The notes beneath the pieces were generated by a model that was given only the letters and a program-made list of their open reading frames with translations, searched no databases and was not told the origin of the DNA. Made by a program: the position numbers and the translations under genes. From contig CP021220.1 in assembly GCA_003999685.1 (NCBI GenBank), forward strand, positions 3,658,001-3,722,000: 64,000 nt of DNA. The letters run 5' to 3'. Shown one piece after another: positions 1-64,000 of the stretch. The first letter of the stretch is position 1. Each line of letters starts with the position of its first letter. The DNA comes from Taiwanofungus camphoratus (lineage: Eukaryota > Basidiomycota > Agaricomycetes > Polyporales > Taiwanofungaceae).

Positions 1-1119
1 GCCATCGGAGAGTTCAGAAAGGAAGCACTGGCAGCACAGGATCTAGCTGCACAGTTGATGGCAGAAAGGGCTCGAACCACATGGCAACCATTTGAGAAGG
101 GAACGCAGGTTTGGCTAGAAGCAACTAACCTCCGCCTAAAGACCCCGAGGAAGTTTTCCCCAAAGCGAGTAGGACCACTCAAGATAGCCGAAGTCCTAGG
201 ACCACTAACGTACAAGCTTCAGCTACCAAGGGCATGGAAGATACATCCAGTATTCCATGCATCGCTGTTGACACCATACAGGGAAACCAAGGAACATGGT
301 CCGAACTTCACAAGGCCACCCCCAGAATTAGTCGATGGCGATGAAGAATACGAAGTCGAAGCCATTCACGGGCATCGTGCCCAACGTGGGAAATGGCAGT
401 TCCTGATCAAATGGGTTGGATGGCCGAACTCGGCTAATACATGGCAGTCCGAGGCGGACTTAAGGAACTCGCCCGACCTTCTGGAGGAATATAAGAAGGT
501 CAACAGGTTGCCTACAAGGCCCGAGGTCAACGCCCGCTACACCCGGATCTGCAAAGCTGCATACAACCGACATTCAGCAGAGGCACGGCACTATGATGTC
601 CACTCATACAGACCCCCGACGGCTATCCGTCTACTTGAACCACAGCGCAGCAAGGGTACGAGACCTCGCACCCCGAGTACGAGCAAGGCACACACGCGCA
701 CACCCATACCGAAACATTCAGGAGACAGTGCCCCCATTGGCGGCGTCCGACGATCCGTACGATCAGTGGAGGCTTGCGCATCGCACTGCCTGGGCCCTGG
801 TGGATGCCGATCTACGGCCAGAAATAGACACCCGGCTGTTGGCTTGGCCAGACCTGTGGGAGTTGACGAACATTTATCGGACACTGGTCATTGTCGCGCG
901 AGAGGCTGGCAGCTTGGCCACACTCGAACGAAGGCAAACAGGCCTTGGGCCAAATGGCAACAACCCGACGACGTGGCAGTTGGCCACTCTCCACGTAGAT
1001 GCAAGCCGAGCAGCCCGCAACCTGCTCGCCGTCCTCATGCGCTCCCCTCTAATGGGCGTCATAGACAACCTGATACCGCCACGACATCAGGCCAGAACAC
1101 AGGCCCCTTCTGTCAGTGA
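1..1119 (+). CDS. Element A pol, C-terminal part (integrase end and chromodomain)
   Basis: The frame is open from the first base, so the start lies outside the window. It shows the end of the integrase, a GPY/F-type module (KRVGPLKIAEVLGPLTYKLQ, about 172-231), the HPVFHASLLTPY signature, and a chromodomain at about 346-495 (YEVEAIHGHR..FLIKWVGWPNSANTW). The chromodomain is thought in chromoviruses to steer integration to marked chromatin. The last third of the frame overlaps the next ORF in another frame, as in B and F. Confidence 0.88.
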   Translation, partial: AIGEFRKEALAAQDLAAQLMAERARTTWQPFEKGTQVWLEATNLRLKTPRKFSPKRVGPLKIAEVLGPLTYKLQLPRAWKIHPVFHASLLTPYRETKEHGPNFTRPPPELVDGDEEYEVEAIHGHRAQRGKWQFLIKWVGWPNSANTWQSEADLRNSPDLLEEYKKVNRLPTRPEVNARYTRICKAAYNRHSAEARHYDVHSYRPPTAIRLLEPQRSKGTRPRTPSTSKAHTRTPIPKHSGDSAPIGGVRRSVRSVEACASHCLGPGGCRSTARNRHPAVGLARPVGVDEHLSDTGHCRARGWQLGHTRTKANRPWAKWQQPDDVAVGHSPRRCKPSSPQPARRPHALPSNGRHRQPDTATTSGQNTGPFCQ

Positions 1120-1351
1120 GGGCCCGTCCAACTCTATCACTGGTGGTGCCCCTAGCTCGACCAGTGGGGGGAACTCCCCTTTCTGCATACGATGCCGACA
1201 AATGGGACATTGGAGCCATGACTGCATGCATACCAGTGATGACGATATCCCTTCCGATCAGTCCGACACCCTCCGACCACGAGCCAGGGTCAAATCAGAA
1301 CAAGAGGGGTCAGACGCTGAGGGTTCGATCGTCGGGGCGACGAGTCCTTGA
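593..1351 (+). CDS. Element A 3' ORF with CCHC zinc knuckle
   Basis: This 252-residue ORF overlaps the pol tail and ends 11 nt before the LTR. It has a gag-type zinc knuckle near the C-terminus (CIRCRQMGHWSHDC). An upstream block around VDADLRPEIDTRLLAWPDL resembles the equivalent block in the B/F 3' ORF (RLRPAVDTALVVWPDL). It has no signal peptide or membrane segment, so it is not an envelope gene. Its function is unknown; a nucleic-acid-binding accessory protein is an inference from the knuckle. Confidence 0.7.
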   Translation: MMSTHTDPRRLSVYLNHSAARVRDLAPRVRARHTRAHPYRNIQETVPPLAASDDPYDQWRLAHRTAWALVDADLRPEIDTRLLAWPDLWELTNIYRTLVIVAREAGSLATLERRQTGLGPNGNNPTTWQLATLHVDASRAARNLLAVLMRSPLMGVIDNLIPPRHQARTQAPSVSEGPSNSITGGAPSSTSGGNSPFCIRCRQMGHWSHDCMHTSDDDIPSDQSDTLRPRARVKSEQEGSDAEGSIVGATSP

Positions 1352-1362
1352 GAGGGGGGTAA

Positions 1363-1933
1363 TGTTACAAGGCGGTAACGGTGCGAACATACATTTTCAT
1401 TTCTCTTCACTATACCGGACTAGCGGGTCGTGTACACTTACAATTATCACCATTATTCCTGACGGGCTGACCGTCACCCGCTTAGTTATGGACCGTTACT
1501 CAGAAGGGACCACTCGGGCCTCTGACTTATGGACGCTTAGATGCTGGAACCCGTGGGAGTGAGGGCTGGCTTGCCCTAAACCCACCGTAGTACTTAAGGG
1601 ACTGGCTCACTGCGGAGCACCCCAATCTTGTCCTCCTTAGTTACACTGTGTACTTTGGTGCCGTCGTTACCATTTGTACTCTACGACTGGGCTTAGGCCC
1701 CTATACCTTTGTCTATTCAACGGGTCGCCTTAGACCACCTATATCCTTGTGACTACACTAGGACTTAGGCTGTGGCTTAGCCCGCAACTCTCTCGAGACT
1801 GTTGGGCTAGCAGTTGAAGACTTAGACGTGTACTCGTCGTCAGCCAGGCTGACTCCTCGTTTACACTTCACGCCTGACTACTCAACGACCCCCCGTCACG
1901 GTAGTCACCTACGGGCGTAGACCCCCCGTAACA
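1363..1933 (+). repeat. 3' LTR of element A (571 bp)
   Basis: It starts TGTTAC and ends GTAACA, and is preceded by the purine-rich GAGAGGGGGGTAA. Near-copies occur at 24739-25308 (minus) and 26862-27431 (plus). Confidence 0.93.
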
Positions 1934-2235
1934 CTTCGAAAACCCCTCCACGAGTCGCAGCAAGGGCATTTGACAGTGGGAAGCCAGACCATCAGCGCTT
2001 GCAAGACCGAAGGACGGGCTCCTGCTACAAATGCCACAATAAGGGGCACCTGGCCAAAGACTGCCCGGAGCGAACCTCGGGTCGGGGAACAGGACCCTCA
2101 AACCGAAGGGCCAACATGAAAGATGAAAACGAGGCGGATGATGAAGCCTCTGAGCAGGAGGAGCAGGGGCAAGAAACGAAAGGAGTAAGATTCCCCCACT
2201 TCTCTCAGCACCACGACTTTGTGGATTTTCTGTAA
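1934..2235 (+). CDS. Element B gag, C-terminal fragment with zinc knuckle
   Basis: This is the nucleocapsid end of gag, cut off upstream by element A. It carries CYKCHNKGHLAKDC (about 2023-2064), followed by an acidic, charged tail. It is the same as the end of the F gag at 47547-47848. Confidence 0.88.
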
Positions 2236-2246
2236 GGCGACCCGAC

Positions 2247-5200
2247 GTGACGCACGAGTCGCCTAAACTCTCTGTACGAAATGTAATTACCGGAACGCGC
2301 AAGCGCAATACACTTTATCTACCAGGTTACATCGTCGTAGGAGAGAAAGCCGTCGCTGCATGCCCCCTATTGGATAGTGGGGCTGACGCCAACCTAATTC
2401 ACCCCGACTTTGTAAGGAAGTGGGGACTCCCCACTCGACCGCTTCCCAGGACAGTAACCTCAACCACCATTGACGGCTCTACAAACAAAGGGGGACCGAT
2501 TACCCACAGAGTCGAAGGGAGCATACGATTAGAAGGGAACGACATCCCAACCAACTTTTATGTCTCAAACATTGGAACGCTCGATGTAGTACTCGGCAAC
2601 CCCTGGCTCGCACAAGTCAACCCACGCATCGACTGGGTAGAAGGAACGCTCGAGATTGACCAAGCTCGACTCACAGAATGGCAAGGATACTATGCCTGGA
2701 TCATGAGCCAACCCACGACAGACGGAATTCCCCTGTGTCGAGCTTCCATTCATGAAGACGATGAGGAGCTTTCAGACATAATGTGTGCTTACACACAAGG
2801 AGAAGGGGTTCTAGGGATCTTCCAACAGAAAGGGCAGCCGCTCGTACGTGAAGACGGGCTACTGCAGGCCCTAAAGCCCACACAACTAGGGCTCAATCGA
2901 CTAACACGCCTCCCTGACTCCCCACATATGGTATGGGATGTCCCAGAGCTCACGGAATTGGTGATCCCCAAGGACCCACCCCCATCCGTAGAAGACCTTG
3001 TCCCAGAATACCTGTGGGACTATAAACGGTTGTTCGAAAAGGAGGCTGCCAACCGGTTCCCAGAATCCAAGCCCTGGGACCATGCCATCGAATTAAGGCC
3101 AGACTTTGTCCCCAGAAAATGCGCCGTAATTCCTTTGTCTCCAAATGAACAGGCAGCAATGGACAAATTTTTGGAAGAAAACCTGGCCAAGGGCTATCTC
3201 CGAGAATCGAACTCACCAATGGCGTCACCAGCCTTTTTTGTCAAAAAAAAGGATGGTACCTTGCGCCCGTGCCAGGACTACCGATACCTGAACAAGGGCA
3301 CGATCAAAGATGCCTACCCCTTGCCCCTCATAGGAGAGCTAATCGACAGGCTCCAAAGGGCCACTGTGTTCACTAAATTAGACCTCCGAAACGGGTACAA
3401 CAACGTCCGGATCAGAGAGGGCGATCAATGGAAAGGAGCATTCATGGTCAAACATAGGAATCAGGACAAGATCGTCGAACCCACTGTCATGTTCTTTGGG
3501 ATGTGCAACTCGCCGGCCACGTTTCAGCGAATGATGAATGACGCGTTCCAGGACATGCTGGCCGAGGGGTGGATCGCGATCTATATGGACGACATCCTCA
3601 TTTTCTCCGACAATATGGAAGCCCACCGAGAACGAACCAGACGCGTCCTACAACGGCTGCAGGAATGGGATCTATTTGTCAAGCCAGAGAAATGCGCGTT
3701 CGATGTCGTCGAAGTTGACTTCTTGGGAATGACCATCTCACCTGGACAGGTGCACATGGACAAGGACAAACTGGCAGGAATCGCAGATTGGCCCATTCCT
3801 ACTAGGGTCAAGGATGTGGAACGATTCATGGGTCTCGCCAACTACTACCGACGCTTCATCCACAACTTCTCCCACATCGCTCACCCCTTGAATGTCATCA
3901 AGAAGAAACGCGCGGAGTGGAACTGGACCAAAGCCTGCCAGGAGACCTTCGACGAGCTCAAACGGTGTTTCCAGAGCATGCCTATCCTTCGCATGCCCGA
4001 CCCGTCCAAACCATTCACCATTGAGGCCGACGCCTCTCTGGTAGCCACTGGTGCAGTGCTTCAACAACTTGATGAAGAAGGGCGGCTACACCCTATAGCT
4101 TTCCTCTCGAAGAGCCTGAAAGAAGCGGAGCGGAATTATCAAGTATATGACAGAGAGCTGCTGGCCATTGTCCGAGCACTCGAGGAATGGCGCCACCACC
4201 TTGAAGGAAGTGGACATCCGGTCACGGTGATCACCGACCACAAGAACCTCACCTATTTCCGAGAAGCACAACGACTCAACCGACGCCAGGCCCGATGGCA
4301 GTTATTCCTGTCACAATTTGACCTGCAACTATTAAACAAAAAAGGCAGTCGACTCATAGTCGCCGATGCACTCTCCCGGCGACCTGACCACCCAGGAGGG
4401 AAACATGACAACGAAGATGTCATCCTGTTACCGACAGACCTCTTTGTCAACGCCACCAACACTGCAATCATCGAAAAGATACGTGAATGTCGTACCCGTG
4501 ACAGGATGGTCATCGAGACGATTGACGCTTTAAAACGGGGGAAGGTACCGCCATTCAAGGGCACAGGCTTTGCGCACACAAAGCTGGCAGACTGGGACAT
4601 TCAGGAGGGACTAATTTTATACAAAAACAGAGTTTACGTACCCCCTGATGATGATCTGCGCCGAGAAGTCATTCAACTCTGTCATGACACACCAGCAATG
4701 GCACACCCAGGGGCACAAGGTACAATGGCCATCGCCCGAAGGGACTGGTTCTGGCATGGAATGTCTTCATTCATCGAGAAATATGTTGAGGGGTGCGCCA
4801 AATGCCAGGAGAGCAAGATCAACACACACCCAACGAAACCCCCCCTGATGGCCATCCCCACAGAGCCGAACTCAAGGCCATTCTCGCACATATCAGTAGA
4901 CTTCATCACTGACCTACCAGAGTCACAGGGCTTCAATGCACTTATGGTAGTGGTTGACAGAGAACTCACCAAGGGCATCGTGCTCATACCCTGCACCAAG
5001 AACATAGACGCGGTAGGGACGGCAGAGGCCCTACACCTCAATGTATACAGGCGATATGGCCTACCTGACCGGATGATATCCGACCGAGGACCACAGTTCG
5101 CAGCGGCTGCATTTCGAGAATGGTGTAAGCTGACAGGAGTCAAGGCGGCAATGTCCACTGCCTACCACCCCCAATCAGATGGGAGTACAGAACGGGTCAA

Positions 5201-6365
5201 CCAGGAACTGGAGGCGGCCTGGAGAATCCTATGCGCAAATGACCCCCACACCTGGGTCAAACACATCCCCGAGTTCGAATTCGCACACAACCAGGTGCCG
5301 CATGCTGGAAGGAAGGAATCGCCATTCAAGCTCACCATGGGGTACGACCCGAAGGCCATCGGATCTCCACGACCCTCCGACAAATACCCCACGCTTCAAG
5401 ACCGCCTGACCCGGATCTCCGAATCCCGCAAAGAGGCTCTTGCAGCGCAAGAGCTAGCCCAGAAGCTGATGGAGGAACGAACCCCTTTTCCCTGGAAACC
5501 TTTCCAGGAAGGCGACAAGGTTTGGCTAGAAGCCACGAACCTCCGGCTAAGGACAATAAGTCGGAAATTTGACCCAAAGCGGCTTGGACCCTTCAAGATC
5601 ACGGAAGTCAAGGGGCCACTGACGTACAAGCTACAGCTCCCGAGAACCTGGAAGATTCACCCGGTGTTCCATGCATCGCTGCTCACCCCATACAGGGAAA
5701 CGGCGGAACACGGACCCAACTTTCTGAAACCACCACCTGATCTGGTCGAGGGGGAAGAAGAGTACGAAGTCGAGGCCCTCCGCGGGCATCGCGCCCGATG
5801 TGGGAAATGGGAGTTTCTCATCAAATGGAAGGGATGGCCGGTCTCTGCCAGCACCTGGCAGAAGGAAAATGATCTACGGCATTCCCCTGACCTGCTGAGG
5901 CGTTATAAGAAGGCAAACCACCTAGGCATCAACCCAGTCGACAACCGTTCAACTGCCCTGCAAGGAGTCATTCCGCAGCACTTCAAAGCCACCTCCCACC
6001 ATGTCCCATCGAACCAACGCCGCCCGAGCCCGCCTTGCCGCCTCCATCCTCACCGCAGGGAATGCCCGCACACTGAATCCCTTTCTTCGGGGACCGCAGA
6101 ACCTCCCCAACTTCGCCGAGGGGATTGTCGTCCCCCTACCTCGCCAAGCAACATCTGGCCTCGCCGCCGACTTTCTGACCCCCGCCGACCGCCTCGGATG
6201 GGTGCTGGCCAACGAACGACTACGCCCGGCGGTGGACACCGCCCTCGTTGTCTGGCCCGATCTTGCGGCCCAGGTTGCCATTTTTCGACATCAGGCCGAG
6301 GTCGTCTTACACCTCGATCAGGTAATAAGGGGGTACAGAGGGGAGAGGGAGAAGGGAGAGCATGA
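2247..6365 (+). CDS. Element B pol polyprotein (PR-RT-RH-IN-chromodomain)
   Basis: An open frame of 1372 residues. Domains in order: aspartic protease (LLDSGADANLIH, about residue 40), reverse transcriptase (PCQDYRYLNKGTIKDAYPLP about 345; catalytic YMDDIL about 445), RNase H (IEADASLVATGAVL about 590; DHKNLTYF about 660), integrase zinc finger HHCC (about 810-860), catalytic core from VDFITDL (about 883), a GPF/Y module (GPFKITEVKGPLTYKL) and a chromodomain (about 1168-1215). It starts 12 nt after gag in another frame. The last 120 codons overlap the 3' ORF in a different frame. Confidence 0.95.
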   Translation: MTHESPKLSVRNVITGTRKRNTLYLPGYIVVGEKAVAACPLLDSGADANLIHPDFVRKWGLPTRPLPRTVTSTTIDGSTNKGGPITHRVEGSIRLEGNDIPTNFYVSNIGTLDVVLGNPWLAQVNPRIDWVEGTLEIDQARLTEWQGYYAWIMSQPTTDGIPLCRASIHEDDEELSDIMCAYTQGEGVLGIFQQKGQPLVREDGLLQALKPTQLGLNRLTRLPDSPHMVWDVPELTELVIPKDPPPSVEDLVPEYLWDYKRLFEKEAANRFPESKPWDHAIELRPDFVPRKCAVIPLSPNEQAAMDKFLEENLAKGYLRESNSPMASPAFFVKKKDGTLRPCQDYRYLNKGTIKDAYPLPLIGELIDRLQRATVFTKLDLRNGYNNVRIREGDQWKGAFMVKHRNQDKIVEPTVMFFGMCNSPATFQRMMNDAFQDMLAEGWIAIYMDDILIFSDNMEAHRERTRRVLQRLQEWDLFVKPEKCAFDVVEVDFLGMTISPGQVHMDKDKLAGIADWPIPTRVKDVERFMGLANYYRRFIHNFSHIAHPLNVIKKKRAEWNWTKACQETFDELKRCFQSMPILRMPDPSKPFTIEADASLVATGAVLQQLDEEGRLHPIAFLSKSLKEAERNYQVYDRELLAIVRALEEWRHHLEGSGHPVTVITDHKNLTYFREAQRLNRRQARWQLFLSQFDLQLLNKKGSRLIVADALSRRPDHPGGKHDNEDVILLPTDLFVNATNTAIIEKIRECRTRDRMVIETIDALKRGKVPPFKGTGFAHTKLADWDIQEGLILYKNRVYVPPDDDLRREVIQLCHDTPAMAHPGAQGTMAIARRDWFWHGMSSFIEKYVEGCAKCQESKINTHPTKPPLMAIPTEPNSRPFSHISVDFITDLPESQGFNALMVVVDRELTKGIVLIPCTKNIDAVGTAEALHLNVYRRYGLPDRMISDRGPQFAAAAFREWCKLTGVKAAMSTAYHPQSDGSTERVNQELEAAWRILCANDPHTWVKHIPEFEFAHNQVPHAGRKESPFKLTMGYDPKAIGSPRPSDKYPTLQDRLTRISESRKEALAAQELAQKLMEERTPFPWKPFQEGDKVWLEATNLRLRTISRKFDPKRLGPFKITEVKGPLTYKLQLPRTWKIHPVFHASLLTPYRETAEHGPNFLKPPPDLVEGEEEYEVEALRGHRARCGKWEFLIKWKGWPVSASTWQKENDLRHSPDLLRRYKKANHLGINPVDNRSTALQGVIPQHFKATSHHVPSNQRRPSPPCRLHPHRRECPHTESLSSGTAEPPQLRRGDCRPPTSPSNIWPRRRLSDPRRPPRMGAGQRTTTPGGGHRPRCLARSCGPGCHFSTSGRGRLTPRSGNKGVQRGEGEGRA

Positions 6366-6807
6366 CGAAGTCAAATGGTGGGCCAGCCCCATCCGGGAAA
6401 TTGGTATATCGTACTGGCAGGCCTGTAACGCTACGCGCTCCCATCTCAATTTCCTCCTTCGCACCGACGTCGTCTCCGCCCTCGAGCATCTCCTACCACC
6501 CTCCTCCGTCATCACGCGCCCAGCCCCCTCCACGCAGGACGAATGGACAGTTTGTCTCCACCCCGAGTGCCGCCCCCTGGACCGATGGGCTGGGGCCTGT
6601 GAATTCTGCATGGGCCTCGATCACGTTGCTGCTGATTGCATCCACCGGCCACGACTGGGGGAGCCGGCTGTTGAGCCCTTCGTCCCGCCTCGCTGTCTGG
6701 ATTGTTTCGCTGACGATCACGACACCGACCAATGCCCCAAGGCAGGGGCCGCCTGGTCGGAAATCAGTGGGTCGAAGCAGCCTGACGAGGAAGCTACCAG
6801 GTCATGA
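6001..6807 (+). CDS. Element B 3' ORF with two CCHC-like knuckles
   Basis: A 268-residue ORF starting inside the pol tail and ending 41 nt before the LTR. The ATG sits in a good context (CCACCATGTCC). Two knuckle-like motifs lie in the C-terminal part: CEFCMGLDHVAADC and CLDCFADDHDTDQC. The same ORF is present in F at 51614-52420. It has no signal peptide or transmembrane segment. Its function is unknown. Confidence 0.75.
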   Translation: MSHRTNAARARLAASILTAGNARTLNPFLRGPQNLPNFAEGIVVPLPRQATSGLAADFLTPADRLGWVLANERLRPAVDTALVVWPDLAAQVAIFRHQAEVVLHLDQVIRGYRGEREKGEHDEVKWWASPIREIGISYWQACNATRSHLNFLLRTDVVSALEHLLPPSSVITRPAPSTQDEWTVCLHPECRPLDRWAGACEFCMGLDHVAADCIHRPRLGEPAVEPFVPPRCLDCFADDHDTDQCPKAGAAWSEISGSKQPDEEATRS

Positions 6808-6848
6808 GGGTAGGTGTCGGGGCGACACCTGAGAGGAGACGGGGGTAG

Positions 6849-7351
6849 TGTTACTGTCGGGTAGGACTAGAGACGTGTTCGTTTTTTTCTTTCCCTCTGT
6901 TTGTCACACCATGGACGCGCGGCATCCCTTCCACACCTTACTTACCCAGATTGACTGACGGGCCGACCGTCCCCGCTTACGCCATGGTAGTTATGTACTT
7001 TCGGGCCGCTGACTCCTCTCACCTTATGCGGTCTCTGGGGGGCTGCTAGTATACCTGGGGGTTGGCGGTGGCAGTATAAGAAGGGGGTCCCACTGTTGGA
7101 GGTTCCCTTAGTCGTATTCTCTTCGTTCATCCTTCCTAAGGTGTACTACGCATTAGTACCAATACACGCTAGTCTTTCTCACATCTCTTTGCACCGCAAG
7201 AAGCCCGTGAAAGACTATCGCGACTACATAGGGCTTGTAGTTGAAGACTACCGAGGATTGTGACTCGTCGTCACCGTCGTTCCTCTTCGACCCTTCGCTG
7301 CACACCGCTCCAAGCTTCTGCAGCATTATCAAGGTGAACCCCCCGGTAACA
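6849..7351 (+). repeat. 3' LTR of element B (503 bp)
   Basis: TGTTAC..GGTAACA ends, preceded by the purine tract GAGAGGAGACGGGGGTAG. By eye it is the same as both LTRs of F. A TATA-like TATAAGAAG precedes the predicted transcript start AGTCGTATTCT. Confidence 0.95.
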
Positions 7352-7469
7352 AGCGGCCCGGATATGAGTCAGAGTCCTATGCATAAGCGGGGCCGATCCG
7401 GGGCCCGTATAGTAATAGTCCATGAATAAGCAATGACCGTGGTAATGATAAGAAATAGAAATTGTTTCA
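7352..7469 (-). repeat. 3' LTR of element E, inner 118 bp
   Basis: Matches 22062-22179 of the other E LTR and ends TTGTTTCA at the inner side. It is bordered internally by a pyrimidine run (TTACCCCCTTA on the plus strand), which is the minus-strand polypurine tract. The missing outer part would lie beyond element B, off the window. Confidence 0.92.
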
Positions 7470-7540
7470 TTACCCCCTTACTAAGGTCGATCTTCGAACG
7501 ACCCTATTTGATTTTCCGTTAAATAAAATGTTCGTCAGCC

Positions 7541-7640
7541 ATGCGGGTGTTTCACCGCGTACCATGAGGGTGTTTCACCTCGAACCCTGAGAGTGTTTCA
7601 TCTCGAACTGTGAGAGTGTTTCATCTCGTACCTTGTAGGC
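7541..7640 (-). repeat. Tandem repeat in the 3' tail of E (4 units of about 25 bp)
   Basis: Four imperfect units containing GGGTGTTTCACC or GAGTGTTTCATC followed by a TCGAAC- or GCGTAC-like end. They lie between the 3' ORF and the LTR. Related GTGTTTCACCGCGA units occur once in the D elements (about 12318). Their role is unknown. Confidence 0.7.
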
Positions 7641-7815
7641 ATGTGGGCGACAGGGTAAGGACCCAACACCGCTTGCAACCTACCGCCTCAAGCAAACAGC
7701 ACCCCTACTGTTCACCATCACCGTACAGTGTAAACACTGTACCCTGCTAGCATGTGGCTCAGCGTTAATACTTCTCGCTGAGTTGCAACTAGCCGCCTCC
7801 GGTAAGCAATCCCTT

Positions 7816-9225
7816 TCATTGCTCGCCATCACCGTACAGTTCAAACTCGTAATCGTCCCATTCGTTGTCGTTCATGTAGGAGTTCGTGGGCGGGTGGTAA
7901 TTCCCGCGGCGGTAAACAGGTGGTGGAGAAGCGACAGGGGGGACGTGATAACTTGATGGGGGAGGTGGGGCGACTGGGGGAGGAGTGAATCGGCCGTCAA
8001 GGCCACGAGTAAAGGGGCCGGTACTTGCCCCGGGTTCCGTTAGGTGTTGATTTGGCGGTATACCTGGTCCAGATAAATGGTTGAGTGATGGCCCAGGTGT
8101 GTGTTGGTGAGGGTATGGCGTATCGGTCCGTGATGGACCGGCTGTCGCATTGGTGCGAGGAGCGGGCGGCCCGTTGCTTTGAGAGCGAGATGGGGTCGGG
8201 GGAAGGGGTTGTTCCCTTCTAGACATGAGGACACGGGGAGGATTGGTTGCCGACATGACCGGAATGGGTGCTTGTGTGGGGTGATGGATCGAGTCGACCA
8301 TTTCGCGGCGACGTCCTTCTCCAGGAGCGGGTAAGATGGGTGGGGCGGAGGCGTGTCGTGCTACCGTGCACTCTCGGGATAAATGTCCCGGAGCAGTGCG
8401 ATGGCATCTGGCGCAAGTGTAGTCTGGGCAGTCACGTACCCAGTGCATCATGCTGCCGCAGGCGTGGCAGCGTCCTCGTGGTCTCCAGTTGGGTTCAGGG
8501 TGCATGTAGTTCGGGAGGGAGTCGATCCGGCTAGGGACGGCTCCAATGGACTCCTGTCCGGCTGGGGTGTCGATGAAGGTTTGTAAGGGATCCACAGGTT
8601 CAGGCGGCGGGGTAGGTCCGCGCGTGACGATGTCGGGCTGGGAGCGTCGTACGAATCGGTGGTGGTCGGTTCGTCGGTGTGGGGCGATCATGTCTTGCAG
8701 GTGGCGGGCCATGGACATATCGTCCATCCTTAGTAGGGTGCAGACCACCTTGAAGTCTAACTGCCGGATTTTATTCTTCCATATGGCCAATTGTTCGGTC
8801 GCGTCATCCACCGTTCCTAAATATTGTAACCTAGCATCGATGTACTCTCCGTATGCCTCTTGTTCATCCTGGTTGTTTCGTGTGTTCGGCATGGAACAGA
8901 GCAACCGTGCGATATCCCTCGAGTGTCGAGTCATGATGTCGAGAAGGATGGGGTCTACGTCATAGATCCAACGAGGGTAGTATAAGACGTCGGCTTGTCG
9001 AGGTAGAGCGCCTTCTCCCGGTACGAGGTTGCGGAACTGGGCGGCGGTTGGAAGTCCAAAGAGTGGGCCATAGCCAGAGGATGCCGACGACGCTGACGAC
9101 GAGGATGGTACTGCAGTGGGAGAGGTGGTCGTCTGTGGTGTGTGGGTAGCCCGTCGAGTAGCTAGGAAGGCGCGGGCTCGGCCATGAGCGGCAGCTTGAG
9201 CATAGGTGTTGGATTGGCGAGGCAT
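7816..9225 (-). CDS. Element E 3' ORF, proline-rich zinc-knuckle protein (469 aa)
   Basis: Starts 46 nt after the pol frame ends. The N-terminal half is largely helical-looking and gag-like. A double zinc knuckle follows at about residues 255-290 (CHACGSMMHWVRDC, then CARCHRTAPGHLSREC). The C-terminal third is rich in Pro, Ser and Thr, with an acidic end. It corresponds to the short knuckle ORFs of the D elements. It has no signal peptide or membrane segment. Function unknown. Confidence 0.78.
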   Translation of the reverse strand: MPRQSNTYAQAAAHGRARAFLATRRATHTPQTTTSPTAVPSSSSASSASSGYGPLFGLPTAAQFRNLVPGEGALPRQADVLYYPRWIYDVDPILLDIMTRHSRDIARLLCSMPNTRNNQDEQEAYGEYIDARLQYLGTVDDATEQLAIWKNKIRQLDFKVVCTLLRMDDMSMARHLQDMIAPHRRTDHHRFVRRSQPDIVTRGPTPPPEPVDPLQTFIDTPAGQESIGAVPSRIDSLPNYMHPEPNWRPRGRCHACGSMMHWVRDCPDYTCARCHRTAPGHLSRECTVARHASAPPILPAPGEGRRREMVDSIHHPTQAPIPVMSATNPPRVLMSRREQPLPPTPSRSQSNGPPAPRTNATAGPSRTDTPYPHQHTPGPSLNHLSGPGIPPNQHLTEPGASTGPFTRGLDGRFTPPPVAPPPPSSYHVPPVASPPPVYRRGNYHPPTNSYMNDNEWDDYEFELYGDGEQ

Positions 9226-9270
9226 GTTGTGATGGGGGGGGGTAGTTCGTCTGAAGGGAGTGAACTGGTC

Positions 9271-10449
9271 TCATCTCAAGTTCTTTCTCTCCTTATATGC
9301 TCCCAGGAGTTCCTCCGCAGTACCGGCTAAGTTTGCCTCCGGTTCCCATGAGTCATCTGCCGAGGAATACCCTTTCCACCTGACCCTGTATTCGCGGCGT
9401 TTTGTCCGTAAGTTCTCCCGATGTCCGATGATGGCTTCGACTTCGTAGTTATCTTCGCCTTCGATAAGTTCCGGGGGTGGCCTCGTGTAGTTCTGGCCGT
9501 GGATCTCCGTCTCCGTATATGGCGATAGAAGGGCGGCGTGGAAGACTGGATGTACCCGCCATGTTTCCGGAAGCTTTAGCTTGTACGAGACCGGGCCTAG
9601 GACTTCCGTGATTTCGAAGGGTCCCTCTCTCTTGGGTGCCAACTTCCTAGAGGGGTATGGCAGCTTTAAGTTCCGAGAGTCGAGCCAGACCTGCTGTCCT
9701 TTGCGAAAACCTTTTCCTCGTGGTTTGATCCGTTTTGCCAGTACCGCCTGGGCTAGTTCCATCGCCGCGTGTGCCTGCTCTCTTATCTTCTGGAGGTTCT
9801 TCAGATGATAAGCTGCGCCGGGTGTGTCCGATCCCTTGTGTACGACGGGGATTCCTCGTGGTTCGAAACCCATCATGGCTTTAAACGGCGACACCTTGAT
9901 CGTCGAATGTTCCCTGGAGTTATGAGCGAATTGTGCTGCGCTGAGTAAGGAAGACCACCTATCCGGATTGTTGCTTGTGAAGCATCGAAGGTATACTTCG
10001 AGTTCCTGATTGACTCGTTCCGTTTCTCCATCCGTTTGAGGGTGGAAAGCCGTGCTCATGGCGGATTGCACCCCTGTCATGCGGCACAGCTCCTGGAATA
10101 CCTTTGATGCGAATTGCGGTCCGCGATCACTGATTACCTTGTCTGGGAGTCCAAACCACTTGTAAACCTCATTGTAAAGAAGCTCCGCCGTCCCTTGCGC
10201 GTCAATGGTTTTGTTGCATGGAATGAAAATTACCCCCTTGCTAAGGTCGTGGTCCACTACGACCAATATGGCATCGTAGCCGTTGGAAAGGGGTAGATCC
10301 GTGATGAAATCACAACAAAAGGTGCTGAATGGTGTGGCGTGAGTGGCGGCTCGGATAGGAACGAGGGCGGGGCGGTCCGGGTGGGTGTTAACCTTCATTT
10401 GTTGACATGTGCCGCATCCATGAACGTACCGGGCGACGAAGTCGGCCAT
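9271..10449 (-). CDS. Element E pol: integrase and chromodomain part
   Basis: Shows the end of the integrase zinc finger (CGTCQQMK), the catalytic core (CCDFITDLPLSNGYD.., SDRGPQFASKVFQ, TDGETERVNQELE), the GPF/Y module (KREGPFEITEVLGPVSYKLK) and a chromodomain near the C-terminus (YEVEAIIGHRENL..YRVRWKGYSSADDSW). It is one of several pol pieces of the fossil element E. Confidence 0.9.
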   Translation of the reverse strand: MADFVARYVHGCGTCQQMKVNTHPDRPALVPIRAATHATPFSTFCCDFITDLPLSNGYDAILVVVDHDLSKGVIFIPCNKTIDAQGTAELLYNEVYKWFGLPDKVISDRGPQFASKVFQELCRMTGVQSAMSTAFHPQTDGETERVNQELEVYLRCFTSNNPDRWSSLLSAAQFAHNSREHSTIKVSPFKAMMGFEPRGIPVVHKGSDTPGAAYHLKNLQKIREQAHAAMELAQAVLAKRIKPRGKGFRKGQQVWLDSRNLKLPYPSRKLAPKREGPFEITEVLGPVSYKLKLPETWRVHPVFHAALLSPYTETEIHGQNYTRPPPELIEGEDNYEVEAIIGHRENLRTKRREYRVRWKGYSSADDSWEPEANLAGTAEELLGAYKERKNLR

Positions 10450-10548
10450 TCCGGGCCACCAGTAGTCTCGTCGAAGAGATGAGAGAGTTTTCTGAATTCC
10501 AGGGTGACCGGCGGAGGGGAGATCGTGATAGTTTGAGACTGTTTGCCG

Positions 10549-11610
10549 TCATAGGTTTTCGTTTAAGGGAATGTACACCCGGTTGTCATAAAGGAGTTCG
10601 CCGTCTTGAACTGTCCAGTGATCGTTTGAGCCGTTTTGCGCATTATGCAGCCCTTCCATATACACCGGGTCGTTTACCCCTGCCTTCGCGATTGAGGTCC
10701 TTAGGCTCGTGTCGATTGCCGCTGTCCATACCTTGTCTGGCAGGACAGTTATTCCCTGGTTATCTGATGAACCGTCGTCGTGGTCGGGGCGTCGGGAGAG
10801 TGCGTCGCTTTGTACCATTTGCGTGCCGGGAACGTGAACTAATTTGTAATCGAACTCGGATAGGCGAAGAGCCCATCGTGCTTGCCTTCGGTTTAAATTC
10901 TGTGCCGTTTTCCAGTATGTCAGATTCTTGTGATCGCTGTAAATCGTGACTGGATATGGGCTACCGATGAGAAGGTGACTCCATTCGTTGAGCCCCCTCA
11001 TGACTGCCATAAGTTCCCGATCGTAAACATCGTAGTTTCGTTCTGCTGGTGTCATGCTCTGGGAGATATAACCGCAGGGATGCCAGTCTCCGTTGTCGTC
11101 TTTTTGCCTGAGGACAGCGCCGGTGGCAAACTTTGATGCATCTGTTTCCAATGCGAAGGGTTTCTCCGGGTCAGGCATCAATAGGACCGGTTGTTCCAGG
11201 AAGGCCTTCTTCAGTGCCTCGAAAGCTTCCTGTTGTTCGTCATCCCAATGCCATTTGACGTCTTTTCGCGTGAGCAAAACCAGTGGTTGGGCCAGGTGCG
11301 AGAACCGATGTATGAACCGACGGTAGAAGTTTCCAAACCCTACGAACGACCGAACCTCCCTGAGGTTCTTAGGTATCGGCCAGTCTTTAATGCCGGCTAC
11401 CTTGACTGGGTCCATGGCGAGTTGTCCGGGTCTGATGATCATGCCTAGGAATTCGACTTCTTGCACGTCGAATTTGCATTTCTCCGGTTTGAGATATAGG
11501 TCGTTGTCTCGCAGTCGCTTGATAACTCGCCGTGTACGCTTCTTATGCTCCTCGGGGTCCGTCGAGTAGATAAGGATGTCGTCCATGTAGATTGCCAACC
11601 ATCCTTCCTT
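10549..11610 (-). CDS. Element E pol: RT end and RNase H part
   Basis: Begins at the catalytic YMDDILIYS of RT, where D1 has inserted, and runs through the RT thumb (FLGMIIRPGQ) and RNase H (ALETDASKFATGAVL, SDHKNLTYWKTAQ, QSDALSRRPDH). It is continuous with the RT part on the far side of D1 (from 18682), apart from the inserted element. Confidence 0.9.
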   Translation of the reverse strand, partial: KEGWLAIYMDDILIYSTDPEEHKKRTRRVIKRLRDNDLYLKPEKCKFDVQEVEFLGMIIRPGQLAMDPVKVAGIKDWPIPKNLREVRSFVGFGNFYRRFIHRFSHLAQPLVLLTRKDVKWHWDDEQQEAFEALKKAFLEQPVLLMPDPEKPFALETDASKFATGAVLRQKDDNGDWHPCGYISQSMTPAERNYDVYDRELMAVMRGLNEWSHLLIGSPYPVTIYSDHKNLTYWKTAQNLNRRQARWALRLSEFDYKLVHVPGTQMVQSDALSRRPDHDDGSSDNQGITVLPDKVWTAAIDTSLRTSIAKAGVNDPVYMEGLHNAQNGSNDHWTVQDGELLYDNRVYIPLNENL

Positions 11611-12164
11611 TGATACAAGCTGGTATCAACGACCGGAAAGCCTCGAACGTGAGGACCTGGCTACTGAAGATAGTAGTGAGGCTTTATGGACACTGCGTAT
11701 GTCCTCCTGGGCGAAGTCGATAGAGTCGAGCGAGTACTCAGGTACGAAGCGAGAGGTCGCAAGATACGAGTATAAGATTGCTAGTGGTAACTAGCTACTT
11801 GGTAACCAGATCGAACTTAAGGTCCGACCTACAAAGTACACGGCCTTATATACGTATTCTACCCTGCGCACGGACCATGGCACGTGGTCTAAGAATCAGC
11901 ATGAGTAAGCGTAAGTAAGGCGATATGAGTCATCGGGCCGTATTAGCAATCAGTAAGCGTAAGACGGAACGTGTAAGCGGGGCCCGATATGAGTCAGAGT
12001 CCATGAGTAACCGGGGCCCGTCCGGGGCCCGTACCGTAAGCAGCGATGAGTCAAGATGCTGCGCGAAGAAGCTGGGCCTACCCGAGGCCCGCCCTAGAAG
12101 CGAAAGGTCATGGGACCGATCCGAGGTCCCACCGATAAGATATGCGATGAAAGAAATTGTATCA
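11611..12164 (-). repeat. 3' LTR of D1 (554 bp)
   Basis: TGATACA..TGTATCA on the plus strand. Next to it on the inner side is ATTACCCCCCTA, the minus-strand purine tract. It matches 18128-18681. Confidence 0.95.
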
Positions 12165-12299
12165 TTACCCCCCTACTTATGATTGAACGCCTGGTCAATC
12201 AACTAAACTCCAATGGGGACGCGTCGAGTCTCTCCGAGTTGAACTGTTGGCAACCGTCGACGAACTTGACGAACTTCCGAGGACGAACTTGAAAAAACA

Positions 12300-12490
12300 T
12301 TTCCTGGAAGTGACGAGCGGGTGTTTCACCGCGACTGATAAGGGATGACCCTTGAACCCATAGGGGATGACCCCTCCAACCGTGAGCATCCTTCCAGCTC
12401 GAACTTTCTACAGTTTTACGACATGTCGGTCGTACGTTGCAGTTTAACGACGTGCACGGTCGTTCCCTCGCAGTTTAACGACATGCAGGA
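12300..12490 (-). repeat. Repeat-rich 3' tail of D1
   Basis: Contains a GGGTGTTTCACCGCGA unit like those in E, two ATAAGGGATGACCCTT / ATAGGGGATGACCCCT imperfect palindromes, and two copies of CAGTTTAACGAC spaced about 32 bp. The second pair overlaps the end of the knuckle ORF. D2 (about 29390-29570) and D3 (about 37650-37830) carry the same arrangement. Confidence 0.65.
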
Positions 12491-12698
12491 ACCACTCTGG
12501 ATGGTACGGCGGTTCCGGGTCGTAGGCGAATGCGTAATTGACAGCGGTGCATTCGCGCGTAAGGTGCCCAGGCGACGGGCGACTACAGCGTAGACATTTG
12601 TAGTTGGGGCACGTCCTGTGCGAGTGACGAGTGCTACCGCAGAGGTAGCATGGACCGTAGCGAGTGAACGAGGATGAAGGACCGTTTGACTGAGACAT
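12444..12698 (-). CDS. D1 3' ORF, small double zinc-knuckle protein (84 aa)
   Basis: Its ATG lies 38 nt after the pol stop. Two knuckles in tandem: CYLCGSTRHSHRTC and CLRCSRPSPGHLTREC, the same pair as in the 469-residue E ORF. D2 (29517-29771) and D3 (37778-38032) keep this ORF at the same length. Function unknown. Confidence 0.7.
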   Translation of the reverse strand: MSQSNGPSSSFTRYGPCYLCGSTRHSHRTCPNYKCLRCSRPSPGHLTRECTAVNYAFAYDPEPPYHPEWFLHVVKLRGNDRARR

Positions 12699-12735
12699 GC
12701 GAGCGATGAGTGGGGTGAAAATGCGACTCCTCCTC

Positions 12736-15700
12736 TCATCGTAAGTTCTTGCGCTGCTTATATGCGTCCAGCAGCTCGTCCGCAGTACCGGCTAAGTTCT
12801 CTTCCGGTTCCCATGAGTCGTCGGCGGATGAGTAACCTTTCCACCTGACTCGATATTCTCGGCGATTCCTTCGGCGATTCTCACGATGTCCAACCAGAGC
12901 TTCGACTTCGTAGTTATCTTCGCCGCTGATAAGCTCCGGCGGTGGTTCCGTGTAGTTGGGACCATGGGTGTCCGTCTCGGTATATGGTGAAAGAAGTGCA
13001 GCGTGGAAAACGGGGTGCACTCGCCATGTCGCCGGGAGTTTCAGCTTGTAAGACACCGGTCCTAGAACGTCCGTGATTTCGAAGGGTCCCTCGCGCTTGG
13101 GAGCCAACTTCCTCGTCGGGTATGGCAGCTTTAGATTTCGTGAGTCTAGCCATACCTTTTGTCCTTTGCGGAAACCCGTTCCCTTGGGTTTCACGCGTCT
13201 TGCCAACACCGCCTGTGCTAGCTCCATTGCTGAGTGTGCGTCTTCCCGAATCTTCTGCAAGTTCCGCAGTCGATAAGCAGCGCCCGGTGTGTCCGATCCG
13301 GGGTGTACGACGGGAATCCCTCGAGGTTCATAGCCCATCATGACCTTGAAGGGTGACGCCTTAGTCGTTGAATGCTCACGCGAGTTGTGAGCGAACTGCG
13401 CTGAGCCCAGCAGCGATGACCAATTGTCCGGGTTGTTGCTCGTGAAGCATCGCAGGTAGATCTCCAGTTCCTGGTTGACTCGTTCCGTTTCTCCGTCTGT
13501 TTGAGGGTGGAACGCTGTGCTCATAGCCGACTTGACTCCGGTCATTCGGCAGAGCTCCTGGAATACCTTTGATGCGAACTGTGGTCCCCGATCGCTAATG
13601 ATCTTATCCGGAAGACCAAACCACTTGTACACCTCACGATATAATGCCTCGGCTGTTCCTGATGCGTCGATCGTTTTGTTGCATGGAATGAAAACTACCC
13701 CCTTCGTAAGGTCGTGGTCCACAACGACCAAAATTGAATCGTAGCCCTCCGAAGTCGGCAAATCCGTAATGAAATCGCAGCAGAATGTACTGAACGGAGT
13801 GGCGTGCTGCGCGGATTTGATCGGGAGTAGGGCTGGTCGGGTGGGGTGCGTGTTAACCTTCATTTGCTGGCAAGTGCCGCAACCTTTGACGTATCGCGTG
13901 ACGAAGTCAGCCATTCCAGGCCACCAGTAGTCTCGTCGAATAGACGAGAGGGTTTTCTGAATTCCAGGGTGGCCGGCGGAGGGGAGATCGTGATAATTCG
14001 AGACCGTTTGTCGTCGTAGATCCTCGTCCAAGGGGATATACACCCGATTATCGTAGAGGAGGTCTCCGTCTCGAATTGTCCAGTGGTCATTTGAGCCGTT
14101 TCGTGCATTGCGCATCCCTTCCGTATACATCGAGTCATTTACGCATGCTTCCGCGATGGAAGCCCTTAGACTCGTGTCGATTGCTGCTGCCCATACCTTG
14201 TCTGGTAAAACGGTTACATCCTGGTTGTCAGATGAACCGTCGTCGTGGTCAGGGCGTCGGGAGAGTGCGTCGCTTTGCACCATTTGCGTGCCCGGGACAT
14301 GAATTAACCTGTAATCGAATTCGGACAAGCGAAGAGCCCATCGTGCTTGTCTTCGATTCAGATTCCGTGCCGTCTTCCAGTACGTCAGGTTCTTGTGGTC
14401 GCTATAGATCGTGACTGGATACGGGCTTCCGATGAGAAGGTGACTCCATTCGTTGAGGCCTCTCATGACGCCCATGAGTTCTCGGTCATAGACGTCGTAG
14501 TTTCGTTCCGCTGGTGTCATACTCTGGGAAATATAACCACACGGATGCCAATCGCCATTGTCGTCCTTTTGCCTGAGGACGGCGCCCGTGGCGAACTTTG
14601 ATGCATCCGTTTCCAACGCGAACGGCTTCTCCGGGTCAGGCATCTGTAGAACCGGTTGTTCCAGGAAAGCTTTCTTCAGTGCTTCGAAAGCTTCCTGTTG
14701 CTCATCGTCCCAATGCCATTTGACGTCCTTTCGCGTAAGCGAGACCAGCGGCTGGGCCAGATGCGAGAAGCGGTGTATGAACCGACGGTAGAAGTTCCCA
14801 AATCCAACGAACGACCTAACTTCCCTGAGGTTCTTAGGTATCGGCCAGTCCTTGATGCCGGCTACCTTGACTGGGTCCATGGCGAGTTGTCCGGGTCTGA
14901 TGATCATGCCTAAGAATTCGACTTCTTGCACGTCGAATTTGCACTTTTCCGGTTTGAGATACAGGTCGTTATCTCGAAGCCTTTCGATAACTCGCCGTGT
15001 TCGCTTCTTATGCTCCTCGGGGTCCGTCGAGTAGATAAGGATGTCGTCCATGTAGATTGCCAACCATCCTTCCTTGAGCATGTCTGCGAAGACCGTGTTC
15101 ATCATCCGTTGGAACGTTGCCGGTGAGTTGCACATCCCGAAGAACATTACTCGGGGTTCGTAGAACGAGGGAGGTCCTTCCCCTGCTGCTGGAACACCGA
15201 AAGCCGCTTTCCATTCGTCCCCTTCCTTGATGCGAAGGTTGTTGTATCCTTGACGAAGGTCCATCTTCGTGAAGATCGTGGCGTTATTGAGGCGTTCCAG
15301 AAGCTCCGTTATGAGGGGAAGAGGGTATCTGTCTTTGATCGTTCCCTCGTTGAGTTCTCTATAGTCCTGGCAAGGTCGGTAGCCGCCGTCCTTCTTATCC
15401 ACGAAGAAGAACGGACTGGCGAGTGGCGATTTGGACGGTCGGATGTATCCCTTCTCTATATTCTCTTCGAGGAACTTGTCCAGTTCCGCTCGTTGATCCC
15501 GGTTAAGAGAATACGTTGACTGCTTGAAGTCCTTGAAATCTGGCTTGAGGTTTATCTCATGGTCAAACTCCGAATGCCGTGGAAGTCTCGCTGCTTTGGC
15601 TTTGTCGAACACCGGAAGGAGGTCGTGGAGGTACTCAGGGACGAGTTCCGTGACCGGTTTCTCCTCTTTCTGTGCGTGTTCCTTGATAGCGAGTTCCGTA

Positions 15701-16893
15701 GACGTGGTGAGTCGGCCGATGTCGTGCTTGACCTGCCAGATAAGACCGTTTTCGAGCCGACGATAGGATCCGTCGAGGGGGTACCTCTCCTCCGTAAGAG
15801 GTGCGTCTCGATATGCGGGGTGCGAATCTCGTCCATATGTCGCGATCCGATCGTCTCCTTCGATGAACGCTATGACTAGTTCATCGTCGTCGATCGTTTC
15901 CATCGCCTGATCCAGTGTGATACCGTTGACCGATTCTTCTACCAGGGGTGCGACTGGGATGTCGCGGCGTGCTGTCTGCCTAGGCATGTCTGCTGTCGGC
16001 AGAACAGGAGACATGGTGTCGATCACCTCGAAGTCTCCTTCGTCCTCTACCTCCTCAATGGTGGGCTGCCATTGTTGCTTGAGGCGTTTGTTTCGTTCGG
16101 CGAGGAAAGCCGCTACCTGTGGACAAGGGGGTGCTGACCAGTCTACCTCATAGTCTAGCACGGGATCCAGGGCTTCTTCCTGATCTCGTTCCGCTAGTTT
16201 CTTCAGCTCCAGTCGTGCTACTCGTTGCGCGATGATCCCCTTCTTCCACTCTCGAGATTCTTGTATGGTCATGCGGTGTTTCAGTTCCACACGACCCCCC
16301 TTCCAGTCGATACTGGGGTTCTCGAGTTTGAGCCATGTATGTCCGAAGATGACGTCTTCGTTCCCTATACTGGCCACGTATGCTTTGACAAACCGGGGCT
16401 CGTTCCCGATTTTGTACGATAGCAAGGCTCGTCGGTTAATGAGCGCTTGCTTGTTGGCAGTGCCGTCCACGTTGAACACCGGTATAGGGCGTGGTAGCGC
16501 CTCAGTCCGTAACTTGTGTTCTTTGACAAATCGTGGATGCACGAATATTCCCGATGCGCCACTATCGATAAAGGCGCGGGCTTCGACGGCTTTTCGTCCC
16601 ACAGTAATCGGAATGTGCAAAGCTCTGTCATTCCGGACTACAAGTACAACACGGGACAGTGAAATGGATACGGGCAGTGGTTGCGTCGGCTCACCCTGCC
16701 CCTTTAAAAATCCTCCGTTCCTAACTCCTCGAACATCGCCCTTTTCTCGTCTGCGGAGAGCGTCTTGATGTACGAGCGGAAATCCATGGGGGATCGCGCC
16801 TCGGGTTCCTTCGAGGTACTCCGTTGGCCAGTTTTGGCCGTCTTCTTCGGACACTTGCGCACCGCGTGCCCTCCCTTGTGGCAGTAGAAACAT
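12736..16893 (-). CDS. D1 pol polyprotein (PR-RT-RH-IN-chromodomain)
   Basis: The frame overlaps the end of gag (16704-16893), the arrangement expected if pol is made by frameshifting. Order: aspartic protease [14 protein letters not shown] with YMDDILIYS, RNase H (ALETDASKFATGAVL), integrase HHCC zinc finger (GHPGIQ..CGTCQQMK), core (CDFITDLPTSEGYD, SDRGPQFASK, TDGETERVNQ), GPF/Y module and chromodomain (YEVEALVGHRENR..YRVRWKGYSSADDSW). The first residues of the open frame lie in the gag overlap and are not pol-like. Confidence 0.95.
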   Translation of the reverse strand: MFLLPQGRARGAQVSEEDGQNWPTEYLEGTRGAIPHGFPLVHQDALRRREKGDVRGVRNGGFLKGQGEPTQPLPVSISLSRVVLVVRNDRALHIPITVGRKAVEARAFIDSGASGIFVHPRFVKEHKLRTEALPRPIPVFNVDGTANKQALINRRALLSYKIGNEPRFVKAYVASIGNEDVIFGHTWLKLENPSIDWKGGRVELKHRMTIQESREWKKGIIAQRVARLELKKLAERDQEEALDPVLDYEVDWSAPPCPQVAAFLAERNKRLKQQWQPTIEEVEDEGDFEVIDTMSPVLPTADMPRQTARRDIPVAPLVEESVNGITLDQAMETIDDDELVIAFIEGDDRIATYGRDSHPAYRDAPLTEERYPLDGSYRRLENGLIWQVKHDIGRLTTSTELAIKEHAQKEEKPVTELVPEYLHDLLPVFDKAKAARLPRHSEFDHEINLKPDFKDFKQSTYSLNRDQRAELDKFLEENIEKGYIRPSKSPLASPFFFVDKKDGGYRPCQDYRELNEGTIKDRYPLPLITELLERLNNATIFTKMDLRQGYNNLRIKEGDEWKAAFGVPAAGEGPPSFYEPRVMFFGMCNSPATFQRMMNTVFADMLKEGWLAIYMDDILIYSTDPEEHKKRTRRVIERLRDNDLYLKPEKCKFDVQEVEFLGMIIRPGQLAMDPVKVAGIKDWPIPKNLREVRSFVGFGNFYRRFIHRFSHLAQPLVSLTRKDVKWHWDDEQQEAFEALKKAFLEQPVLQMPDPEKPFALETDASKFATGAVLRQKDDNGDWHPCGYISQSMTPAERNYDVYDRELMGVMRGLNEWSHLLIGSPYPVTIYSDHKNLTYWKTARNLNRRQARWALRLSEFDYRLIHVPGTQMVQSDALSRRPDHDDGSSDNQDVTVLPDKVWAAAIDTSLRASIAEACVNDSMYTEGMRNARNGSNDHWTIRDGDLLYDNRVYIPLDEDLRRQTVSNYHDLPSAGHPGIQKTLSSIRRDYWWPGMADFVTRYVKGCGTCQQMKVNTHPTRPALLPIKSAQHATPFSTFCCDFITDLPTSEGYDSILVVVDHDLTKGVVFIPCNKTIDASGTAEALYREVYKWFGLPDKIISDRGPQFASKVFQELCRMTGVKSAMSTAFHPQTDGETERVNQELEIYLRCFTSNNPDNWSSLLGSAQFAHNSREHSTTKASPFKVMMGYEPRGIPVVHPGSDTPGAAYRLRNLQKIREDAHSAMELAQAVLARRVKPKGTGFRKGQKVWLDSRNLKLPYPTRKLAPKREGPFEITDVLGPVSYKLKLPATWRVHPVFHAALLSPYTETDTHGPNYTEPPPELISGEDNYEVEALVGHRENRRRNRREYRVRWKGYSSADDSWEPEENLAGTADELLDAYKQRKNLR

Positions 16894-18026
16894 AGACGAT
16901 TGTCCATGTGGTACTTTCTTTCTTTCTCACTGAGGTTGCATCCGTCCTCCCACTTCTTGGTGAATGGTGTGGGGCGCGGTGTAACGAGTGCGTCCACTTC
17001 CATGGGTTCGCCGTAGTCGACGTCGGTGGTGGCGGAGAGGGTTTGGTCGATCCCTCTGTAAACGGCGTCAAGGTGAAGAACGTCGGCGTACCATTTCTCC
17101 ATGGAGTTGGGTCGTTCCGTATTGGTGCGACCTGCGAGTGTCGTGTAGATCTGGCGGTCCAGACCTTTGATGAAGATCGCCCTCAGCGTGGGGTAATCGT
17201 TCTCGGTGCGTTGGCCTTGGAGGCTCGTGAAAGCGTCCTTTAACTTGGCCTTCTCTGCCAGGAGTCGGAACCTCTCCACGTACATCTTTGTACTGACCCT
17301 GGTCTTCTTGTTTAGTTGCTTGGCCGGCAACTCCATTAGCACCTGGTGAGCCCTCTGGACTCCTTCGTGCTCGGGGAACGCGAGTCGCAAGCTCGCCTTG
17401 AATACGTCCCAACTAGCGTAGGGAGCATGCCCTCCCGCGGCCCGTTCGTAAAACGTATCGCGCCAGATACGTGCGTCCTGCCCTCCTTTCATGAGAGCGA
17501 CCGTGTAAGCGATCTTTGCATCATCGCTTAGCCCTTGATTGTTGGTGGCAGTGAGGTAGTGCTCCACCCGCTGGAGGAAACGCTCCAGATCTTCTCCTTG
17601 CCCGGTGAACGGCTCCGGTGCAGGAATGTCGAGCTTAAGGGGTCGACTCCCCTGATGCTGTTGCGCCGAAAGGTGCGCTATGAGCGCCTCGAGCTCCGCC
17701 CTGGTCATTGTTGCGATAGTAGCCATTGTGGTAGGGGTTGTGGGTGTTATGGGTGTGGAAGGGAGTGACGGGAATGTGGGAGTGGTCGGGGTGGCTATCA
17801 ACGGTGTCGATGGTATCGACGCGGGAAAGAACTCGGCTGGGTCTCTTCCGTCTGGTGGCGGGTTACGTCTGAAATAGGAGGCTAATTTCTCCTGTGCTCG
17901 TCGATTCGAAATTGTCCCTGCCCACGCGAGTGGAGAGTTCGGGTAGATCGGATCGAGGTTCTGGTCAACGAAAGTCCAACGGAGACGATCGTACAGAAGC
18001 GGCGCGTTGTTTACTTGAGTCGGCAA
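16704..18026 (-). CDS. D1 gag
   Basis: 440 residues from the first ATG. Retrotransposon gag domain: [20 protein letters not shown], then [38 protein letters not shown] and [14 protein letters not shown]. Zinc knuckle CFYCHKGGHAVRKC near the C-terminus. The similar reading continues a little upstream of the first ATG, so the true start may be further 5' (about 18066). Confidence 0.92.
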   Translation of the reverse strand: MPTQVNNAPLLYDRLRWTFVDQNLDPIYPNSPLAWAGTISNRRAQEKLASYFRRNPPPDGRDPAEFFPASIPSTPLIATPTTPTFPSLPSTPITPTTPTTMATIATMTRAELEALIAHLSAQQHQGSRPLKLDIPAPEPFTGQGEDLERFLQRVEHYLTATNNQGLSDDAKIAYTVALMKGGQDARIWRDTFYERAAGGHAPYASWDVFKASLRLAFPEHEGVQRAHQVLMELPAKQLNKKTRVSTKMYVERFRLLAEKAKLKDAFTSLQGQRTENDYPTLRAIFIKGLDRQIYTTLAGRTNTERPNSMEKWYADVLHLDAVYRGIDQTLSATTDVDYGEPMEVDALVTPRPTPFTKKWEDGCNLSEKERKYHMDNRLCFYCHKGGHAVRKCPKKTAKTGQRSTSKEPEARSPMDFRSYIKTLSADEKRAMFEELGTEDF

Positions 18027-18114
18027 TCCCCAAGCGGTGGGGTCGACTGTCTCGATGGTAGACGTGGTGTCTAACGGTTAGCCCTACTAGATAAGACTAG
18101 GGGCAACTTAGCGT

Positions 18115-18125
18115 AAGTTCGATCT
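18115..18125 (-). promoter_or_regulatory. D1 primer-binding site, self-priming type
   Basis: On the minus strand AGATCGAACTT lies 2 nt inside the 5' LTR. It is the exact complement of AAGTTCGATCT in the LTR (18325-18335), which begins 34 nt after TATATAA (18369-18363) and so should be the 5' end of the RNA. D2 (35189-35199 with 35399-35409) and D3 (43451-43461 with 43661-43671) have the same pair. Self-priming from the RNA's own 5' end is established for Tf1 of fission yeast. Confidence 0.8.
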
Positions 18126-18127
18126 TT

Positions 18128-18681
18128 TGATACAAGCTGGTATCAACGACCGGAAAGCCTCGAACGTGAGGACCTGGCTACTGAAGATAGTAGTGAGGCT
18201 TTATGGACACTGCGTATGTCCTCCTGGGCGAAGTCGATAGAGTCGAGCGAGTACTCAGGTACGAAGCGAGAGGTCGCAAGATACGAGTATAAGATTGCTA
18301 GTGGTAACTAGCTACTTGGTAACCAGATCGAACTTAAGGTCCGACCTACAAAGTACACGGCCTTATATACGTATTCTACCCTGCGCACGGACCATGGCAC
18401 GTGGTCTAAGAATCAGCATGAGTAAGCGTAAGTAAGGCGATATGAGTCATCGGGCCGTATTAGCAATCAGTAAGCGTAAGACGGAACGTGTAAGCGGGGC
18501 CCGATATGAGTCAGAGTCCATGAGTAACCGGGGCCCGTCCGGGGCCCGTACCGTAAGCAGCGATGAGTCAAGATGCTGCGCGAAGAAGCTGGGCCTACCC
18601 GAGGCCCGCCCTAGAAGCGAAAGGTCATGGGACCGATCCGAGGTCCCACCGATAAGATATGCGATGAAAGAAATTGTATCA
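18128..18681 (-). repeat. 5' LTR of D1 (554 bp)
   Basis: Holds the promoter: TATATAA at 18363-18369 (minus strand) and the predicted start at 18335. It also has GGGGCCCG-type repeated words at 18517-18548. It matches 11611-12164. Confidence 0.95.
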
Positions 18682-20210
18682 TCCTTAAGCATGTCCGCAA
18701 AGACCGTGTTCATCATCCGTTGGAACGTCGCCGGTGAGTTGCACATCCCGAAGAACATTACCAGGGGTTCGTAGAACGAGGGAGGTCCTTCCCCAGCTGC
18801 TGGGACACCGAAAGCCGCTTTCCATTCGTCTCCTTCCCGGATCCGTATATTGTTGTACCCTTGCCTGAGATCCATCTTGGTGAAGATGGTCGCCTTGTTC
18901 AGTCGTTCCAGGAGTTCCGATATAAGGGGGAGCGGGTAGCGATCCTTGATAGTTCCCTCGTTGAGTTCTCGATAATCCTGACAAGGTCGATATCCCCCGT
19001 CTTTCTTTTCTACAAAGAAGAACGGGCTGGCCAATGGGGATTTCAACGGACGGATGTACCCTTTCTGAAGGTTTTCTTCCAGGAACTTATCCAACTCTTC
19101 TCGTTCCTCTCTGTTGAGCGAGTAAGTGGACTGCTTGAATTCCTTGAAATCTTCCTTCAGGTTGATCTCGTGGTCGTGTTCCGTGTGTTTAGGGAGTCGG
19201 GCTGCCGCTTGTTTGTCGAACACCGGAAGGAGATCGCGGAGGTACTCAGGAACGAGTTCTGTTACCGGTTTCTCCTCTTTCTTGGCGTGTTCCTTAATAG
19301 CGAGTTCTGTAGACGTAGTGAGTCGACCAATGTCATGCTTGACCTGCCAGATAAGACCGTTTTCGAGGCGACGATACGCTCCATCGAGAGGGTACTCCTT
19401 TTCCTTAAGCGAGGTGTCTCGATACGCTGGATGTGAGTCCCTTTCGTACGTGGTGATTTGGTCGTCGCCTTCGATAAACGCTATGACCAGTTCATCGTCG
19501 TCGATCGTTTCCATGGCCTGTTCGAGTGTGATACCGTTTACCGAGCTTTCTTCCGGTGTTGAGACTAGCGAGTCTCGGTGAGCCGTTTGACGAGGGGTTT
19601 CTTCCGTCGGCAAGATTGGAGACATGGTGTCTATGACGTCCCCATCTCCTTCGTCCTCAATTTCTTCAACTGAGGGTTGACGAGCTTTGATGATTTCCCT
19701 GGAAAGGGATTCCGCCGTTAACCTCTTGACTTCCAGTCGTTTAGCTCTGGTTTCCAGCAGGTTTTTCTTCCATTCCCTAGATTCCTCCAGGGTCATGCGG
19801 TGTTTGAGCTCCACTCGTCCTGTTTTCCAGTCGATGTCCGGGTTTTCCAGTTTGAGCCAGGTATGCCCGAAGATAATATCTTCCTTTCCTATGCTGGCCA
19901 CATAGGCTTTAACGAATCGGGGTTCTCCTCCTATTTTGTACGAAAGAAGGGCCCTCTTTGTGATGACAGCTTGCTTGTTAGCCGTCCCGTCCACGTTGAA
20001 CACGGGCATTGGGCGAGGTAGAGCCTCAGTGCGGATGTTGTGTTCTTTGACAAATTGGGGATGTATAAATATCCCAGAGGCGCCGCTATCGATGAAGGCG
20101 CGCGCTTCGACGTCTTTTCGTCCCACCGTAATCGGAATGTGTAAGGCCCTTTCATTCCGAACTACTAGTACAACACGGGACAGTGAAACTGAAATGGGCA
20201 GCGGTTGCAT
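18682..20210 (-). CDS. Element E pol: protease and RT part
   Basis: Shows the aspartic protease ([15 protein letters not shown]), a linker, then RT from [15 protein letters not shown] through [20 protein letters not shown] and [15 protein letters not shown], up to the point where D1 inserted. The open frame runs on into the D1 LTR by chance. It overlaps or abuts gag at about 20228. Confidence 0.92.
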
Positions 20211-20227
20211 CGACTCACCCTGCCCCT

Positions 20228-21556
20228 TTAAAAATCCTCCGTGGCCAATTCTTCCATGACCTCTCTTTTCTCGTCTGCCGACAAGCTCTTTATGTAGGAG
20301 CGATAGTCCGTGGGGCGCGAGTCTTGCGCCTTGGGTGTGTTCTTCATTCCAGCGGCCGCTTTCTTGCGACAGTCTCGTGCTGAATGTCCCCTGTTATGGC
20401 AATAGAAGCATAGGTTGTTGTTACGGTGGTATTTCCTTTCACTTTCGTTCAAGGAGCAACCATCCGTCCATTGCTTCCTACCGGGGGTGGATGAAGAGGT
20501 GCGTGCGGGTCGTGTGACGGCTGCGTCGACGTCCATGGGTTCCCCATAGTCGACCGAGGTGGTGACGTTGGAGATCTGGTCAATCCCCCTATAGATTGCA
20601 TCCAAGGATAGGACGTCTCGATACCATTTGTCCATGGTGTCTGGCCTCTCGGATGTGGCCCTTCCGGCTAAGGTGGCATAGATCTGGCGATCCAGCCCCT
20701 TAATGAATATCGCCCTGAGGGTCGGGTAATCGTTCTCGGTGCGTTGTCCGTTCGCATCGATGGTCGCGTCCTTCAACTTCGCCTTTTCGGCCAGAAGTCG
20801 GAATCTCTCCACATACATCTTGGTGGCCCTCGTTTTCTTGTTGAGTTGTTTGGCTGGCAACTCCATGAGCACCTGATGCGCTCGCTGCACTCCCTCGTGT
20901 TCAGGAAATGCCAACTTGAGAGATCCCTTGAACAGGTCCCATGTCCTGTAAGGTGCTTGACCCCCCGCTGCTCGTTCGTAGAACGTGTCGCGCCATATGC
21001 GTGCGTCCTGTCCTCCCTTCATGAGGGCGACCGTAAATGCGATCTTTGCGTCGTCGCTGAGGTTGGTGTTGTTCGTGGCGGTGAAGTAATGTTCCACCCG
21101 CTGGATGAATCGATCCAGATCTTCCCCTTGCCCAGTGAAGGGGTCCAGCGCAGGGATGTCGAGCTTGAGGGCTCGAGCCCCTTGCTGCTGGGTCTGGAGG
21201 CGAGCGATGAGTGCCTCCAGCTGCTGTTGTGTCATGTTCCCGATTGTGGCCATCGTGACTCGTCGAGGTGTGGGTGTGGATATTATAGGAGCGGATGTGG
21301 AAGAGGACGGAGTGGGTGTGGGCGTTCGAGAAGTCGAGGCGGTGAACGTGCCTTCGGGGATGGGTTCGATAGGTGTGGATTCCTGTGACCCTTCCGTGAA
21401 TAAGATCGCGATGTCTTTTCCTCCGCTGACAGGGTTTCGCTGGAAGTAAGTAGCGAGGTTGGCCTGTGCTTGTTGGATTGGTCGTCTGGATGTTGTTCTA
21501 ACCCAGGTAAGCGGTGAACTCGGATAGATCGGGTTCCGGTTCGCATCTACGAACAC
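20228..21556 (-). CDS. Element E gag
   Basis: 442 residues from the first ATG, with upstream gag-like reading as in D. Gag domain [20 protein letters not shown] and [21 protein letters not shown]; zinc knuckle [15 protein letters not shown] Ser/Thr/Pro-rich linker lies between the N-terminal and capsid-like parts. Confidence 0.92.
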
Positions 21557-21690
21557 TCGTTGTTCGATGTCATAGAGAAGTGGTTCCTCTCCTCGTGAAG
21601 GTAACCCCCAGTAATCAGGATCGACAGTCCTGAGGTAAGACGTGGTAATGGATGTATGCCCGCTAGATGGTACTAGGGGCGGCTTAGCGT

Positions 21691-21701
21691 AAGTCTGATC
21701 T
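21691..21701 (-). promoter_or_regulatory. Element E primer-binding site, self-priming type
   Basis: Minus-strand AGATCAGACTT, 2 nt inside the LTR. It is the exact complement of AAGTCTGATCT in the LTR (21881-21891), which starts 35 nt after TATATATAG (from 21926). Compared with D, the middle bases of both partners have changed together. Confidence 0.8.
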
Positions 21702-21703
21702 TT

Positions 21704-22179
21704 TGATACAAATTGGTATCTCGGATCCTATATGTTGCCTCACACGTGAGGGCCTGACCACGATAGAAGGTGGCGAGGTCTTATGGTCGATATAGACCGA
21801 GTGTCGTGAAGTCCGTAGACTCGAGCGAGTATCACTCAGATGTGAGCGAGAGGATACAAGACACGAATATAGTGGTAACAAGATCAGACTTAAGGTCCGA
21901 CCTAAACTAAGTACATGCTATATATACAAGTACGTATCCTGAGCACGGACCAAGAACTACTCTAGGGCAGGAGGTCCGAAATGTGGTACGACTATAGATA
22001 AATGCAGAGTGGTACGATCCGGGCGTATTAGCAATACGTGTGAGTAATGAGGAATGTGGTAAGCGGCCCGGATATGAGTCAGAGTCCTATGCGTAAGCGG
22101 GGCCGATCCGGGGCCCGTATAGTAATAGTCCATGAATAAGCAATGACCGTGGTAATGATAAGAAATAGAAATTGTTTCA
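21704..22179 (-). repeat. 5' LTR of element E (476 bp)
   Basis: TGATACA..TTGTTTCA on the plus strand. It shares its inner layout and several words (TAAGGTCCGACCTA, GGGGCCCG) with the D LTRs but is clearly diverged from them. It is followed directly by the interrupted LTR of C. Confidence 0.93.
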
Positions 22180-22864
22180 CTATCCGGTGGGCCTCCGCCT
22201 TAGTTATACCCTTAGGCTCACGTTGCGTCATCCCTACGTCCTACGAATAACCCTACGACTCCCCCATAGCCTTCATTACAGGCTATAGTACATCTCTCTA
22301 CGCCCTCGAACTCTCCGACTCACACCTCGACGTCATCAGACACTTCAGAGCTTCCAGCAACCTCGTTCCCTCATTCCTATTCCAAGTATTAGCTCTCCGA
22401 ACCATCCGACCTCTCCTACAAGTCTCCCACGCTAGCCAAACCTCGCCCACCTCGCTCTAACAGACCTCTAAACCTTACGCCCTTTAGCTAACTCTAGCTA
22501 AAAGGACTTCGCAGCAGTCTCGTACCCTCTGCCGCTTAGTAGAAATTATAGTCCATTGGCTTATTGCCCCCTAACTCTATACAGCCTACGAAGTCAGCTC
22601 GCGCGATTTAGCTAAAACTTCGAAGGACTTCGCAGAATCTCGAAGGACTTCGCGTACTTCGGAGGGCCTCGCAAGGCCTTAGGGATAGTATAGCACTTAG
22701 GAACAAGATCCTGTTGTGCAGGACCCTTGACCCCTTACTCCCCTACTTACAAAAACAAGACATACAGGTTGTAGCTCCTACCCTCACACCCTCACAGTTA
22801 TCACACTACCCCCAGCCACGTTGCGGAGCACTCCCTAGGTACCAGGGTCCCCTAGGTCGTATCA
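22180..22864 (+). repeat. 5' LTR of C, inner 685 bp
   Basis: Matches 55819-56522 and ends GGTCGTATCA. Its first kilobase is separated off by the insertion of E. Rich in CTTCG/CGAAG words such as GAAGGACTTCGC. Confidence 0.93.
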
Positions 22865-22868
22865 TTTC

Positions 22869-22886
22869 TGGAGCCCACCGCGAGGG
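22869..22886 (+). promoter_or_regulatory. Candidate primer-binding site of C
   Basis: TGGAGCCCACCGCGAGGG starts 4 nt after the LTR. A leading TGG is what a site pairing with a tRNA 3' CCA end shows. I could not name the tRNA and found no complementary stretch in the C LTR, so C does not look self-primed, unlike D, E and F. Confidence 0.5.
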
Positions 22887-22904
22887 GGAGCAGTCAAGAT
22901 TTCA

Positions 22905-24738
22905 TTGCCTTCAGATCATCCTACGTCTAACCAGTCCTCTCCGAGAAACAGCGATCAGTTACTATCCGAGTTCTTTCAGGTCGGCTATCGTTACTATACT
23001 CAAGCAGGCCTTCCACGAAGCACCTCTTCGCGAACACCTACGACTATCCCCTCCGATATCATTTCTACACTCGAATCTTCTGAATCGACCCCCGACTTCG
23101 AGGCTCTTTTCGAAGGGTCTCTAGACACGCTTACCACGTCCGAAGACTCACCAATTGAGGACTTCGAACCTCAGTCCACGTCCCCTGAGCTTCCTAACAC
23201 CTCCGAAGCAAGCGGTCCTTCTTCAGCGTCTGACCCTATCTTAGTCCATTTACCGGAATCCCCTCAGCTATCCTCTACACTCCCATCAGCTTCGCGTTCC
23301 CCTCCGATTCCTTCTATTACACTTTCCGACGCTTCTATGACCCAATCTTCTTCAGCTAGCATCAACTCAGCTTCGAACCCATCTTTGACCGCACCCACTT
23401 TAGCTAATCCCCTAAATCCTATTTCTGTGTCAACCATGAACGCACCTCCACTCATGCCGCCCCGAGGAGATCGTACATCCCCCACCTTCGATCCTGACCA
23501 GCCTAGGACCATCCGAAGGTATTTTCAGGACTTAGAGTCGCTTTTTGTCCGCTGCCAGATAGCGGATGAGGCAACAAAGAAACACTGGACTACTCGCTAC
23601 CCTCCTATCGATGTTTCGGACCTATGGGAGTCCCTCCCTGAGTGTTCCGATGTCACGAAGACCTACGAAGACTTCAAGAAGGAGATTAGAAGCCTCTACC
23701 CAGGCACAGAGGACGATAGAATGTGGTCTATGTCTGACTTGGACCAGTTGATAGGAGAACGTGCTAGAATTGGAATCAACAATGCGGCAGACTTAGGAAG
23801 CTTCTATCGTGAGTTTTATGCCATCACGAAGTATCTAATTTCGAAAAATAGGTTGTCTACTATCGAGCAAAGCCGTGCTTTCGCGAGGGCCTTCCAGCCT
23901 TCGCTATGGGCTCACGTGTCTACTAGGTTACAGCTAAAGTTCCCTGATCACTTACCCGATGATCCCTACACCTTGGACCAGCTACATAGCGCGGCGAAGT
24001 TCGTACTCCTTGGTACTTCTACGACTCTTACCTCTGCTACGACTGTAACTACTTCGACCACTACCGCACCCGTAGGGGGCTCATCGCTAAAGATAGAGGA
24101 TCTACAGACGTTCGCAGAGATCCTCACGAAGTCCGTAACCAGTGCGCTAGCTCCTGTTCTTGCGAACCAGCGACCCCCTCGATTGGACAGTTCGCGCGGC
24201 GAGCACACTCATGTAGAAGGCCAATACTGTCACTATTGCGGGGACTTGGACTGCTGCACTAGGTGTTGCAAGCACATTGAGCAAGACATCAAGGATGGCA
24301 AGTGCAAGCGCAGCCCAGATGGAAAGATAGTGCTGCCAAATGGAAATTTCGTACCCAGAACGATCCCAGGACGTACGATTCGCGATAGGCTTTACGAATA
24401 TCATCGACGAAATGGCACGAATTCCTCCCCACAGCTCCTATTCGAAATTGACAATCGCCTAAATGTGCCTGCATTCTCACTATCCGCCGAGGATCGTATA
24501 GCCGCTTTAGAACACGAGATTTACCAACTTCGGAGACGTCGCGAAGTCTTCGATGGTGTGGAAGTACCCCAGCGCAGAAGGCAGGGTGCTCCTAACGCGC
24601 AGTCTGATCCTAGAAACCCACCCATAGCCAACGCACCTCCAATAGGACGCGCTCAGCATCCAGTAGTGGATCCCCCTGCTAACCAAGATGCCCCAGTAGC
24701 AGAGGCACAGAACCAGACCCCTCCTACCATTCTAAGGC
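22905..24738 (+). CDS. Element C gag
   Basis: The long N-terminal region is rich in Ser, Pro and Thr. A helical capsid-like part follows (about residues 200-390: RTIRRYFQDLESLFVRCQIA.., LYPGTEDDRMWSMSDLDQLI.., LKFPDHLPDDPYTLDQLHSA). Then comes a Cys/His cluster (HYCGDLDCCTRCCKHIEQD) with GKIVLPNGNFVPRTIPGR. It is interrupted by a solo LTR at 24739 and the reading resumes beyond it. It is not similar in sequence to the gag of A, B or D. Confidence 0.82.
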
Positions 24739-25308
24739 TGTTACGGGGGGTCTACGCCCGTAGGTGACTACCGTGACGGGGGGTCGTTGAGTAGTCAGGC
24801 GTGAAGTGTAAACGAGGAGTCAGCCTGGCTGACGACGAGTACACGTCTAAGTCTTCAACCGCTAGCCCAATGGTCTCGAGAGAGTTGCGGGCTAAGTCAC
24901 AGCCTAAGTCCTAGTGTAGTCACAGGGATATAGATGGTCTAAGGCGACCCGTTGAATAGACGAAGGTATAGGGGCCTAAGCCCAGTCGTAAAGTACAAAT
25001 GGTAACGACGGCACCAAAGTACACAGTGTAACTAAGGAGGACAAGATTGGGGTGCTCCGCAGTGAGCCAACCCCTTAAGTACTATGGTGGGTTTAGGGCA
25101 AGCCAGCCCTCACTCCCACGGGTACCAGCACCTAAGCGTCCATAAGTCAGAGGCCCAAGTGGTCCCTTCTGAGGAACAGTCCATAACTAAGCGGGTGACG
25201 GTCAGCCCGTCAGGAATAATGGTGATAATTGTAAGTGTACACGACCCGCTAGTCCGGTATAGTGAAGAGAAATAAAATGTAAGTTCGCACCATTACCGCC
25301 TTGTAACA
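24739..25308 (-). repeat. Solo LTR of the A family in C (570 bp)
   Basis: TGTTAC..GTAACA in reverse orientation, flanked by the direct repeat AAGGC (24734-24738 and 25309-25313). Exact duplication without internal sequence marks a full insertion later reduced by LTR-LTR recombination. Confidence 0.95.
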
Positions 25309-26861
25309 AAGGCGATCCAATTATCCCTCTAATTCAGCGCCTTCACCTCCAAAGCCTGCGAATGCGTCCGATCCGCCCACAAACTCATCGGAGCATGCCT
25401 CGTCTACACCTAACGTACCAGCCCAACCAGCATCACAGGCAGCCATTCCACCGCCCACTCCACCAGTACATCCTTTCGCTAGTGCCCGAGATGCTACTTA
25501 CGCACCTCCGAATCTTCAAAATTTCGCAGCAGCTCCGAAGCCTACAGCAGACAAAGGCAAGGACGTGGCCTATAAGACGATCACACCGGTTCATCAGGAG
25601 AAACTTACAGAGGAAATATTCGCACGATCTATGAGAACACCAGTGGTTACACTAACGCCCGAGAAGCTACTATCTATATCCCCGGATGTTCGTGCGCGAT
25701 ATCGCGAGGCTATCACCCCTAAACGTGTGCCTATGGATCCTAAGGCTACTCATATGGCTCAAATTATGGAACTCTCAGACGATCTCGCTTCTAAAACGAC
25801 GCTAGCAACCTCTGAACTATCATGCCACGGTGAACCCCTTGTCCCTGGTTCGACCATCATTCCAGACCCCTACGAAACATACTTACGACACGTACCTGGA
25901 AAGGAAGAACCCTCCGAAATCATAGTAGCCCGCGACTCGAACTCTATCCGTTCTATCGAAGCCCTAATCGACAACAAAGAGCGAATCGAATGCATCGTGG
26001 ACCCTGGGTCACAAGTGGTTGCGATGTCAGAGCAAGTCTGTCATGCCTTAGGACTAATCTACGACCCTTCTGTGCAGCTAAATATGCAGTCTGCTAATGG
26101 CAGTATTGACCGTTCCTTAGGACTGGTTCGAAATGTCTCGTTCCAAGTAGGCGACATCGTGTTGTACCTACAGATGCACGTCATACGCAATCCCTCCTAC
26201 GATATCCTTCTAGGCCGTCCCTTCGATGTGGTAACCGAGAGTGTGGTTAAGAACTTCGGAAACGAGGAGCAGACCATCACGATCGTATGCCCGAACACGA
26301 GCGAAGTCGCGACAATCCCTACGATGCCTCGAGGACGTCAAAAGTTCTTACCAGCCCATCATCATAGTTGCCCCCACGCGAACTCTTCGAATCATTTGCG
26401 ATCGGGTTTTTAGACTTCGAGGATTTGAGAAATCAAGGAGAGGTCGCCCTGGTCGTTAAGTATGAATCTGATACCCCTAAAATCGTGTCTTTCGCTGCTG
26501 TAAATGCGGCAGATAACAATTCTGTTCCTGTGCTCTATCTATCAGTCTCTAACTCTGTGTCTAGCTATCTGCAGTCTCTCTATTTTAGCGAAACTTCGAA
26601 AGTCTCAGAAGGTCCTGCTGATCATACTAGGTGGCTATCTAGCTTTCTAGCAGCAGCAACACCGCCCGAGGCTCCCTCCCTTTCACACGATAATCTGAAT
26701 TCTCTCCCTATGCTTTTGCTTTCCGCCTCTAAAGACATATCCCCTATCCCCATTCCAGGTCCCAGGAATGCTACGAAGGTCACGAAGTCAGCCCGAAGAC
26801 CTTCCCTTGCTCCTAATCCGATGGTATCCCTTCCTAAGTTGTCAGATTCTTCCCCTATTCC
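25309..26861 (+). CDS. Element C protease region
   Basis: A proline-rich start continues gag. It is followed by the retropepsin domain: CIVDPGSQVVAMSEQVC (about 26000-26050), NMQSANGSIDRSLGLVRNVS, ILLGRPFDV. After this is a linker rich in Ser and Pro up to the second solo LTR. The fossil is read in more than one frame. Confidence 0.8.
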
Positions 26862-27431
26862 TGTTACAAGGCGATAATGGTGCGAACATACATTTTCATT
26901 TCTCTTCACTATACCGGACTAGCGGGTCGTGTACACTTACAATTATCACCATTATTCCTGACGGGCTGACCGTCACCCGCTTAGTTATGGACTGTTCCTC
27001 AGAAGGGACCACTTGGGCCTCTGACTTATGGACGCTTAGGTGCTGGTACCCGTGGGAGTGAGGGCTGGCTTGCCCTAAACCCACCATAGTACTTAAGGGG
27101 TTGGCTCACTGCGGAGCACCCCAATCTTGTCCTCCTTAGTTACACTGTGTACTTTGGTGCCGTCGTTACCATTTGTACTTTACGACTGGGCTTAGGCCCC
27201 TATACCTTCGTCTATTCAACGGGTCGCCTTAGACCATCTATATCCCTGTGACTACACTAGGACTTAGGCTGTGACTTAGCCTGCAACTCTCTCGAGACCG
27301 TTGGGCTAGCGGTTGAAGACTTAGACGTGTACTCGTTGTCAGCAAGGCTGACTCCTCGTTTACACTTCACGCCTGACTACTCAACGACCCCCGTCACGGT
27401 AGTCACCTACGGGCGTAGACCCCCCGTAACA
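26862..27431 (+). repeat. Second solo LTR of the A family in C (570 bp)
   Basis: Same family as 24739-25308 but in the opposite orientation, flanked by ATTCC at 26857-26861 and 27432-27436. The two solo LTRs face each other in C about 1.5 kb apart, and each has its own target duplication, so they are separate insertions. Confidence 0.95.
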
Positions 27432-28683
27432 ATTCCTACATTTGCAGCATCGAAAAAGAAGTACAAGCCTGTAGCGCTGAAGACTCGCCCTATTTTGGGA
27501 GCTTTGGACGAACGATTCCGAATCATTCGCGAAATTAAAGGCGACCCTTTAGCAACGATGCCTACCCTATCACCGACTCCACCACCTTTCGAACCTACTT
27601 CGCGATATACGCAAGAACGGCACGATCTCACGGACAAGCTACACAGCAGAGACTTCCTACAACCAGCAGAGAGGGACCTCCTACATCACTTTATGACCCT
27701 ACATGCTGATGCGTTCGCTTGGAATGACTCCGAAAGGGGGTGCTTCAAGCCGGAGTACTTCCCTCCTATCGACTTTCCGGTAGTACCGCACACGCCATGG
27801 GTACAAAAGAACATTCCTATCCCACCCAGAATCTACAACGAAGTGTGCACAATCATCAAAAAGAAGATTGCAGCTGGGGTCTACAAACCTTTGAACTCTT
27901 CCTATCGTTCACGATGGTTTTGTGTGGTGAAGAAAGACGGAAAGTCCCTACGTCTCGTACATAGTCTGGAACCCCTAAACACTGTCACGATTCAACACTC
28001 AGGTGTTCCCCCGACTCCCGAACACCTCGCAGAACAGTTCGGAGGACGACCTTGTGGTGCTATGTTGGATCTATATGTAGGCTATGATGAACGCTTGATA
28101 GCGGAGACTTCGCGCGATCTTACGACATTTCAAACACCTTTCGGAGCTATGAGATTGGTCACTCTACCTATGGGGTGGACCAACTCGGTCCCTATCTTCC
28201 ACGATGATGTTACGCACATCCTACAGCCCGAAATTCCTCACCTAACGGTTCCCTATATCAACGATGTTCCGGTCAAAGGCCCTGAAAGTTCGTACGATCT
28301 TGTACCTATTTCGGAGAACCCAGGCATTCAAAAGTTTGTTTGGGAACATTTTACGAACCTCAATAGGATAGTCACACGCATGCGCTATGCAGGAGGTACC
28401 TTTTCTGGAGTTAAAAGCATTCTAATTGCCCGCGAAATCACCGTTGTAGGGCATCGGTGTACTCCAGAAGGTCGCCTACCGGACGAGTCTCGTGTTGCAG
28501 CCATACGCAACTGGGGACCTTGTGCGACCCTATCTGACGTTCGAGCCTTTCTAGGAACCATTGGAGTGGTCCGTATCTTCATCCGAAACTTCGCACATCG
28601 TGCAGATGCCTTAGTACGCCTAACGCGAAAGGCAGTACCCTTCGAATTTGGTCCAGCGCAAATCGCAGCGCAGGAGGACCTTA
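27432..28683 (+). CDS. Element C reverse transcriptase
   Basis: RT motifs in order: KKKIAAGVYKPLNSSYRSRW, VVKKDGKSLRLVHSLEPLN, the palm block MLDLYVGYDERLI, FQTPFGAMRLVTLPMGWTN, a YxxD-type catalytic block (about 28250) and thumb VVGHRCTPEGRLPDESRV. It runs into the connection region (RTFIRNF-like RIFIRNFAHRADALVRLTRK), where D2 has inserted. Confidence 0.87.
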
Positions 28684-29238
28684 TGATACAAGCTGGTATC
28701 AACGACCGGAAAGCCTCGAACGTGAGGACCTGGCTACTGAAGATAGTAGTGAGGCTTTATGGACACTGCGTATGTCCTCCTGGGCGAAGTCGATAGAGTC
28801 GAGCGAGTACTCAGGTACGAAGCGAGAGGTCGCAAGATACAAGCATAAGATTGCTAGTGATAACTAGCTACTTGGTAACCAGATCGAACTTAAGGTCCGA
28901 CCTACAAAGTACACGGCCTTATATACGTATTCTACCCTGCGCACGGACCATGGCACGTGGTCTAAGAATCAGCATGAGTAAGCGTAAGTAAGGCGATATG
29001 AGTCATCGGGCCGTATTAGCAATCAGTAAGCGTAAGACGGAACGTGTAAGCGGGGCCCGATATGAGTCAGAGTCCATGAGTAACCGGGGCCCGTCCGGGG
29101 CCCGTACCGTAAGCAGCGATGAGTCAAGATGCTGCGTGAAGAAGCTGGGCCTACCCGAGGCCCGTCCTAGAAGCGAAAGGGTCATGGGACCGATCCGAGG
29201 TCCCACCGATAAGATATGCGATGAAAGAAATTGTATCA
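28684..29238 (-). repeat. 3' LTR of D2 (555 bp)
   Basis: TGATACA..TGTATCA. The private AAGCATAAGATTGCTAGTGA variant is shared only with 35202-35756. Confidence 0.95.
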
Positions 29239-29516
29239 TTACCCCCCTACTTATGATTGAACGCCTGGTCAATCAACTAAACTCCAATGGGGACGCGTCG
29301 AGTCTCTCCGAGTTGAACTTTTGGCAACCGTCGACGAACTTGACGAACTTCCGAGGACGAACTTGAAAAACATTTCCTGGAAGTGACGAGCGGGTGTTTC
29401 ACCGCGACCGATAAGGGATGACCCTTGAACCCATAGGGGATGACCCCTCCAACCGTGAGCATCCTTCCAGCTCGAACTTTCTACAGTTTTACGACATGTC
29501 GGTCGTACGTTGCAGT

Positions 29517-29771
29517 TTAACGACGTGCACGGTCGTTCCCTCGCAGTTTAACGACATGCAGGAACCACTCTGGATGGTACGGCGGTTCCGGGTCGTAGGC
29601 GAATGCGTAATTGACGGCGGTGCATTCGCGCGTAAGGTGCCCAGGCGACGGGCGACTACAGCGTAGACATTTGTAGTCGGGGCACGTCCTGTGCGAGTGA
29701 CGAGTGCTACCGCAGAGGTAGCATGGACCGTAGCGAGTGAACGAGGATGAAGGACCGTTTGACTGAGACAT
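29517..29771 (-). CDS. D2 3' ORF, small double zinc-knuckle protein (84 aa)
   Basis: Same size and motifs as the D1 copy, differing by a single residue (CPDYKC for CPNYKC). It starts 38 nt after the end of gag-pol. Confidence 0.7.
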   Translation of the reverse strand: MSQSNGPSSSFTRYGPCYLCGSTRHSHRTCPDYKCLRCSRPSPGHLTRECTAVNYAFAYDPEPPYHPEWFLHVVKLRGNDRARR

Positions 29772-29808
29772 GCGAGCGATGAGTGGGGTGAAAATGCGAC
29801 TCCTTTTT

Positions 29809-32800
29809 TCATCGTAAGTTCTTGCGCTGCTTATATGCGTCCAGCAGCTCGTCCGCAGTACCGGCTAAGTTCCCTTCCGGTTCCCATGAGTCGTCGGCGG
29901 ATGAGTAACCTTTCCACCTGACTCGATATTCTCGGCGATTCCTTCGGCGATTCTCACGATGTCCAACCAGAGCTTCGACTTCGTAGTTATCTTCGCCGCT
30001 GATAAGCTCCGGCGGTGGTTCCGTGTAGTTGGGACCATGGGTGTCCGTCTCGGTATATGGTGAAAGAAGTGCAGCGTGGAAAACGGGGTGCACTCGCCAT
30101 GTCGCCGGGAGTTTCAGCTTGTAAGACACCGGTCCTAGAACGTCCGTGATTTCGAAGGGGCCCTCGCGCTTGGGAGCCAACTTCCTCGTCGGGTATGGCA
30201 GCTTTAGATTTCGTGAGTCTAGCCATACCTTTTGTCCTTTGCGGAAACCCGTTCCCTTGGGTTTCACGCGTCTTGCCAACACCGCCTGTGCTAGCTCCAT
30301 TGCTGAGTGTGCGTCTTCCCGAATCTTCTGCAAGTTCCGCAGCCGATAAGCAGCGCCCGGTGTGTCCGATCCGGGGTGTACGACGGGAATCCCTCGAGGT
30401 TCATAGCCCATCATGACCTTGAAGGGTGACGCCTTAGTCGTTGAATGCTCACGCGAGTTGTGAGCGAACTGTGCTGAGCCCAGCAGCGATGACCAATTGT
30501 CCGGGTTGTTGCTCGTGAAGCATCGCAGGTAGATCTCCAGTTCCTGGTTGACTCGTTCCGTTTCTCCGTCTGTTTGAGGGTGGAACGCTGTGCTCATAGC
30601 CGACTTGACTCCGGTCATTCGGCAGAGCTCCTGGAATACCTTTGATGCGAACTGTGGTCCCCGATCGCTAATGATCTTGTCCGGAAGACCAAACCACTTG
30701 TACACCTCACGATATAATGCCTCGGCTGTTCCTGATGCGTCGATCGTTTTGTTGCATGGAATGAAAACTACCCCCTTCGTAAGGTCGTGGTCCACAACGA
30801 CCAAAATTGAATCGTAGCCCTCCGAAGTCGGCAAATCCGTAATGAAATCGCAGCAGAATGTACTGAACGGAGTGGCGTGCTGCGCGGATTTGATCGGGAG
30901 TAGGGCTGGTCGGGTGGGGTGCGTGTTAACCTTCATTTGCTGGCAAGTGCCGCAACCTTTGACGTATCGCGTGACGAAGTCAGCCATTCCAGGCCACCAG
31001 TAGTCTCGTCGAATAGACGAGAGGGTTTTCTGAATTCCAGGGTGGCCGGCGGAGGGGAGATCGTGATAATTCGAGACCGTTTGTCGTCGTAGATCCTCGT
31101 CCAAGGGAATATATACCCGATTATCGTAGAGGAGGTCTCCGTCTCGAATTGTCCAGTGGTCATTTGAGCCGTTTTGTGCATTGCGCATCCCTTCCGTATA
31201 CACCGAGTCATTTACGCATGCTTCCGCGATGGAAGCCCTTAGACTCGTGTCGATTGCTGCTGCCCATACCTTGTCTGGTAGGACGGTTACATCCTGGTTG
31301 TCTGATGAACCGTCGTCGTGGTCAGGGCGTCGGGAGAGTGCGTCGCTTTGCACCATTTGCGTGCCCGGGACATGAATTAACCTGTAATCGAATTCGGACA
31401 AGCGAAGAGCCCATCGTGCTTGTCTTCGATTCAGATTCCGTGCCGTTTTCCAGTACGTCAGGTTCTTGTGGTCGCTATAGATCGTGACTGGATACGGGCT
31501 TCCGATGAGAAGGTGACTCCATTCGTTGAGGCCTCTCATGACGCCCATGAGTTCTCGGTCATAGACGTCGTAGTTTCGTTCCGCCGGTGTCATGCTCTGG
31601 GAAATATAACCACACGGATGCCAATCGCCATTGTCGTCCTTTTGCCTGAGGACGGCGCCCGTGGCGAACTTTGATGCATCCGTTTCCAACGCGAACGGCT
31701 TCTCCGGGTCAGGCATCTGTAGAACCGGTTGTTCCAGGAAAGCTTTCTTCAGTGCTTCGAAAGCTTCCTGTTGTTCATCGTCCCAATGCCATTTGACGTC
31801 CTTTCGCGTAAGCGAGACCAGCGGCTGGGCCAGATGCGAGAAGCTGTGTATAAACCGGCGGTAGAAGTTCCCAAATCCAATGAACGACCGAACCTCCCTG
31901 AGGTTCTTAGGTATCGGCCAATCCTTGATGCCGGCTACCTTGACTGGGTCCATGGCGAGTTGTCCGGGTCTGATGATCATGCCTAAGAATTCGACTTCTT
32001 GCACGTCGAATTTGCATTTTTCCGGTTTGAGATACAGGTCTTTATCTCGAAGTCTTTCGATAACTCGCCGTGTTCGCTTCTTATGCTCCTCGGGGTCTGT
32101 TGAGTAGATAAGGATGTCATCCATATAGATTGCCAACCATCCTTCCTTGAGCATGTCTGCGAAGACCGTGTTCATCATCCGTTGGAACGTTGCCGGTGAG
32201 TTGCACATCCCGAAGAACATTACCCGGGGTTCGTAGAACGAGGGAGGTCCTTCCCCTGCTGCTGGAACACCGAAAGCCGCTTTCCATTCGTCCCCTTCCT
32301 TGATGCGAAGGTTGTTGTATCCTTGACGAAGGTCCATCTTCGTGAAGATCGTGGCGTTATTGAGGCGTTCCAGAAGCTCCGTTACGAGGGGAAGAGGGTA
32401 TCTGTCTTTGATCGTTCCCTCGTTGAGTTCCCTATAGTCCTGGCAAGGTCGGTAGCCGCCGTCCTTCTTTTCCACGAAGAAGAACGGACTGGCGAGTGGC
32501 GATTTGGACGGTCGGATGTATCCCTTTTCTATATTCTCTTCGAGGAACTTGTCCAGTTCCGCTCGTTGATCCCGGTTAAGAGAATACGTTGACTGCTTGA
32601 AGTCCTTGAAATCTGGCTTGAGGTTTATCTCATGGTCAAACTCCGAATGCCGTGGAAGTCTCGCTGCTTTGGCTTTGTCGAACACCGGGAGGAGGTCGTG
32701 GAGGTACTCAGGAACGAGTTCCGTGACCGGTTTCTCCTCTTTCTGTGCGTGTTCCTTGATAGCGAGTTCCGTGGACGTGGTGAGTCGACCGATGTCGTGC

Positions 32801-35139
32801 TTGACCTGCCAGATAAGACCGTTTTCGAGCCGTCGATAGGATCCGTCGAGGGGGTACCTCTCCTCCGTAAGAGGTGCGTCTCGATACGCGGGGTGCGAAT
32901 CTCGTCCATATGTCGCGATCCGATCGTCTCCTTCGATGAACGCTATGACTAGTTCATCGTCGTTGATCGTTTCCATCGCCTGATCCAGTGTGATGCCGTT
33001 GACCGATTCTTCTACCCGGGGTGCGACTGGGATGTCGCGGCGTGCTGCCTGCCTAGGCATGTCTGTTGTCGGCAAGACAGGAGACATGGTGTCGATCACC
33101 TCAAAGTCTCCTTCGTCCTCTACCTCCTCAACGGTGGGCTGCCATTGTTGCTTGAGGCGTTTGTCTCGTTCGGCGAGGAATGCCGCTACCTGTGGACAAG
33201 GGGGTGCTGACCAGTCTACCTCATAGTCTAGCACGGGATCCAGGGCTTCTTCCTGTTCTCGTTCCGCTAGTTTCTTCAGCTCCAGTCGCGCTACTCGTTG
33301 CGCGATGATCCCCTTCTTCCACTCTCGAGATTCTTGTATGGTCATGCGGTGTTTCAGTTCCACACGACCCCCCTTCCAGTCGATACTGGGGTTCTCGAGT
33401 TTGAGCCATGTATGTCCGAAGATGACGTCTTCGTTCCCTATACTGGCCACGTATGCTTTGACAAACCGGGGCTCGTTCCCGATTTTGTACGATAGCAAGG
33501 CTCGTCGGTTAATGAGCGCTTGCTTGTTGGCAGTGCCGTCCACGTTGAACACCGGTATAGGGCGTGGTAGCGCCTCAGTCCGTAACTTGTGTTCTTTGAC
33601 AAATCGTGGATGCACGAATATTCCCGATGCGCCACTATCGATAAAGGCGCGGGCTTCGACGGCTTTTCGTCCCACAGTAATCGGAATGTGCAAGGCTCTG
33701 TCATTCCGGACTACCAGTACCACACGGGACAGTGAAATGGATACGGGCCGTGGTTGCGTCGGCTCATCCTGTCCCTTTAAAAATCCTCCGTTTCCTAACT
33801 CCTCGAACATCGCCCTTTTCTCGTCTGCGGAGAGCGTCTTGATGTACGAGCGGAAATCCATGGGGGATCGCGCCTCGGGTTCCTTCGAGGTACTCTGTTG
33901 GCCAGTTTTGGCCGTCTTCTTTGGACACTTGCGCACCGCGTGCCCTCCCTTGTGGCAGTAGAAACATAGACGATTGTCCATGTGGTACTTCCTTCCTTTC
34001 TCACTGAGGTTGCATCCGTCCTTCCACTTCTTGGTGAATGGTGTGGGACGCGGTGTAACGAGTGCGTCCACTTCCATGGGTTCGCCGTAGTCGACGTCGG
34101 TGGTGGCGGAGAGGGTTTGGTCGATCCCTCTGTAAACGGCGTCAAGGTGAAGAACGTCGGCGTACCATTTCTCCATGGAGTTGGGTCGTTCCGTACTGGT
34201 GCGACCTGCGAGTGTCGTGTAGATCTGGCGGTCCAGACCTCTGATGAAGATCGCCCTCAGCGTGGGGTAATCGTTCTCGGTGCGTTGGCCTTGGAGGCTC
34301 GTGAAAGCGTCTTTTAACTTGGCCTTCTCTGCCAGGAGTCGGAACCTCTCCACGTACGTCTTTGTACTGACCCTGGTCTTCTTGTTTAGTTGCTTGGCCG
34401 GCAACTCCATTAGCACCTGGTGAGCCCTCTGGACTCCTTCGTGCTCGGGGAACGCGAGTCGCAAGCTCGCCTTGAATACGTCCCAGCTAGCGTAGGGAGC
34501 ATGCCCTCCCGCGGCCCGTTCGTAAAACGTATCGCGCCAGATACGTGCGTCCTGCCCTCCTTTCATGAGAGCGACCGTGTAAGCGATCTTTGCATCATCG
34601 CTTAGCCCTTGATTGTTGGTGGCAGTGAGGTAGTGCTCCACCCGCTGGAGGAAACGCTCCAGATCTTCTCCTTGCCCGGTGAACGGCTCCGGTGCAGGAA
34701 TGTCGAGTTCAAGGGGTCGATTCCCCTGATGCTGTTGCGCCGAAAGGTGCGCTATGAGCGCCTCGAGCTCCGCCCTGGTCATTGTTGCGATAGTCGCCAT
34801 CGTGGTAGGGGTTGTGGGTGTTACGGGTGTGGAAGGGAGTGGTGGAAACGTGGGAGTGGTCGGGGTGGCTATCAACGGTGTCGATGGTATCGACGCGGGA
34901 AAGAAACCGGCTGGATCTCTTCCGTCTGGCGGCGGGTTACGTCTGAAATAGGAGGCTAATTTCTCCTGTGCTCGTCGATTCGAAATTGTCCCTGCCCACG
35001 CGAGTGGAGAGTTCGGGTAGATCGGATCGTGGTTCTGGTCAACGAAAGTCCAACGGAGACGATCGTACAGAAGCGGCGCATTGTTTACTTGAGTCGGCAA
35101 TCCCCAAGCGGTGGGGTCGACTGTCTCGATGGTAGACAT
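29809..35139 (-). CDS. D2 gag-pol, one continuous frame (1776 aa)
   Basis: Gag (capsid-like block and CFYCHKGGHAVRKC) and pol (protease [23 protein letters not shown], RNase H, integrase, GPF/Y, chromodomain) lie in one open frame here. D1 and D3 have them in two frames. Both layouts exist in the wider Ty3 group. It begins at MSTIETVDPTAWGLPTQ, upstream of the first ATG used in D1. The copy looks whole. Confidence 0.94.
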   Translation of the reverse strand: MSTIETVDPTAWGLPTQVNNAPLLYDRLRWTFVDQNHDPIYPNSPLAWAGTISNRRAQEKLASYFRRNPPPDGRDPAGFFPASIPSTPLIATPTTPTFPPLPSTPVTPTTPTTMATIATMTRAELEALIAHLSAQQHQGNRPLELDIPAPEPFTGQGEDLERFLQRVEHYLTATNNQGLSDDAKIAYTVALMKGGQDARIWRDTFYERAAGGHAPYASWDVFKASLRLAFPEHEGVQRAHQVLMELPAKQLNKKTRVSTKTYVERFRLLAEKAKLKDAFTSLQGQRTENDYPTLRAIFIRGLDRQIYTTLAGRTSTERPNSMEKWYADVLHLDAVYRGIDQTLSATTDVDYGEPMEVDALVTPRPTPFTKKWKDGCNLSEKGRKYHMDNRLCFYCHKGGHAVRKCPKKTAKTGQQSTSKEPEARSPMDFRSYIKTLSADEKRAMFEELGNGGFLKGQDEPTQPRPVSISLSRVVLVVRNDRALHIPITVGRKAVEARAFIDSGASGIFVHPRFVKEHKLRTEALPRPIPVFNVDGTANKQALINRRALLSYKIGNEPRFVKAYVASIGNEDVIFGHTWLKLENPSIDWKGGRVELKHRMTIQESREWKKGIIAQRVARLELKKLAEREQEEALDPVLDYEVDWSAPPCPQVAAFLAERDKRLKQQWQPTVEEVEDEGDFEVIDTMSPVLPTTDMPRQAARRDIPVAPRVEESVNGITLDQAMETINDDELVIAFIEGDDRIATYGRDSHPAYRDAPLTEERYPLDGSYRRLENGLIWQVKHDIGRLTTSTELAIKEHAQKEEKPVTELVPEYLHDLLPVFDKAKAARLPRHSEFDHEINLKPDFKDFKQSTYSLNRDQRAELDKFLEENIEKGYIRPSKSPLASPFFFVEKKDGGYRPCQDYRELNEGTIKDRYPLPLVTELLERLNNATIFTKMDLRQGYNNLRIKEGDEWKAAFGVPAAGEGPPSFYEPRVMFFGMCNSPATFQRMMNTVFADMLKEGWLAIYMDDILIYSTDPEEHKKRTRRVIERLRDKDLYLKPEKCKFDVQEVEFLGMIIRPGQLAMDPVKVAGIKDWPIPKNLREVRSFIGFGNFYRRFIHSFSHLAQPLVSLTRKDVKWHWDDEQQEAFEALKKAFLEQPVLQMPDPEKPFALETDASKFATGAVLRQKDDNGDWHPCGYISQSMTPAERNYDVYDRELMGVMRGLNEWSHLLIGSPYPVTIYSDHKNLTYWKTARNLNRRQARWALRLSEFDYRLIHVPGTQMVQSDALSRRPDHDDGSSDNQDVTVLPDKVWAAAIDTSLRASIAEACVNDSVYTEGMRNAQNGSNDHWTIRDGDLLYDNRVYIPLDEDLRRQTVSNYHDLPSAGHPGIQKTLSSIRRDYWWPGMADFVTRYVKGCGTCQQMKVNTHPTRPALLPIKSAQHATPFSTFCCDFITDLPTSEGYDSILVVVDHDLTKGVVFIPCNKTIDASGTAEALYREVYKWFGLPDKIISDRGPQFASKVFQELCRMTGVKSAMSTAFHPQTDGETERVNQELEIYLRCFTSNNPDNWSSLLGSAQFAHNSREHSTTKASPFKVMMGYEPRGIPVVHPGSDTPGAAYRLRNLQKIREDAHSAMELAQAVLARRVKPKGTGFRKGQKVWLDSRNLKLPYPTRKLAPKREGPFEITDVLGPVSYKLKLPATWRVHPVFHAALLSPYTETDTHGPNYTEPPPELISGEDNYEVEALVGHRENRRRNRREYRVRWKGYSSADDSWEPEGNLAGTADELLDAYKQRKNLR

Positions 35140-35201
35140 GGTGTCTAACGGTTAGCCCTACTAGATAAGACTAGGGGCGACTTAGCGTAAGTTCGATCTT
35201 T

Positions 35202-35756
35202 TGATACAAGCTGGTATCAACGACCGGAAAGCCTCGAACGTGAGGACCTGGCTACTGAAGATAGTAGTGAGGCTTTATGGACACTGCGTATGTCCTCCTG
35301 GGCGAAGTCGATAGAGTCGAGCGAGTACTCAGGTACGAAGCGAGAGGTCGCAAGATACAAGCATAAGATTGCTAGTGATAACTAGCTACTTGGTAACCAG
35401 ATCGAACTTAAGGTCCGACCTACAAAGTACACGGCCTTATATACGTATTCTACCCTGCGCACGGACCATGGCACGTGGTCTAAGAATCAGCATGAGTAAG
35501 CGTAAGTAAGGCGATATGAGTCATCGGGCCGTATTAGCAATCAGTAAGCGTAAGACGGAACGTGTAAGCGGGGCCCGATATGAGTCAGAGTCCATGAGTA
35601 ACCGGGGCCCGTCCGGGGCCCGTACCGTAAGCAGCGATGAGTCAAGATGCTGCGTGAAGAAGCTGGGCCTACCCGAGGCCCGTCCTAGAAGCGAAAGGGT
35701 CATGGGACCGATCCGAGGTCCCACCGATAAGATATGCGATGAAAGAAATTGTATCA
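35202..35756 (-). repeat. 5' LTR of D2 (555 bp)
   Basis: Carries the TATA box and predicted start AAGTTCGATCT (35399-35409, minus strand), which pairs with the primer site at 35189-35199. Confidence 0.95.
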
Positions 35757-36949
35757 CCTTAAGGATGCTTTGCTGTCCTCTCCAGCTCTCCGATCCATTA
35801 ACTATTCATCAGGTGCGCCCGTGATCTTAGCGGTTGACACCTCCTATATTGCAGTTGGCTATCACCTTTGCCAATGCGATGAGGACAACCCTAAAGTCCG
35901 ATTCTACAATCGTTTCGGATCCATCACCCTAAATGATCGCGAGCGGAGGTTCTCGCAACCGAAGTTAGAGATCTACGGATTGTTTCGAGCACTTCGCGTA
36001 CTACGAATCTACCTAATCGGAGTTAGGAACCTTATAGTGGAAGTTGACGCACGCTATATCAAAGGGATGTTGCAAAATCCGGACATCGCACCCAGCCCGA
36101 GTATAAATCGCTGGATTGTATCGATTCTAACATTCCATTTCACCCTAGTACATGTACCAGGTACGATGCATGGACCAGACGGACTATCAAGACGAACCCC
36201 CCAGCCAGGAGATCAAGAAGAGAGCAGCGAAGAAGACTTCGAAGACTGGATAGACAAAATGCACTCGTTTCTACATCACATCCAAGCCCCCCCTTCCCAT
36301 CCTATACCATCGATTTCTACCCTATTCCCTTACGAATTCGCCTCTAACATTCCTATCACAACCCCCACACCTCCGATAGCTCCAACCTTTGCCTCTGAGT
36401 TGGCTGAGGACAGCCAAGGTTTCAATAGGGAGGAGGAGAGCTACGATAGTGTCCCAAGATCCGAAATGGCCAAGGAAGCTGACGCAAGACTTGACTTAGT
36501 AGCAAAATTCCTACGAAGCCTCGCGAGACCTGTCAACCTATCGGATTCAGAATACGAAGGTTTCGTAAAATACTGTCTTCTATTCTTCCTCGATGAGGAC
36601 ATACTATGGCGCAAAGATCCACAAGGAGCTCACAAACTAGTTGTAAAGCAGGCAGACCGTCTACGAATCCTCCGAGAATGTCACGATGCAGTCGCGCATC
36701 GAGGAATACACGCTACGAAGGTGCTGATTTCGGAGCGGTTTTGGTGGCCCTACCACCATATCGACATTGCCTGGTATGTTCGGAGCTGCCACCTATGCCA
36801 GATTCGCCAAGTGCGGCAGATCCTAATCCCTCCTACGGTCGCTACGCCCGCTCCGATCTTCGCAAAGGTTCATATAGATACCATGCATATGCCTCCTTCT
36901 AACGGGTTTAGGTACTTGGTGCAAGGCCGGTGTTCTCTAACCCAGTACC
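35757..36949 (+). CDS. Element C RNase H and integrase N-terminal part
   Basis: Ty3-type RNase H: VILAVDTSYIAVGYHLCQ, SQPKLEIYGLFRALR, IVEVDARYIKGML and HVPGTMHGPDGLSRR. An acidic linker follows. Next is the integrase HHCC finger (HDAVAHRGIHATKVLISERF.. then CHLCQIRQ) and the beginning of the core (VHIDTMHMPPSNGFRY). D3 has inserted into the core. The linker DNA holds the internal purine tract described separately. Confidence 0.88.
36404..36436 (+). promoter_or_regulatory. Internal copy of C's polypurine tract (cPPT-like)
   Basis: 33 bp ending TTCAATAGGGAGGAGG match 30 of 33 bases of 54724-54756, the tract immediately before the 3' LTR. It lies within pol between RNase H and integrase, close to where lentiviruses and Ty1 have a second plus-strand primer. 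Confidence 0.6.
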
Positions 36950-37503
36950 TGATACAAACTGGTATCAACGACCGGAAAGCCTCGAACGTGAGGACCTGGC
37001 TACGAGAGATGGTAGTGAGGCTTTATGGACACTGCGTATGTCCTCCTGGGCGAAGTCGATAGAGTCGAGCGAGTACTCAAGTACGAAGCGAGAGGTCGCA
37101 AGATACGAGTATAAGATTGCTAGTGGTAACTAGCTACTTGGTAACCAGATCGAACTTAAGGTCCGACCTACAACGTACAGGGCCTTATATACGTATTCTA
37201 CCCTGCGCACGGACCATGGCACGTGGTCTAGGAATCAGCATGAGTAAGCGTAAGTAAGGCGATATGAGTCATCGGGCCGTATTAGCAATCAGTAAGCGTA
37301 AGACGGAATGTGTAAGCGGGGCCCGATATGAGTCAGAGTCCATGAGTAACCGGGGCCCGTCCGGGGCCCGTACCGTAAGCAGCGATGAGTCAAGATGCTG
37401 CGCGAAGAGGCTGGGCCTACCCGAGGCCTGTCCTAGAAGCGAAAGGTCATGGGACTGATCCGAGGTTCGACCGATAAGATATGCGATGAAAGAAATTGTA
37501 TCA
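36950..37503 (-). repeat. 3' LTR of D3 (554 bp)
   Basis: TGATACA..TGTATCA. Shares ACGAGAGATGGTAG and CAACGTACAGGG with 43464-44017 only. Confidence 0.95.
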
Positions 37504-37777
37504 TTACCCCCCTACTTATGATTGAACGCCTGGTCAATCAACTAAACTCCAATGGGGACGCGTCGAGTTTCTCCGAGTCGAACTTTGACGACCGTCGACG
37601 AACTTGACGAACTTCCAAGGATGAACTTGAAAAACTTTCCTGGAAGTGACGAGCGGGTGTTTCACCGCGACCTATAAGGGATGACCCTTGAACCCATAGG
37701 GGATGACCCCTCCAACCGCGAGCATCCTTTCAGCTCGAACTTCACAGTTTTACGACATGTCGGTCGTGCGTTGCAGT

Positions 37778-38032
37778 TTAACGACGTGCACGGTCGTTCC
37801 CTCGCAGTTTAACGACATGCAGGAACCACTCTGGATGATATGGCGGTACCGGGTCGTTGGCGAATGCGTAGTTGACAGCGGTGCATTCGCGCGTAAGGTG
37901 CCCAGGCGACGGGCGACTACAGCGGAGACATTTGTAGTCGGGGCACGTCCTGTGCGAGTGACGAGTGCTACCGCAGAGGTAGCAGGGACCGTAGCGAGTG
38001 AACGAGGATGAAGGACCGTTTGACTGAGACAT
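37778..38032 (-). CDS. D3 3' ORF, small double zinc-knuckle protein (84 aa)
   Basis: CYLCGSTRHSHRTC and CLRCSRPSPGHLTREC as in D1 and D2. The frame is kept although the neighbouring pol end is altered. Confidence 0.68.
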   Translation of the reverse strand: MSQSNGPSSSFTRYGPCYLCGSTRHSHRTCPDYKCLRCSRPSPGHLTRECTAVNYAFANDPVPPYHPEWFLHVVKLRGNDRARR

Positions 38033-38206
38033 GCGAGCGATGAGTGGGGTGAAAATGCGACTTCTTTTTACTCATCGTAAGTTCTTGCGCTGCTTATATG
38101 CGTTTAGCAGCTCGTCCGCAGTACCGGTTAAGTTCTCTTCCGGTTCCCATGAGTCATCGGCGGATGAGTAACCCTTCCACCTGACTCGGTATTCTCGGCG
38201 ATTCCT

Positions 38207-41200
38207 TCAGCGATTCTCACGATGTCCGACCAGAGCTTCGACTTCGTAGTTATCTTCGCCGCTGATAAGCTCCGGTGGTGGTTCCGTGTAGTTTGGACCG
38301 TGTGTGTCCATCTCGGTGTATGGCGAAAGAAGTGCGGCGTGGAAAACGGGGTGCACTCGCCATGTCGTCGGGAGTTTCAGCTTGTAAGATACCGGTCCTA
38401 GAACATCCGTGATTTCGAAGGGTCCCTCGCGCTTGGGAGCCAACTTTCGTGTCGGGTATGGCAGCTTTAGGTTTCGTGAGTCTAGCCATACCTTTTGTCC
38501 TTTGCGGAAACCCGTTCCTTTGGGTTTCACGCGTCTTGCTAACACCGCCTGTGCTAGCTCCATTGCTGAGTGTGCGTCTTCCCGAATCTTCTGCAAGTTC
38601 CGCAGTCGATAAGCAGCGCCCGGTGTGTCCGATCCGGGGTGTACGACGGGAATCCCTCGAGGTTCATAGCCCATCATGACCTTGAAGGGTGACGCCCTAG
38701 TGGTTGAGTGCTCACGCGAGTTGTGAGCGAATTGTGCTGAGCCCAGCAGCGACGACCAATTGTCCGGGTTGTTGCTTGTGAAGCATCGCAGGTAGATCTC
38801 CAGTTCCTGGTTGACTCGTTCCGTTTCTCCGTCCGTTTGAGGGTGGAACGCTGTGCTCATAGCCGACTTGACTCCAGTCATACGGCAGAGCTCCTGGAAT
38901 ACCTTTGATGCGAACTGTGGTCCCCGATCGCTAATGATCTTGTCCGGAAGACCAAACCACTTGTACACCTCACGATATAGTGCCTCGGCTGTTCCTGATG
39001 CGTCAATCGTTTTGTTGCATGGAATGAAAATTACCCCCTTCGTAAGGTCGTGGTCCACAACGACCAAAATCGAATCGTAGCCCTCCGAAGTCGGCAAATC
39101 CGTAATGAAATCGCAGCAGAATGTACTGAACGGAGTGGCGTGCTGCGCGGATTTGATCGGGAGTAGGGCCGGTCGGGTGGGGTGCGTGTTAACTTTCATT
39201 TGCTGGCAAGTGCCGCAACCCTTGACGTATCGTGTAACGAAGTCAGCCATTCCAGGCCACCAGTAGTCTCGTCGAATAGACGAGAGGGTCTTCTGAATTC
39301 CAGGGTGGCCGGCGGAGGGGAGGTCGTGATAATTCGAGACTGTGTGTCGTCGTAGATCCTCATTTAGGGGAATATACACCCGATTATCGTAGAGGAGGTC
39401 TCCGTCTCGAACTGTCCAGTGGTCGTTTGAGCCGTTTCGTGCGTTGCGCATTCCTTCTGTATACATCGAGTCGTTTACGCCTGCTTCCGCGATGGAAGCC
39501 CTTAGACTCGTGTCGATTGCTGCTGCCCATACTTTGTCTGGTAGGACGGTTACATCCTGGTTGTCTGATGAACCGTCGTCGTGGTCGGGGCGTCGGGAGA
39601 GCGCGTCGCTTTGCACCATTTGCGTGCCCGGGATGTGAATTAACCTGTAATCGAATTCGGACAAGCGAAGAGCCCATCGCGCTTGTCTTCGATTCAGATT
39701 CTGTGCCGTTTTCCAGTACGTCAGATTCTTGTGGTCGCTATAGATCGTGACTGGGTACGGGCTTCCGATGAGAAGGTGACTCCATTCGTTGAGTCCCCTC
39801 ATGACGCCCATGAGTTCCCGGTCATAGACGTCGTAATTTCGTTCCGCTGGTGTCATACTCTGGGAAATATAACCGCATGGATGCCAATCGCCATTGTCGT
39901 CCTTTTGCCTGAGGACGGCGCCTGTGGCGAACTTTGATGCATCTGTTTCCAACGCGAACGGCTTCTCCGGGTCGGGCATCTGTAAAACCGGTTGTTCCAG
40001 GAAAGCTTTCTTCAGTGCCTCAAAAGCTTCCTGCTGTTCATCGTCCCAGTGCCATTTGACGTCTTTTCGTGTAAGCGAGACCAGAGGCTGGGCCAGGTGC
40101 GAGAAGCTGTGTATAAACCGGCGGTAGAAGTTCCCAAATCCAATGAACGACCGAACCTCCCTGAGGTTCTTAGGTATCGGCCAGTCCTTGATGCCGGCTA
40201 CCTTGACTGGGTCCATGGCGAGTTGTCCGGGTCTGATGATCATGCCTAGGAATTCGACTTCTTGCACGTCGAATTTGCACTTTTCCGGTTTGAGATACAG
40301 GTCAGTATCTCGAAGTCTTTCGATAACTCGCCGTGTTCGCTTCTTATGCTCCTCGGGGTCTGTCGAGTAGATAAGGATGTCGTCCATATAGATTGCCAAC
40401 CATCCTTCCTTGAGCATGTCTGCGAAGACCGTGTTCATCATCCGTTGGAACGTTGCCGGTGAGTTGCACATCCCGAAGAACATTACCAGGGGTTCGTAGA
40501 ACGAGGGAGGTCCTTCCCCAGCTGCTGGAACACCGAAAGCCGCTTTCCATTCATCACCTTCCTTGATGCGAAGGTTGTTGTATCCTTGACGAAGGTCCAT
40601 CTTCGTGAAGATCGTGGCGTTATTGAGGCGTTCCAGAAGCTCTGTTACGAGGGGGAGGGGGTATCTATCTTTGATCGTTCCCTCGTTGAGTTCCCTATAG
40701 TCCTGGCAAGGTCGGTATCCGCCGTCCTTCTTATCCACGAAGAAGAACGGACTTGCGAGTGGCGATTTGGACGGTCGGATGTACCCCTTCTCGACATTCT
40801 CCTCGAGGAACTTGTCCAGTTCCGCTCGTTGATCCCGATTAAGAGAATATGTCGACTGCTTGAAGTCCTTGAAATCCGGCTTGAGATTTATCTCGTGGTC
40901 GAATTCCGAATGCCGTGGAAGCCTCGCTGCTTTGGCTTTGTCGAACACCGGGAGGAGGTCGTGGAGGTACTCAGGAACGAGTTCCGTGACTGGTTTCTCC
41001 TCTTTGTTGGCGTGTTCCTTGATCGCGAGTTCCGTGGCTGTGGTGAGTCGACCAATGTCGTGCGTGACCTGCCAGATAAGACCGTTTTCTAGACGACGAT
41101 AGGTTCCGTCGAGAGGGTACTTCTCCTCCGTAAGGGGTGCATCTCGGTATGCTGGGTATGAGTCGCGTCCGTATGTCGTGATCCGATCGTCTCCTTCGAT

Positions 41201-41995
41201 GAACGCTATGACCAGTTCATCGTCGTCGATCGTTTCCATCGCCTGATCCAGTGTGATACCGTTGACCGATTCTTCTACCAGGGGTGCGACCGGGTAGTCG
41301 CGGCGTGCGGTCTGCCTAGACATTTCTGTCGTTGGCAAGACAGGAGACATGGTGTCGATCACCTCGAAATCTCCTTCGTCTTCCACCTCCTCAATGGTGG
41401 GCTGCCATTGTTGTTTGAGGCGTTTGTCTCGTTCGGCGAGGAATGCCGCTACCTGTGGACAAGGGGGTGCTGACCAGTTTACCTCATAGTCTAGCACGGG
41501 ATCCAGGGCTTCTTCCTGTTCTCGTTCAGCTAGTTTCTTCAGCTCCAGTCGCGCTACTCGTTGCGCGATGATCCCCTTCTTCCATTCTCGAGATTCCTGT
41601 AGAGTCATGCGGTGCTTCAGTTCCACACGACCTCCCTTCCAGTCGATACTGGGGTTCTCGAGTTTGAGCCATGTATGCCCGAAGATGACGTCTTCGTTCC
41701 CTATACTGGCCACGTATGCCTTGACAAACCGGGGCTCACTCCCGATTTTGTACGATAGCAAAGCTCGTCTGTTAATGAGCGCTTGCTTGTTGGCAGTGCC
41801 GTCCACGTTGAACACCGGTATCGGGCGTGGTAGCGCCTCGGTCCGTAACTTGTGTTCCTTAACAAATCGTGGATGCACGAATATTCCCGATGCGCCACTA
41901 TCGATGAAGGCGCGGGCTTCGACGGCTTTTCGTCCCACCGTAATCGGAATGTGAAGAGCTCTGTCATTCCGAACTACAAGTACAACACGGGACAA
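38207..41995 (-). CDS. D3 pol (PR-RT-RH-IN, chromodomain start)
   Basis: The same domain series as D1: protease [23 protein letters not shown], RNase H, integrase HHCC and core, GPF/Y. The frame closes early in the chromodomain. This is a slightly damaged fossil copy. Confidence 0.92.
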   Translation of the reverse strand: MSRVVLVVRNDRALHIPITVGRKAVEARAFIDSGASGIFVHPRFVKEHKLRTEALPRPIPVFNVDGTANKQALINRRALLSYKIGSEPRFVKAYVASIGNEDVIFGHTWLKLENPSIDWKGGRVELKHRMTLQESREWKKGIIAQRVARLELKKLAEREQEEALDPVLDYEVNWSAPPCPQVAAFLAERDKRLKQQWQPTIEEVEDEGDFEVIDTMSPVLPTTEMSRQTARRDYPVAPLVEESVNGITLDQAMETIDDDELVIAFIEGDDRITTYGRDSYPAYRDAPLTEEKYPLDGTYRRLENGLIWQVTHDIGRLTTATELAIKEHANKEEKPVTELVPEYLHDLLPVFDKAKAARLPRHSEFDHEINLKPDFKDFKQSTYSLNRDQRAELDKFLEENVEKGYIRPSKSPLASPFFFVDKKDGGYRPCQDYRELNEGTIKDRYPLPLVTELLERLNNATIFTKMDLRQGYNNLRIKEGDEWKAAFGVPAAGEGPPSFYEPLVMFFGMCNSPATFQRMMNTVFADMLKEGWLAIYMDDILIYSTDPEEHKKRTRRVIERLRDTDLYLKPEKCKFDVQEVEFLGMIIRPGQLAMDPVKVAGIKDWPIPKNLREVRSFIGFGNFYRRFIHSFSHLAQPLVSLTRKDVKWHWDDEQQEAFEALKKAFLEQPVLQMPDPEKPFALETDASKFATGAVLRQKDDNGDWHPCGYISQSMTPAERNYDVYDRELMGVMRGLNEWSHLLIGSPYPVTIYSDHKNLTYWKTAQNLNRRQARWALRLSEFDYRLIHIPGTQMVQSDALSRRPDHDDGSSDNQDVTVLPDKVWAAAIDTSLRASIAEAGVNDSMYTEGMRNARNGSNDHWTVRDGDLLYDNRVYIPLNEDLRRHTVSNYHDLPSAGHPGIQKTLSSIRRDYWWPGMADFVTRYVKGCGTCQQMKVNTHPTRPALLPIKSAQHATPFSTFCCDFITDLPTSEGYDSILVVVDHDLTKGVIFIPCNKTIDASGTAEALYREVYKWFGLPDKIISDRGPQFASKVFQELCRMTGVKSAMSTAFHPQTDGETERVNQELEIYLRCFTSNNPDNWSSLLGSAQFAHNSREHSTTRASPFKVMMGYEPRGIPVVHPGSDTPGAAYRLRNLQKIREDAHSAMELAQAVLARRVKPKGTGFRKGQKVWLDSRNLKLPYPTRKLAPKREGPFEITDVLGPVSYKLKLPTTWRVHPVFHAALLSPYTEMDTHGPNYTEPPPELISGEDNYEVEALVGHRENR

Positions 41996-42039
41996 TGAAA
42001 TGGATACGGGCAGTGGTTGCGTCGGCTCACCCTGCCCCT

Positions 42040-43362
42040 TTAAAAATCCTCCGTTCCTAACTCCTCGAACATCGCCCTTTTCTCATCTGATGAGAGCGTC
42101 TTGATGTACGAGCGGAAATCCATGGGGGATCGCGCCTCGGGTTCCTTCGAGGTACTCCTTTGGCCAGCTTTGGCCGTCTTCTTCGGACACTTGCGCACCG
42201 CGTGCCCTCCCTTGTGGCAGTAGAAACATAGACGATTGTCCATGTGGTACTTCCTTTCTTTCTCGTTGAGGTTGCACCCGTCCTCCCACTTCTTGGTAAA
42301 CGGTGTAGGACGCGAGGTAGTGAGTGCGTCCACCTCCATGGGTTCGCCGTAGTCAGCGTCGTTGGTGGCGGAGAGGGTTTGGTCGATCCCTCTGTAGACG
42401 GCGTCGAGGTGAAGAACGTCGGCGTACCACTTTTCCATGGAGTTGGGTCGTTCCGTATTGGTGTGGCCTGCGAGTGTCGTGTAGATCTGGCGGTCCAGAC
42501 CTTTGATGAAGATCGCCCTCAGCGTGGGGTAATCGTTCTCGGTGCGTTGGCCTTGGAGGCCCACGACGGCGTCCTTTAACTTGGCCTTCTCTGCCAGGAG
42601 TCGGAACCTCTCCACATACATCTTTGTACTGACCCTGGTCTTCTTGTTTAGTTGCTTGGCCGGCAACTCCATTAGCACCTGGTGAGCCCTTTGGACTCCT
42701 TCGTGCTCGGGGAACGCGAGTCGCAAGCTCGCCTTGAATACGTCCCAGCTAGCGTAGGGAGCATGCCCTCCCGCGGCCCGTTCGTAAAACGTATCGCGCC
42801 AGATACGTGCGTCCTGCCCTCCTTTCATGAGAGCGACCGTGTAAGCGATCTTTGCATCATCGCTTAACCCTTGATTGTTGGTGGCAGTGAGGTAGTGCTC
42901 CACCCGCTGGAGGAAACGCTCCAGATCTTCTCCTTGCCCAGTGAACGGCTCTGGTGCAGGAATGTCGAGCTTAAGGGGTCGACTCCCCTGTTGCTGTTGC
43001 GCCGAAAGGTGCGCTATGAGCGCCTCGAGCTCCGCCCTTGTCATTGTTGCGATAGTAGCCATCGTGGTGGGAGTGGTAGGTGTTACGGGGGTGGAAGGAA
43101 GTGATGGGAACGTGGGAGTGGTCGGAGTGGCTATCAACGGTGTCGATGGTATCGACGCGGGAAAGAAACCAGCTGGGTCTCTTCCGTCTGGCGGAGGGTT
43201 ACGTCTGAAATAGGAGGCTAATTTCTCCTGTGCTCGTCGATTCGAAATTGTCCCTGCCCACGCAAGTGGAGAGTTCGGGTAGATCGGGTCGAGGTTCTGG
43301 TCAACGAAAGTCCAACGGAGACGATCGTACAGAAGCGGCGCGTCGTTTACTTGAGTCGGCAA
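42040..43362 (-). CDS. D3 gag
   Basis: 440 residues, collinear with D1 gag throughout. It ends with the knuckle CFYCHKGGHAVRKC and the FEELGTEDF end that overlaps pol. Confidence 0.92.
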   Translation of the reverse strand: MPTQVNDAPLLYDRLRWTFVDQNLDPIYPNSPLAWAGTISNRRAQEKLASYFRRNPPPDGRDPAGFFPASIPSTPLIATPTTPTFPSLPSTPVTPTTPTTMATIATMTRAELEALIAHLSAQQQQGSRPLKLDIPAPEPFTGQGEDLERFLQRVEHYLTATNNQGLSDDAKIAYTVALMKGGQDARIWRDTFYERAAGGHAPYASWDVFKASLRLAFPEHEGVQRAHQVLMELPAKQLNKKTRVSTKMYVERFRLLAEKAKLKDAVVGLQGQRTENDYPTLRAIFIKGLDRQIYTTLAGHTNTERPNSMEKWYADVLHLDAVYRGIDQTLSATNDADYGEPMEVDALTTSRPTPFTKKWEDGCNLNEKERKYHMDNRLCFYCHKGGHAVRKCPKKTAKAGQRSTSKEPEARSPMDFRSYIKTLSSDEKRAMFEELGTEDF

Positions 43363-43463
43363 TCCCCAAGCGGTGGGGTCGACTGTCTCGATGGTAGACG
43401 TGATGTCTAATGGTTAGCCCTACTAGATAAGACTAGGGGCGACTTAGCGTAAGTTCGATCTTT

Positions 43464-44017
43464 TGATACAAACTGGTATCAACGACCGGAAAGCCTCGAA
43501 CGTGAGGACCTGGCTACGAGAGATGGTAGTGAGGCTTTATGGACACTGCGTATGTCCTCCTGGGCGAAGTCGATAGAGTCGAGCGAGTACTCAAGTACGA
43601 AGCGAGAGGTCGCAAGATACGAGTATAAGATTGCTAGTGGTAACTAGCTACTTGGTAACCAGATCGAACTTAAGGTCCGACCTACAACGTACAGGGCCTT
43701 ATATACGTATTCTACCCTGCGCACGGACCATGGCACGTGGTCTAGGAATCAGCATGAGTAAGCGTAAGTAAGGCGATATGAGTCATCGGGCCGTATTAGC
43801 AATCAGTAAGCGTAAGACGGAATGTGTAAGCGGGGCCCGATATGAGTCAGAGTCCATGAGTAACCGGGGCCCGTCCGGGGCCCGTACCGTAAGCAGCGAT
43901 GAGTCAAGATGCTGCGCGAAGAGGCTGGGCCTACCCGAGGCCTGTCCTAGAAGCGAAAGGTCATGGGACCGATCCGAGGTTCGACCGATAAGATATGCGA
44001 TGAAAGAAATTGTATCA
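43464..44017 (-). repeat. 5' LTR of D3 (554 bp)
   Basis: Promoter LTR with the predicted transcript start at 43671 (minus strand) pairing with the primer site at 43451-43461. Confidence 0.95.
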
Positions 44018-44948
44018 GTACCCCGAATTTCGGATGCTTCGCAAGGAGACGGCTAAAGCTTTGGCAGAATGGCTCTTCGAAGACTTTGTTTGTAGGTGGG
44101 GCGCGCTATCGGAGATAGTCACGGACAACGGCGCTCCCTTCGTAAAAGCCACGAACTACATAGCAAAGAAGTACCAGCTACGACACATCCGAATTAGCGG
44201 ATACAATTCACGTGCCAACGGGCTGGTGGAGAGGCCTCACTTCGATGTTAGGCAGGCTCTATTCAAGGCCGTGGATGGCGAAGAGTCTAAATGGTCTCAG
44301 GCAACGTACTCAGTCTTTTGGTCTGAAAGGATCACGACTCGAAAGCGCATGGGATGTTTGCCCTATTTCGCGGTCACTGGCACCCACCCTGTTATCCCTT
44401 TGGACGTCGTGGAGGCCACCTATATCCTTCCTCCTCCGTCTTCTATGCTATCCACAACCGATCTTATCGCACGTAGAGCTATCGCATTGCAAAAGCGGGT
44501 GACTCAAGTAGCGGAACTACATTCGAAGGTCTACGAAGCGCGAAGACAAGCTGCTCTGCGATTCGAAGAAAAGCATAAGCACTCCATCCACGATTTCAAC
44601 TTCGAAAAGGGCGATTTAGTACTAATTCGCAACACACAGATAGAAAAGTCCCTAAATCGGAAGATGCGACCTCGCTACCTCGGCCCAGTACTCGTAGTAT
44701 CTAGGAACAAAGGTGGTGCTTATATCCTATGCGAATTGGATGGTTCAGTACTCGACAGGCCTACGGCAGCCTTCCGAGTCATCCCCTACTTAGCGCGAAA
44801 AGCCCTCGAACTTCCTACCGAACTCTTGGATGTGTCGACGGAGCGACTTCGCGAATTAGAGCTGACTACCACCCAAGGCGATGACGAAGAACTAGGATCG
44901 TATCCCTACTCTCCTAAGTCCGGCTCTAGTCCATCCGAAGCTCACTAA
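44018..44948 (+). CDS. Element C integrase, core end and C-terminal domain
   Basis: Continues the core beyond D3: ETAKALAEWLFEDFVCRWGA, EIVTDNGAPFV (second Asp), NSRANGLVERPHFDVRQAL (catalytic Glu region), then the C-terminal FEKGDLVLIRNTQIEKSLNR..PRYLGPVLVVSRNKGGAYIL, an SH3-like DNA-binding module. It ends in a Ser-rich tail without a chromodomain. Confidence 0.88.
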
Positions 44949-45241
44949 AGAATCAGAGGAGCAATCGACGATACCCCGAATTTAGCTAAGATTACGCTAC
45001 GTCCATTTTACTTTTCGCTTACCGTTTGGTCATGTTTTACTTTCCCCAACAAGCCCCCACTCAGTTTTGACAGATACGAAGTTCCGAATGTCTACGAATT
45101 TTTACTTACAACATCTCCGACTTTTTACTATAGTGATTCAACTCACGAAGTCGCGATATCGTTCTAAAGGCTCCTAAAACGCCAAGCGGAGCGAAGATTG
45201 CGCGAGGGGCCTTAAGCCCTTCAAGGCCATGATGATTTACT
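44949..45241 (+). other. Noncoding stretch of C between pol and F
   Basis: AT-richer than its surroundings. No ORF or repeat was recognised. The reading of C resumes at 52965 after element F. Confidence 0.6.
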
Positions 45242-45744
45242 TGTTACTGTCGGGTAGGACTAGAGACGTGTTCGTTTTTTTCTTTCCCTCTGTTTGTCAC
45301 ACCATGGACGCGCGGCATCCCTTCCACACCTTACTTACCCAGATTGACTGACGGGCCGACCGTCCCCGCTTACGCCATGGTAGTTATGTACTTTCGGGCC
45401 GCTGACTCCTCTCACCTTATGCGGTCTCTGGGGGGCTGCTAGTATACCTGGGGGTTGGCGGTGGCAGTATAAGAAGGGGGTCCCACTGTTGGAGGTTCCC
45501 TTAGTCGTATTCTCTTCGTTCATCCTTCCTAAGGTGTACTACGCATTAGTACCAATACACGCTAGTCTTTCTCACATCTCTTTGCACCGCAAGAAGCCCG
45601 TGAAAGACTATCGCGACTACATAGGGCTTGTAGTTGAAGACTACCGAGGATTGTGACTCGTCGTCACCGTCGTTCCTCTTCGACCCTTCGCTGCACACCG
45701 CTCCAAGCTTCTGCAGCATTATCAAGGTGAACCCCCCGGTAACA
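45242..45744 (+). repeat. 5' LTR of F (503 bp)
   Basis: TATAAGAAG at 45468-45476 lies 35 nt before AGTCGTATTCT (45503-45513), the predicted transcript start that pairs with the primer site. It matches 52462-52964 and 6849-7351. Confidence 0.95.
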
Positions 45745-45746
45745 CT

Positions 45747-45757
45747 AGAATACGACT
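45747..45757 (+). promoter_or_regulatory. F primer-binding site, self-priming type
   Basis: AGAATACGACT, 2 nt inside the LTR, is the exact 11-nt complement of AGTCGTATTCT at 45503-45513. The spacing is the same as in D and E although the sequences are unrelated, which argues for function. Confidence 0.82.
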
Positions 45758-45872
45758 CCATAAACCCGAACCCGTCCTGGTTCGAGAGGTCACAAGAAGA
45801 CAGTGCCTAAAAGACCCGTACCGGTCTCGAAGAAGGCGAGGTCAGCGTACTCATACGATTAGTACTGATCAC

Positions 45873-46434
45873 CACGGATTATCAACGACCTTTTGATATC
45901 GACTACGAACAAGAAGAAGAGCTGGATCACGCAGCATTTGACCCTACTCTCCCGACTTTAGAAGAAGTCCTGGATCGAGCTGAGCGCAACCTCAGAGCCA
46001 TTCTCCACGCCGATAGTTCCACCAGCTTCCTCCCAGCTGAACAGAGGGAGCTGATTCTTTACACCCGCTCCCGCATCTCCAGAGCCAGCGACGCTTGGCA
46101 AGCCGTATTAGAAAATCACGACAGGCTGGCAAGGGAAGGGAGCCGACCGCTACCTCCCACTCCCTCTGAAGATTTTGACGAAGTCCTTGACCACCGTATC
46201 CTCACTGCTCAGAAGGTGCTCTCAAACCCACGTTTCTCATTTCAATTGGCCGTTCCCATAATTGTGAACCTATATCAAAGGCTACTGAGTGCCCGAGATT
46301 TCTATCGCCGGTGGCAAGCTGGATCCATCCTCCAAAACGAGGCGGAGGTCGACCCTGACGTGCGCCGGGAAGGCTCATCGCTATCAAGCGGAGAACAATC
46401 GGGACGTACACCGACATTACACGAAGACTTCTAA
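45873..46434 (+). CDS. F gag, N-terminal open stretch
   Basis: Coding-like and acidic at the start (DYEQEEELDHAAFDPTLPTL), then helical (SARDFYRRWQAGSILQNEAE). It lies before and overlaps the main gag ORF in another frame. It could be the first part of gag or a separate product. The start is not certain. Confidence 0.55.
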
Positions 46435-47848
46435 CTGGAGGGTCTGCTCAACGCAACCGTGCCCTCACCGCTACGACTCTGCACTCTACAGGGGAAGCGA
46501 TTTCGAACCTTGTACTCCAACCAATCGTGCCCTCATCCAGGCCCGCTGGACAACCTTTGACGAAACCGACCCACCCTCCGACGAAGGCTCCAGCTCAGAA
46601 CTAACCGATCCTGACATTGAACGGACAGAACGACAAATGGAGACTGAAGGGACAGGAAAAACATCCCCTTCCACTCCGGAAACACCCCGTGGCTTGAGCT
46701 CTTTCCGATCAGGAATAGGGGAATCAGGGCCACCGCCTGACGATGGGCTGGGGGAGGAAGGCCCCCCCGAGGGAGGACCACCTGGTGGAGGAGGACCACC
46801 TGGCGGAGGAGGAACACCTGGCGGAGGAGGAACACCTGGCGGAGGAGTGCCCAGTGGAGGAGGACTACCCGGTAGAGGAGGACCACCTGGGGGAGGAGGA
46901 CCCCCTGGGGGAGGACCCCCTGGAGGGGGGCAGCCGCCTGGAGGAACGCCCCTCCCACAGGGAGCTGCACGGGTACCGGACCGAAAAGAGCCAGAAATTA
47001 CTAAGTTCTCTGGAAAGCGAGAGGATGCCCGACACTTCCTCATCCAATTTGCCCGAAGATTTGACACCGAGCGATGGGCCTCTGCTTCCGAACGAGAAAA
47101 GGTCGGCAATTTCCTTGGCCACCTCGAAGGCCATGCTGGTGCCTGGGCCGATACTCTCACCGAAAAGGCACTCGAACCCCACCCCCTCATCCGAGGGGTG
47201 AGCCGGGGGTACGGCACTTTCAGGAATGTCGCTCTCGAGTTCATCAAAAGGTTCGGGGTAATAGAGGAGGAGGTCTCTGCAGCCATCGAACTACGGAACT
47301 TGGTCTACACCTACGACAAACCCATTGCCGATTTCAACGAGGAATTCGACCGACTGGCCCGCAGGGCAGAAATCACCGAAGAAAGTGCCCTTATGGCCTG
47401 GTACCGAGAAAAACTACCCAGCACCATGCGAGTCCGAATCATGGAACGAGATGTAGCCCCCACAACCCTAGAAGGATGGAAGGAAGCTGCTGCCCAACGG
47501 GACCGGGCCTATCGAAACAACAAGGCCATCGATGCCGCTCAAAGAACTTCGAAAACCCCTCCACGAGTCGCAGCAAGGGCATTTGACAGTGGGAAGCCAG
47601 ACCATCAGCGCTTGCAAGACCGAAGGACGGGCTCCTGCTACAAATGCCACAATAAGGGGCACCTGGCCAAAGACTGCCCGGAGCGAACCTCGGGTCGGGG
47701 AACAGGACCCCCAAACCGAAGGGCCAACATGAAAGATGAAAACGAGGCGGATGATGAAGCCTCTGAGCAGGAGGAGCAGGGGCAAGAAACGAAAGGAGTA
47801 AGATTCCCCCACTTCTCTCAGCACCACGACTTTGTGGATTTTCTGTAA
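46289..47848 (+). CDS. F gag (519 aa) with glycine-rich repeat and zinc knuckle
   Basis: Gag capsid-like domain in the middle (FSGKREDARHFLIQFARRFD.., FLGHLEGHAGAWADTLTEKA, PIADFNEEFDRLARRAEITE) and CYKCHNKGHLAKDC near the end. Before the capsid-like part is a Gly/Pro tract (about 46750-46960) encoded by near-perfect GGAGGA-based repeats. Pol begins 12 nt downstream in a different frame. Confidence 0.9.
   Translation: MPEISIAGGKLDPSSKTRRRSTLTCAGKAHRYQAENNRDVHRHYTKTSNWRVCSTQPCPHRYDSALYRGSDFEPCTPTNRALIQARWTTFDETDPPSDEGSSSELTDPDIERTERQMETEGTGKTSPSTPETPRGLSSFRSGIGESGPPPDDGLGEEGPPEGGPPGGGGPPGGGGTPGGGGTPGGGVPSGGGLPGRGGPPGGGGPPGGGPPGGGQPPGGTPLPQGAARVPDRKEPEITKFSGKREDARHFLIQFARRFDTERWASASEREKVGNFLGHLEGHAGAWADTLTEKALEPHPLIRGVSRGYGTFRNVALEFIKRFGVIEEEVSAAIELRNLVYTYDKPIADFNEEFDRLARRAEITEESALMAWYREKLPSTMRVRIMERDVAPTTLEGWKEAAAQRDRAYRNNKAIDAAQRTSKTPPRVAARAFDSGKPDHQRLQDRRTGSCYKCHNKGHLAKDCPERTSGRGTGPPNRRANMKDENEADDEASEQEEQGQETKGVRFPHFSQHHDFVDFL
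46762..46950 (+). repeat. GGA-rich minisatellite inside F gag
   Basis: Short units of the type GGAGGAGGACCACCTGG repeat about ten times with small changes and encode GGGGPPGGGG-like runs. B lacks this region in the window because A cut it off. Confidence 0.85.
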
Positions 47849-47859
47849 GGCGACCCGAC

Positions 47860-50800
47860 GTGACGCACGAGTCGCCTAAACTCTCTGTACGAAATGTAAT
47901 TACCGGAACGCGCAAGCGCAATACACTTTATCTACCGGGTTACATCGTCGTAGGAGAGAAAGCCGTCGCTGCATGCCCCCTATTGGATAGTGGGGCTGAC
48001 GCCAACCTAATTCACCCCGACTTTGTAAGGAAGTGGGGACTCCCCACTCGACCGCTTCCCAGGACAGTAACCTCAACCACCATTGACGGCTCTACAAACA
48101 AAGGGGGACCGATTACCCACAGAGTCGAAGGGAGCATACGATTAGAAGGGAACGACATCCCAACCAACTTTTATGTCTCAAACATTGGAACGCTCGATGT
48201 AGTACTCGGCAACCCCTGGCTCGCACAAGTCAACCCACGCATCGACTGGGTAGAAGGAACGCTCGAGATTGACCAAGCTCGACTCACAGAATGGCAAGGA
48301 TACTATGCCTGGATCATGAGCCAACCCACGACAGACGGAATTCCCCTGTGTCGAGCTTCCATTCATGAAGACGATGAGGAGCTTTCGGACATAATGTGTG
48401 CTTACACACAAGGAGAAGGGGTTCTAGGGATCTTCCAACAGAAAGGGCAGCCGCTCGTACGTGAAGACGGGCTACTGCAGGCCCTAAAGCCCACACAACT
48501 AGGGCTCAATCGACTAACACGCCTCCCTGACTCCCCACATATGGTATGGGATGTCCCAGAGCTCACGGAATTGGTGATCCCCAAGGACCCACCCCCATCC
48601 GTAGAAGACCTTGTCCCAGAATACCTGTGGGACTATAAACGGTTGTTCGAAAAGGAGGCTGCCAACCGGTTCCCAGAATCCAAGCCCTGGGACCATGCCA
48701 TCGAATTAAGGCCAGACTTTGTCCCCAGAAAATGCGCCGTAATTCCTTTGTCTCCAAATGAACAGGCAGCAATGGACAAATTTTTGGAAGAAAACCTGGC
48801 CAAGGGCTATCTCCGAGAATCGAACTCACCAATGGCGTCACCAGCCTTTTTTGTCAAAAAAAAGGATGGTACCTTGCGCCCGTGCCAGGACTACCGATAC
48901 CTGAACAAGGGCACGATCAAAGATGCCTACCCCTTGCCCCTCATAGGAGAGCTAATCGACAGGCTCCAAAGGGCCACTGTGTTCACTAAATTAGACCTCC
49001 GAAACGGGTACAACAACGTCCGGATCAGAGAGGGCGATCAATGGAAAGGAGCATTCATGGTCAAACATAGGAATCAGGACAAGATCGTCGAACCCACTGT
49101 CATGTTCTTTGGGATGTGCAACTCGCCGGCCACGTTTCAGCGAATGATGAATGACGCGTTCCAGGACATGCTGGCCGAGGGGTGGATCGCGATCTATATG
49201 GACGACATCCTCATTTTCTCCGACAATATGGAAGCCCACCGAGAACGAACCAGACGCGTCCTACAACGGCTGCAGGAATGGGATCTATTTGTCAAGCCAG
49301 AGAAATGCGCGTTCGATGTCGTCGAAGTTGACTTCTTGGGAATGACCATCTCACCTGGACAGGTGCACATGGACAAGGACAAACTGGCAGGAATCGCAGA
49401 TTGGCCCATTCCTACTAGGGTCAAGGATGTGGAACGATTCATGGGTCTCGCCAACTACTACCGACGCTTCATCCACAACTTCTCCCACATCGCTCACCCC
49501 TTGAATGTCATCAAGAAGAAACGCGCGGAGTGGAACTGGACCAAAGCCTGCCAGGAGACCTTCGACGAGCTCAAACGGTGTTTCCAGAGCATGCCTATCC
49601 TTCGCATGCCCGACCCGTCCAAACCATTCACCATTGAGGCCGACGCCTCTCTGGTAGCCACTGGTGCAGTGCTTCAACAACTTGATGAAGAAGGGCGGCT
49701 ACACCCTATAGCTTTCCTCTCGAAGAGCCTGAAAGAAGCGGAGCGGAATTATCAAGTATATGACAGAGAGCTGCTGGCCATTGTCCGAGCACTCGAGGAA
49801 TGGCGCCACCACCTTGAAGGAAGTGGACATCCGGTCACGGTGATCACCGACCACAAGAACCTCACCTATTTCCGAGAAGCACAACGACTCAACCGACGCC
49901 AGGCCCGATGGCAGTTATTCCTGTCACAATTTGACCTGCAACTATTAAACAAAAAAGGCAGTCGACTCATAGTCGCCGATGCACTCTCCCGGCGACCTGA
50001 CCACCCAGGAGGGAAACATGACAACGAAGATGTCATCCTGTTACCGACAGACCTCTTTGTCAACGCCACCAACACTGCAATCATCGAAAAGATACGTGAA
50101 TGTCGTACCCGTGACAGGATGGTCATCGAGACGATTGACGCTTTAAAACGGGGGAAGGTACCGCCATTCAAGGGCACAGGCTTTGCGCACACAAAGCTGG
50201 CAGACTGGGACATTCAGGAGGGACTAATTTTATACAAAAACAGAGTTTACGTACCCCCTGATGATGATCTGCGCCGAGAAGTCATTCAACTCTGTCATGA
50301 CACACCAGCAATGGCACACCCAGGGGCACAAGGTACAATGGCCATCGCCCGAAGGGACTGGTTCTGGCATGGAATGTCTTCATTCATCGAGAAATATGTT
50401 GAGGGGTGCGCCAAATGCCAGGAGAGCAAGATCAACACACACCCAACGAAACCCCCCCTGATGGCCATCCCCACAGAGCCGAACTCAAGGCCATTCTCGC
50501 ACATATCAGTAGACTTCATCACTGACCTACCAGAGTCACAGGGCTTCAATGCACTTATGGTAGTGGTTGACAGAGAACTCACCAAGGGCATCGTGCTCAT
50601 ACCCTGCACCAAGAACATAGACGCGGTAGGGACGGCAGAGGCCCTACACCTCAATGTATACAGGCGATATGGCCTACCTGACCGGATGATATCCGACCGA
50701 GGACCACAGTTCGCAGCGGCTGCATTTCGAGAATGGTGTAAGCTGACAGGAGTCAAGGCGGCAATGTCCACTGCCTACCACCCCCAATCAGATGGGAGTA

Positions 50801-51978
50801 CAGAACGGGTCAACCAGGAACTGGAGGCGGCCTGGAGAATCCTATGCGCAAATGACCCCCACACCTGGGTCAAACACATCCCCGAGTTCGAATTCGCACA
50901 CAACCAGGTGCCGCATGCTGGAAGGAAGGAATCGCCATTCAAGCTCACCATGGGGTACGACCCGAAGGCCATCGGATCTCCACGACCCTCCGACAAATAC
51001 CCCACGCTTCAAGACCGCCTGACCCGGATCTCCGAATCCCGCAAAGAGGCTCTTGCAGCGCAAGAGCTAGCCCAGAAGCTGATGGAGGAACGAACCCCTT
51101 TTCCCTGGAAACCTTTCCAGGAAGGCGACAAGGTTTGGCTAGAAGCCACGAACCTCCGGCTAAGGACAATAAGTCGGAAATTTGACCCAAAGCGGCTTGG
51201 ACCCTTCAAGATCACGGAAGTCAAGGGGCCACTGACGTACAAGCTACAGCTCCCGAGAACCTGGAAGATTCACCCGGTGTTCCATGCATCGCTGCTCACC
51301 CCATACAGGGAAACGGCGGAACACGGACCCAACTTTCTGAAACCACCACCTGATCTGGTCGAGGGGGAAGAAGAGTACGAAGTCGAGGCCCTCCGCGGGC
51401 ATCGCGCCCGATGTGGGAAATGGGAGTTTCTCATCAAATGGAAGGGATGGCCGGTCTCTGCCAGCACCTGGCAGAAGGAAAATGATCTACGGCATTCCCC
51501 TGACCTGCTGAGGCGTTATAAGAAGGCAAACCACCTAGGCATCAACCCAGTCGACAACCGTTCAACTGCCCTGCAAGGAGTCATTCCGCAGCACTTCAAA
51601 GCCACCTCCCACCATGTCCCATCGAACCAACGCCGCCCGAGCCCGCCTTGCCGCCTCCATCCTCACCGCAGGGAATGCCCGCACACTGAATCCCTTTCTT
51701 CGGGGACCGCAGAACCTCCCCAACTTCGCCGAGGGGATTGTCGTCCCCCTACCTCGCCAAGCAACATCTGGCCTCGCCGCCGACTTTCTGACCCCCGCCG
51801 ACCGCCTCGGATGGGTGCTGGCCAACGAACGACTACGCCCGGCGGTGGACACCGCCCTCGTTGTCTGGCCCGATCTTGCGGCCCAGGTTGCCATTTTTCG
51901 ACATCAGGCCGAGGTCGTCTTACACCTCGATCAGGTAATAAGGGGGTACAGAGGGGAGAGGGAGAAGGGAGAGCATGA
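47860..51978 (+). CDS. F pol polyprotein (PR-RT-RH-IN-chromodomain)
   Basis: 1372 residues, collinear with and apparently the same as B pol. All catalytic blocks present: LLDSGADANLIH, YMDDILIFSD, IEADASLVATGAVL, integrase HHCC and core, GPF/Y, chromodomain YEVEALRGHR..FLIKWKGWPVSASTW. The tail overlaps the 3' ORF. Confidence 0.95.
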   Translation: MTHESPKLSVRNVITGTRKRNTLYLPGYIVVGEKAVAACPLLDSGADANLIHPDFVRKWGLPTRPLPRTVTSTTIDGSTNKGGPITHRVEGSIRLEGNDIPTNFYVSNIGTLDVVLGNPWLAQVNPRIDWVEGTLEIDQARLTEWQGYYAWIMSQPTTDGIPLCRASIHEDDEELSDIMCAYTQGEGVLGIFQQKGQPLVREDGLLQALKPTQLGLNRLTRLPDSPHMVWDVPELTELVIPKDPPPSVEDLVPEYLWDYKRLFEKEAANRFPESKPWDHAIELRPDFVPRKCAVIPLSPNEQAAMDKFLEENLAKGYLRESNSPMASPAFFVKKKDGTLRPCQDYRYLNKGTIKDAYPLPLIGELIDRLQRATVFTKLDLRNGYNNVRIREGDQWKGAFMVKHRNQDKIVEPTVMFFGMCNSPATFQRMMNDAFQDMLAEGWIAIYMDDILIFSDNMEAHRERTRRVLQRLQEWDLFVKPEKCAFDVVEVDFLGMTISPGQVHMDKDKLAGIADWPIPTRVKDVERFMGLANYYRRFIHNFSHIAHPLNVIKKKRAEWNWTKACQETFDELKRCFQSMPILRMPDPSKPFTIEADASLVATGAVLQQLDEEGRLHPIAFLSKSLKEAERNYQVYDRELLAIVRALEEWRHHLEGSGHPVTVITDHKNLTYFREAQRLNRRQARWQLFLSQFDLQLLNKKGSRLIVADALSRRPDHPGGKHDNEDVILLPTDLFVNATNTAIIEKIRECRTRDRMVIETIDALKRGKVPPFKGTGFAHTKLADWDIQEGLILYKNRVYVPPDDDLRREVIQLCHDTPAMAHPGAQGTMAIARRDWFWHGMSSFIEKYVEGCAKCQESKINTHPTKPPLMAIPTEPNSRPFSHISVDFITDLPESQGFNALMVVVDRELTKGIVLIPCTKNIDAVGTAEALHLNVYRRYGLPDRMISDRGPQFAAAAFREWCKLTGVKAAMSTAYHPQSDGSTERVNQELEAAWRILCANDPHTWVKHIPEFEFAHNQVPHAGRKESPFKLTMGYDPKAIGSPRPSDKYPTLQDRLTRISESRKEALAAQELAQKLMEERTPFPWKPFQEGDKVWLEATNLRLRTISRKFDPKRLGPFKITEVKGPLTYKLQLPRTWKIHPVFHASLLTPYRETAEHGPNFLKPPPDLVEGEEEYEVEALRGHRARCGKWEFLIKWKGWPVSASTWQKENDLRHSPDLLRRYKKANHLGINPVDNRSTALQGVIPQHFKATSHHVPSNQRRPSPPCRLHPHRRECPHTESLSSGTAEPPQLRRGDCRPPTSPSNIWPRRRLSDPRRPPRMGAGQRTTTPGGGHRPRCLARSCGPGCHFSTSGRGRLTPRSGNKGVQRGEGEGRA

Positions 51979-52420
51979 CGAAGTCAAATGGTGGGCCAGC
52001 CCCATCCGGGAAATTGGTATATCGTACTGGCAGGCCTGTAACGCTACGCGCTCCCATCTCAATTTCCTCCTTCGCACCGACGTCGTCTCCGCCCTCGAGC
52101 ATCTCCTACCACCCTCCTCCGTCATCACGCGCCCAGCCCCCTCCACGCAGGACGAATGGACAGTTTGTCTCCACCCCGAGTGCCGCCCCCTGGACCGATG
52201 GGCTGGGGCCTGTGAATTCTGCATGGGCCTCGATCACGTTGCTGCTGATTGCATCCACCGGCCACGACTGGGGGAGCCGGCTGTTGAGCCCTTCGTCCCG
52301 CCTCGCTGTCTGGATTGTTTCGCTGACGATCACGACACCGACCAATGCCCCAAGGCAGGGGCCGCCTGGTCGGAAATCAGTGGGTCGAAGCAGCCTGACG
52401 AGGAAGCTACCAGGTCATGA
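51614..52420 (+). CDS. F 3' ORF with two CCHC-like knuckles
   Basis: Same as B 6001-6807: ATG in CCACCATGTCC, 268 residues, knuckles CEFCMGLDHVAADC and CLDCFADDHDTDQC, ending 41 nt before the 3' LTR. Confidence 0.75.
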   Translation: MSHRTNAARARLAASILTAGNARTLNPFLRGPQNLPNFAEGIVVPLPRQATSGLAADFLTPADRLGWVLANERLRPAVDTALVVWPDLAAQVAIFRHQAEVVLHLDQVIRGYRGEREKGEHDEVKWWASPIREIGISYWQACNATRSHLNFLLRTDVVSALEHLLPPSSVITRPAPSTQDEWTVCLHPECRPLDRWAGACEFCMGLDHVAADCIHRPRLGEPAVEPFVPPRCLDCFADDHDTDQCPKAGAAWSEISGSKQPDEEATRS

Positions 52421-52461
52421 GGGTAGGTGTCGGGGCGACACCTGAGAGGAGACGGGGGTAG

Positions 52462-52964
52462 TGTTACTGTCGGGTAGGACTAGAGACGTGTTCGTTTTTT
52501 TCTTTCCCTCTGTTTGTCACACCATGGACGCGCGGCATCCCTTCCACACCTTACTTACCCAGATTGACTGACGGGCCGACCGTCCCCGCTTACGCCATGG
52601 TAGTTATGTACTTTCGGGCCGCTGACTCCTCTCACCTTATGCGGTCTCTGGGGGGCTGCTAGTATACCTGGGGGTTGGCGGTGGCAGTATAAGAAGGGGG
52701 TCCCACTGTTGGAGGTTCCCTTAGTCGTATTCTCTTCGTTCATCCTTCCTAAGGTGTACTACGCATTAGTACCAATACACGCTAGTCTTTCTCACATCTC
52801 TTTGCACCGCAAGAAGCCCGTGAAAGACTATCGCGACTACATAGGGCTTGTAGTTGAAGACTACCGAGGATTGTGACTCGTCGTCACCGTCGTTCCTCTT
52901 CGACCCTTCGCTGCACACCGCTCCAAGCTTCTGCAGCATTATCAAGGTGAACCCCCCGGTAACA
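52462..52964 (+). repeat. 3' LTR of F (503 bp)
   Basis: Preceded by GAGAGGAGACGGGGGTAG. By eye identical to the 5' LTR. Confidence 0.95.
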
Positions 52965-53210
52965 TTACTGAGCCTAAATGAGCGCATTTTATCCCCCTAA
53001 GTCTTCTAATTCATCTCTGTGTTGTTTGGTTACTTCACGCACTTAGGAACCTTTTCACAAGGACGACGTTTGCGTCCGCTATATTCAGACTATTGTACAC
53101 ATATTGGAAAATGTCCCTAGCAAAGGGACGCGCAACGAGAGAGAATACAGCACGTTGGTGCGACAGATACGGAACGGGCGAGACGACGAACTACGAACCC
53201 CCCCCACCTT

Positions 53211-54588
53211 CTAAACCTCGGCCTCGGCATCTTCCTCATCCTGCTCGGACTCACCGGAGGGACCAGGATCAGTAGAGGAGGCGGCGACGTGACGGTGAGG
53301 AAGGGGGAGAGAGCTCAAGTCGAGCGGCGCAGGCGTACGACCGGTTAGGGCGGTTTCGGCACGATAGAGCCCCGAGATGTAGTCTTCGAGACGCATCGCG
53401 CGACTCTCGGCCATCGCGCGGTCATACCAGAGGCCTTCGACAACGGCTTGATGCGCAGGGGTAAGGCCGTCCAAGTATTCGGCGCCGTTAAGGGCCAGCG
53501 AGGCCTCGAGCGACATCGTAGGCGCAGGGGTCGACTTCGCCTTCTTGGACTCGCGGGCGCGAGGCGGGGACACCTGAGGAGGTTGGCCCGCAGCTAGGGG
53601 ACGTCCTAACATCAGCAATGGCGCGATAACAAGGGCACGAGAAGCCCTACCGCGCTTCGAAACGCGCACTCCGCGCTCCTTACCGTCTACAGAGAATCCA
53701 CCCCAATAACACCCCTGCGACTCTCGAAGGCACTTACCGCACTTCACGGCACCCACGGGGAGTTCGCACTCAAAGTCGGTGGTGTAGGTGCTGCAGCGAT
53801 CGCACTGGAAAGCAATAATAAGTCGCGAACAGCCACGAAAAAGAAGTGTACTCACCTTCGCATGAGTTCGCCTATGCTCCGCCGCCTTCGCCATGTTAGC
53901 CAGGGCTTTGGGCGTCGGAGGAGCCTTCGCCTTCGCAGCATCCTTCCCCTGAGTAGGAGGGACCCCTACGAAGACACCCGAACTCGTGGACGAGGCGAGT
54001 TCGCCGACTTGGCCGCTAGAAACGGAGGCCATGATGGAGCTGGCCTGGGAAGCCGCGCGAGTAGAAGCTGCTGCCTTGGCCCGAGCTGAGGGACGACGAG
54101 TGCGCGATGAGGTACGACTAGGGGCCGGCGAAGGAGCAGAAGACGAAGCCACAAGTTGGGCAGCACGTTCAAGCGCAGCGCGCTCGACCGCCTCCACACG
54201 AAGTCATTCGGTCGCGCGGGCGAGTTCGCGCTGTGCGTCTCGCTCTTGAAGCATAGCGGCAAACTGAGGAAAGCCGGTGCGGGCCCACGAGATCCACGAC
54301 GAGTCCGCGAGAGGGAGAATCGCTGTCAAACCTTCGACGATGGCGGCCTCTAAGGTAGGATCAGCAGGAGCGTTCGAAGCCTGGGACAGGACCCGCCAGT
54401 TACCCTATAACGCAGTGAAGACCATGTAGCGAGCGATCGAGGAGGATACGTACCACACGACGTCCTAAGTTCCTCGCCCACCGCAAGTAATCTTCGACCT
54501 CCGCTACACCCTCCGGACGAGAATCGAGGAGCGCCAGGACATCGCTGTGAGCTAGGCCAACACCATCAGAGTCCATATCGTCGAACAT
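53211..54588 (-). CDS. Antisense spliced ORF in the 3' region of C
   Basis: Runs opposite to C between the end of pol and the 3' LTR. It starts at MFDDMDSDGVGLAHSDVLAL. Likely introns: a 49-nt one (GTACGT..TTATAG, in about 54404-54458) and a 54-nt one (GTGAGT..TTCCAG, about 53799-53852); a third near 53620-53690 is possible. The protein has an Ala/Glu-rich coiled-coil-like middle, a Ser/Thr/Pro stretch, then paired CxxC motifs (CDRC and CGKC, 22 residues apart) as in a small zinc-binding domain, and an acidic C-terminus. As a fossil it has about one break. Unrelated to gag or pol. Function unknown; it may be a captured gene or a regulator carried by the element. Confidence 0.6.
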
Positions 54589-54723
54589 GATGGGGAAGGG
54601 AAAGGCAAAAGGGGAGAAAGGAGAAAAAGATAAGAGGCACCCACGATTAGCTTCTATCAGGATATTGCCCGCTTCGCAGATCGGACGCGATAGGCTACAA
54701 GTTCCCACGGTCGCGCACACTGA

Positions 54724-54756
54724 CTGAGGACAGTCAGGATTTCAATAGGGAGGAGG
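54724..54756 (+). promoter_or_regulatory. 3' polypurine tract of C
   Basis: TTCAATAGGGAGGAGG lies directly before TGATGAGTCC, which I take as the start of the 3' LTR. A 30/33 match lies inside pol at 36404-36436. Confidence 0.8.
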
Positions 54757-56522
54757 TGATGAGTCCTGTAGCCTCCTGGGCCCCGAATCGCGATTTTAGG
54801 AGCTTTCTAATCCCCCAACCGACCACTCTAAGACTCTCCTACAGCCTACGACAGGAGGGATAGGTTCCTATAATATTCCTAACGCCCCCTCTCCTTCCTA
54901 AACCCTCCTAACACCCTACGAAGTCTTGCGAAGTCACACGAGGTGCTACGAGATTTCGAATGCTAGACGCGAAGTCCCTAACTCCTGCTAAGTCCACTAT
55001 CGGACACTGCCGGCCCTCCCATACTGTTCCATTGGATCTAGGTCCTATCTACAACGTCACTCATCCCGGGCTTAGCTAAGAAGTCTTAGCTAAGTCTCTC
55101 CTAGCTCTTGTGATTGCAGCTACCTCCGATAGGCTCCGAAACGGTCCGAAGTTCCGGAAATTGGACTTAGGAAGCCTTGTGCACCCCCATGGGTCTCGAT
55201 CCTATGCCATAAGGTCATCCTAGGGCGTACCCATATGACCCTCCACCCAGTTAGGACACCTCCTGCCCCGATTAGGCCAAGTCCCGCTGCTAAGAACTTT
55301 GTGCGCTCTTAGCCCACTAAGATAGGTGATCACGGCGCATGGCTGCTCTCGGATAGTCATCCCGCCCTCGTGAATGAAGTTGGTCACCTTTCTACCGTTC
55401 GTAGTTCCCCTGTTTCAGTTCCTAATTAGTTCCTATCCCCCTCGTGTTCACTTCGGAGTCCATGCGTTTTAGTACACATTTCGGACTCGTAAGGATCACT
55501 TCGCGCAAGATTAGTTCACCTCACGCTCCCCTATTTAGTCAGAGGTAGTTTACTATGTACGAGGGAGACCCCTCAGTGCACGCTTCTCTCTTTGGAATAC
55601 CAGTTCCCCTGTAGCTCCGATCTCAGGAAAGCGCCGCGAGTACAACCTTAGGAACGGTCCTAAGGTCCCTAAGTCTCCACCCCAGCTTCGTTTCAGTATC
55701 TTTGAACTACGTCTACGCTCGCGATATATCTACGAACCACGTCTACGCTTCCCGAACTACGCACTACGATCTACGAAAGTCACCGTGACTTCACACCCCT
55801 CAGCACCTCTTATAGCACCTATCCGGTGGGCCTCCGCCTTAGTTATACCCTTAGGCTCACGTTGCGTCATCCCTACGTCCTACGAATAACCCTACGACTC
55901 CCCCATAGCCTTCATTACAGGCTATAGTACATCTCTCTACGCCCTCGAACTCTCCGACTCACACCTCGACGTCATCAGACACTTCAGAGCTTCCAGCAAC
56001 CTCGTTCCCTCATTCCTATTCCAAGTATTAGCTCTCCGAACCATCCGACCTCTCCTACAAGTCTCCCACGCTAGCCAAACCTCGCCCACCTCGCTCTAAC
56101 AGACCTCTAAACCTTACGCCCTTTAGCTAACTCTAGCTAAAAGGACTTCGCAGCAGTCTCGTACCCTCTGCCGCTTAGTAGAAATTATAGTCCATTGGCT
56201 TATTGCCCCCTAACTCTATACAGCCTACGAAGTCAGCTCGCGCGATTTAGCTAAAACTTCGAAGGACTTCGCAGAATCTCGAAGGACTTCGCGTACTTCG
56301 GAGGGCCTCGCAAGGCCTTAGGGATAGTATAGCACTTAGGAACAAGATCCTGTTGTGCAGGACCCTTGACCCCTTACTCCCCTACTTACAAAAACAAGAC
56401 ATACAGGTTTCCCGGTATCATACAGGTTGTAGCTCCTACCCTCACACCCTCACAGTTATCACACTACCCCCAGCCACGTTGCGGAGCACTCCCTAGGTAC
56501 CAGGGTCCCCTAGGTCGTATCA
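54757..56522 (+). repeat. 3' LTR of C (1766 bp)
   Basis: TGATGAG..GTATCA. The last 704 bp match the 5' LTR remnant (22180-22864) plus a 19-bp insert at about 56408-56426. The start is set by the purine tract and the TG, since the 5' copy of this end is off the window. No ORF of note; many CTTCG/CGAAG words. Confidence 0.85.
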
Positions 56523-57361
56523 ACGGTTGACGGTATGGTCTCTGTCTGGGGTGGTCTCGTTGGTGTGCTTATCTCTGTTACTCTTGCCTCATCCCTATCC
56601 TCTCCTCTTTTCCTGCTTGTTGAGTCCCCTTGGTTGGTTGCCCTCGTTGAGTATGCCAGTTGCGATTCTATCTGGTCCATTCGTGTTGTGAGCTTCGCAA
56701 GCGATGTTGCTATCTGTGCAAGGTGATCCGTTCCTTGGTCTTTAGCGTTCTTTGTTGTTTTGTTCTCTCCATGGGTTTGTCCATTTTGGATTCCAGTCTG
56801 GTTGCGTTTGTCGGTGCCTAGTGTGAGTCTCTGAGTGATGATCTTTGCGCCCTCTAGGATAGTTGTGGTGAACTCAGCGTGATTTGACATTTGGCTCAGT
56901 ATCTCTGTTACCCCCTTCATCGCCTCTTCTAGATCTCTCATCATATCCTTTCTTGTTTTCTTCTTATCGTTATCTGTTATCGTCTCCATCTCGTGATCTA
57001 TTTCACTATTAGTATTGAATATATCTGTGTTGAACTCAGCGTCAGGTGGGTCGTCATATGATACTACACTTCTATTGTCTCTTTCGAGGTTTGATGGCGT
57101 GGACTTGTTCACCTCCTCTCGTGTTAGCATTATTCCTTCCATGGTTCCTTCCTGTCTATGTTTTGTGGGTGTTTTCGTTAGTCGCTCTCTCAGTCTTTTG
57201 GTTATTGTCTGTTTTTTCGGGGTGCTCGGTGTGGTCACTGTGTTATCAGCTTCCTTTCTCGCTCTCCCTTTTTCTATTACACTATTTACACTCTCGTTCC
57301 CCTTTTTGGGGTACGGGTTAGGTCTGTGACCTTGTTGGCCAATGGCCTCGTCTTTTGGCAT
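56523..57361 (-). mobile_element. LINE-like ORF1, cut at its 3' end by element C
   Basis: An open reading frame from ATG at 57361 (MPKDEAIGQQGHRPNPYPKK) that runs straight into the C LTR, 279 residues visible. It is hydrophilic, Lys/Thr/Asn-rich, with a C-terminal coiled-coil-like segment (HLAQIATSLAKLTTRMDQIE). This composition fits ORF1 of a fungal non-LTR element (Tad1-like), but no zinc knuckle or RT is visible because the rest would lie left of the whole stack. It could instead be a host gene of unknown function. Confidence 0.45.
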
Positions 57362-57879
57362 GTTTCTATGTGTGCAGCACCTTTTTTTTTCTGCTTTTTT
57401 CCGAGCGTGGGAAAATGACAGCTGTTGGTGGTAGCTACCAGAGAAGCGGTCCTCGCGCTTACCAAGACGATAGGACGCAGAGCAGACACGTACACGAAAA
57501 AGACCTGTTCCGACAGGCAATCCACGACGCGACCGATCTCAGATCGACACACGGTCACGTGCTCGCAAGTTCCACCGTGGATAGCAAGGGCAAATCTTAC
57601 GCGGTGAAGGGGCTATAAAGCCCATTAACACGCCTTCAGATCGTTTAATTGTCGTCTAAAAAGGATGCCTCCCACAGCACTCTGTCTTATTCCAGGTAAA
57701 ACTGCACGACCACGGCAGTATATCATGTTACATTGGGATTGTTGTTTCGACAAATCTAGGCACACTACACAACGACGCAGTGGGTCAATGGTTCACAGCG
57801 CATCACATAGAAGTTGGGAGACACTCCAAGTAGATCCGAGAATAAGACCTAAAAGGAACGCGTCAAAAGTGGATAAAAA
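57362..57879. other. Gap between the LINE-like ORF1 and MGST3
   Basis: The first part is probably the 5' leader of the ORF1 transcript; it has a T-rich patch at 57380-57405. GGGGCTATAAAGCCC at 57608-57622 is a short perfect inverted repeat with a TATA-like core. A plus-strand open frame at 57665-58021 overlaps MGST3 exons and is not convincing. No RNA gene recognised. Confidence 0.5.
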
Positions 57880-58571
57880 TTATGTTGGATATGACGCACC
57901 AACCCATCCCAGCTGCATAACCACCACACCTCCCATGAAGTTGCGCTGCGAGATCGTTTCAGCATCCCCTTCCGTTACACCTATAAGCACACCCACCTTG
58001 TCCGGATCTCCTGTGGTGTAGCCGATAGTATAGAAAAAACGCGCAGTGGTCCAGGCACCGCAAAGGGAGGCGGCGAGAACCGGGTGCCTCAGCGACGTGA
58101 TTAGTGTGCTGAACAATATTCAAAAAATATCTACAAGAGCATAATGATTGGAGCGTGCCTTGTAATAATCACAGGAAGATATTCGAGAGTGCTTTGATGC
58201 GCACCTACGGGCCACAGCGAACGTCAGCACCCACTTTTATACCAGCGAGGCTCAAAAATCACGCTGAGCGCAGTTGAAGATGTTAGCTTCTCTGGAGGCC
58301 TCAGCCTCAGCTTTCTCAGCATACACTTGGTATTGCAATCAGTGGAAATTGTTAGAACACGTCGACATGCGTACTCACGTTGAGGGAATTTAATATCAGC
58401 AGCTCTGCGCTTACGGCCAACATTGACGGTCTGGTAAGCCGTCAACCAGAAGGACGACACAATAGCTGCCGCAGGGTAGATAAACCTAAAGCACGGAGAA
58501 GCGTTCATTCAGGACGGCGTATGGGCCTGGGCGTAAACCTACTGTTTGGGAAGGTTGACTCCGGTGGACAT
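57880..58571 (-). CDS. MGST3: Microsomal glutathione S-transferase 3-like (MAPEG) protein
   Basis: Six exons (58543-58571, 58379-58485, 58263-58325, 58159-58204, 57997-58108, 57880-57945) give a clean 140-residue frame. It begins MSTGVNLPKQFIYPAAAIVS. MAPEG signatures: FWLTAYQTVNVGRKRRAADI, YAEKAEAEASREANIFNCAQ, RAHQSTLEYLP, LRHPVLAAS and FFYTIGYTTGDPDKRNFMGG. The hydrophobic segments fit the usual four-helix membrane protein of the ER or mitochondrial outer membrane. MAPEG proteins conjugate glutathione to lipid hydroperoxides and other electrophiles. The fourth intron uses a GC donor (ACAAG|GCACGC, 50 nt, ends TTCAG); only this choice keeps frame. Head-to-head with RRB1. Confidence 0.88.
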
Positions 58572-58957
58572 CGCAGAAATGTAAGAAAAGGAAGATATTC
58601 GCGGGGATTGTAGAGGAGCCTAGCTAATGAGGAAGGGTCATTTTATATACAGCAACAACCTTAAAAATAAATCGGAGATCAGACTACGAGACAGCTGTGG
58701 TATTCGTCGTAGTCAAGGTATGAACAGAGGGGATGCCGGGTTACTACGCAGTCGACAGCACTTGCCCTTACGATTAGGACAATTTAGGACGAAAACGCAC
58801 ACCGGGAGTCTTCAGAAGTAACTTGGTACTGCACGGCGACGTTGATCTGAGATCGACGACCTTTATCACGTGCAGTATTATTGGGCGCCAAAATTTTCGG
58901 CATCGTATAGTACCCTGCACGCATTTCAGCCAACATATTCAATCGGGCCTGTATAAC
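58572..58957. promoter_or_regulatory. Divergent promoter region MGST3 / RRB1
   Basis: 386 bp between two opposite start codons. TATATACA at 58645-58652 lies about 75 nt before the MGST3 ATG. No other element could be assigned with confidence. Confidence 0.5.
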
Positions 58958-60691
58958 ATGTCGAAACGCACAGCGACAGAGTTGCAAAGCACATCGACAA
59001 GTGACTTACAAACATCCAGAAAAAACCCGCGAGGCAGCGTAAAACAGGAGAGTGCCGTTCAGGAGGACGAGATTGGAGAATATGAGGACGGCTGGGAGGA
59101 TGAATTCGAGAGTGATGAAGACGTAGTCGATGGCGAGCCTGATGTAAGAGAAGATGGTATGTACTGATTGGCGCAAAATGTTCCAATAACCTCAAAGTCA
59201 ATACTTTAAAGGCATGGATGTCGACACCGAGGTGATGCCTGCGATCGAAGAGTTGGAGGAGAAGCCCAGTGCGCCAGACGTGTTCATTCCGGGCGTCCAC
59301 CAACTAGAAAATGATGAAATACTGGAGCCCGATGAGTCTGTATATATTATGCGACACTCCATGAACGTGAACTGGCCATGTCTTTCGTTCGATGTGTTGC
59401 GCGATAACCTGGGAGATGAGCGGCAGCGTTTTCCTGGTACCGCTTACATTGTTGCTGGTACTCAGGCCGATGTTGCAAAAAATAATGAGATTTCTGTGTA
59501 CAAGATGAGCTCGTTACAGAAAACACAGAGGACGGGCGGTGAGTGAGCAGTGCCTTCCTTATATCGTGCAAAACGTTGAGCTCTCCATTCAGATGACTCT
59601 GATTCTGAGGACGATGAAGACGACGATGCTCTGGACGAGGATCCAATTTTAGAGTTCCGTTCTGTCCCTCACCTGGGAGGTGTCAACCGTGTGCGCGCTC
59701 AGCCACTTCCATCATCATCGCCTTTACCTCCGGTATCACAACCATACTATGTTGCCAGCTGGGCAGAGACCGGTAAAGTGCATGTCTGGGACGTCAGGCC
59801 GCTCATCGAGGCGCTCGATGTGCCCGGGTACTCACCCGACAAATTGAGGACGCGCACTCCGGCGTTCACGATCAACTCACACGGGCGCGCGGAGGGTTTC
59901 GCGATGGACTGGGCATCGTCCGGTGGAGCAAACCCCTCCGCGTTACGCATCCTCACGGGGGACATCCAGTCAAAAATTTATTTGACCACTACGACGCCCT
60001 CAGGTTTCAATGCGCTTTCGCAGCCATTCACCTCGCATACGTCGAGCGTAGAGGACCTGCAGTGGAGCCCAACGGAAGCGACCGTGTTCGCATCGTGTTC
60101 GGCTGACCAGAGTGTGCAGATCTGGGACGTGCGGAGCAAAGGCAGGAAGAGCGCCGCAGGGATCGAGCACGCGCACGAGAGTGATGTGAATGTCATCAGC
60201 TGGAATCGCGCGACAACTTACTTGCTACTAAGTGGTGGCGACGAGGGCGGCATCAAGGTATGGGACCTACGAAATATGAAGGCAAGAGGGTATGTACTAT
60301 TCTTATCCTTGGCTGCCTCTGAGATCGGACACTGACTATATCTTGATTGCACAGAGCATCTACTCTTGACCCTACTCCCGTCGCGGCCTTCATCTGGCAT
60401 CGTGCTCCAATCACTTCCATCGAATGGCATCCGACAGAAGACTCCATCTTCGCCGCTTCAGGCGCAGATGATCAAGTCACTCTATGGGATCTTGCTGTAG
60501 AACAGGACGACGAAGAGACCGGTGCGATGGAGGAGACACCAGAGGGCGGCCGGGACGTTCCCCCGCAATTACTCTTCGTGCACCAGGGACAAACCGACGT
60601 GAAGGAGGTGCACTGGCATCCTCAAATTCCGGGAACAGTATTAAGCACGGCAAAGGATGGATTCAATATATTCAAGACGATCTCTGTTTGA
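58958..60691 (+). CDS. RRB1: Ribosome-assembly WD40 protein RRB1/GRWD1
   Basis: Four exons (58958-59156, 59212-59538, 59593-60289, 60355-60691) encode 519 residues. The N-terminus is acidic. A histone-binding-like CAF1C segment follows ([20 protein letters not shown]), then an acidic loop ([20 protein letters not shown]) and WD40 repeats with clear ends ([51 protein letters not shown]). In yeast RRB1 is a nuclear chaperone for ribosomal protein Rpl3 and is essential for 60S assembly; GRWD1 is the animal form. All junctions keep frame, with 53- to 65-nt GT..AG introns. Confidence 0.93.
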
Positions 60692-61195
60692 TGATGATAT
60701 AGCACTATTATTTGATTGCATGTTGTAAGTCTTCTGTTGTTTTTGAAAGCTTTGCAAACGTCGATATCGCCATGTGGGGCATGTCTTGAGTACCCTCTTG
60801 CATTGGTTTCCGAAAGATAACGGATGGTGGTCGAAGTTTTGAACTAGTCCTCAATTCTATCCAGAGACTAGGTACTTCTATACGCACAATCAGGGCTACT
60901 GTACAAGGCTTACGGTCAAGAGTTTGTATATGTGTGCTGCTTGATGATAGGTGAGATGCAAAGGATCTGAAAGTGAACAGCGCACGAATACATAGCGGAT
61001 GCGAGCGACGCGATACAAAGGATCACCGTGTATGATACTCCGCCGAGGGAAGTGCTCCAGGCACCAATCAACAGGAGGCCCCGCAGCTAAGTCAGTGTGC
61101 TTAAACATATACCGAAGCCGACCTCTCATCGGTTTCGGTAGTCAACGAAATTCTCAGTACAGTCCCGAAGAGTTGTTCCCTTTCGGCGCACGGAT
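60692..61195. other. Convergent 3' region between RRB1 and PA28
   Basis: 504 bp between two stop codons that face each other. Contains the 3' UTRs. No ORF or RNA gene with support. No canonical AATAAA was found on either strand, which is common in fungi. Confidence 0.5.
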
Positions 61196-62499
61196 CTACA
61201 AACTCCATCGTAAGCGAAAGTTCTCGCTGGAGATGATCGGCAAGACCTTGGCAATGTTTTTATGCAGAATGTCTGTCAGGATGGCATAAACATTGCGCAA
61301 ATCGTAGAGATTCTGTCGTGCCACATATAGTTGCTTTTCATCGTGTTCTTTCAGTGCCAGCTGTTTTGCGGGATACACCGGAACAGTTCAGAATTTGTCA
61401 ATCACGGGAAAGATGGCACATACAGCGTAGTCTTCTACATGGGGATATTTGATAATCTTAGAACAGATCTTCGCGCGATTCAGGTGGTCCTGCCGACCGG
61501 CATCGCGAAGGTTGTAGGCGCTTTCTTGTGAGCGGTGGAGCTCAGTGAGGACCTCTGAAAGGCAAGTAGGGATCAATGCGATATAACAAACCCGACAACT
61601 TCCGTACCTTCTTGTATTTGCACACCTATGCGATTCAGATTAAGGGTTTGAATTACAGTGAGGTGTAAATTCAGGCTAGCTCACCGAAGTTATCGCCGCT
61701 GTAGAAAAAATGATTTTAGTTTGCCGAGAATCATAAAGACTAAACACATACTCTTCAATCCTAAGATGTAGTCAGTTGAGAATCTATGATTGCTCAAGTA
61801 ATGTAATGTGCATACTCACTTGGGCATAGAGAGGTTCACCCATAACTTCACTTTGTCCTGGGTAGTTCGCACATATAAGAGAATGAAACGGATACGACAA
61901 CTGACACTTACACATAGCTCCGCTAAATGCTCGCATTCCTTTTTCACGTCCGCGTGAACTTTGACGAGGTGTTTGTTAGCGAGAACGAGGTTCGGATATC
62001 TCGCGTGCTGAAGGTCGTTGCCTGAGGTCAGTCCAAGACTTGATGTTCCATTTGCGCTACCTTCGGCGGTGCGCTTGCGTTTCTTACCCTCTGGCTCCTC
62101 GGAGGATGAGCCGGGAGGGGGATATATAGTTGGGTCTGTGGTCGTGGCCGCGTGCGATGAGTGGAATGGAGAAGATGGTGCATTACTAGCGTCGATTAGT
62201 TTTTGGAGTTCTCTGTACGAATGAGTTGTTAATTGTATGACCATGAAACATGGTACCGCATGCATAATTTACAAGATCTTGTCCAATATTAGAAGGCTGG
62301 TATGGGCAAATGCAAAAGAAGGGAGACGTACTTTGTTTGGAAAAATGTGGAATACAACCTCGTTTGCTGCCGTCGCTGCTGTATCATGAAATTCCTGGAC
62401 GCAATATGAAGCAGGATGTGAGTATAGACTCCGCGCCACCGTCTGGGTACTGACCTCGAGTTTGCTTGTAAGCTCTTTGTCCATCCTCTGCTTGTTCAT
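61196..62499 (-). CDS. PSME3: Proteasome activator PA28 (REG gamma type)
   Basis: Ten exons: 62455-62499, 62332-62394, 62273-62277 (5 nt), 61912-62212, 61820-61857, 61752-61760 (9 nt), 61685-61698 (14 nt), 61608-61625 (18 nt), 61424-61554, 61196-61360. They sum to 789 nt, 262 residues, in frame throughout. N-terminal helix ends FPNKILELQKLIDAS. A flexible insert carries a likely nuclear signal GKKRKR. Then DKVKLWVNLSMPKIEDGDNF, holding the activation loop, and the C-terminal helices (EVLTELHRSQESAYNLRDAG, AKICSKIIKYPHVEDY, DLRNVYAILTDILHKNIAKV). PA28 forms a heptamer that caps and opens the 20S proteasome without ATP. Budding yeast lacks it. Head-to-head with TAF1. Confidence 0.92.
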
Positions 62500-62841
62500 C
62501 GTTTTTTGACCTCTGAAGTGAGAAGGTGAAAGTTGTCCCCACGCTCCCAGGGCTCGTCTACGACTCTATAGCGCGGAATGGTAGCCGCTATCTGTCCTCA
62601 CACGGTACAGGAGCGCTCAATGCACAAGCGCCCAAATCACGAGACATCGCGTCGCATAAGCGCCTAAAGTGGCCGGTCGTGTAACCGTTCCTACTGCGTT
62701 CACAACCTTGCTTCAGAGCTAGCGCCTTCCCAATTTCTGTCTATTAACTGGTGACTCCCCGGGTTTCTTGTATTTTCCTCTTTGTCCCATTCTAGTCCCG
62801 TCAATAGGCTCCGAGGAGGATCGCGGGAAGTTTTCACAGAG
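62500..62841. promoter_or_regulatory. Divergent promoter region PA28 / TAF1
   Basis: 342 bp between two opposite start codons. No TATA box near either ATG; the TAF1 side has pyrimidine-rich runs (TTTCCTCTTTGTCCC at 62773-62787) typical of fungal housekeeping promoters. Co-regulation is an inference from the layout. Confidence 0.5.
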
Positions 62842-64000
62842 ATGTCCGGTGCTCAGGTACGTTCATGGTCGATAGTTGATTGTGAGCTGTAGCTAACTTC
62901 TCATAGGATGAAAGCGATGTTATTGCTACCTTAACTGGTTTCTCTCTGAACAATGTCCTGACCGGTCTCGACTTACCAACGGGGCGTGGTCTTTCCGACC
63001 AACTTGGTATCTCAGATGCTTCCAAATTCAGTGCACAACAGATATACAACGACAAGTGGGATGATCCGGATGCAGTTGGCCCTGGTGAAGGCGAGGATTG
63101 GGAAGATGAGGTTGACAGAGAACTGGAGGCAGAAGGATCCGAGGATGGTGCTCAGGTAAAGATGGAAGTGGAGTCTCCCAAGCAGATAGGCCGGAAGGAG
63201 AAACGCAGGAAGGTCATTCGGCGCTTGGTTGAGCGACCGAAGACCGTGTACGAGAGATTTCCATCTTTCGAGAAAGACAAGGTCTTGAACTTCACGGAAC
63301 TGTTCAAGGGGTTCACCGTCAAGAAGTCGCGGATCTCTAAGCGACCATTCCATGGTGTGTATATTCTACTGCATATATCCTCTCCTTGCTCATCGAGTGG
63401 AAGTTGAGAGTGTGTATCCTCGGAAAAGGGAAGCCACGAGGGGACTCCTTGCAGCTATAGTGGGTGACACAGAAAGACAAGTTGAAAGCAAGCGCGTAGA
63501 AGAGGTCGTCGCTTCTGGCAGTGTCGAACATGATCTCAGACGGGCCCTTGAGGTATAAGTCTGGGGTGCGACATGCACGTGCACTACTGAACCGTCCCGA
63601 AATCACTCTAGGAACGGGAGAACACTGATGTACCAATAACTTTGCCCCTCCATGATCGCTCTTTCGATCTAGTCCTCCTCTCCAACTGGGAGGACCAGAT
63701 TGTCTATGAACCAGAAGATGAAATGACTATCCCCACGACTGCTCCTGCAACCGATTTGACTACTCCTCAGAACAAGGTCCTGGAGTCTGGCGCCTGGACT
63801 CAAAGTATAATCTGGAGTCCTCGAGCACCTTTCCGCGATTTCACACAGCTTGAGCTGAATGAAGAAGATGTGGTTGTCGAAGAGCGTCTGCCTTGTATGC
63901 GTCTTGCTTCTATGTTCATCTTGTTGCATCATTGAATACTGTGCTGCAGTAATGGATGTTGTCAGACCTCGGAAACGGCTTAGGACGGACAATCAGCCTA
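62842..64000 (+). CDS. TAF1: TFIID subunit TAF1, N-terminal part
   Basis: Exons 62842-62856, 62907-63354, 63398-63552, 63612-63894 and 63950 to the window end, all junctions in frame. The gene continues to the right. Visible blocks: an acidic N-terminus (WDDPDAVGPGEGEDWEDEVD), FPSFEKDKVLNFTELFKGFT followed by KKSRISKRPFH, LLSNWEDQIVYEPEDE, and GAWTQSIIWSPRAPFRDFTQ with LELNEED. These match the order in the TAF1 central region. TAF1 is the scaffold of TFIID, binding TBP and promoters for RNA polymerase II. Introns are 43-59 nt. The short first exon encodes MSGAQ. Confidence 0.85.

Follow-up and report, generated by a model that had tools for sequence, protein, structure and literature searches.

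Which molecule primes reverse transcription of the LTR retrotransposons at this locus? The question arises because a short sequence just behind their 5' LTRs is complementary to a word within the LTR itself. The preliminary description of the window (the whole stretch of 64,000 nucleotides that was analysed) had read this as the mechanism of Tf1, in which the 5' end of the element's own RNA folds back and serves as primer instead of a tRNA. The genome searched for further copies comprises 33.2 Mb in 15 contigs and contains the window. We consider it very likely that five families, D, E, F, H and I, are Ty3/gypsy retrotransposons of the Tf1/sushi-like type that prime minus-strand DNA with the first 11 nucleotides of their own RNA, a reading based on sequence comparison.

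The elements of the window

The window contains three D elements (D1, D2 and D3), an E element, one full (F2) and one truncated (F1) member of the F family, and LTRs of the further family H. The D and E elements lie on the minus strand and F2 on the plus strand. Insertions are nested at 7351-22185, where D1 (11611-18681) interrupts E, and the 3' LTR of E appears to contain F1. The 5' LTRs extend over 18128-18681 in D1 (minus strand, TGATACAA...TTGTATCA), 21704-22179 in E (minus strand) and 45242-45744 in F2 (plus strand). Clean target duplications of 5 bp flank D1 (TCCTT, 18682-18686 and 11606-11610), D2 (CCTTA), D3 (GTACC) and F2 (TTACT, 45237-45241 and 52965-52969). A 0.7-kb repeat of unknown kind is also present at 22180-22864 and 55819-56522, with 97% identity between the two copies.

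The pol open reading frame of D1 (12736-16893, minus strand) encodes a protease-like domain, reverse transcriptase, RNase H, integrase, an SH3_Tf2-1 domain and a chromodomain. The last five are encoded by D1, D2 and F1, and all three have the Ty3/gypsy order of pol with the chromodomain after the integrase. Coding regions were looked at in D1, D2 and F only, and H and I were placed by the geometry of their LTRs; an open reading frame with a chromodomain (55-1119) lies immediately before an H LTR. E is closely related to D, and long stretches of their coding regions are 74-83% identical. In a search with the reverse transcriptase region of D1, the best identity among the 120 matches listed of 6181 was to a protein of the polypore Rhodonia placenta (73% over 99% of the query), by which the host is probably a wood-decay basidiomycete; the listed matches were mostly chromodomain elements, some of them named Tf2 in the source and some from vertebrates.

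Predicted primer words and binding sites

In D1, a TATA box (TATATAAG, 18362-18369, minus strand) starts 34 nt before the word AAGTTCGATCT (18325-18335, minus strand), the 11 nt with which the RNA is predicted to begin. The end of the LTR is followed by a linker of two bases, AA (18126-18127, minus strand), and by the predicted primer binding site (PBS) AGATCGAACTT (18115-18125, minus strand). The same word and PBS occur on the minus strand in D2 (35399-35409 and 35189-35199) and in D3 (43661-43671 and 43451-43461). The E element has the word AAGTCTGATCT (21881-21891) and the PBS AGATCAGACTT (21691-21701), both on the minus strand, and F2 has AGTCGTATTCT (45503-45513) and AGAATACGACT (45747-45757), both on the plus strand. 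The remaining matches to the words in the window (11808, 28881, 37147, 7110 and 52723) belong to other LTR copies.

The geometry given in the preliminary description was thus found again in D1, D2, D3, E and F2: an 11-nt PBS lies 2 nt past the 5' LTR and is the exact reverse complement of the LTR word. The target duplications set the LTR ends of D1, D2, D3 and F2, and therefore the spacing of 2 nt is correct. The proposed distance of 34-35 nt between TATA box and word was also recovered, with the box beginning at -34 in D1 and at -35 in E and F2. In these three elements the word directly follows CCTT, giving a YYA start, and given this context and spacing its first A is therefore a good initiator. 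It had further been claimed that D and E changed both partners together and that F has an unrelated word. Both points hold: D and E differ by a paired two-base difference between word and PBS, and the F word is unrelated to those of D and E.

Among 2990 internal 11-mer offsets in each element, an exact complement in the element's own LTR was found solely at offsets 2-3 in D1, 1-3 in E and 2 in F2, while 0.34-0.39 exact 11-mer complements would be expected by chance over all offsets together. The additional offsets in D1 and E reflect complementary runs of 12-13 nt. When a PBS was compared with the LTR of the wrong family, 6-9 of 11 positions matched.

The genome adds the families H and I, which have different words and the same geometry as D, E and F. 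All 14 H copies that were fetched by LTR similarity have the PBS AGGACAAGATT, starting 2 nt after the LTR, and the exactly complementary LTR word AATCTTGTCCT; counted by eye, the distance from the start of a TATA-like TACTTAAG to the word is 33 nt. Within the window, the H word lies at 27123-27133 (plus strand), 1624-1634 (plus strand) and 25038-25048 (minus strand), and none of the H LTR copies in the window is followed by an H PBS. When H ends were searched with a pattern that fixed the last bases, the common PBS was found at 32 of 34 places and AGAACAAGATT at the other 2. An H primer predicted from the alignment with F, AGTTACACTGT, proved to be wrong, as a pattern search yielded 0 sites. 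At F-type LTR ends, 48 places were found, of which 32 have the common F PBS, 5 a related one and 11 none. Two of the 5 related sites, AGGATAAAGCT (L139) and AGAATAAAGCT (L140), represent family I. Both copies contain the LTR word AGCTTTATCCT, which fits L139 exactly and L140 with one mismatch, and TATATATG starts 34 nt before the word. In these 2 copies, the PBS was found first and the implied LTR word was sought afterwards.

Copia elements served as a partial control. Five were tried (L109-L118) and four gave an LTR pair. In the LTR pieces fetched from these four, 334-349 nt long and incomplete at the 5' edge of the stretch retrieved, no word of at least 8 nt complementary to the PBS region was found. 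The LTR is followed in the four elements by GGTTATGAGCCCTG, which we take to resemble the complement of an initiator-tRNA half, and judging from this sequence they probably use a half-tRNA primer. Pattern searches with guessed flanks for an initiator-tRNA gene matching GGTTATGAGCCCTG gave 0 sites.

Paired changes among genomic copies

If the PBS and the LTR word are functionally coupled, they should agree within each copy. In a set of 99 distinct pairs from copies fetched without sight of their PBS (PBS-blind copies), which are mostly top similarity matches and probably biased to well-kept copies, 96 pairs are exact: 29/31 in D, 35/35 in E, 20/21 in F and 12/12 in H, where the script missed 2 of the 14 copies. 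The 3 misses are single CpG transitions. The preliminary description had named many unpaired copies as the finding that would speak against Tf1-type self-priming, and with 3 of 99 the reading survives this test. In 20 further copies, fetched after the common PBSs had been listed, all 20 words match, a result that tests the LTR side alone.

Copies with an odd PBS were also fetched. Of these 19 copies, 17 were counted; L129 has no recognisable LTR word and L141 looked like an LTR without a PBS. Five of the 17 are exact and 12 are unpaired. Taken together, 15 copies are mismatched, 12 of them at CpG only, while L140, L142 and L145 include a non-CpG mismatch. Among 100 listed D/E-type PBS sites (of 129), 12 differ from the two common forms: 1 is a clean paired change, 2 are matched by CpG changes on both sides, 8 are unpaired and 1 is without an LTR word.

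Two copies carry clean paired changes. L010, an E element, has the PBS AGGTCAGACTT and the word AAGTCTGACCT in both LTRs, so that a T to C change at word position 9 is accompanied by A to G at the partner site of the PBS. L143, an H element, has the PBS AGAACAAGATT and the word AATCTTGTTCT in both LTRs, where C has become T at word position 9 and the PBS has A in place of G. Neither pair involves CpG. Another H copy, L142, also has the changed H PBS, yet the common word in both LTRs, as would be seen if the change were one-sided or if PBS and word had been renewed from different RNA ends. The unpaired LTR change of L031 is missing from its 3' LTR (L103), and it therefore arose after insertion. 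L120, L123 and L146 match via CpG changes on both sides and were not counted as evidence; the 3' LTR of L120 keeps the common word, and for L123 and L146 the 3' LTR word was not found in the stretches fetched.

It may be added that non-CpG changes in word or PBS fall on word position 9 (PBS position 3) in 4 of the 5 copies that have them (L010, L140, L142 and L143, spanning the families E, H and I); the fifth is L145.

Changes were also tallied on R/U5 trees of the distinct PBS-blind copies (29 in D, 35 in E), in which non-CpG R/U5 columns have a mean of 0.27 changes in D and 0.49 in E. The 22 non-CpG sites of word and PBS in E have 2 changes, namely the L010 pair, versus about 11 expected, and the 18 such sites in D have 0 versus about 5. 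With all copies, some of which were selected by their PBS, the tallies are 0 versus about 22 in D and 2 versus about 13 in E; the constraint in D is thus weaker with PBS-blind copies, at modestly below expectation. All these figures make the constraint look too strong, because badly changed words fail the filter of the script. The modest deficit in D would fit the view that PBS and word are relics, alike by recent descent and not by function. Many copies are indeed recent, and 14 of 20 loci have an LTR pair of 460-550 nt with 96.7-100% identity. However, recent descent does not account for different words obeying the same rule in E, F, H and I, or for the changes on both sides in L010 and L143, and we regard it as extremely improbable.

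A host tRNA or tRNA fragment might be the primer and the complementarity to the LTR incidental. The D word contains TTCGATC, as we assume T-arms of tRNAs may do, and in this it resembles a T-arm, but the words of E, F, H and I do not. No family has a PBS that fits a tRNA 3' end: such a site would open with TGG, complementary to CCA, and all five PBSs start differently. A tRNA primer would also leave unexplained why the PBS tracks the word of its own LTR through five word pairs and two paired changes within families. Priming by a tRNA is therefore very unlikely in our view, even though tRNAs are the primers of those plant chromoviruses that stand nearest to Tf1/sushi (PMC10085805).

The pairing of RNA start and PBS was also predicted by folding RNAs that start at the word, one sequence for each of the five families. 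The leader folding suggested beforehand yielded this pairing: the minimum-energy fold includes the 11-bp duplex of primer and PBS in four families, and in F the duplex comes within 0.1 kcal/mol of that fold. The predicted mean pair probability of the duplex is 0.946-0.973 in all five families. It corresponds to the central duplex of the 'pretzel' of Tf1, which is thus predicted in 5/5 families; the two flanking duplexes did not clearly stand out from shuffled sequences (z -2.0 to +0.3).

Such a duplex might serve packaging, dimer control, translation or circularisation, while something else, left unspecified, acts as primer. Conservation of sequence cannot tell which step needs the duplex. However, the paired site occupies the position required of a PBS, 2 nt behind the LTR, and its length of 11 nt is that described for Tf1 (PMC7175516). 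A role in another step alone is unlikely, if somewhat less so than a tRNA primer.

Tf1-type self-priming is thus supported by the paired changes in L010 and L143, by the families H and I, which obey the rule, and by the duplex predicted in 5/5 families. Transcription would start at the A that opens the word, as TATA box and YYA context suggest, and the 5' end of the RNA would fold back on the PBS. The RNase H of the element would then cut after nucleotide 11, and from the 11-mer reverse transcriptase would synthesise DNA across the 2-nt linker and on into U5. Later, copying of the primer into the plus strand would keep PBS and word in register. That the mechanism operates in this fungus, as had been claimed, agrees with the evolutionary pattern, and it is from evolution only that we infer its operation.

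Known systems and the variable junction base

Self-priming was first proven in fission yeast. In Tf1, the first 11 bases of the RNA are complementary to the PBS (PMC7175516), and the elements described here resemble Tf1 and Tf2 of S. pombe in this complementarity, with an RNA start that we infer from the LTR. Tf1 and Tf2 also have a chromodomain (PMC10085805), like D1, D2 and F1, which in addition encode the SH3_Tf2-1 domain. They differ in other features: Tf1 and Tf2 have one open reading frame (PMC10085805), while D1 has two and D2 has one of 1776 amino acids, and F2 encodes a CCHC knuckle, which the Gags of fission yeast elements lack (PMC10085805). Furthermore, for Tf1 cleavage and an RNA with three duplexes have been reported, in contrast to the sequences and predicted folds on which the present families are based.

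In the basidiomycete Cryptococcus neoformans, self-priming of the Tf1/sushi type has already been proposed for Tcn1 (PMC7175516). In view of the precedents Tf1 and Tcn1, self-priming and its presence in basidiomycetes are existing proposals. For Tcn2-5, a possibly novel priming has been proposed (PMC7175516), whereas the four families sampled here in several copies, D, E, F and H, all self-pair; the likeness to Tcn1 is drawn from its description. Tj1 of S. japonicus has an LTR sequence complementary to its PBS and was proposed to self-prime from its sequence (PMC4600332). It is active in S. pombe (PMC4600332), while the elements treated here are known as genomic sequences. Other fission yeast elements have also been read as self-priming (PMC4600332, PMC10085805). 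In plants, self-priming is predicted in most elements of the Tcn1 clade and in TAR (PMC6317226); TAR is a Ty1/copia element of a plant host (PMC6317226), in contrast to the four Copia elements checked here, whose fetched LTR pieces show no such word. Our results add at least four multi-copy families of a single fungus, probably a basidiomycete, to the elements credited with self-priming of the Tf1 type, and the support consists of paired changes at the level of copies and not of one alignment per element. In the self-priming literature searched, we found no copy-level paired changes for basidiomycetes or Agaricomycetes, which is weak evidence of their absence.

The bases directly behind the PBS (+1 to +5; 18110-18114 in D1, minus strand) form a junction that is variable among D and E copies. 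In PBS-blind copies, the +1 base has 6 changes in D and 8 in E, while R/U5 columns have at most 4 changes in D (197 columns) and at most 5 in E (177 columns). With all copies, +1 has 8 changes in D and 10 in E, and all R/U5 columns are lower; +3 (D and E) and +5 (E) equal +1 in this count, which was made on unaligned bases for +2 to +5 and there includes insertions. All four bases occur at +1 in the full sets of D and E, and only A, T and C in PBS-blind D copies. The column is not CpG in D or E. In F, +1 is C in 21/21 PBS-blind copies, and in H it is C in 13/14; because of these nearly invariant bases, the hot spot is not general. Further copies of F, H and I came from patterns that require C at +1 and are uninformative at this position.

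Tentatively, the hot spot in D and E may be a run-off scar at the place where the RNA 5' end would lie, with F and H speaking against a general rule. A fuller reading would be that plus-strand strong-stop DNA runs off the capped 5' end of the self-primer, that reverse transcriptase adds untemplated or cap-copied bases, and that these bases enter the new copy at second-strand transfer; we find this chain of events conceivable and rather doubtful. Titles and abstract beginnings on nontemplated addition in Tf1 or on plus-strand transfer described no such hot spot. If true, the genome would preserve at +1 in D and E a trace of where the RNA began and of the copying of the entire primer. Should the hot spot reflect run-off, primer ends could be mapped from genome sequence alone, and the workings of second-strand transfer in self-primed elements could be made out as well.

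At the opposite end of the elements, a G-rich tract before the 3' LTR (GGGGGGTAATG or GGGGGTAGTG) is common to D, E, F and H, despite their differing primer words.
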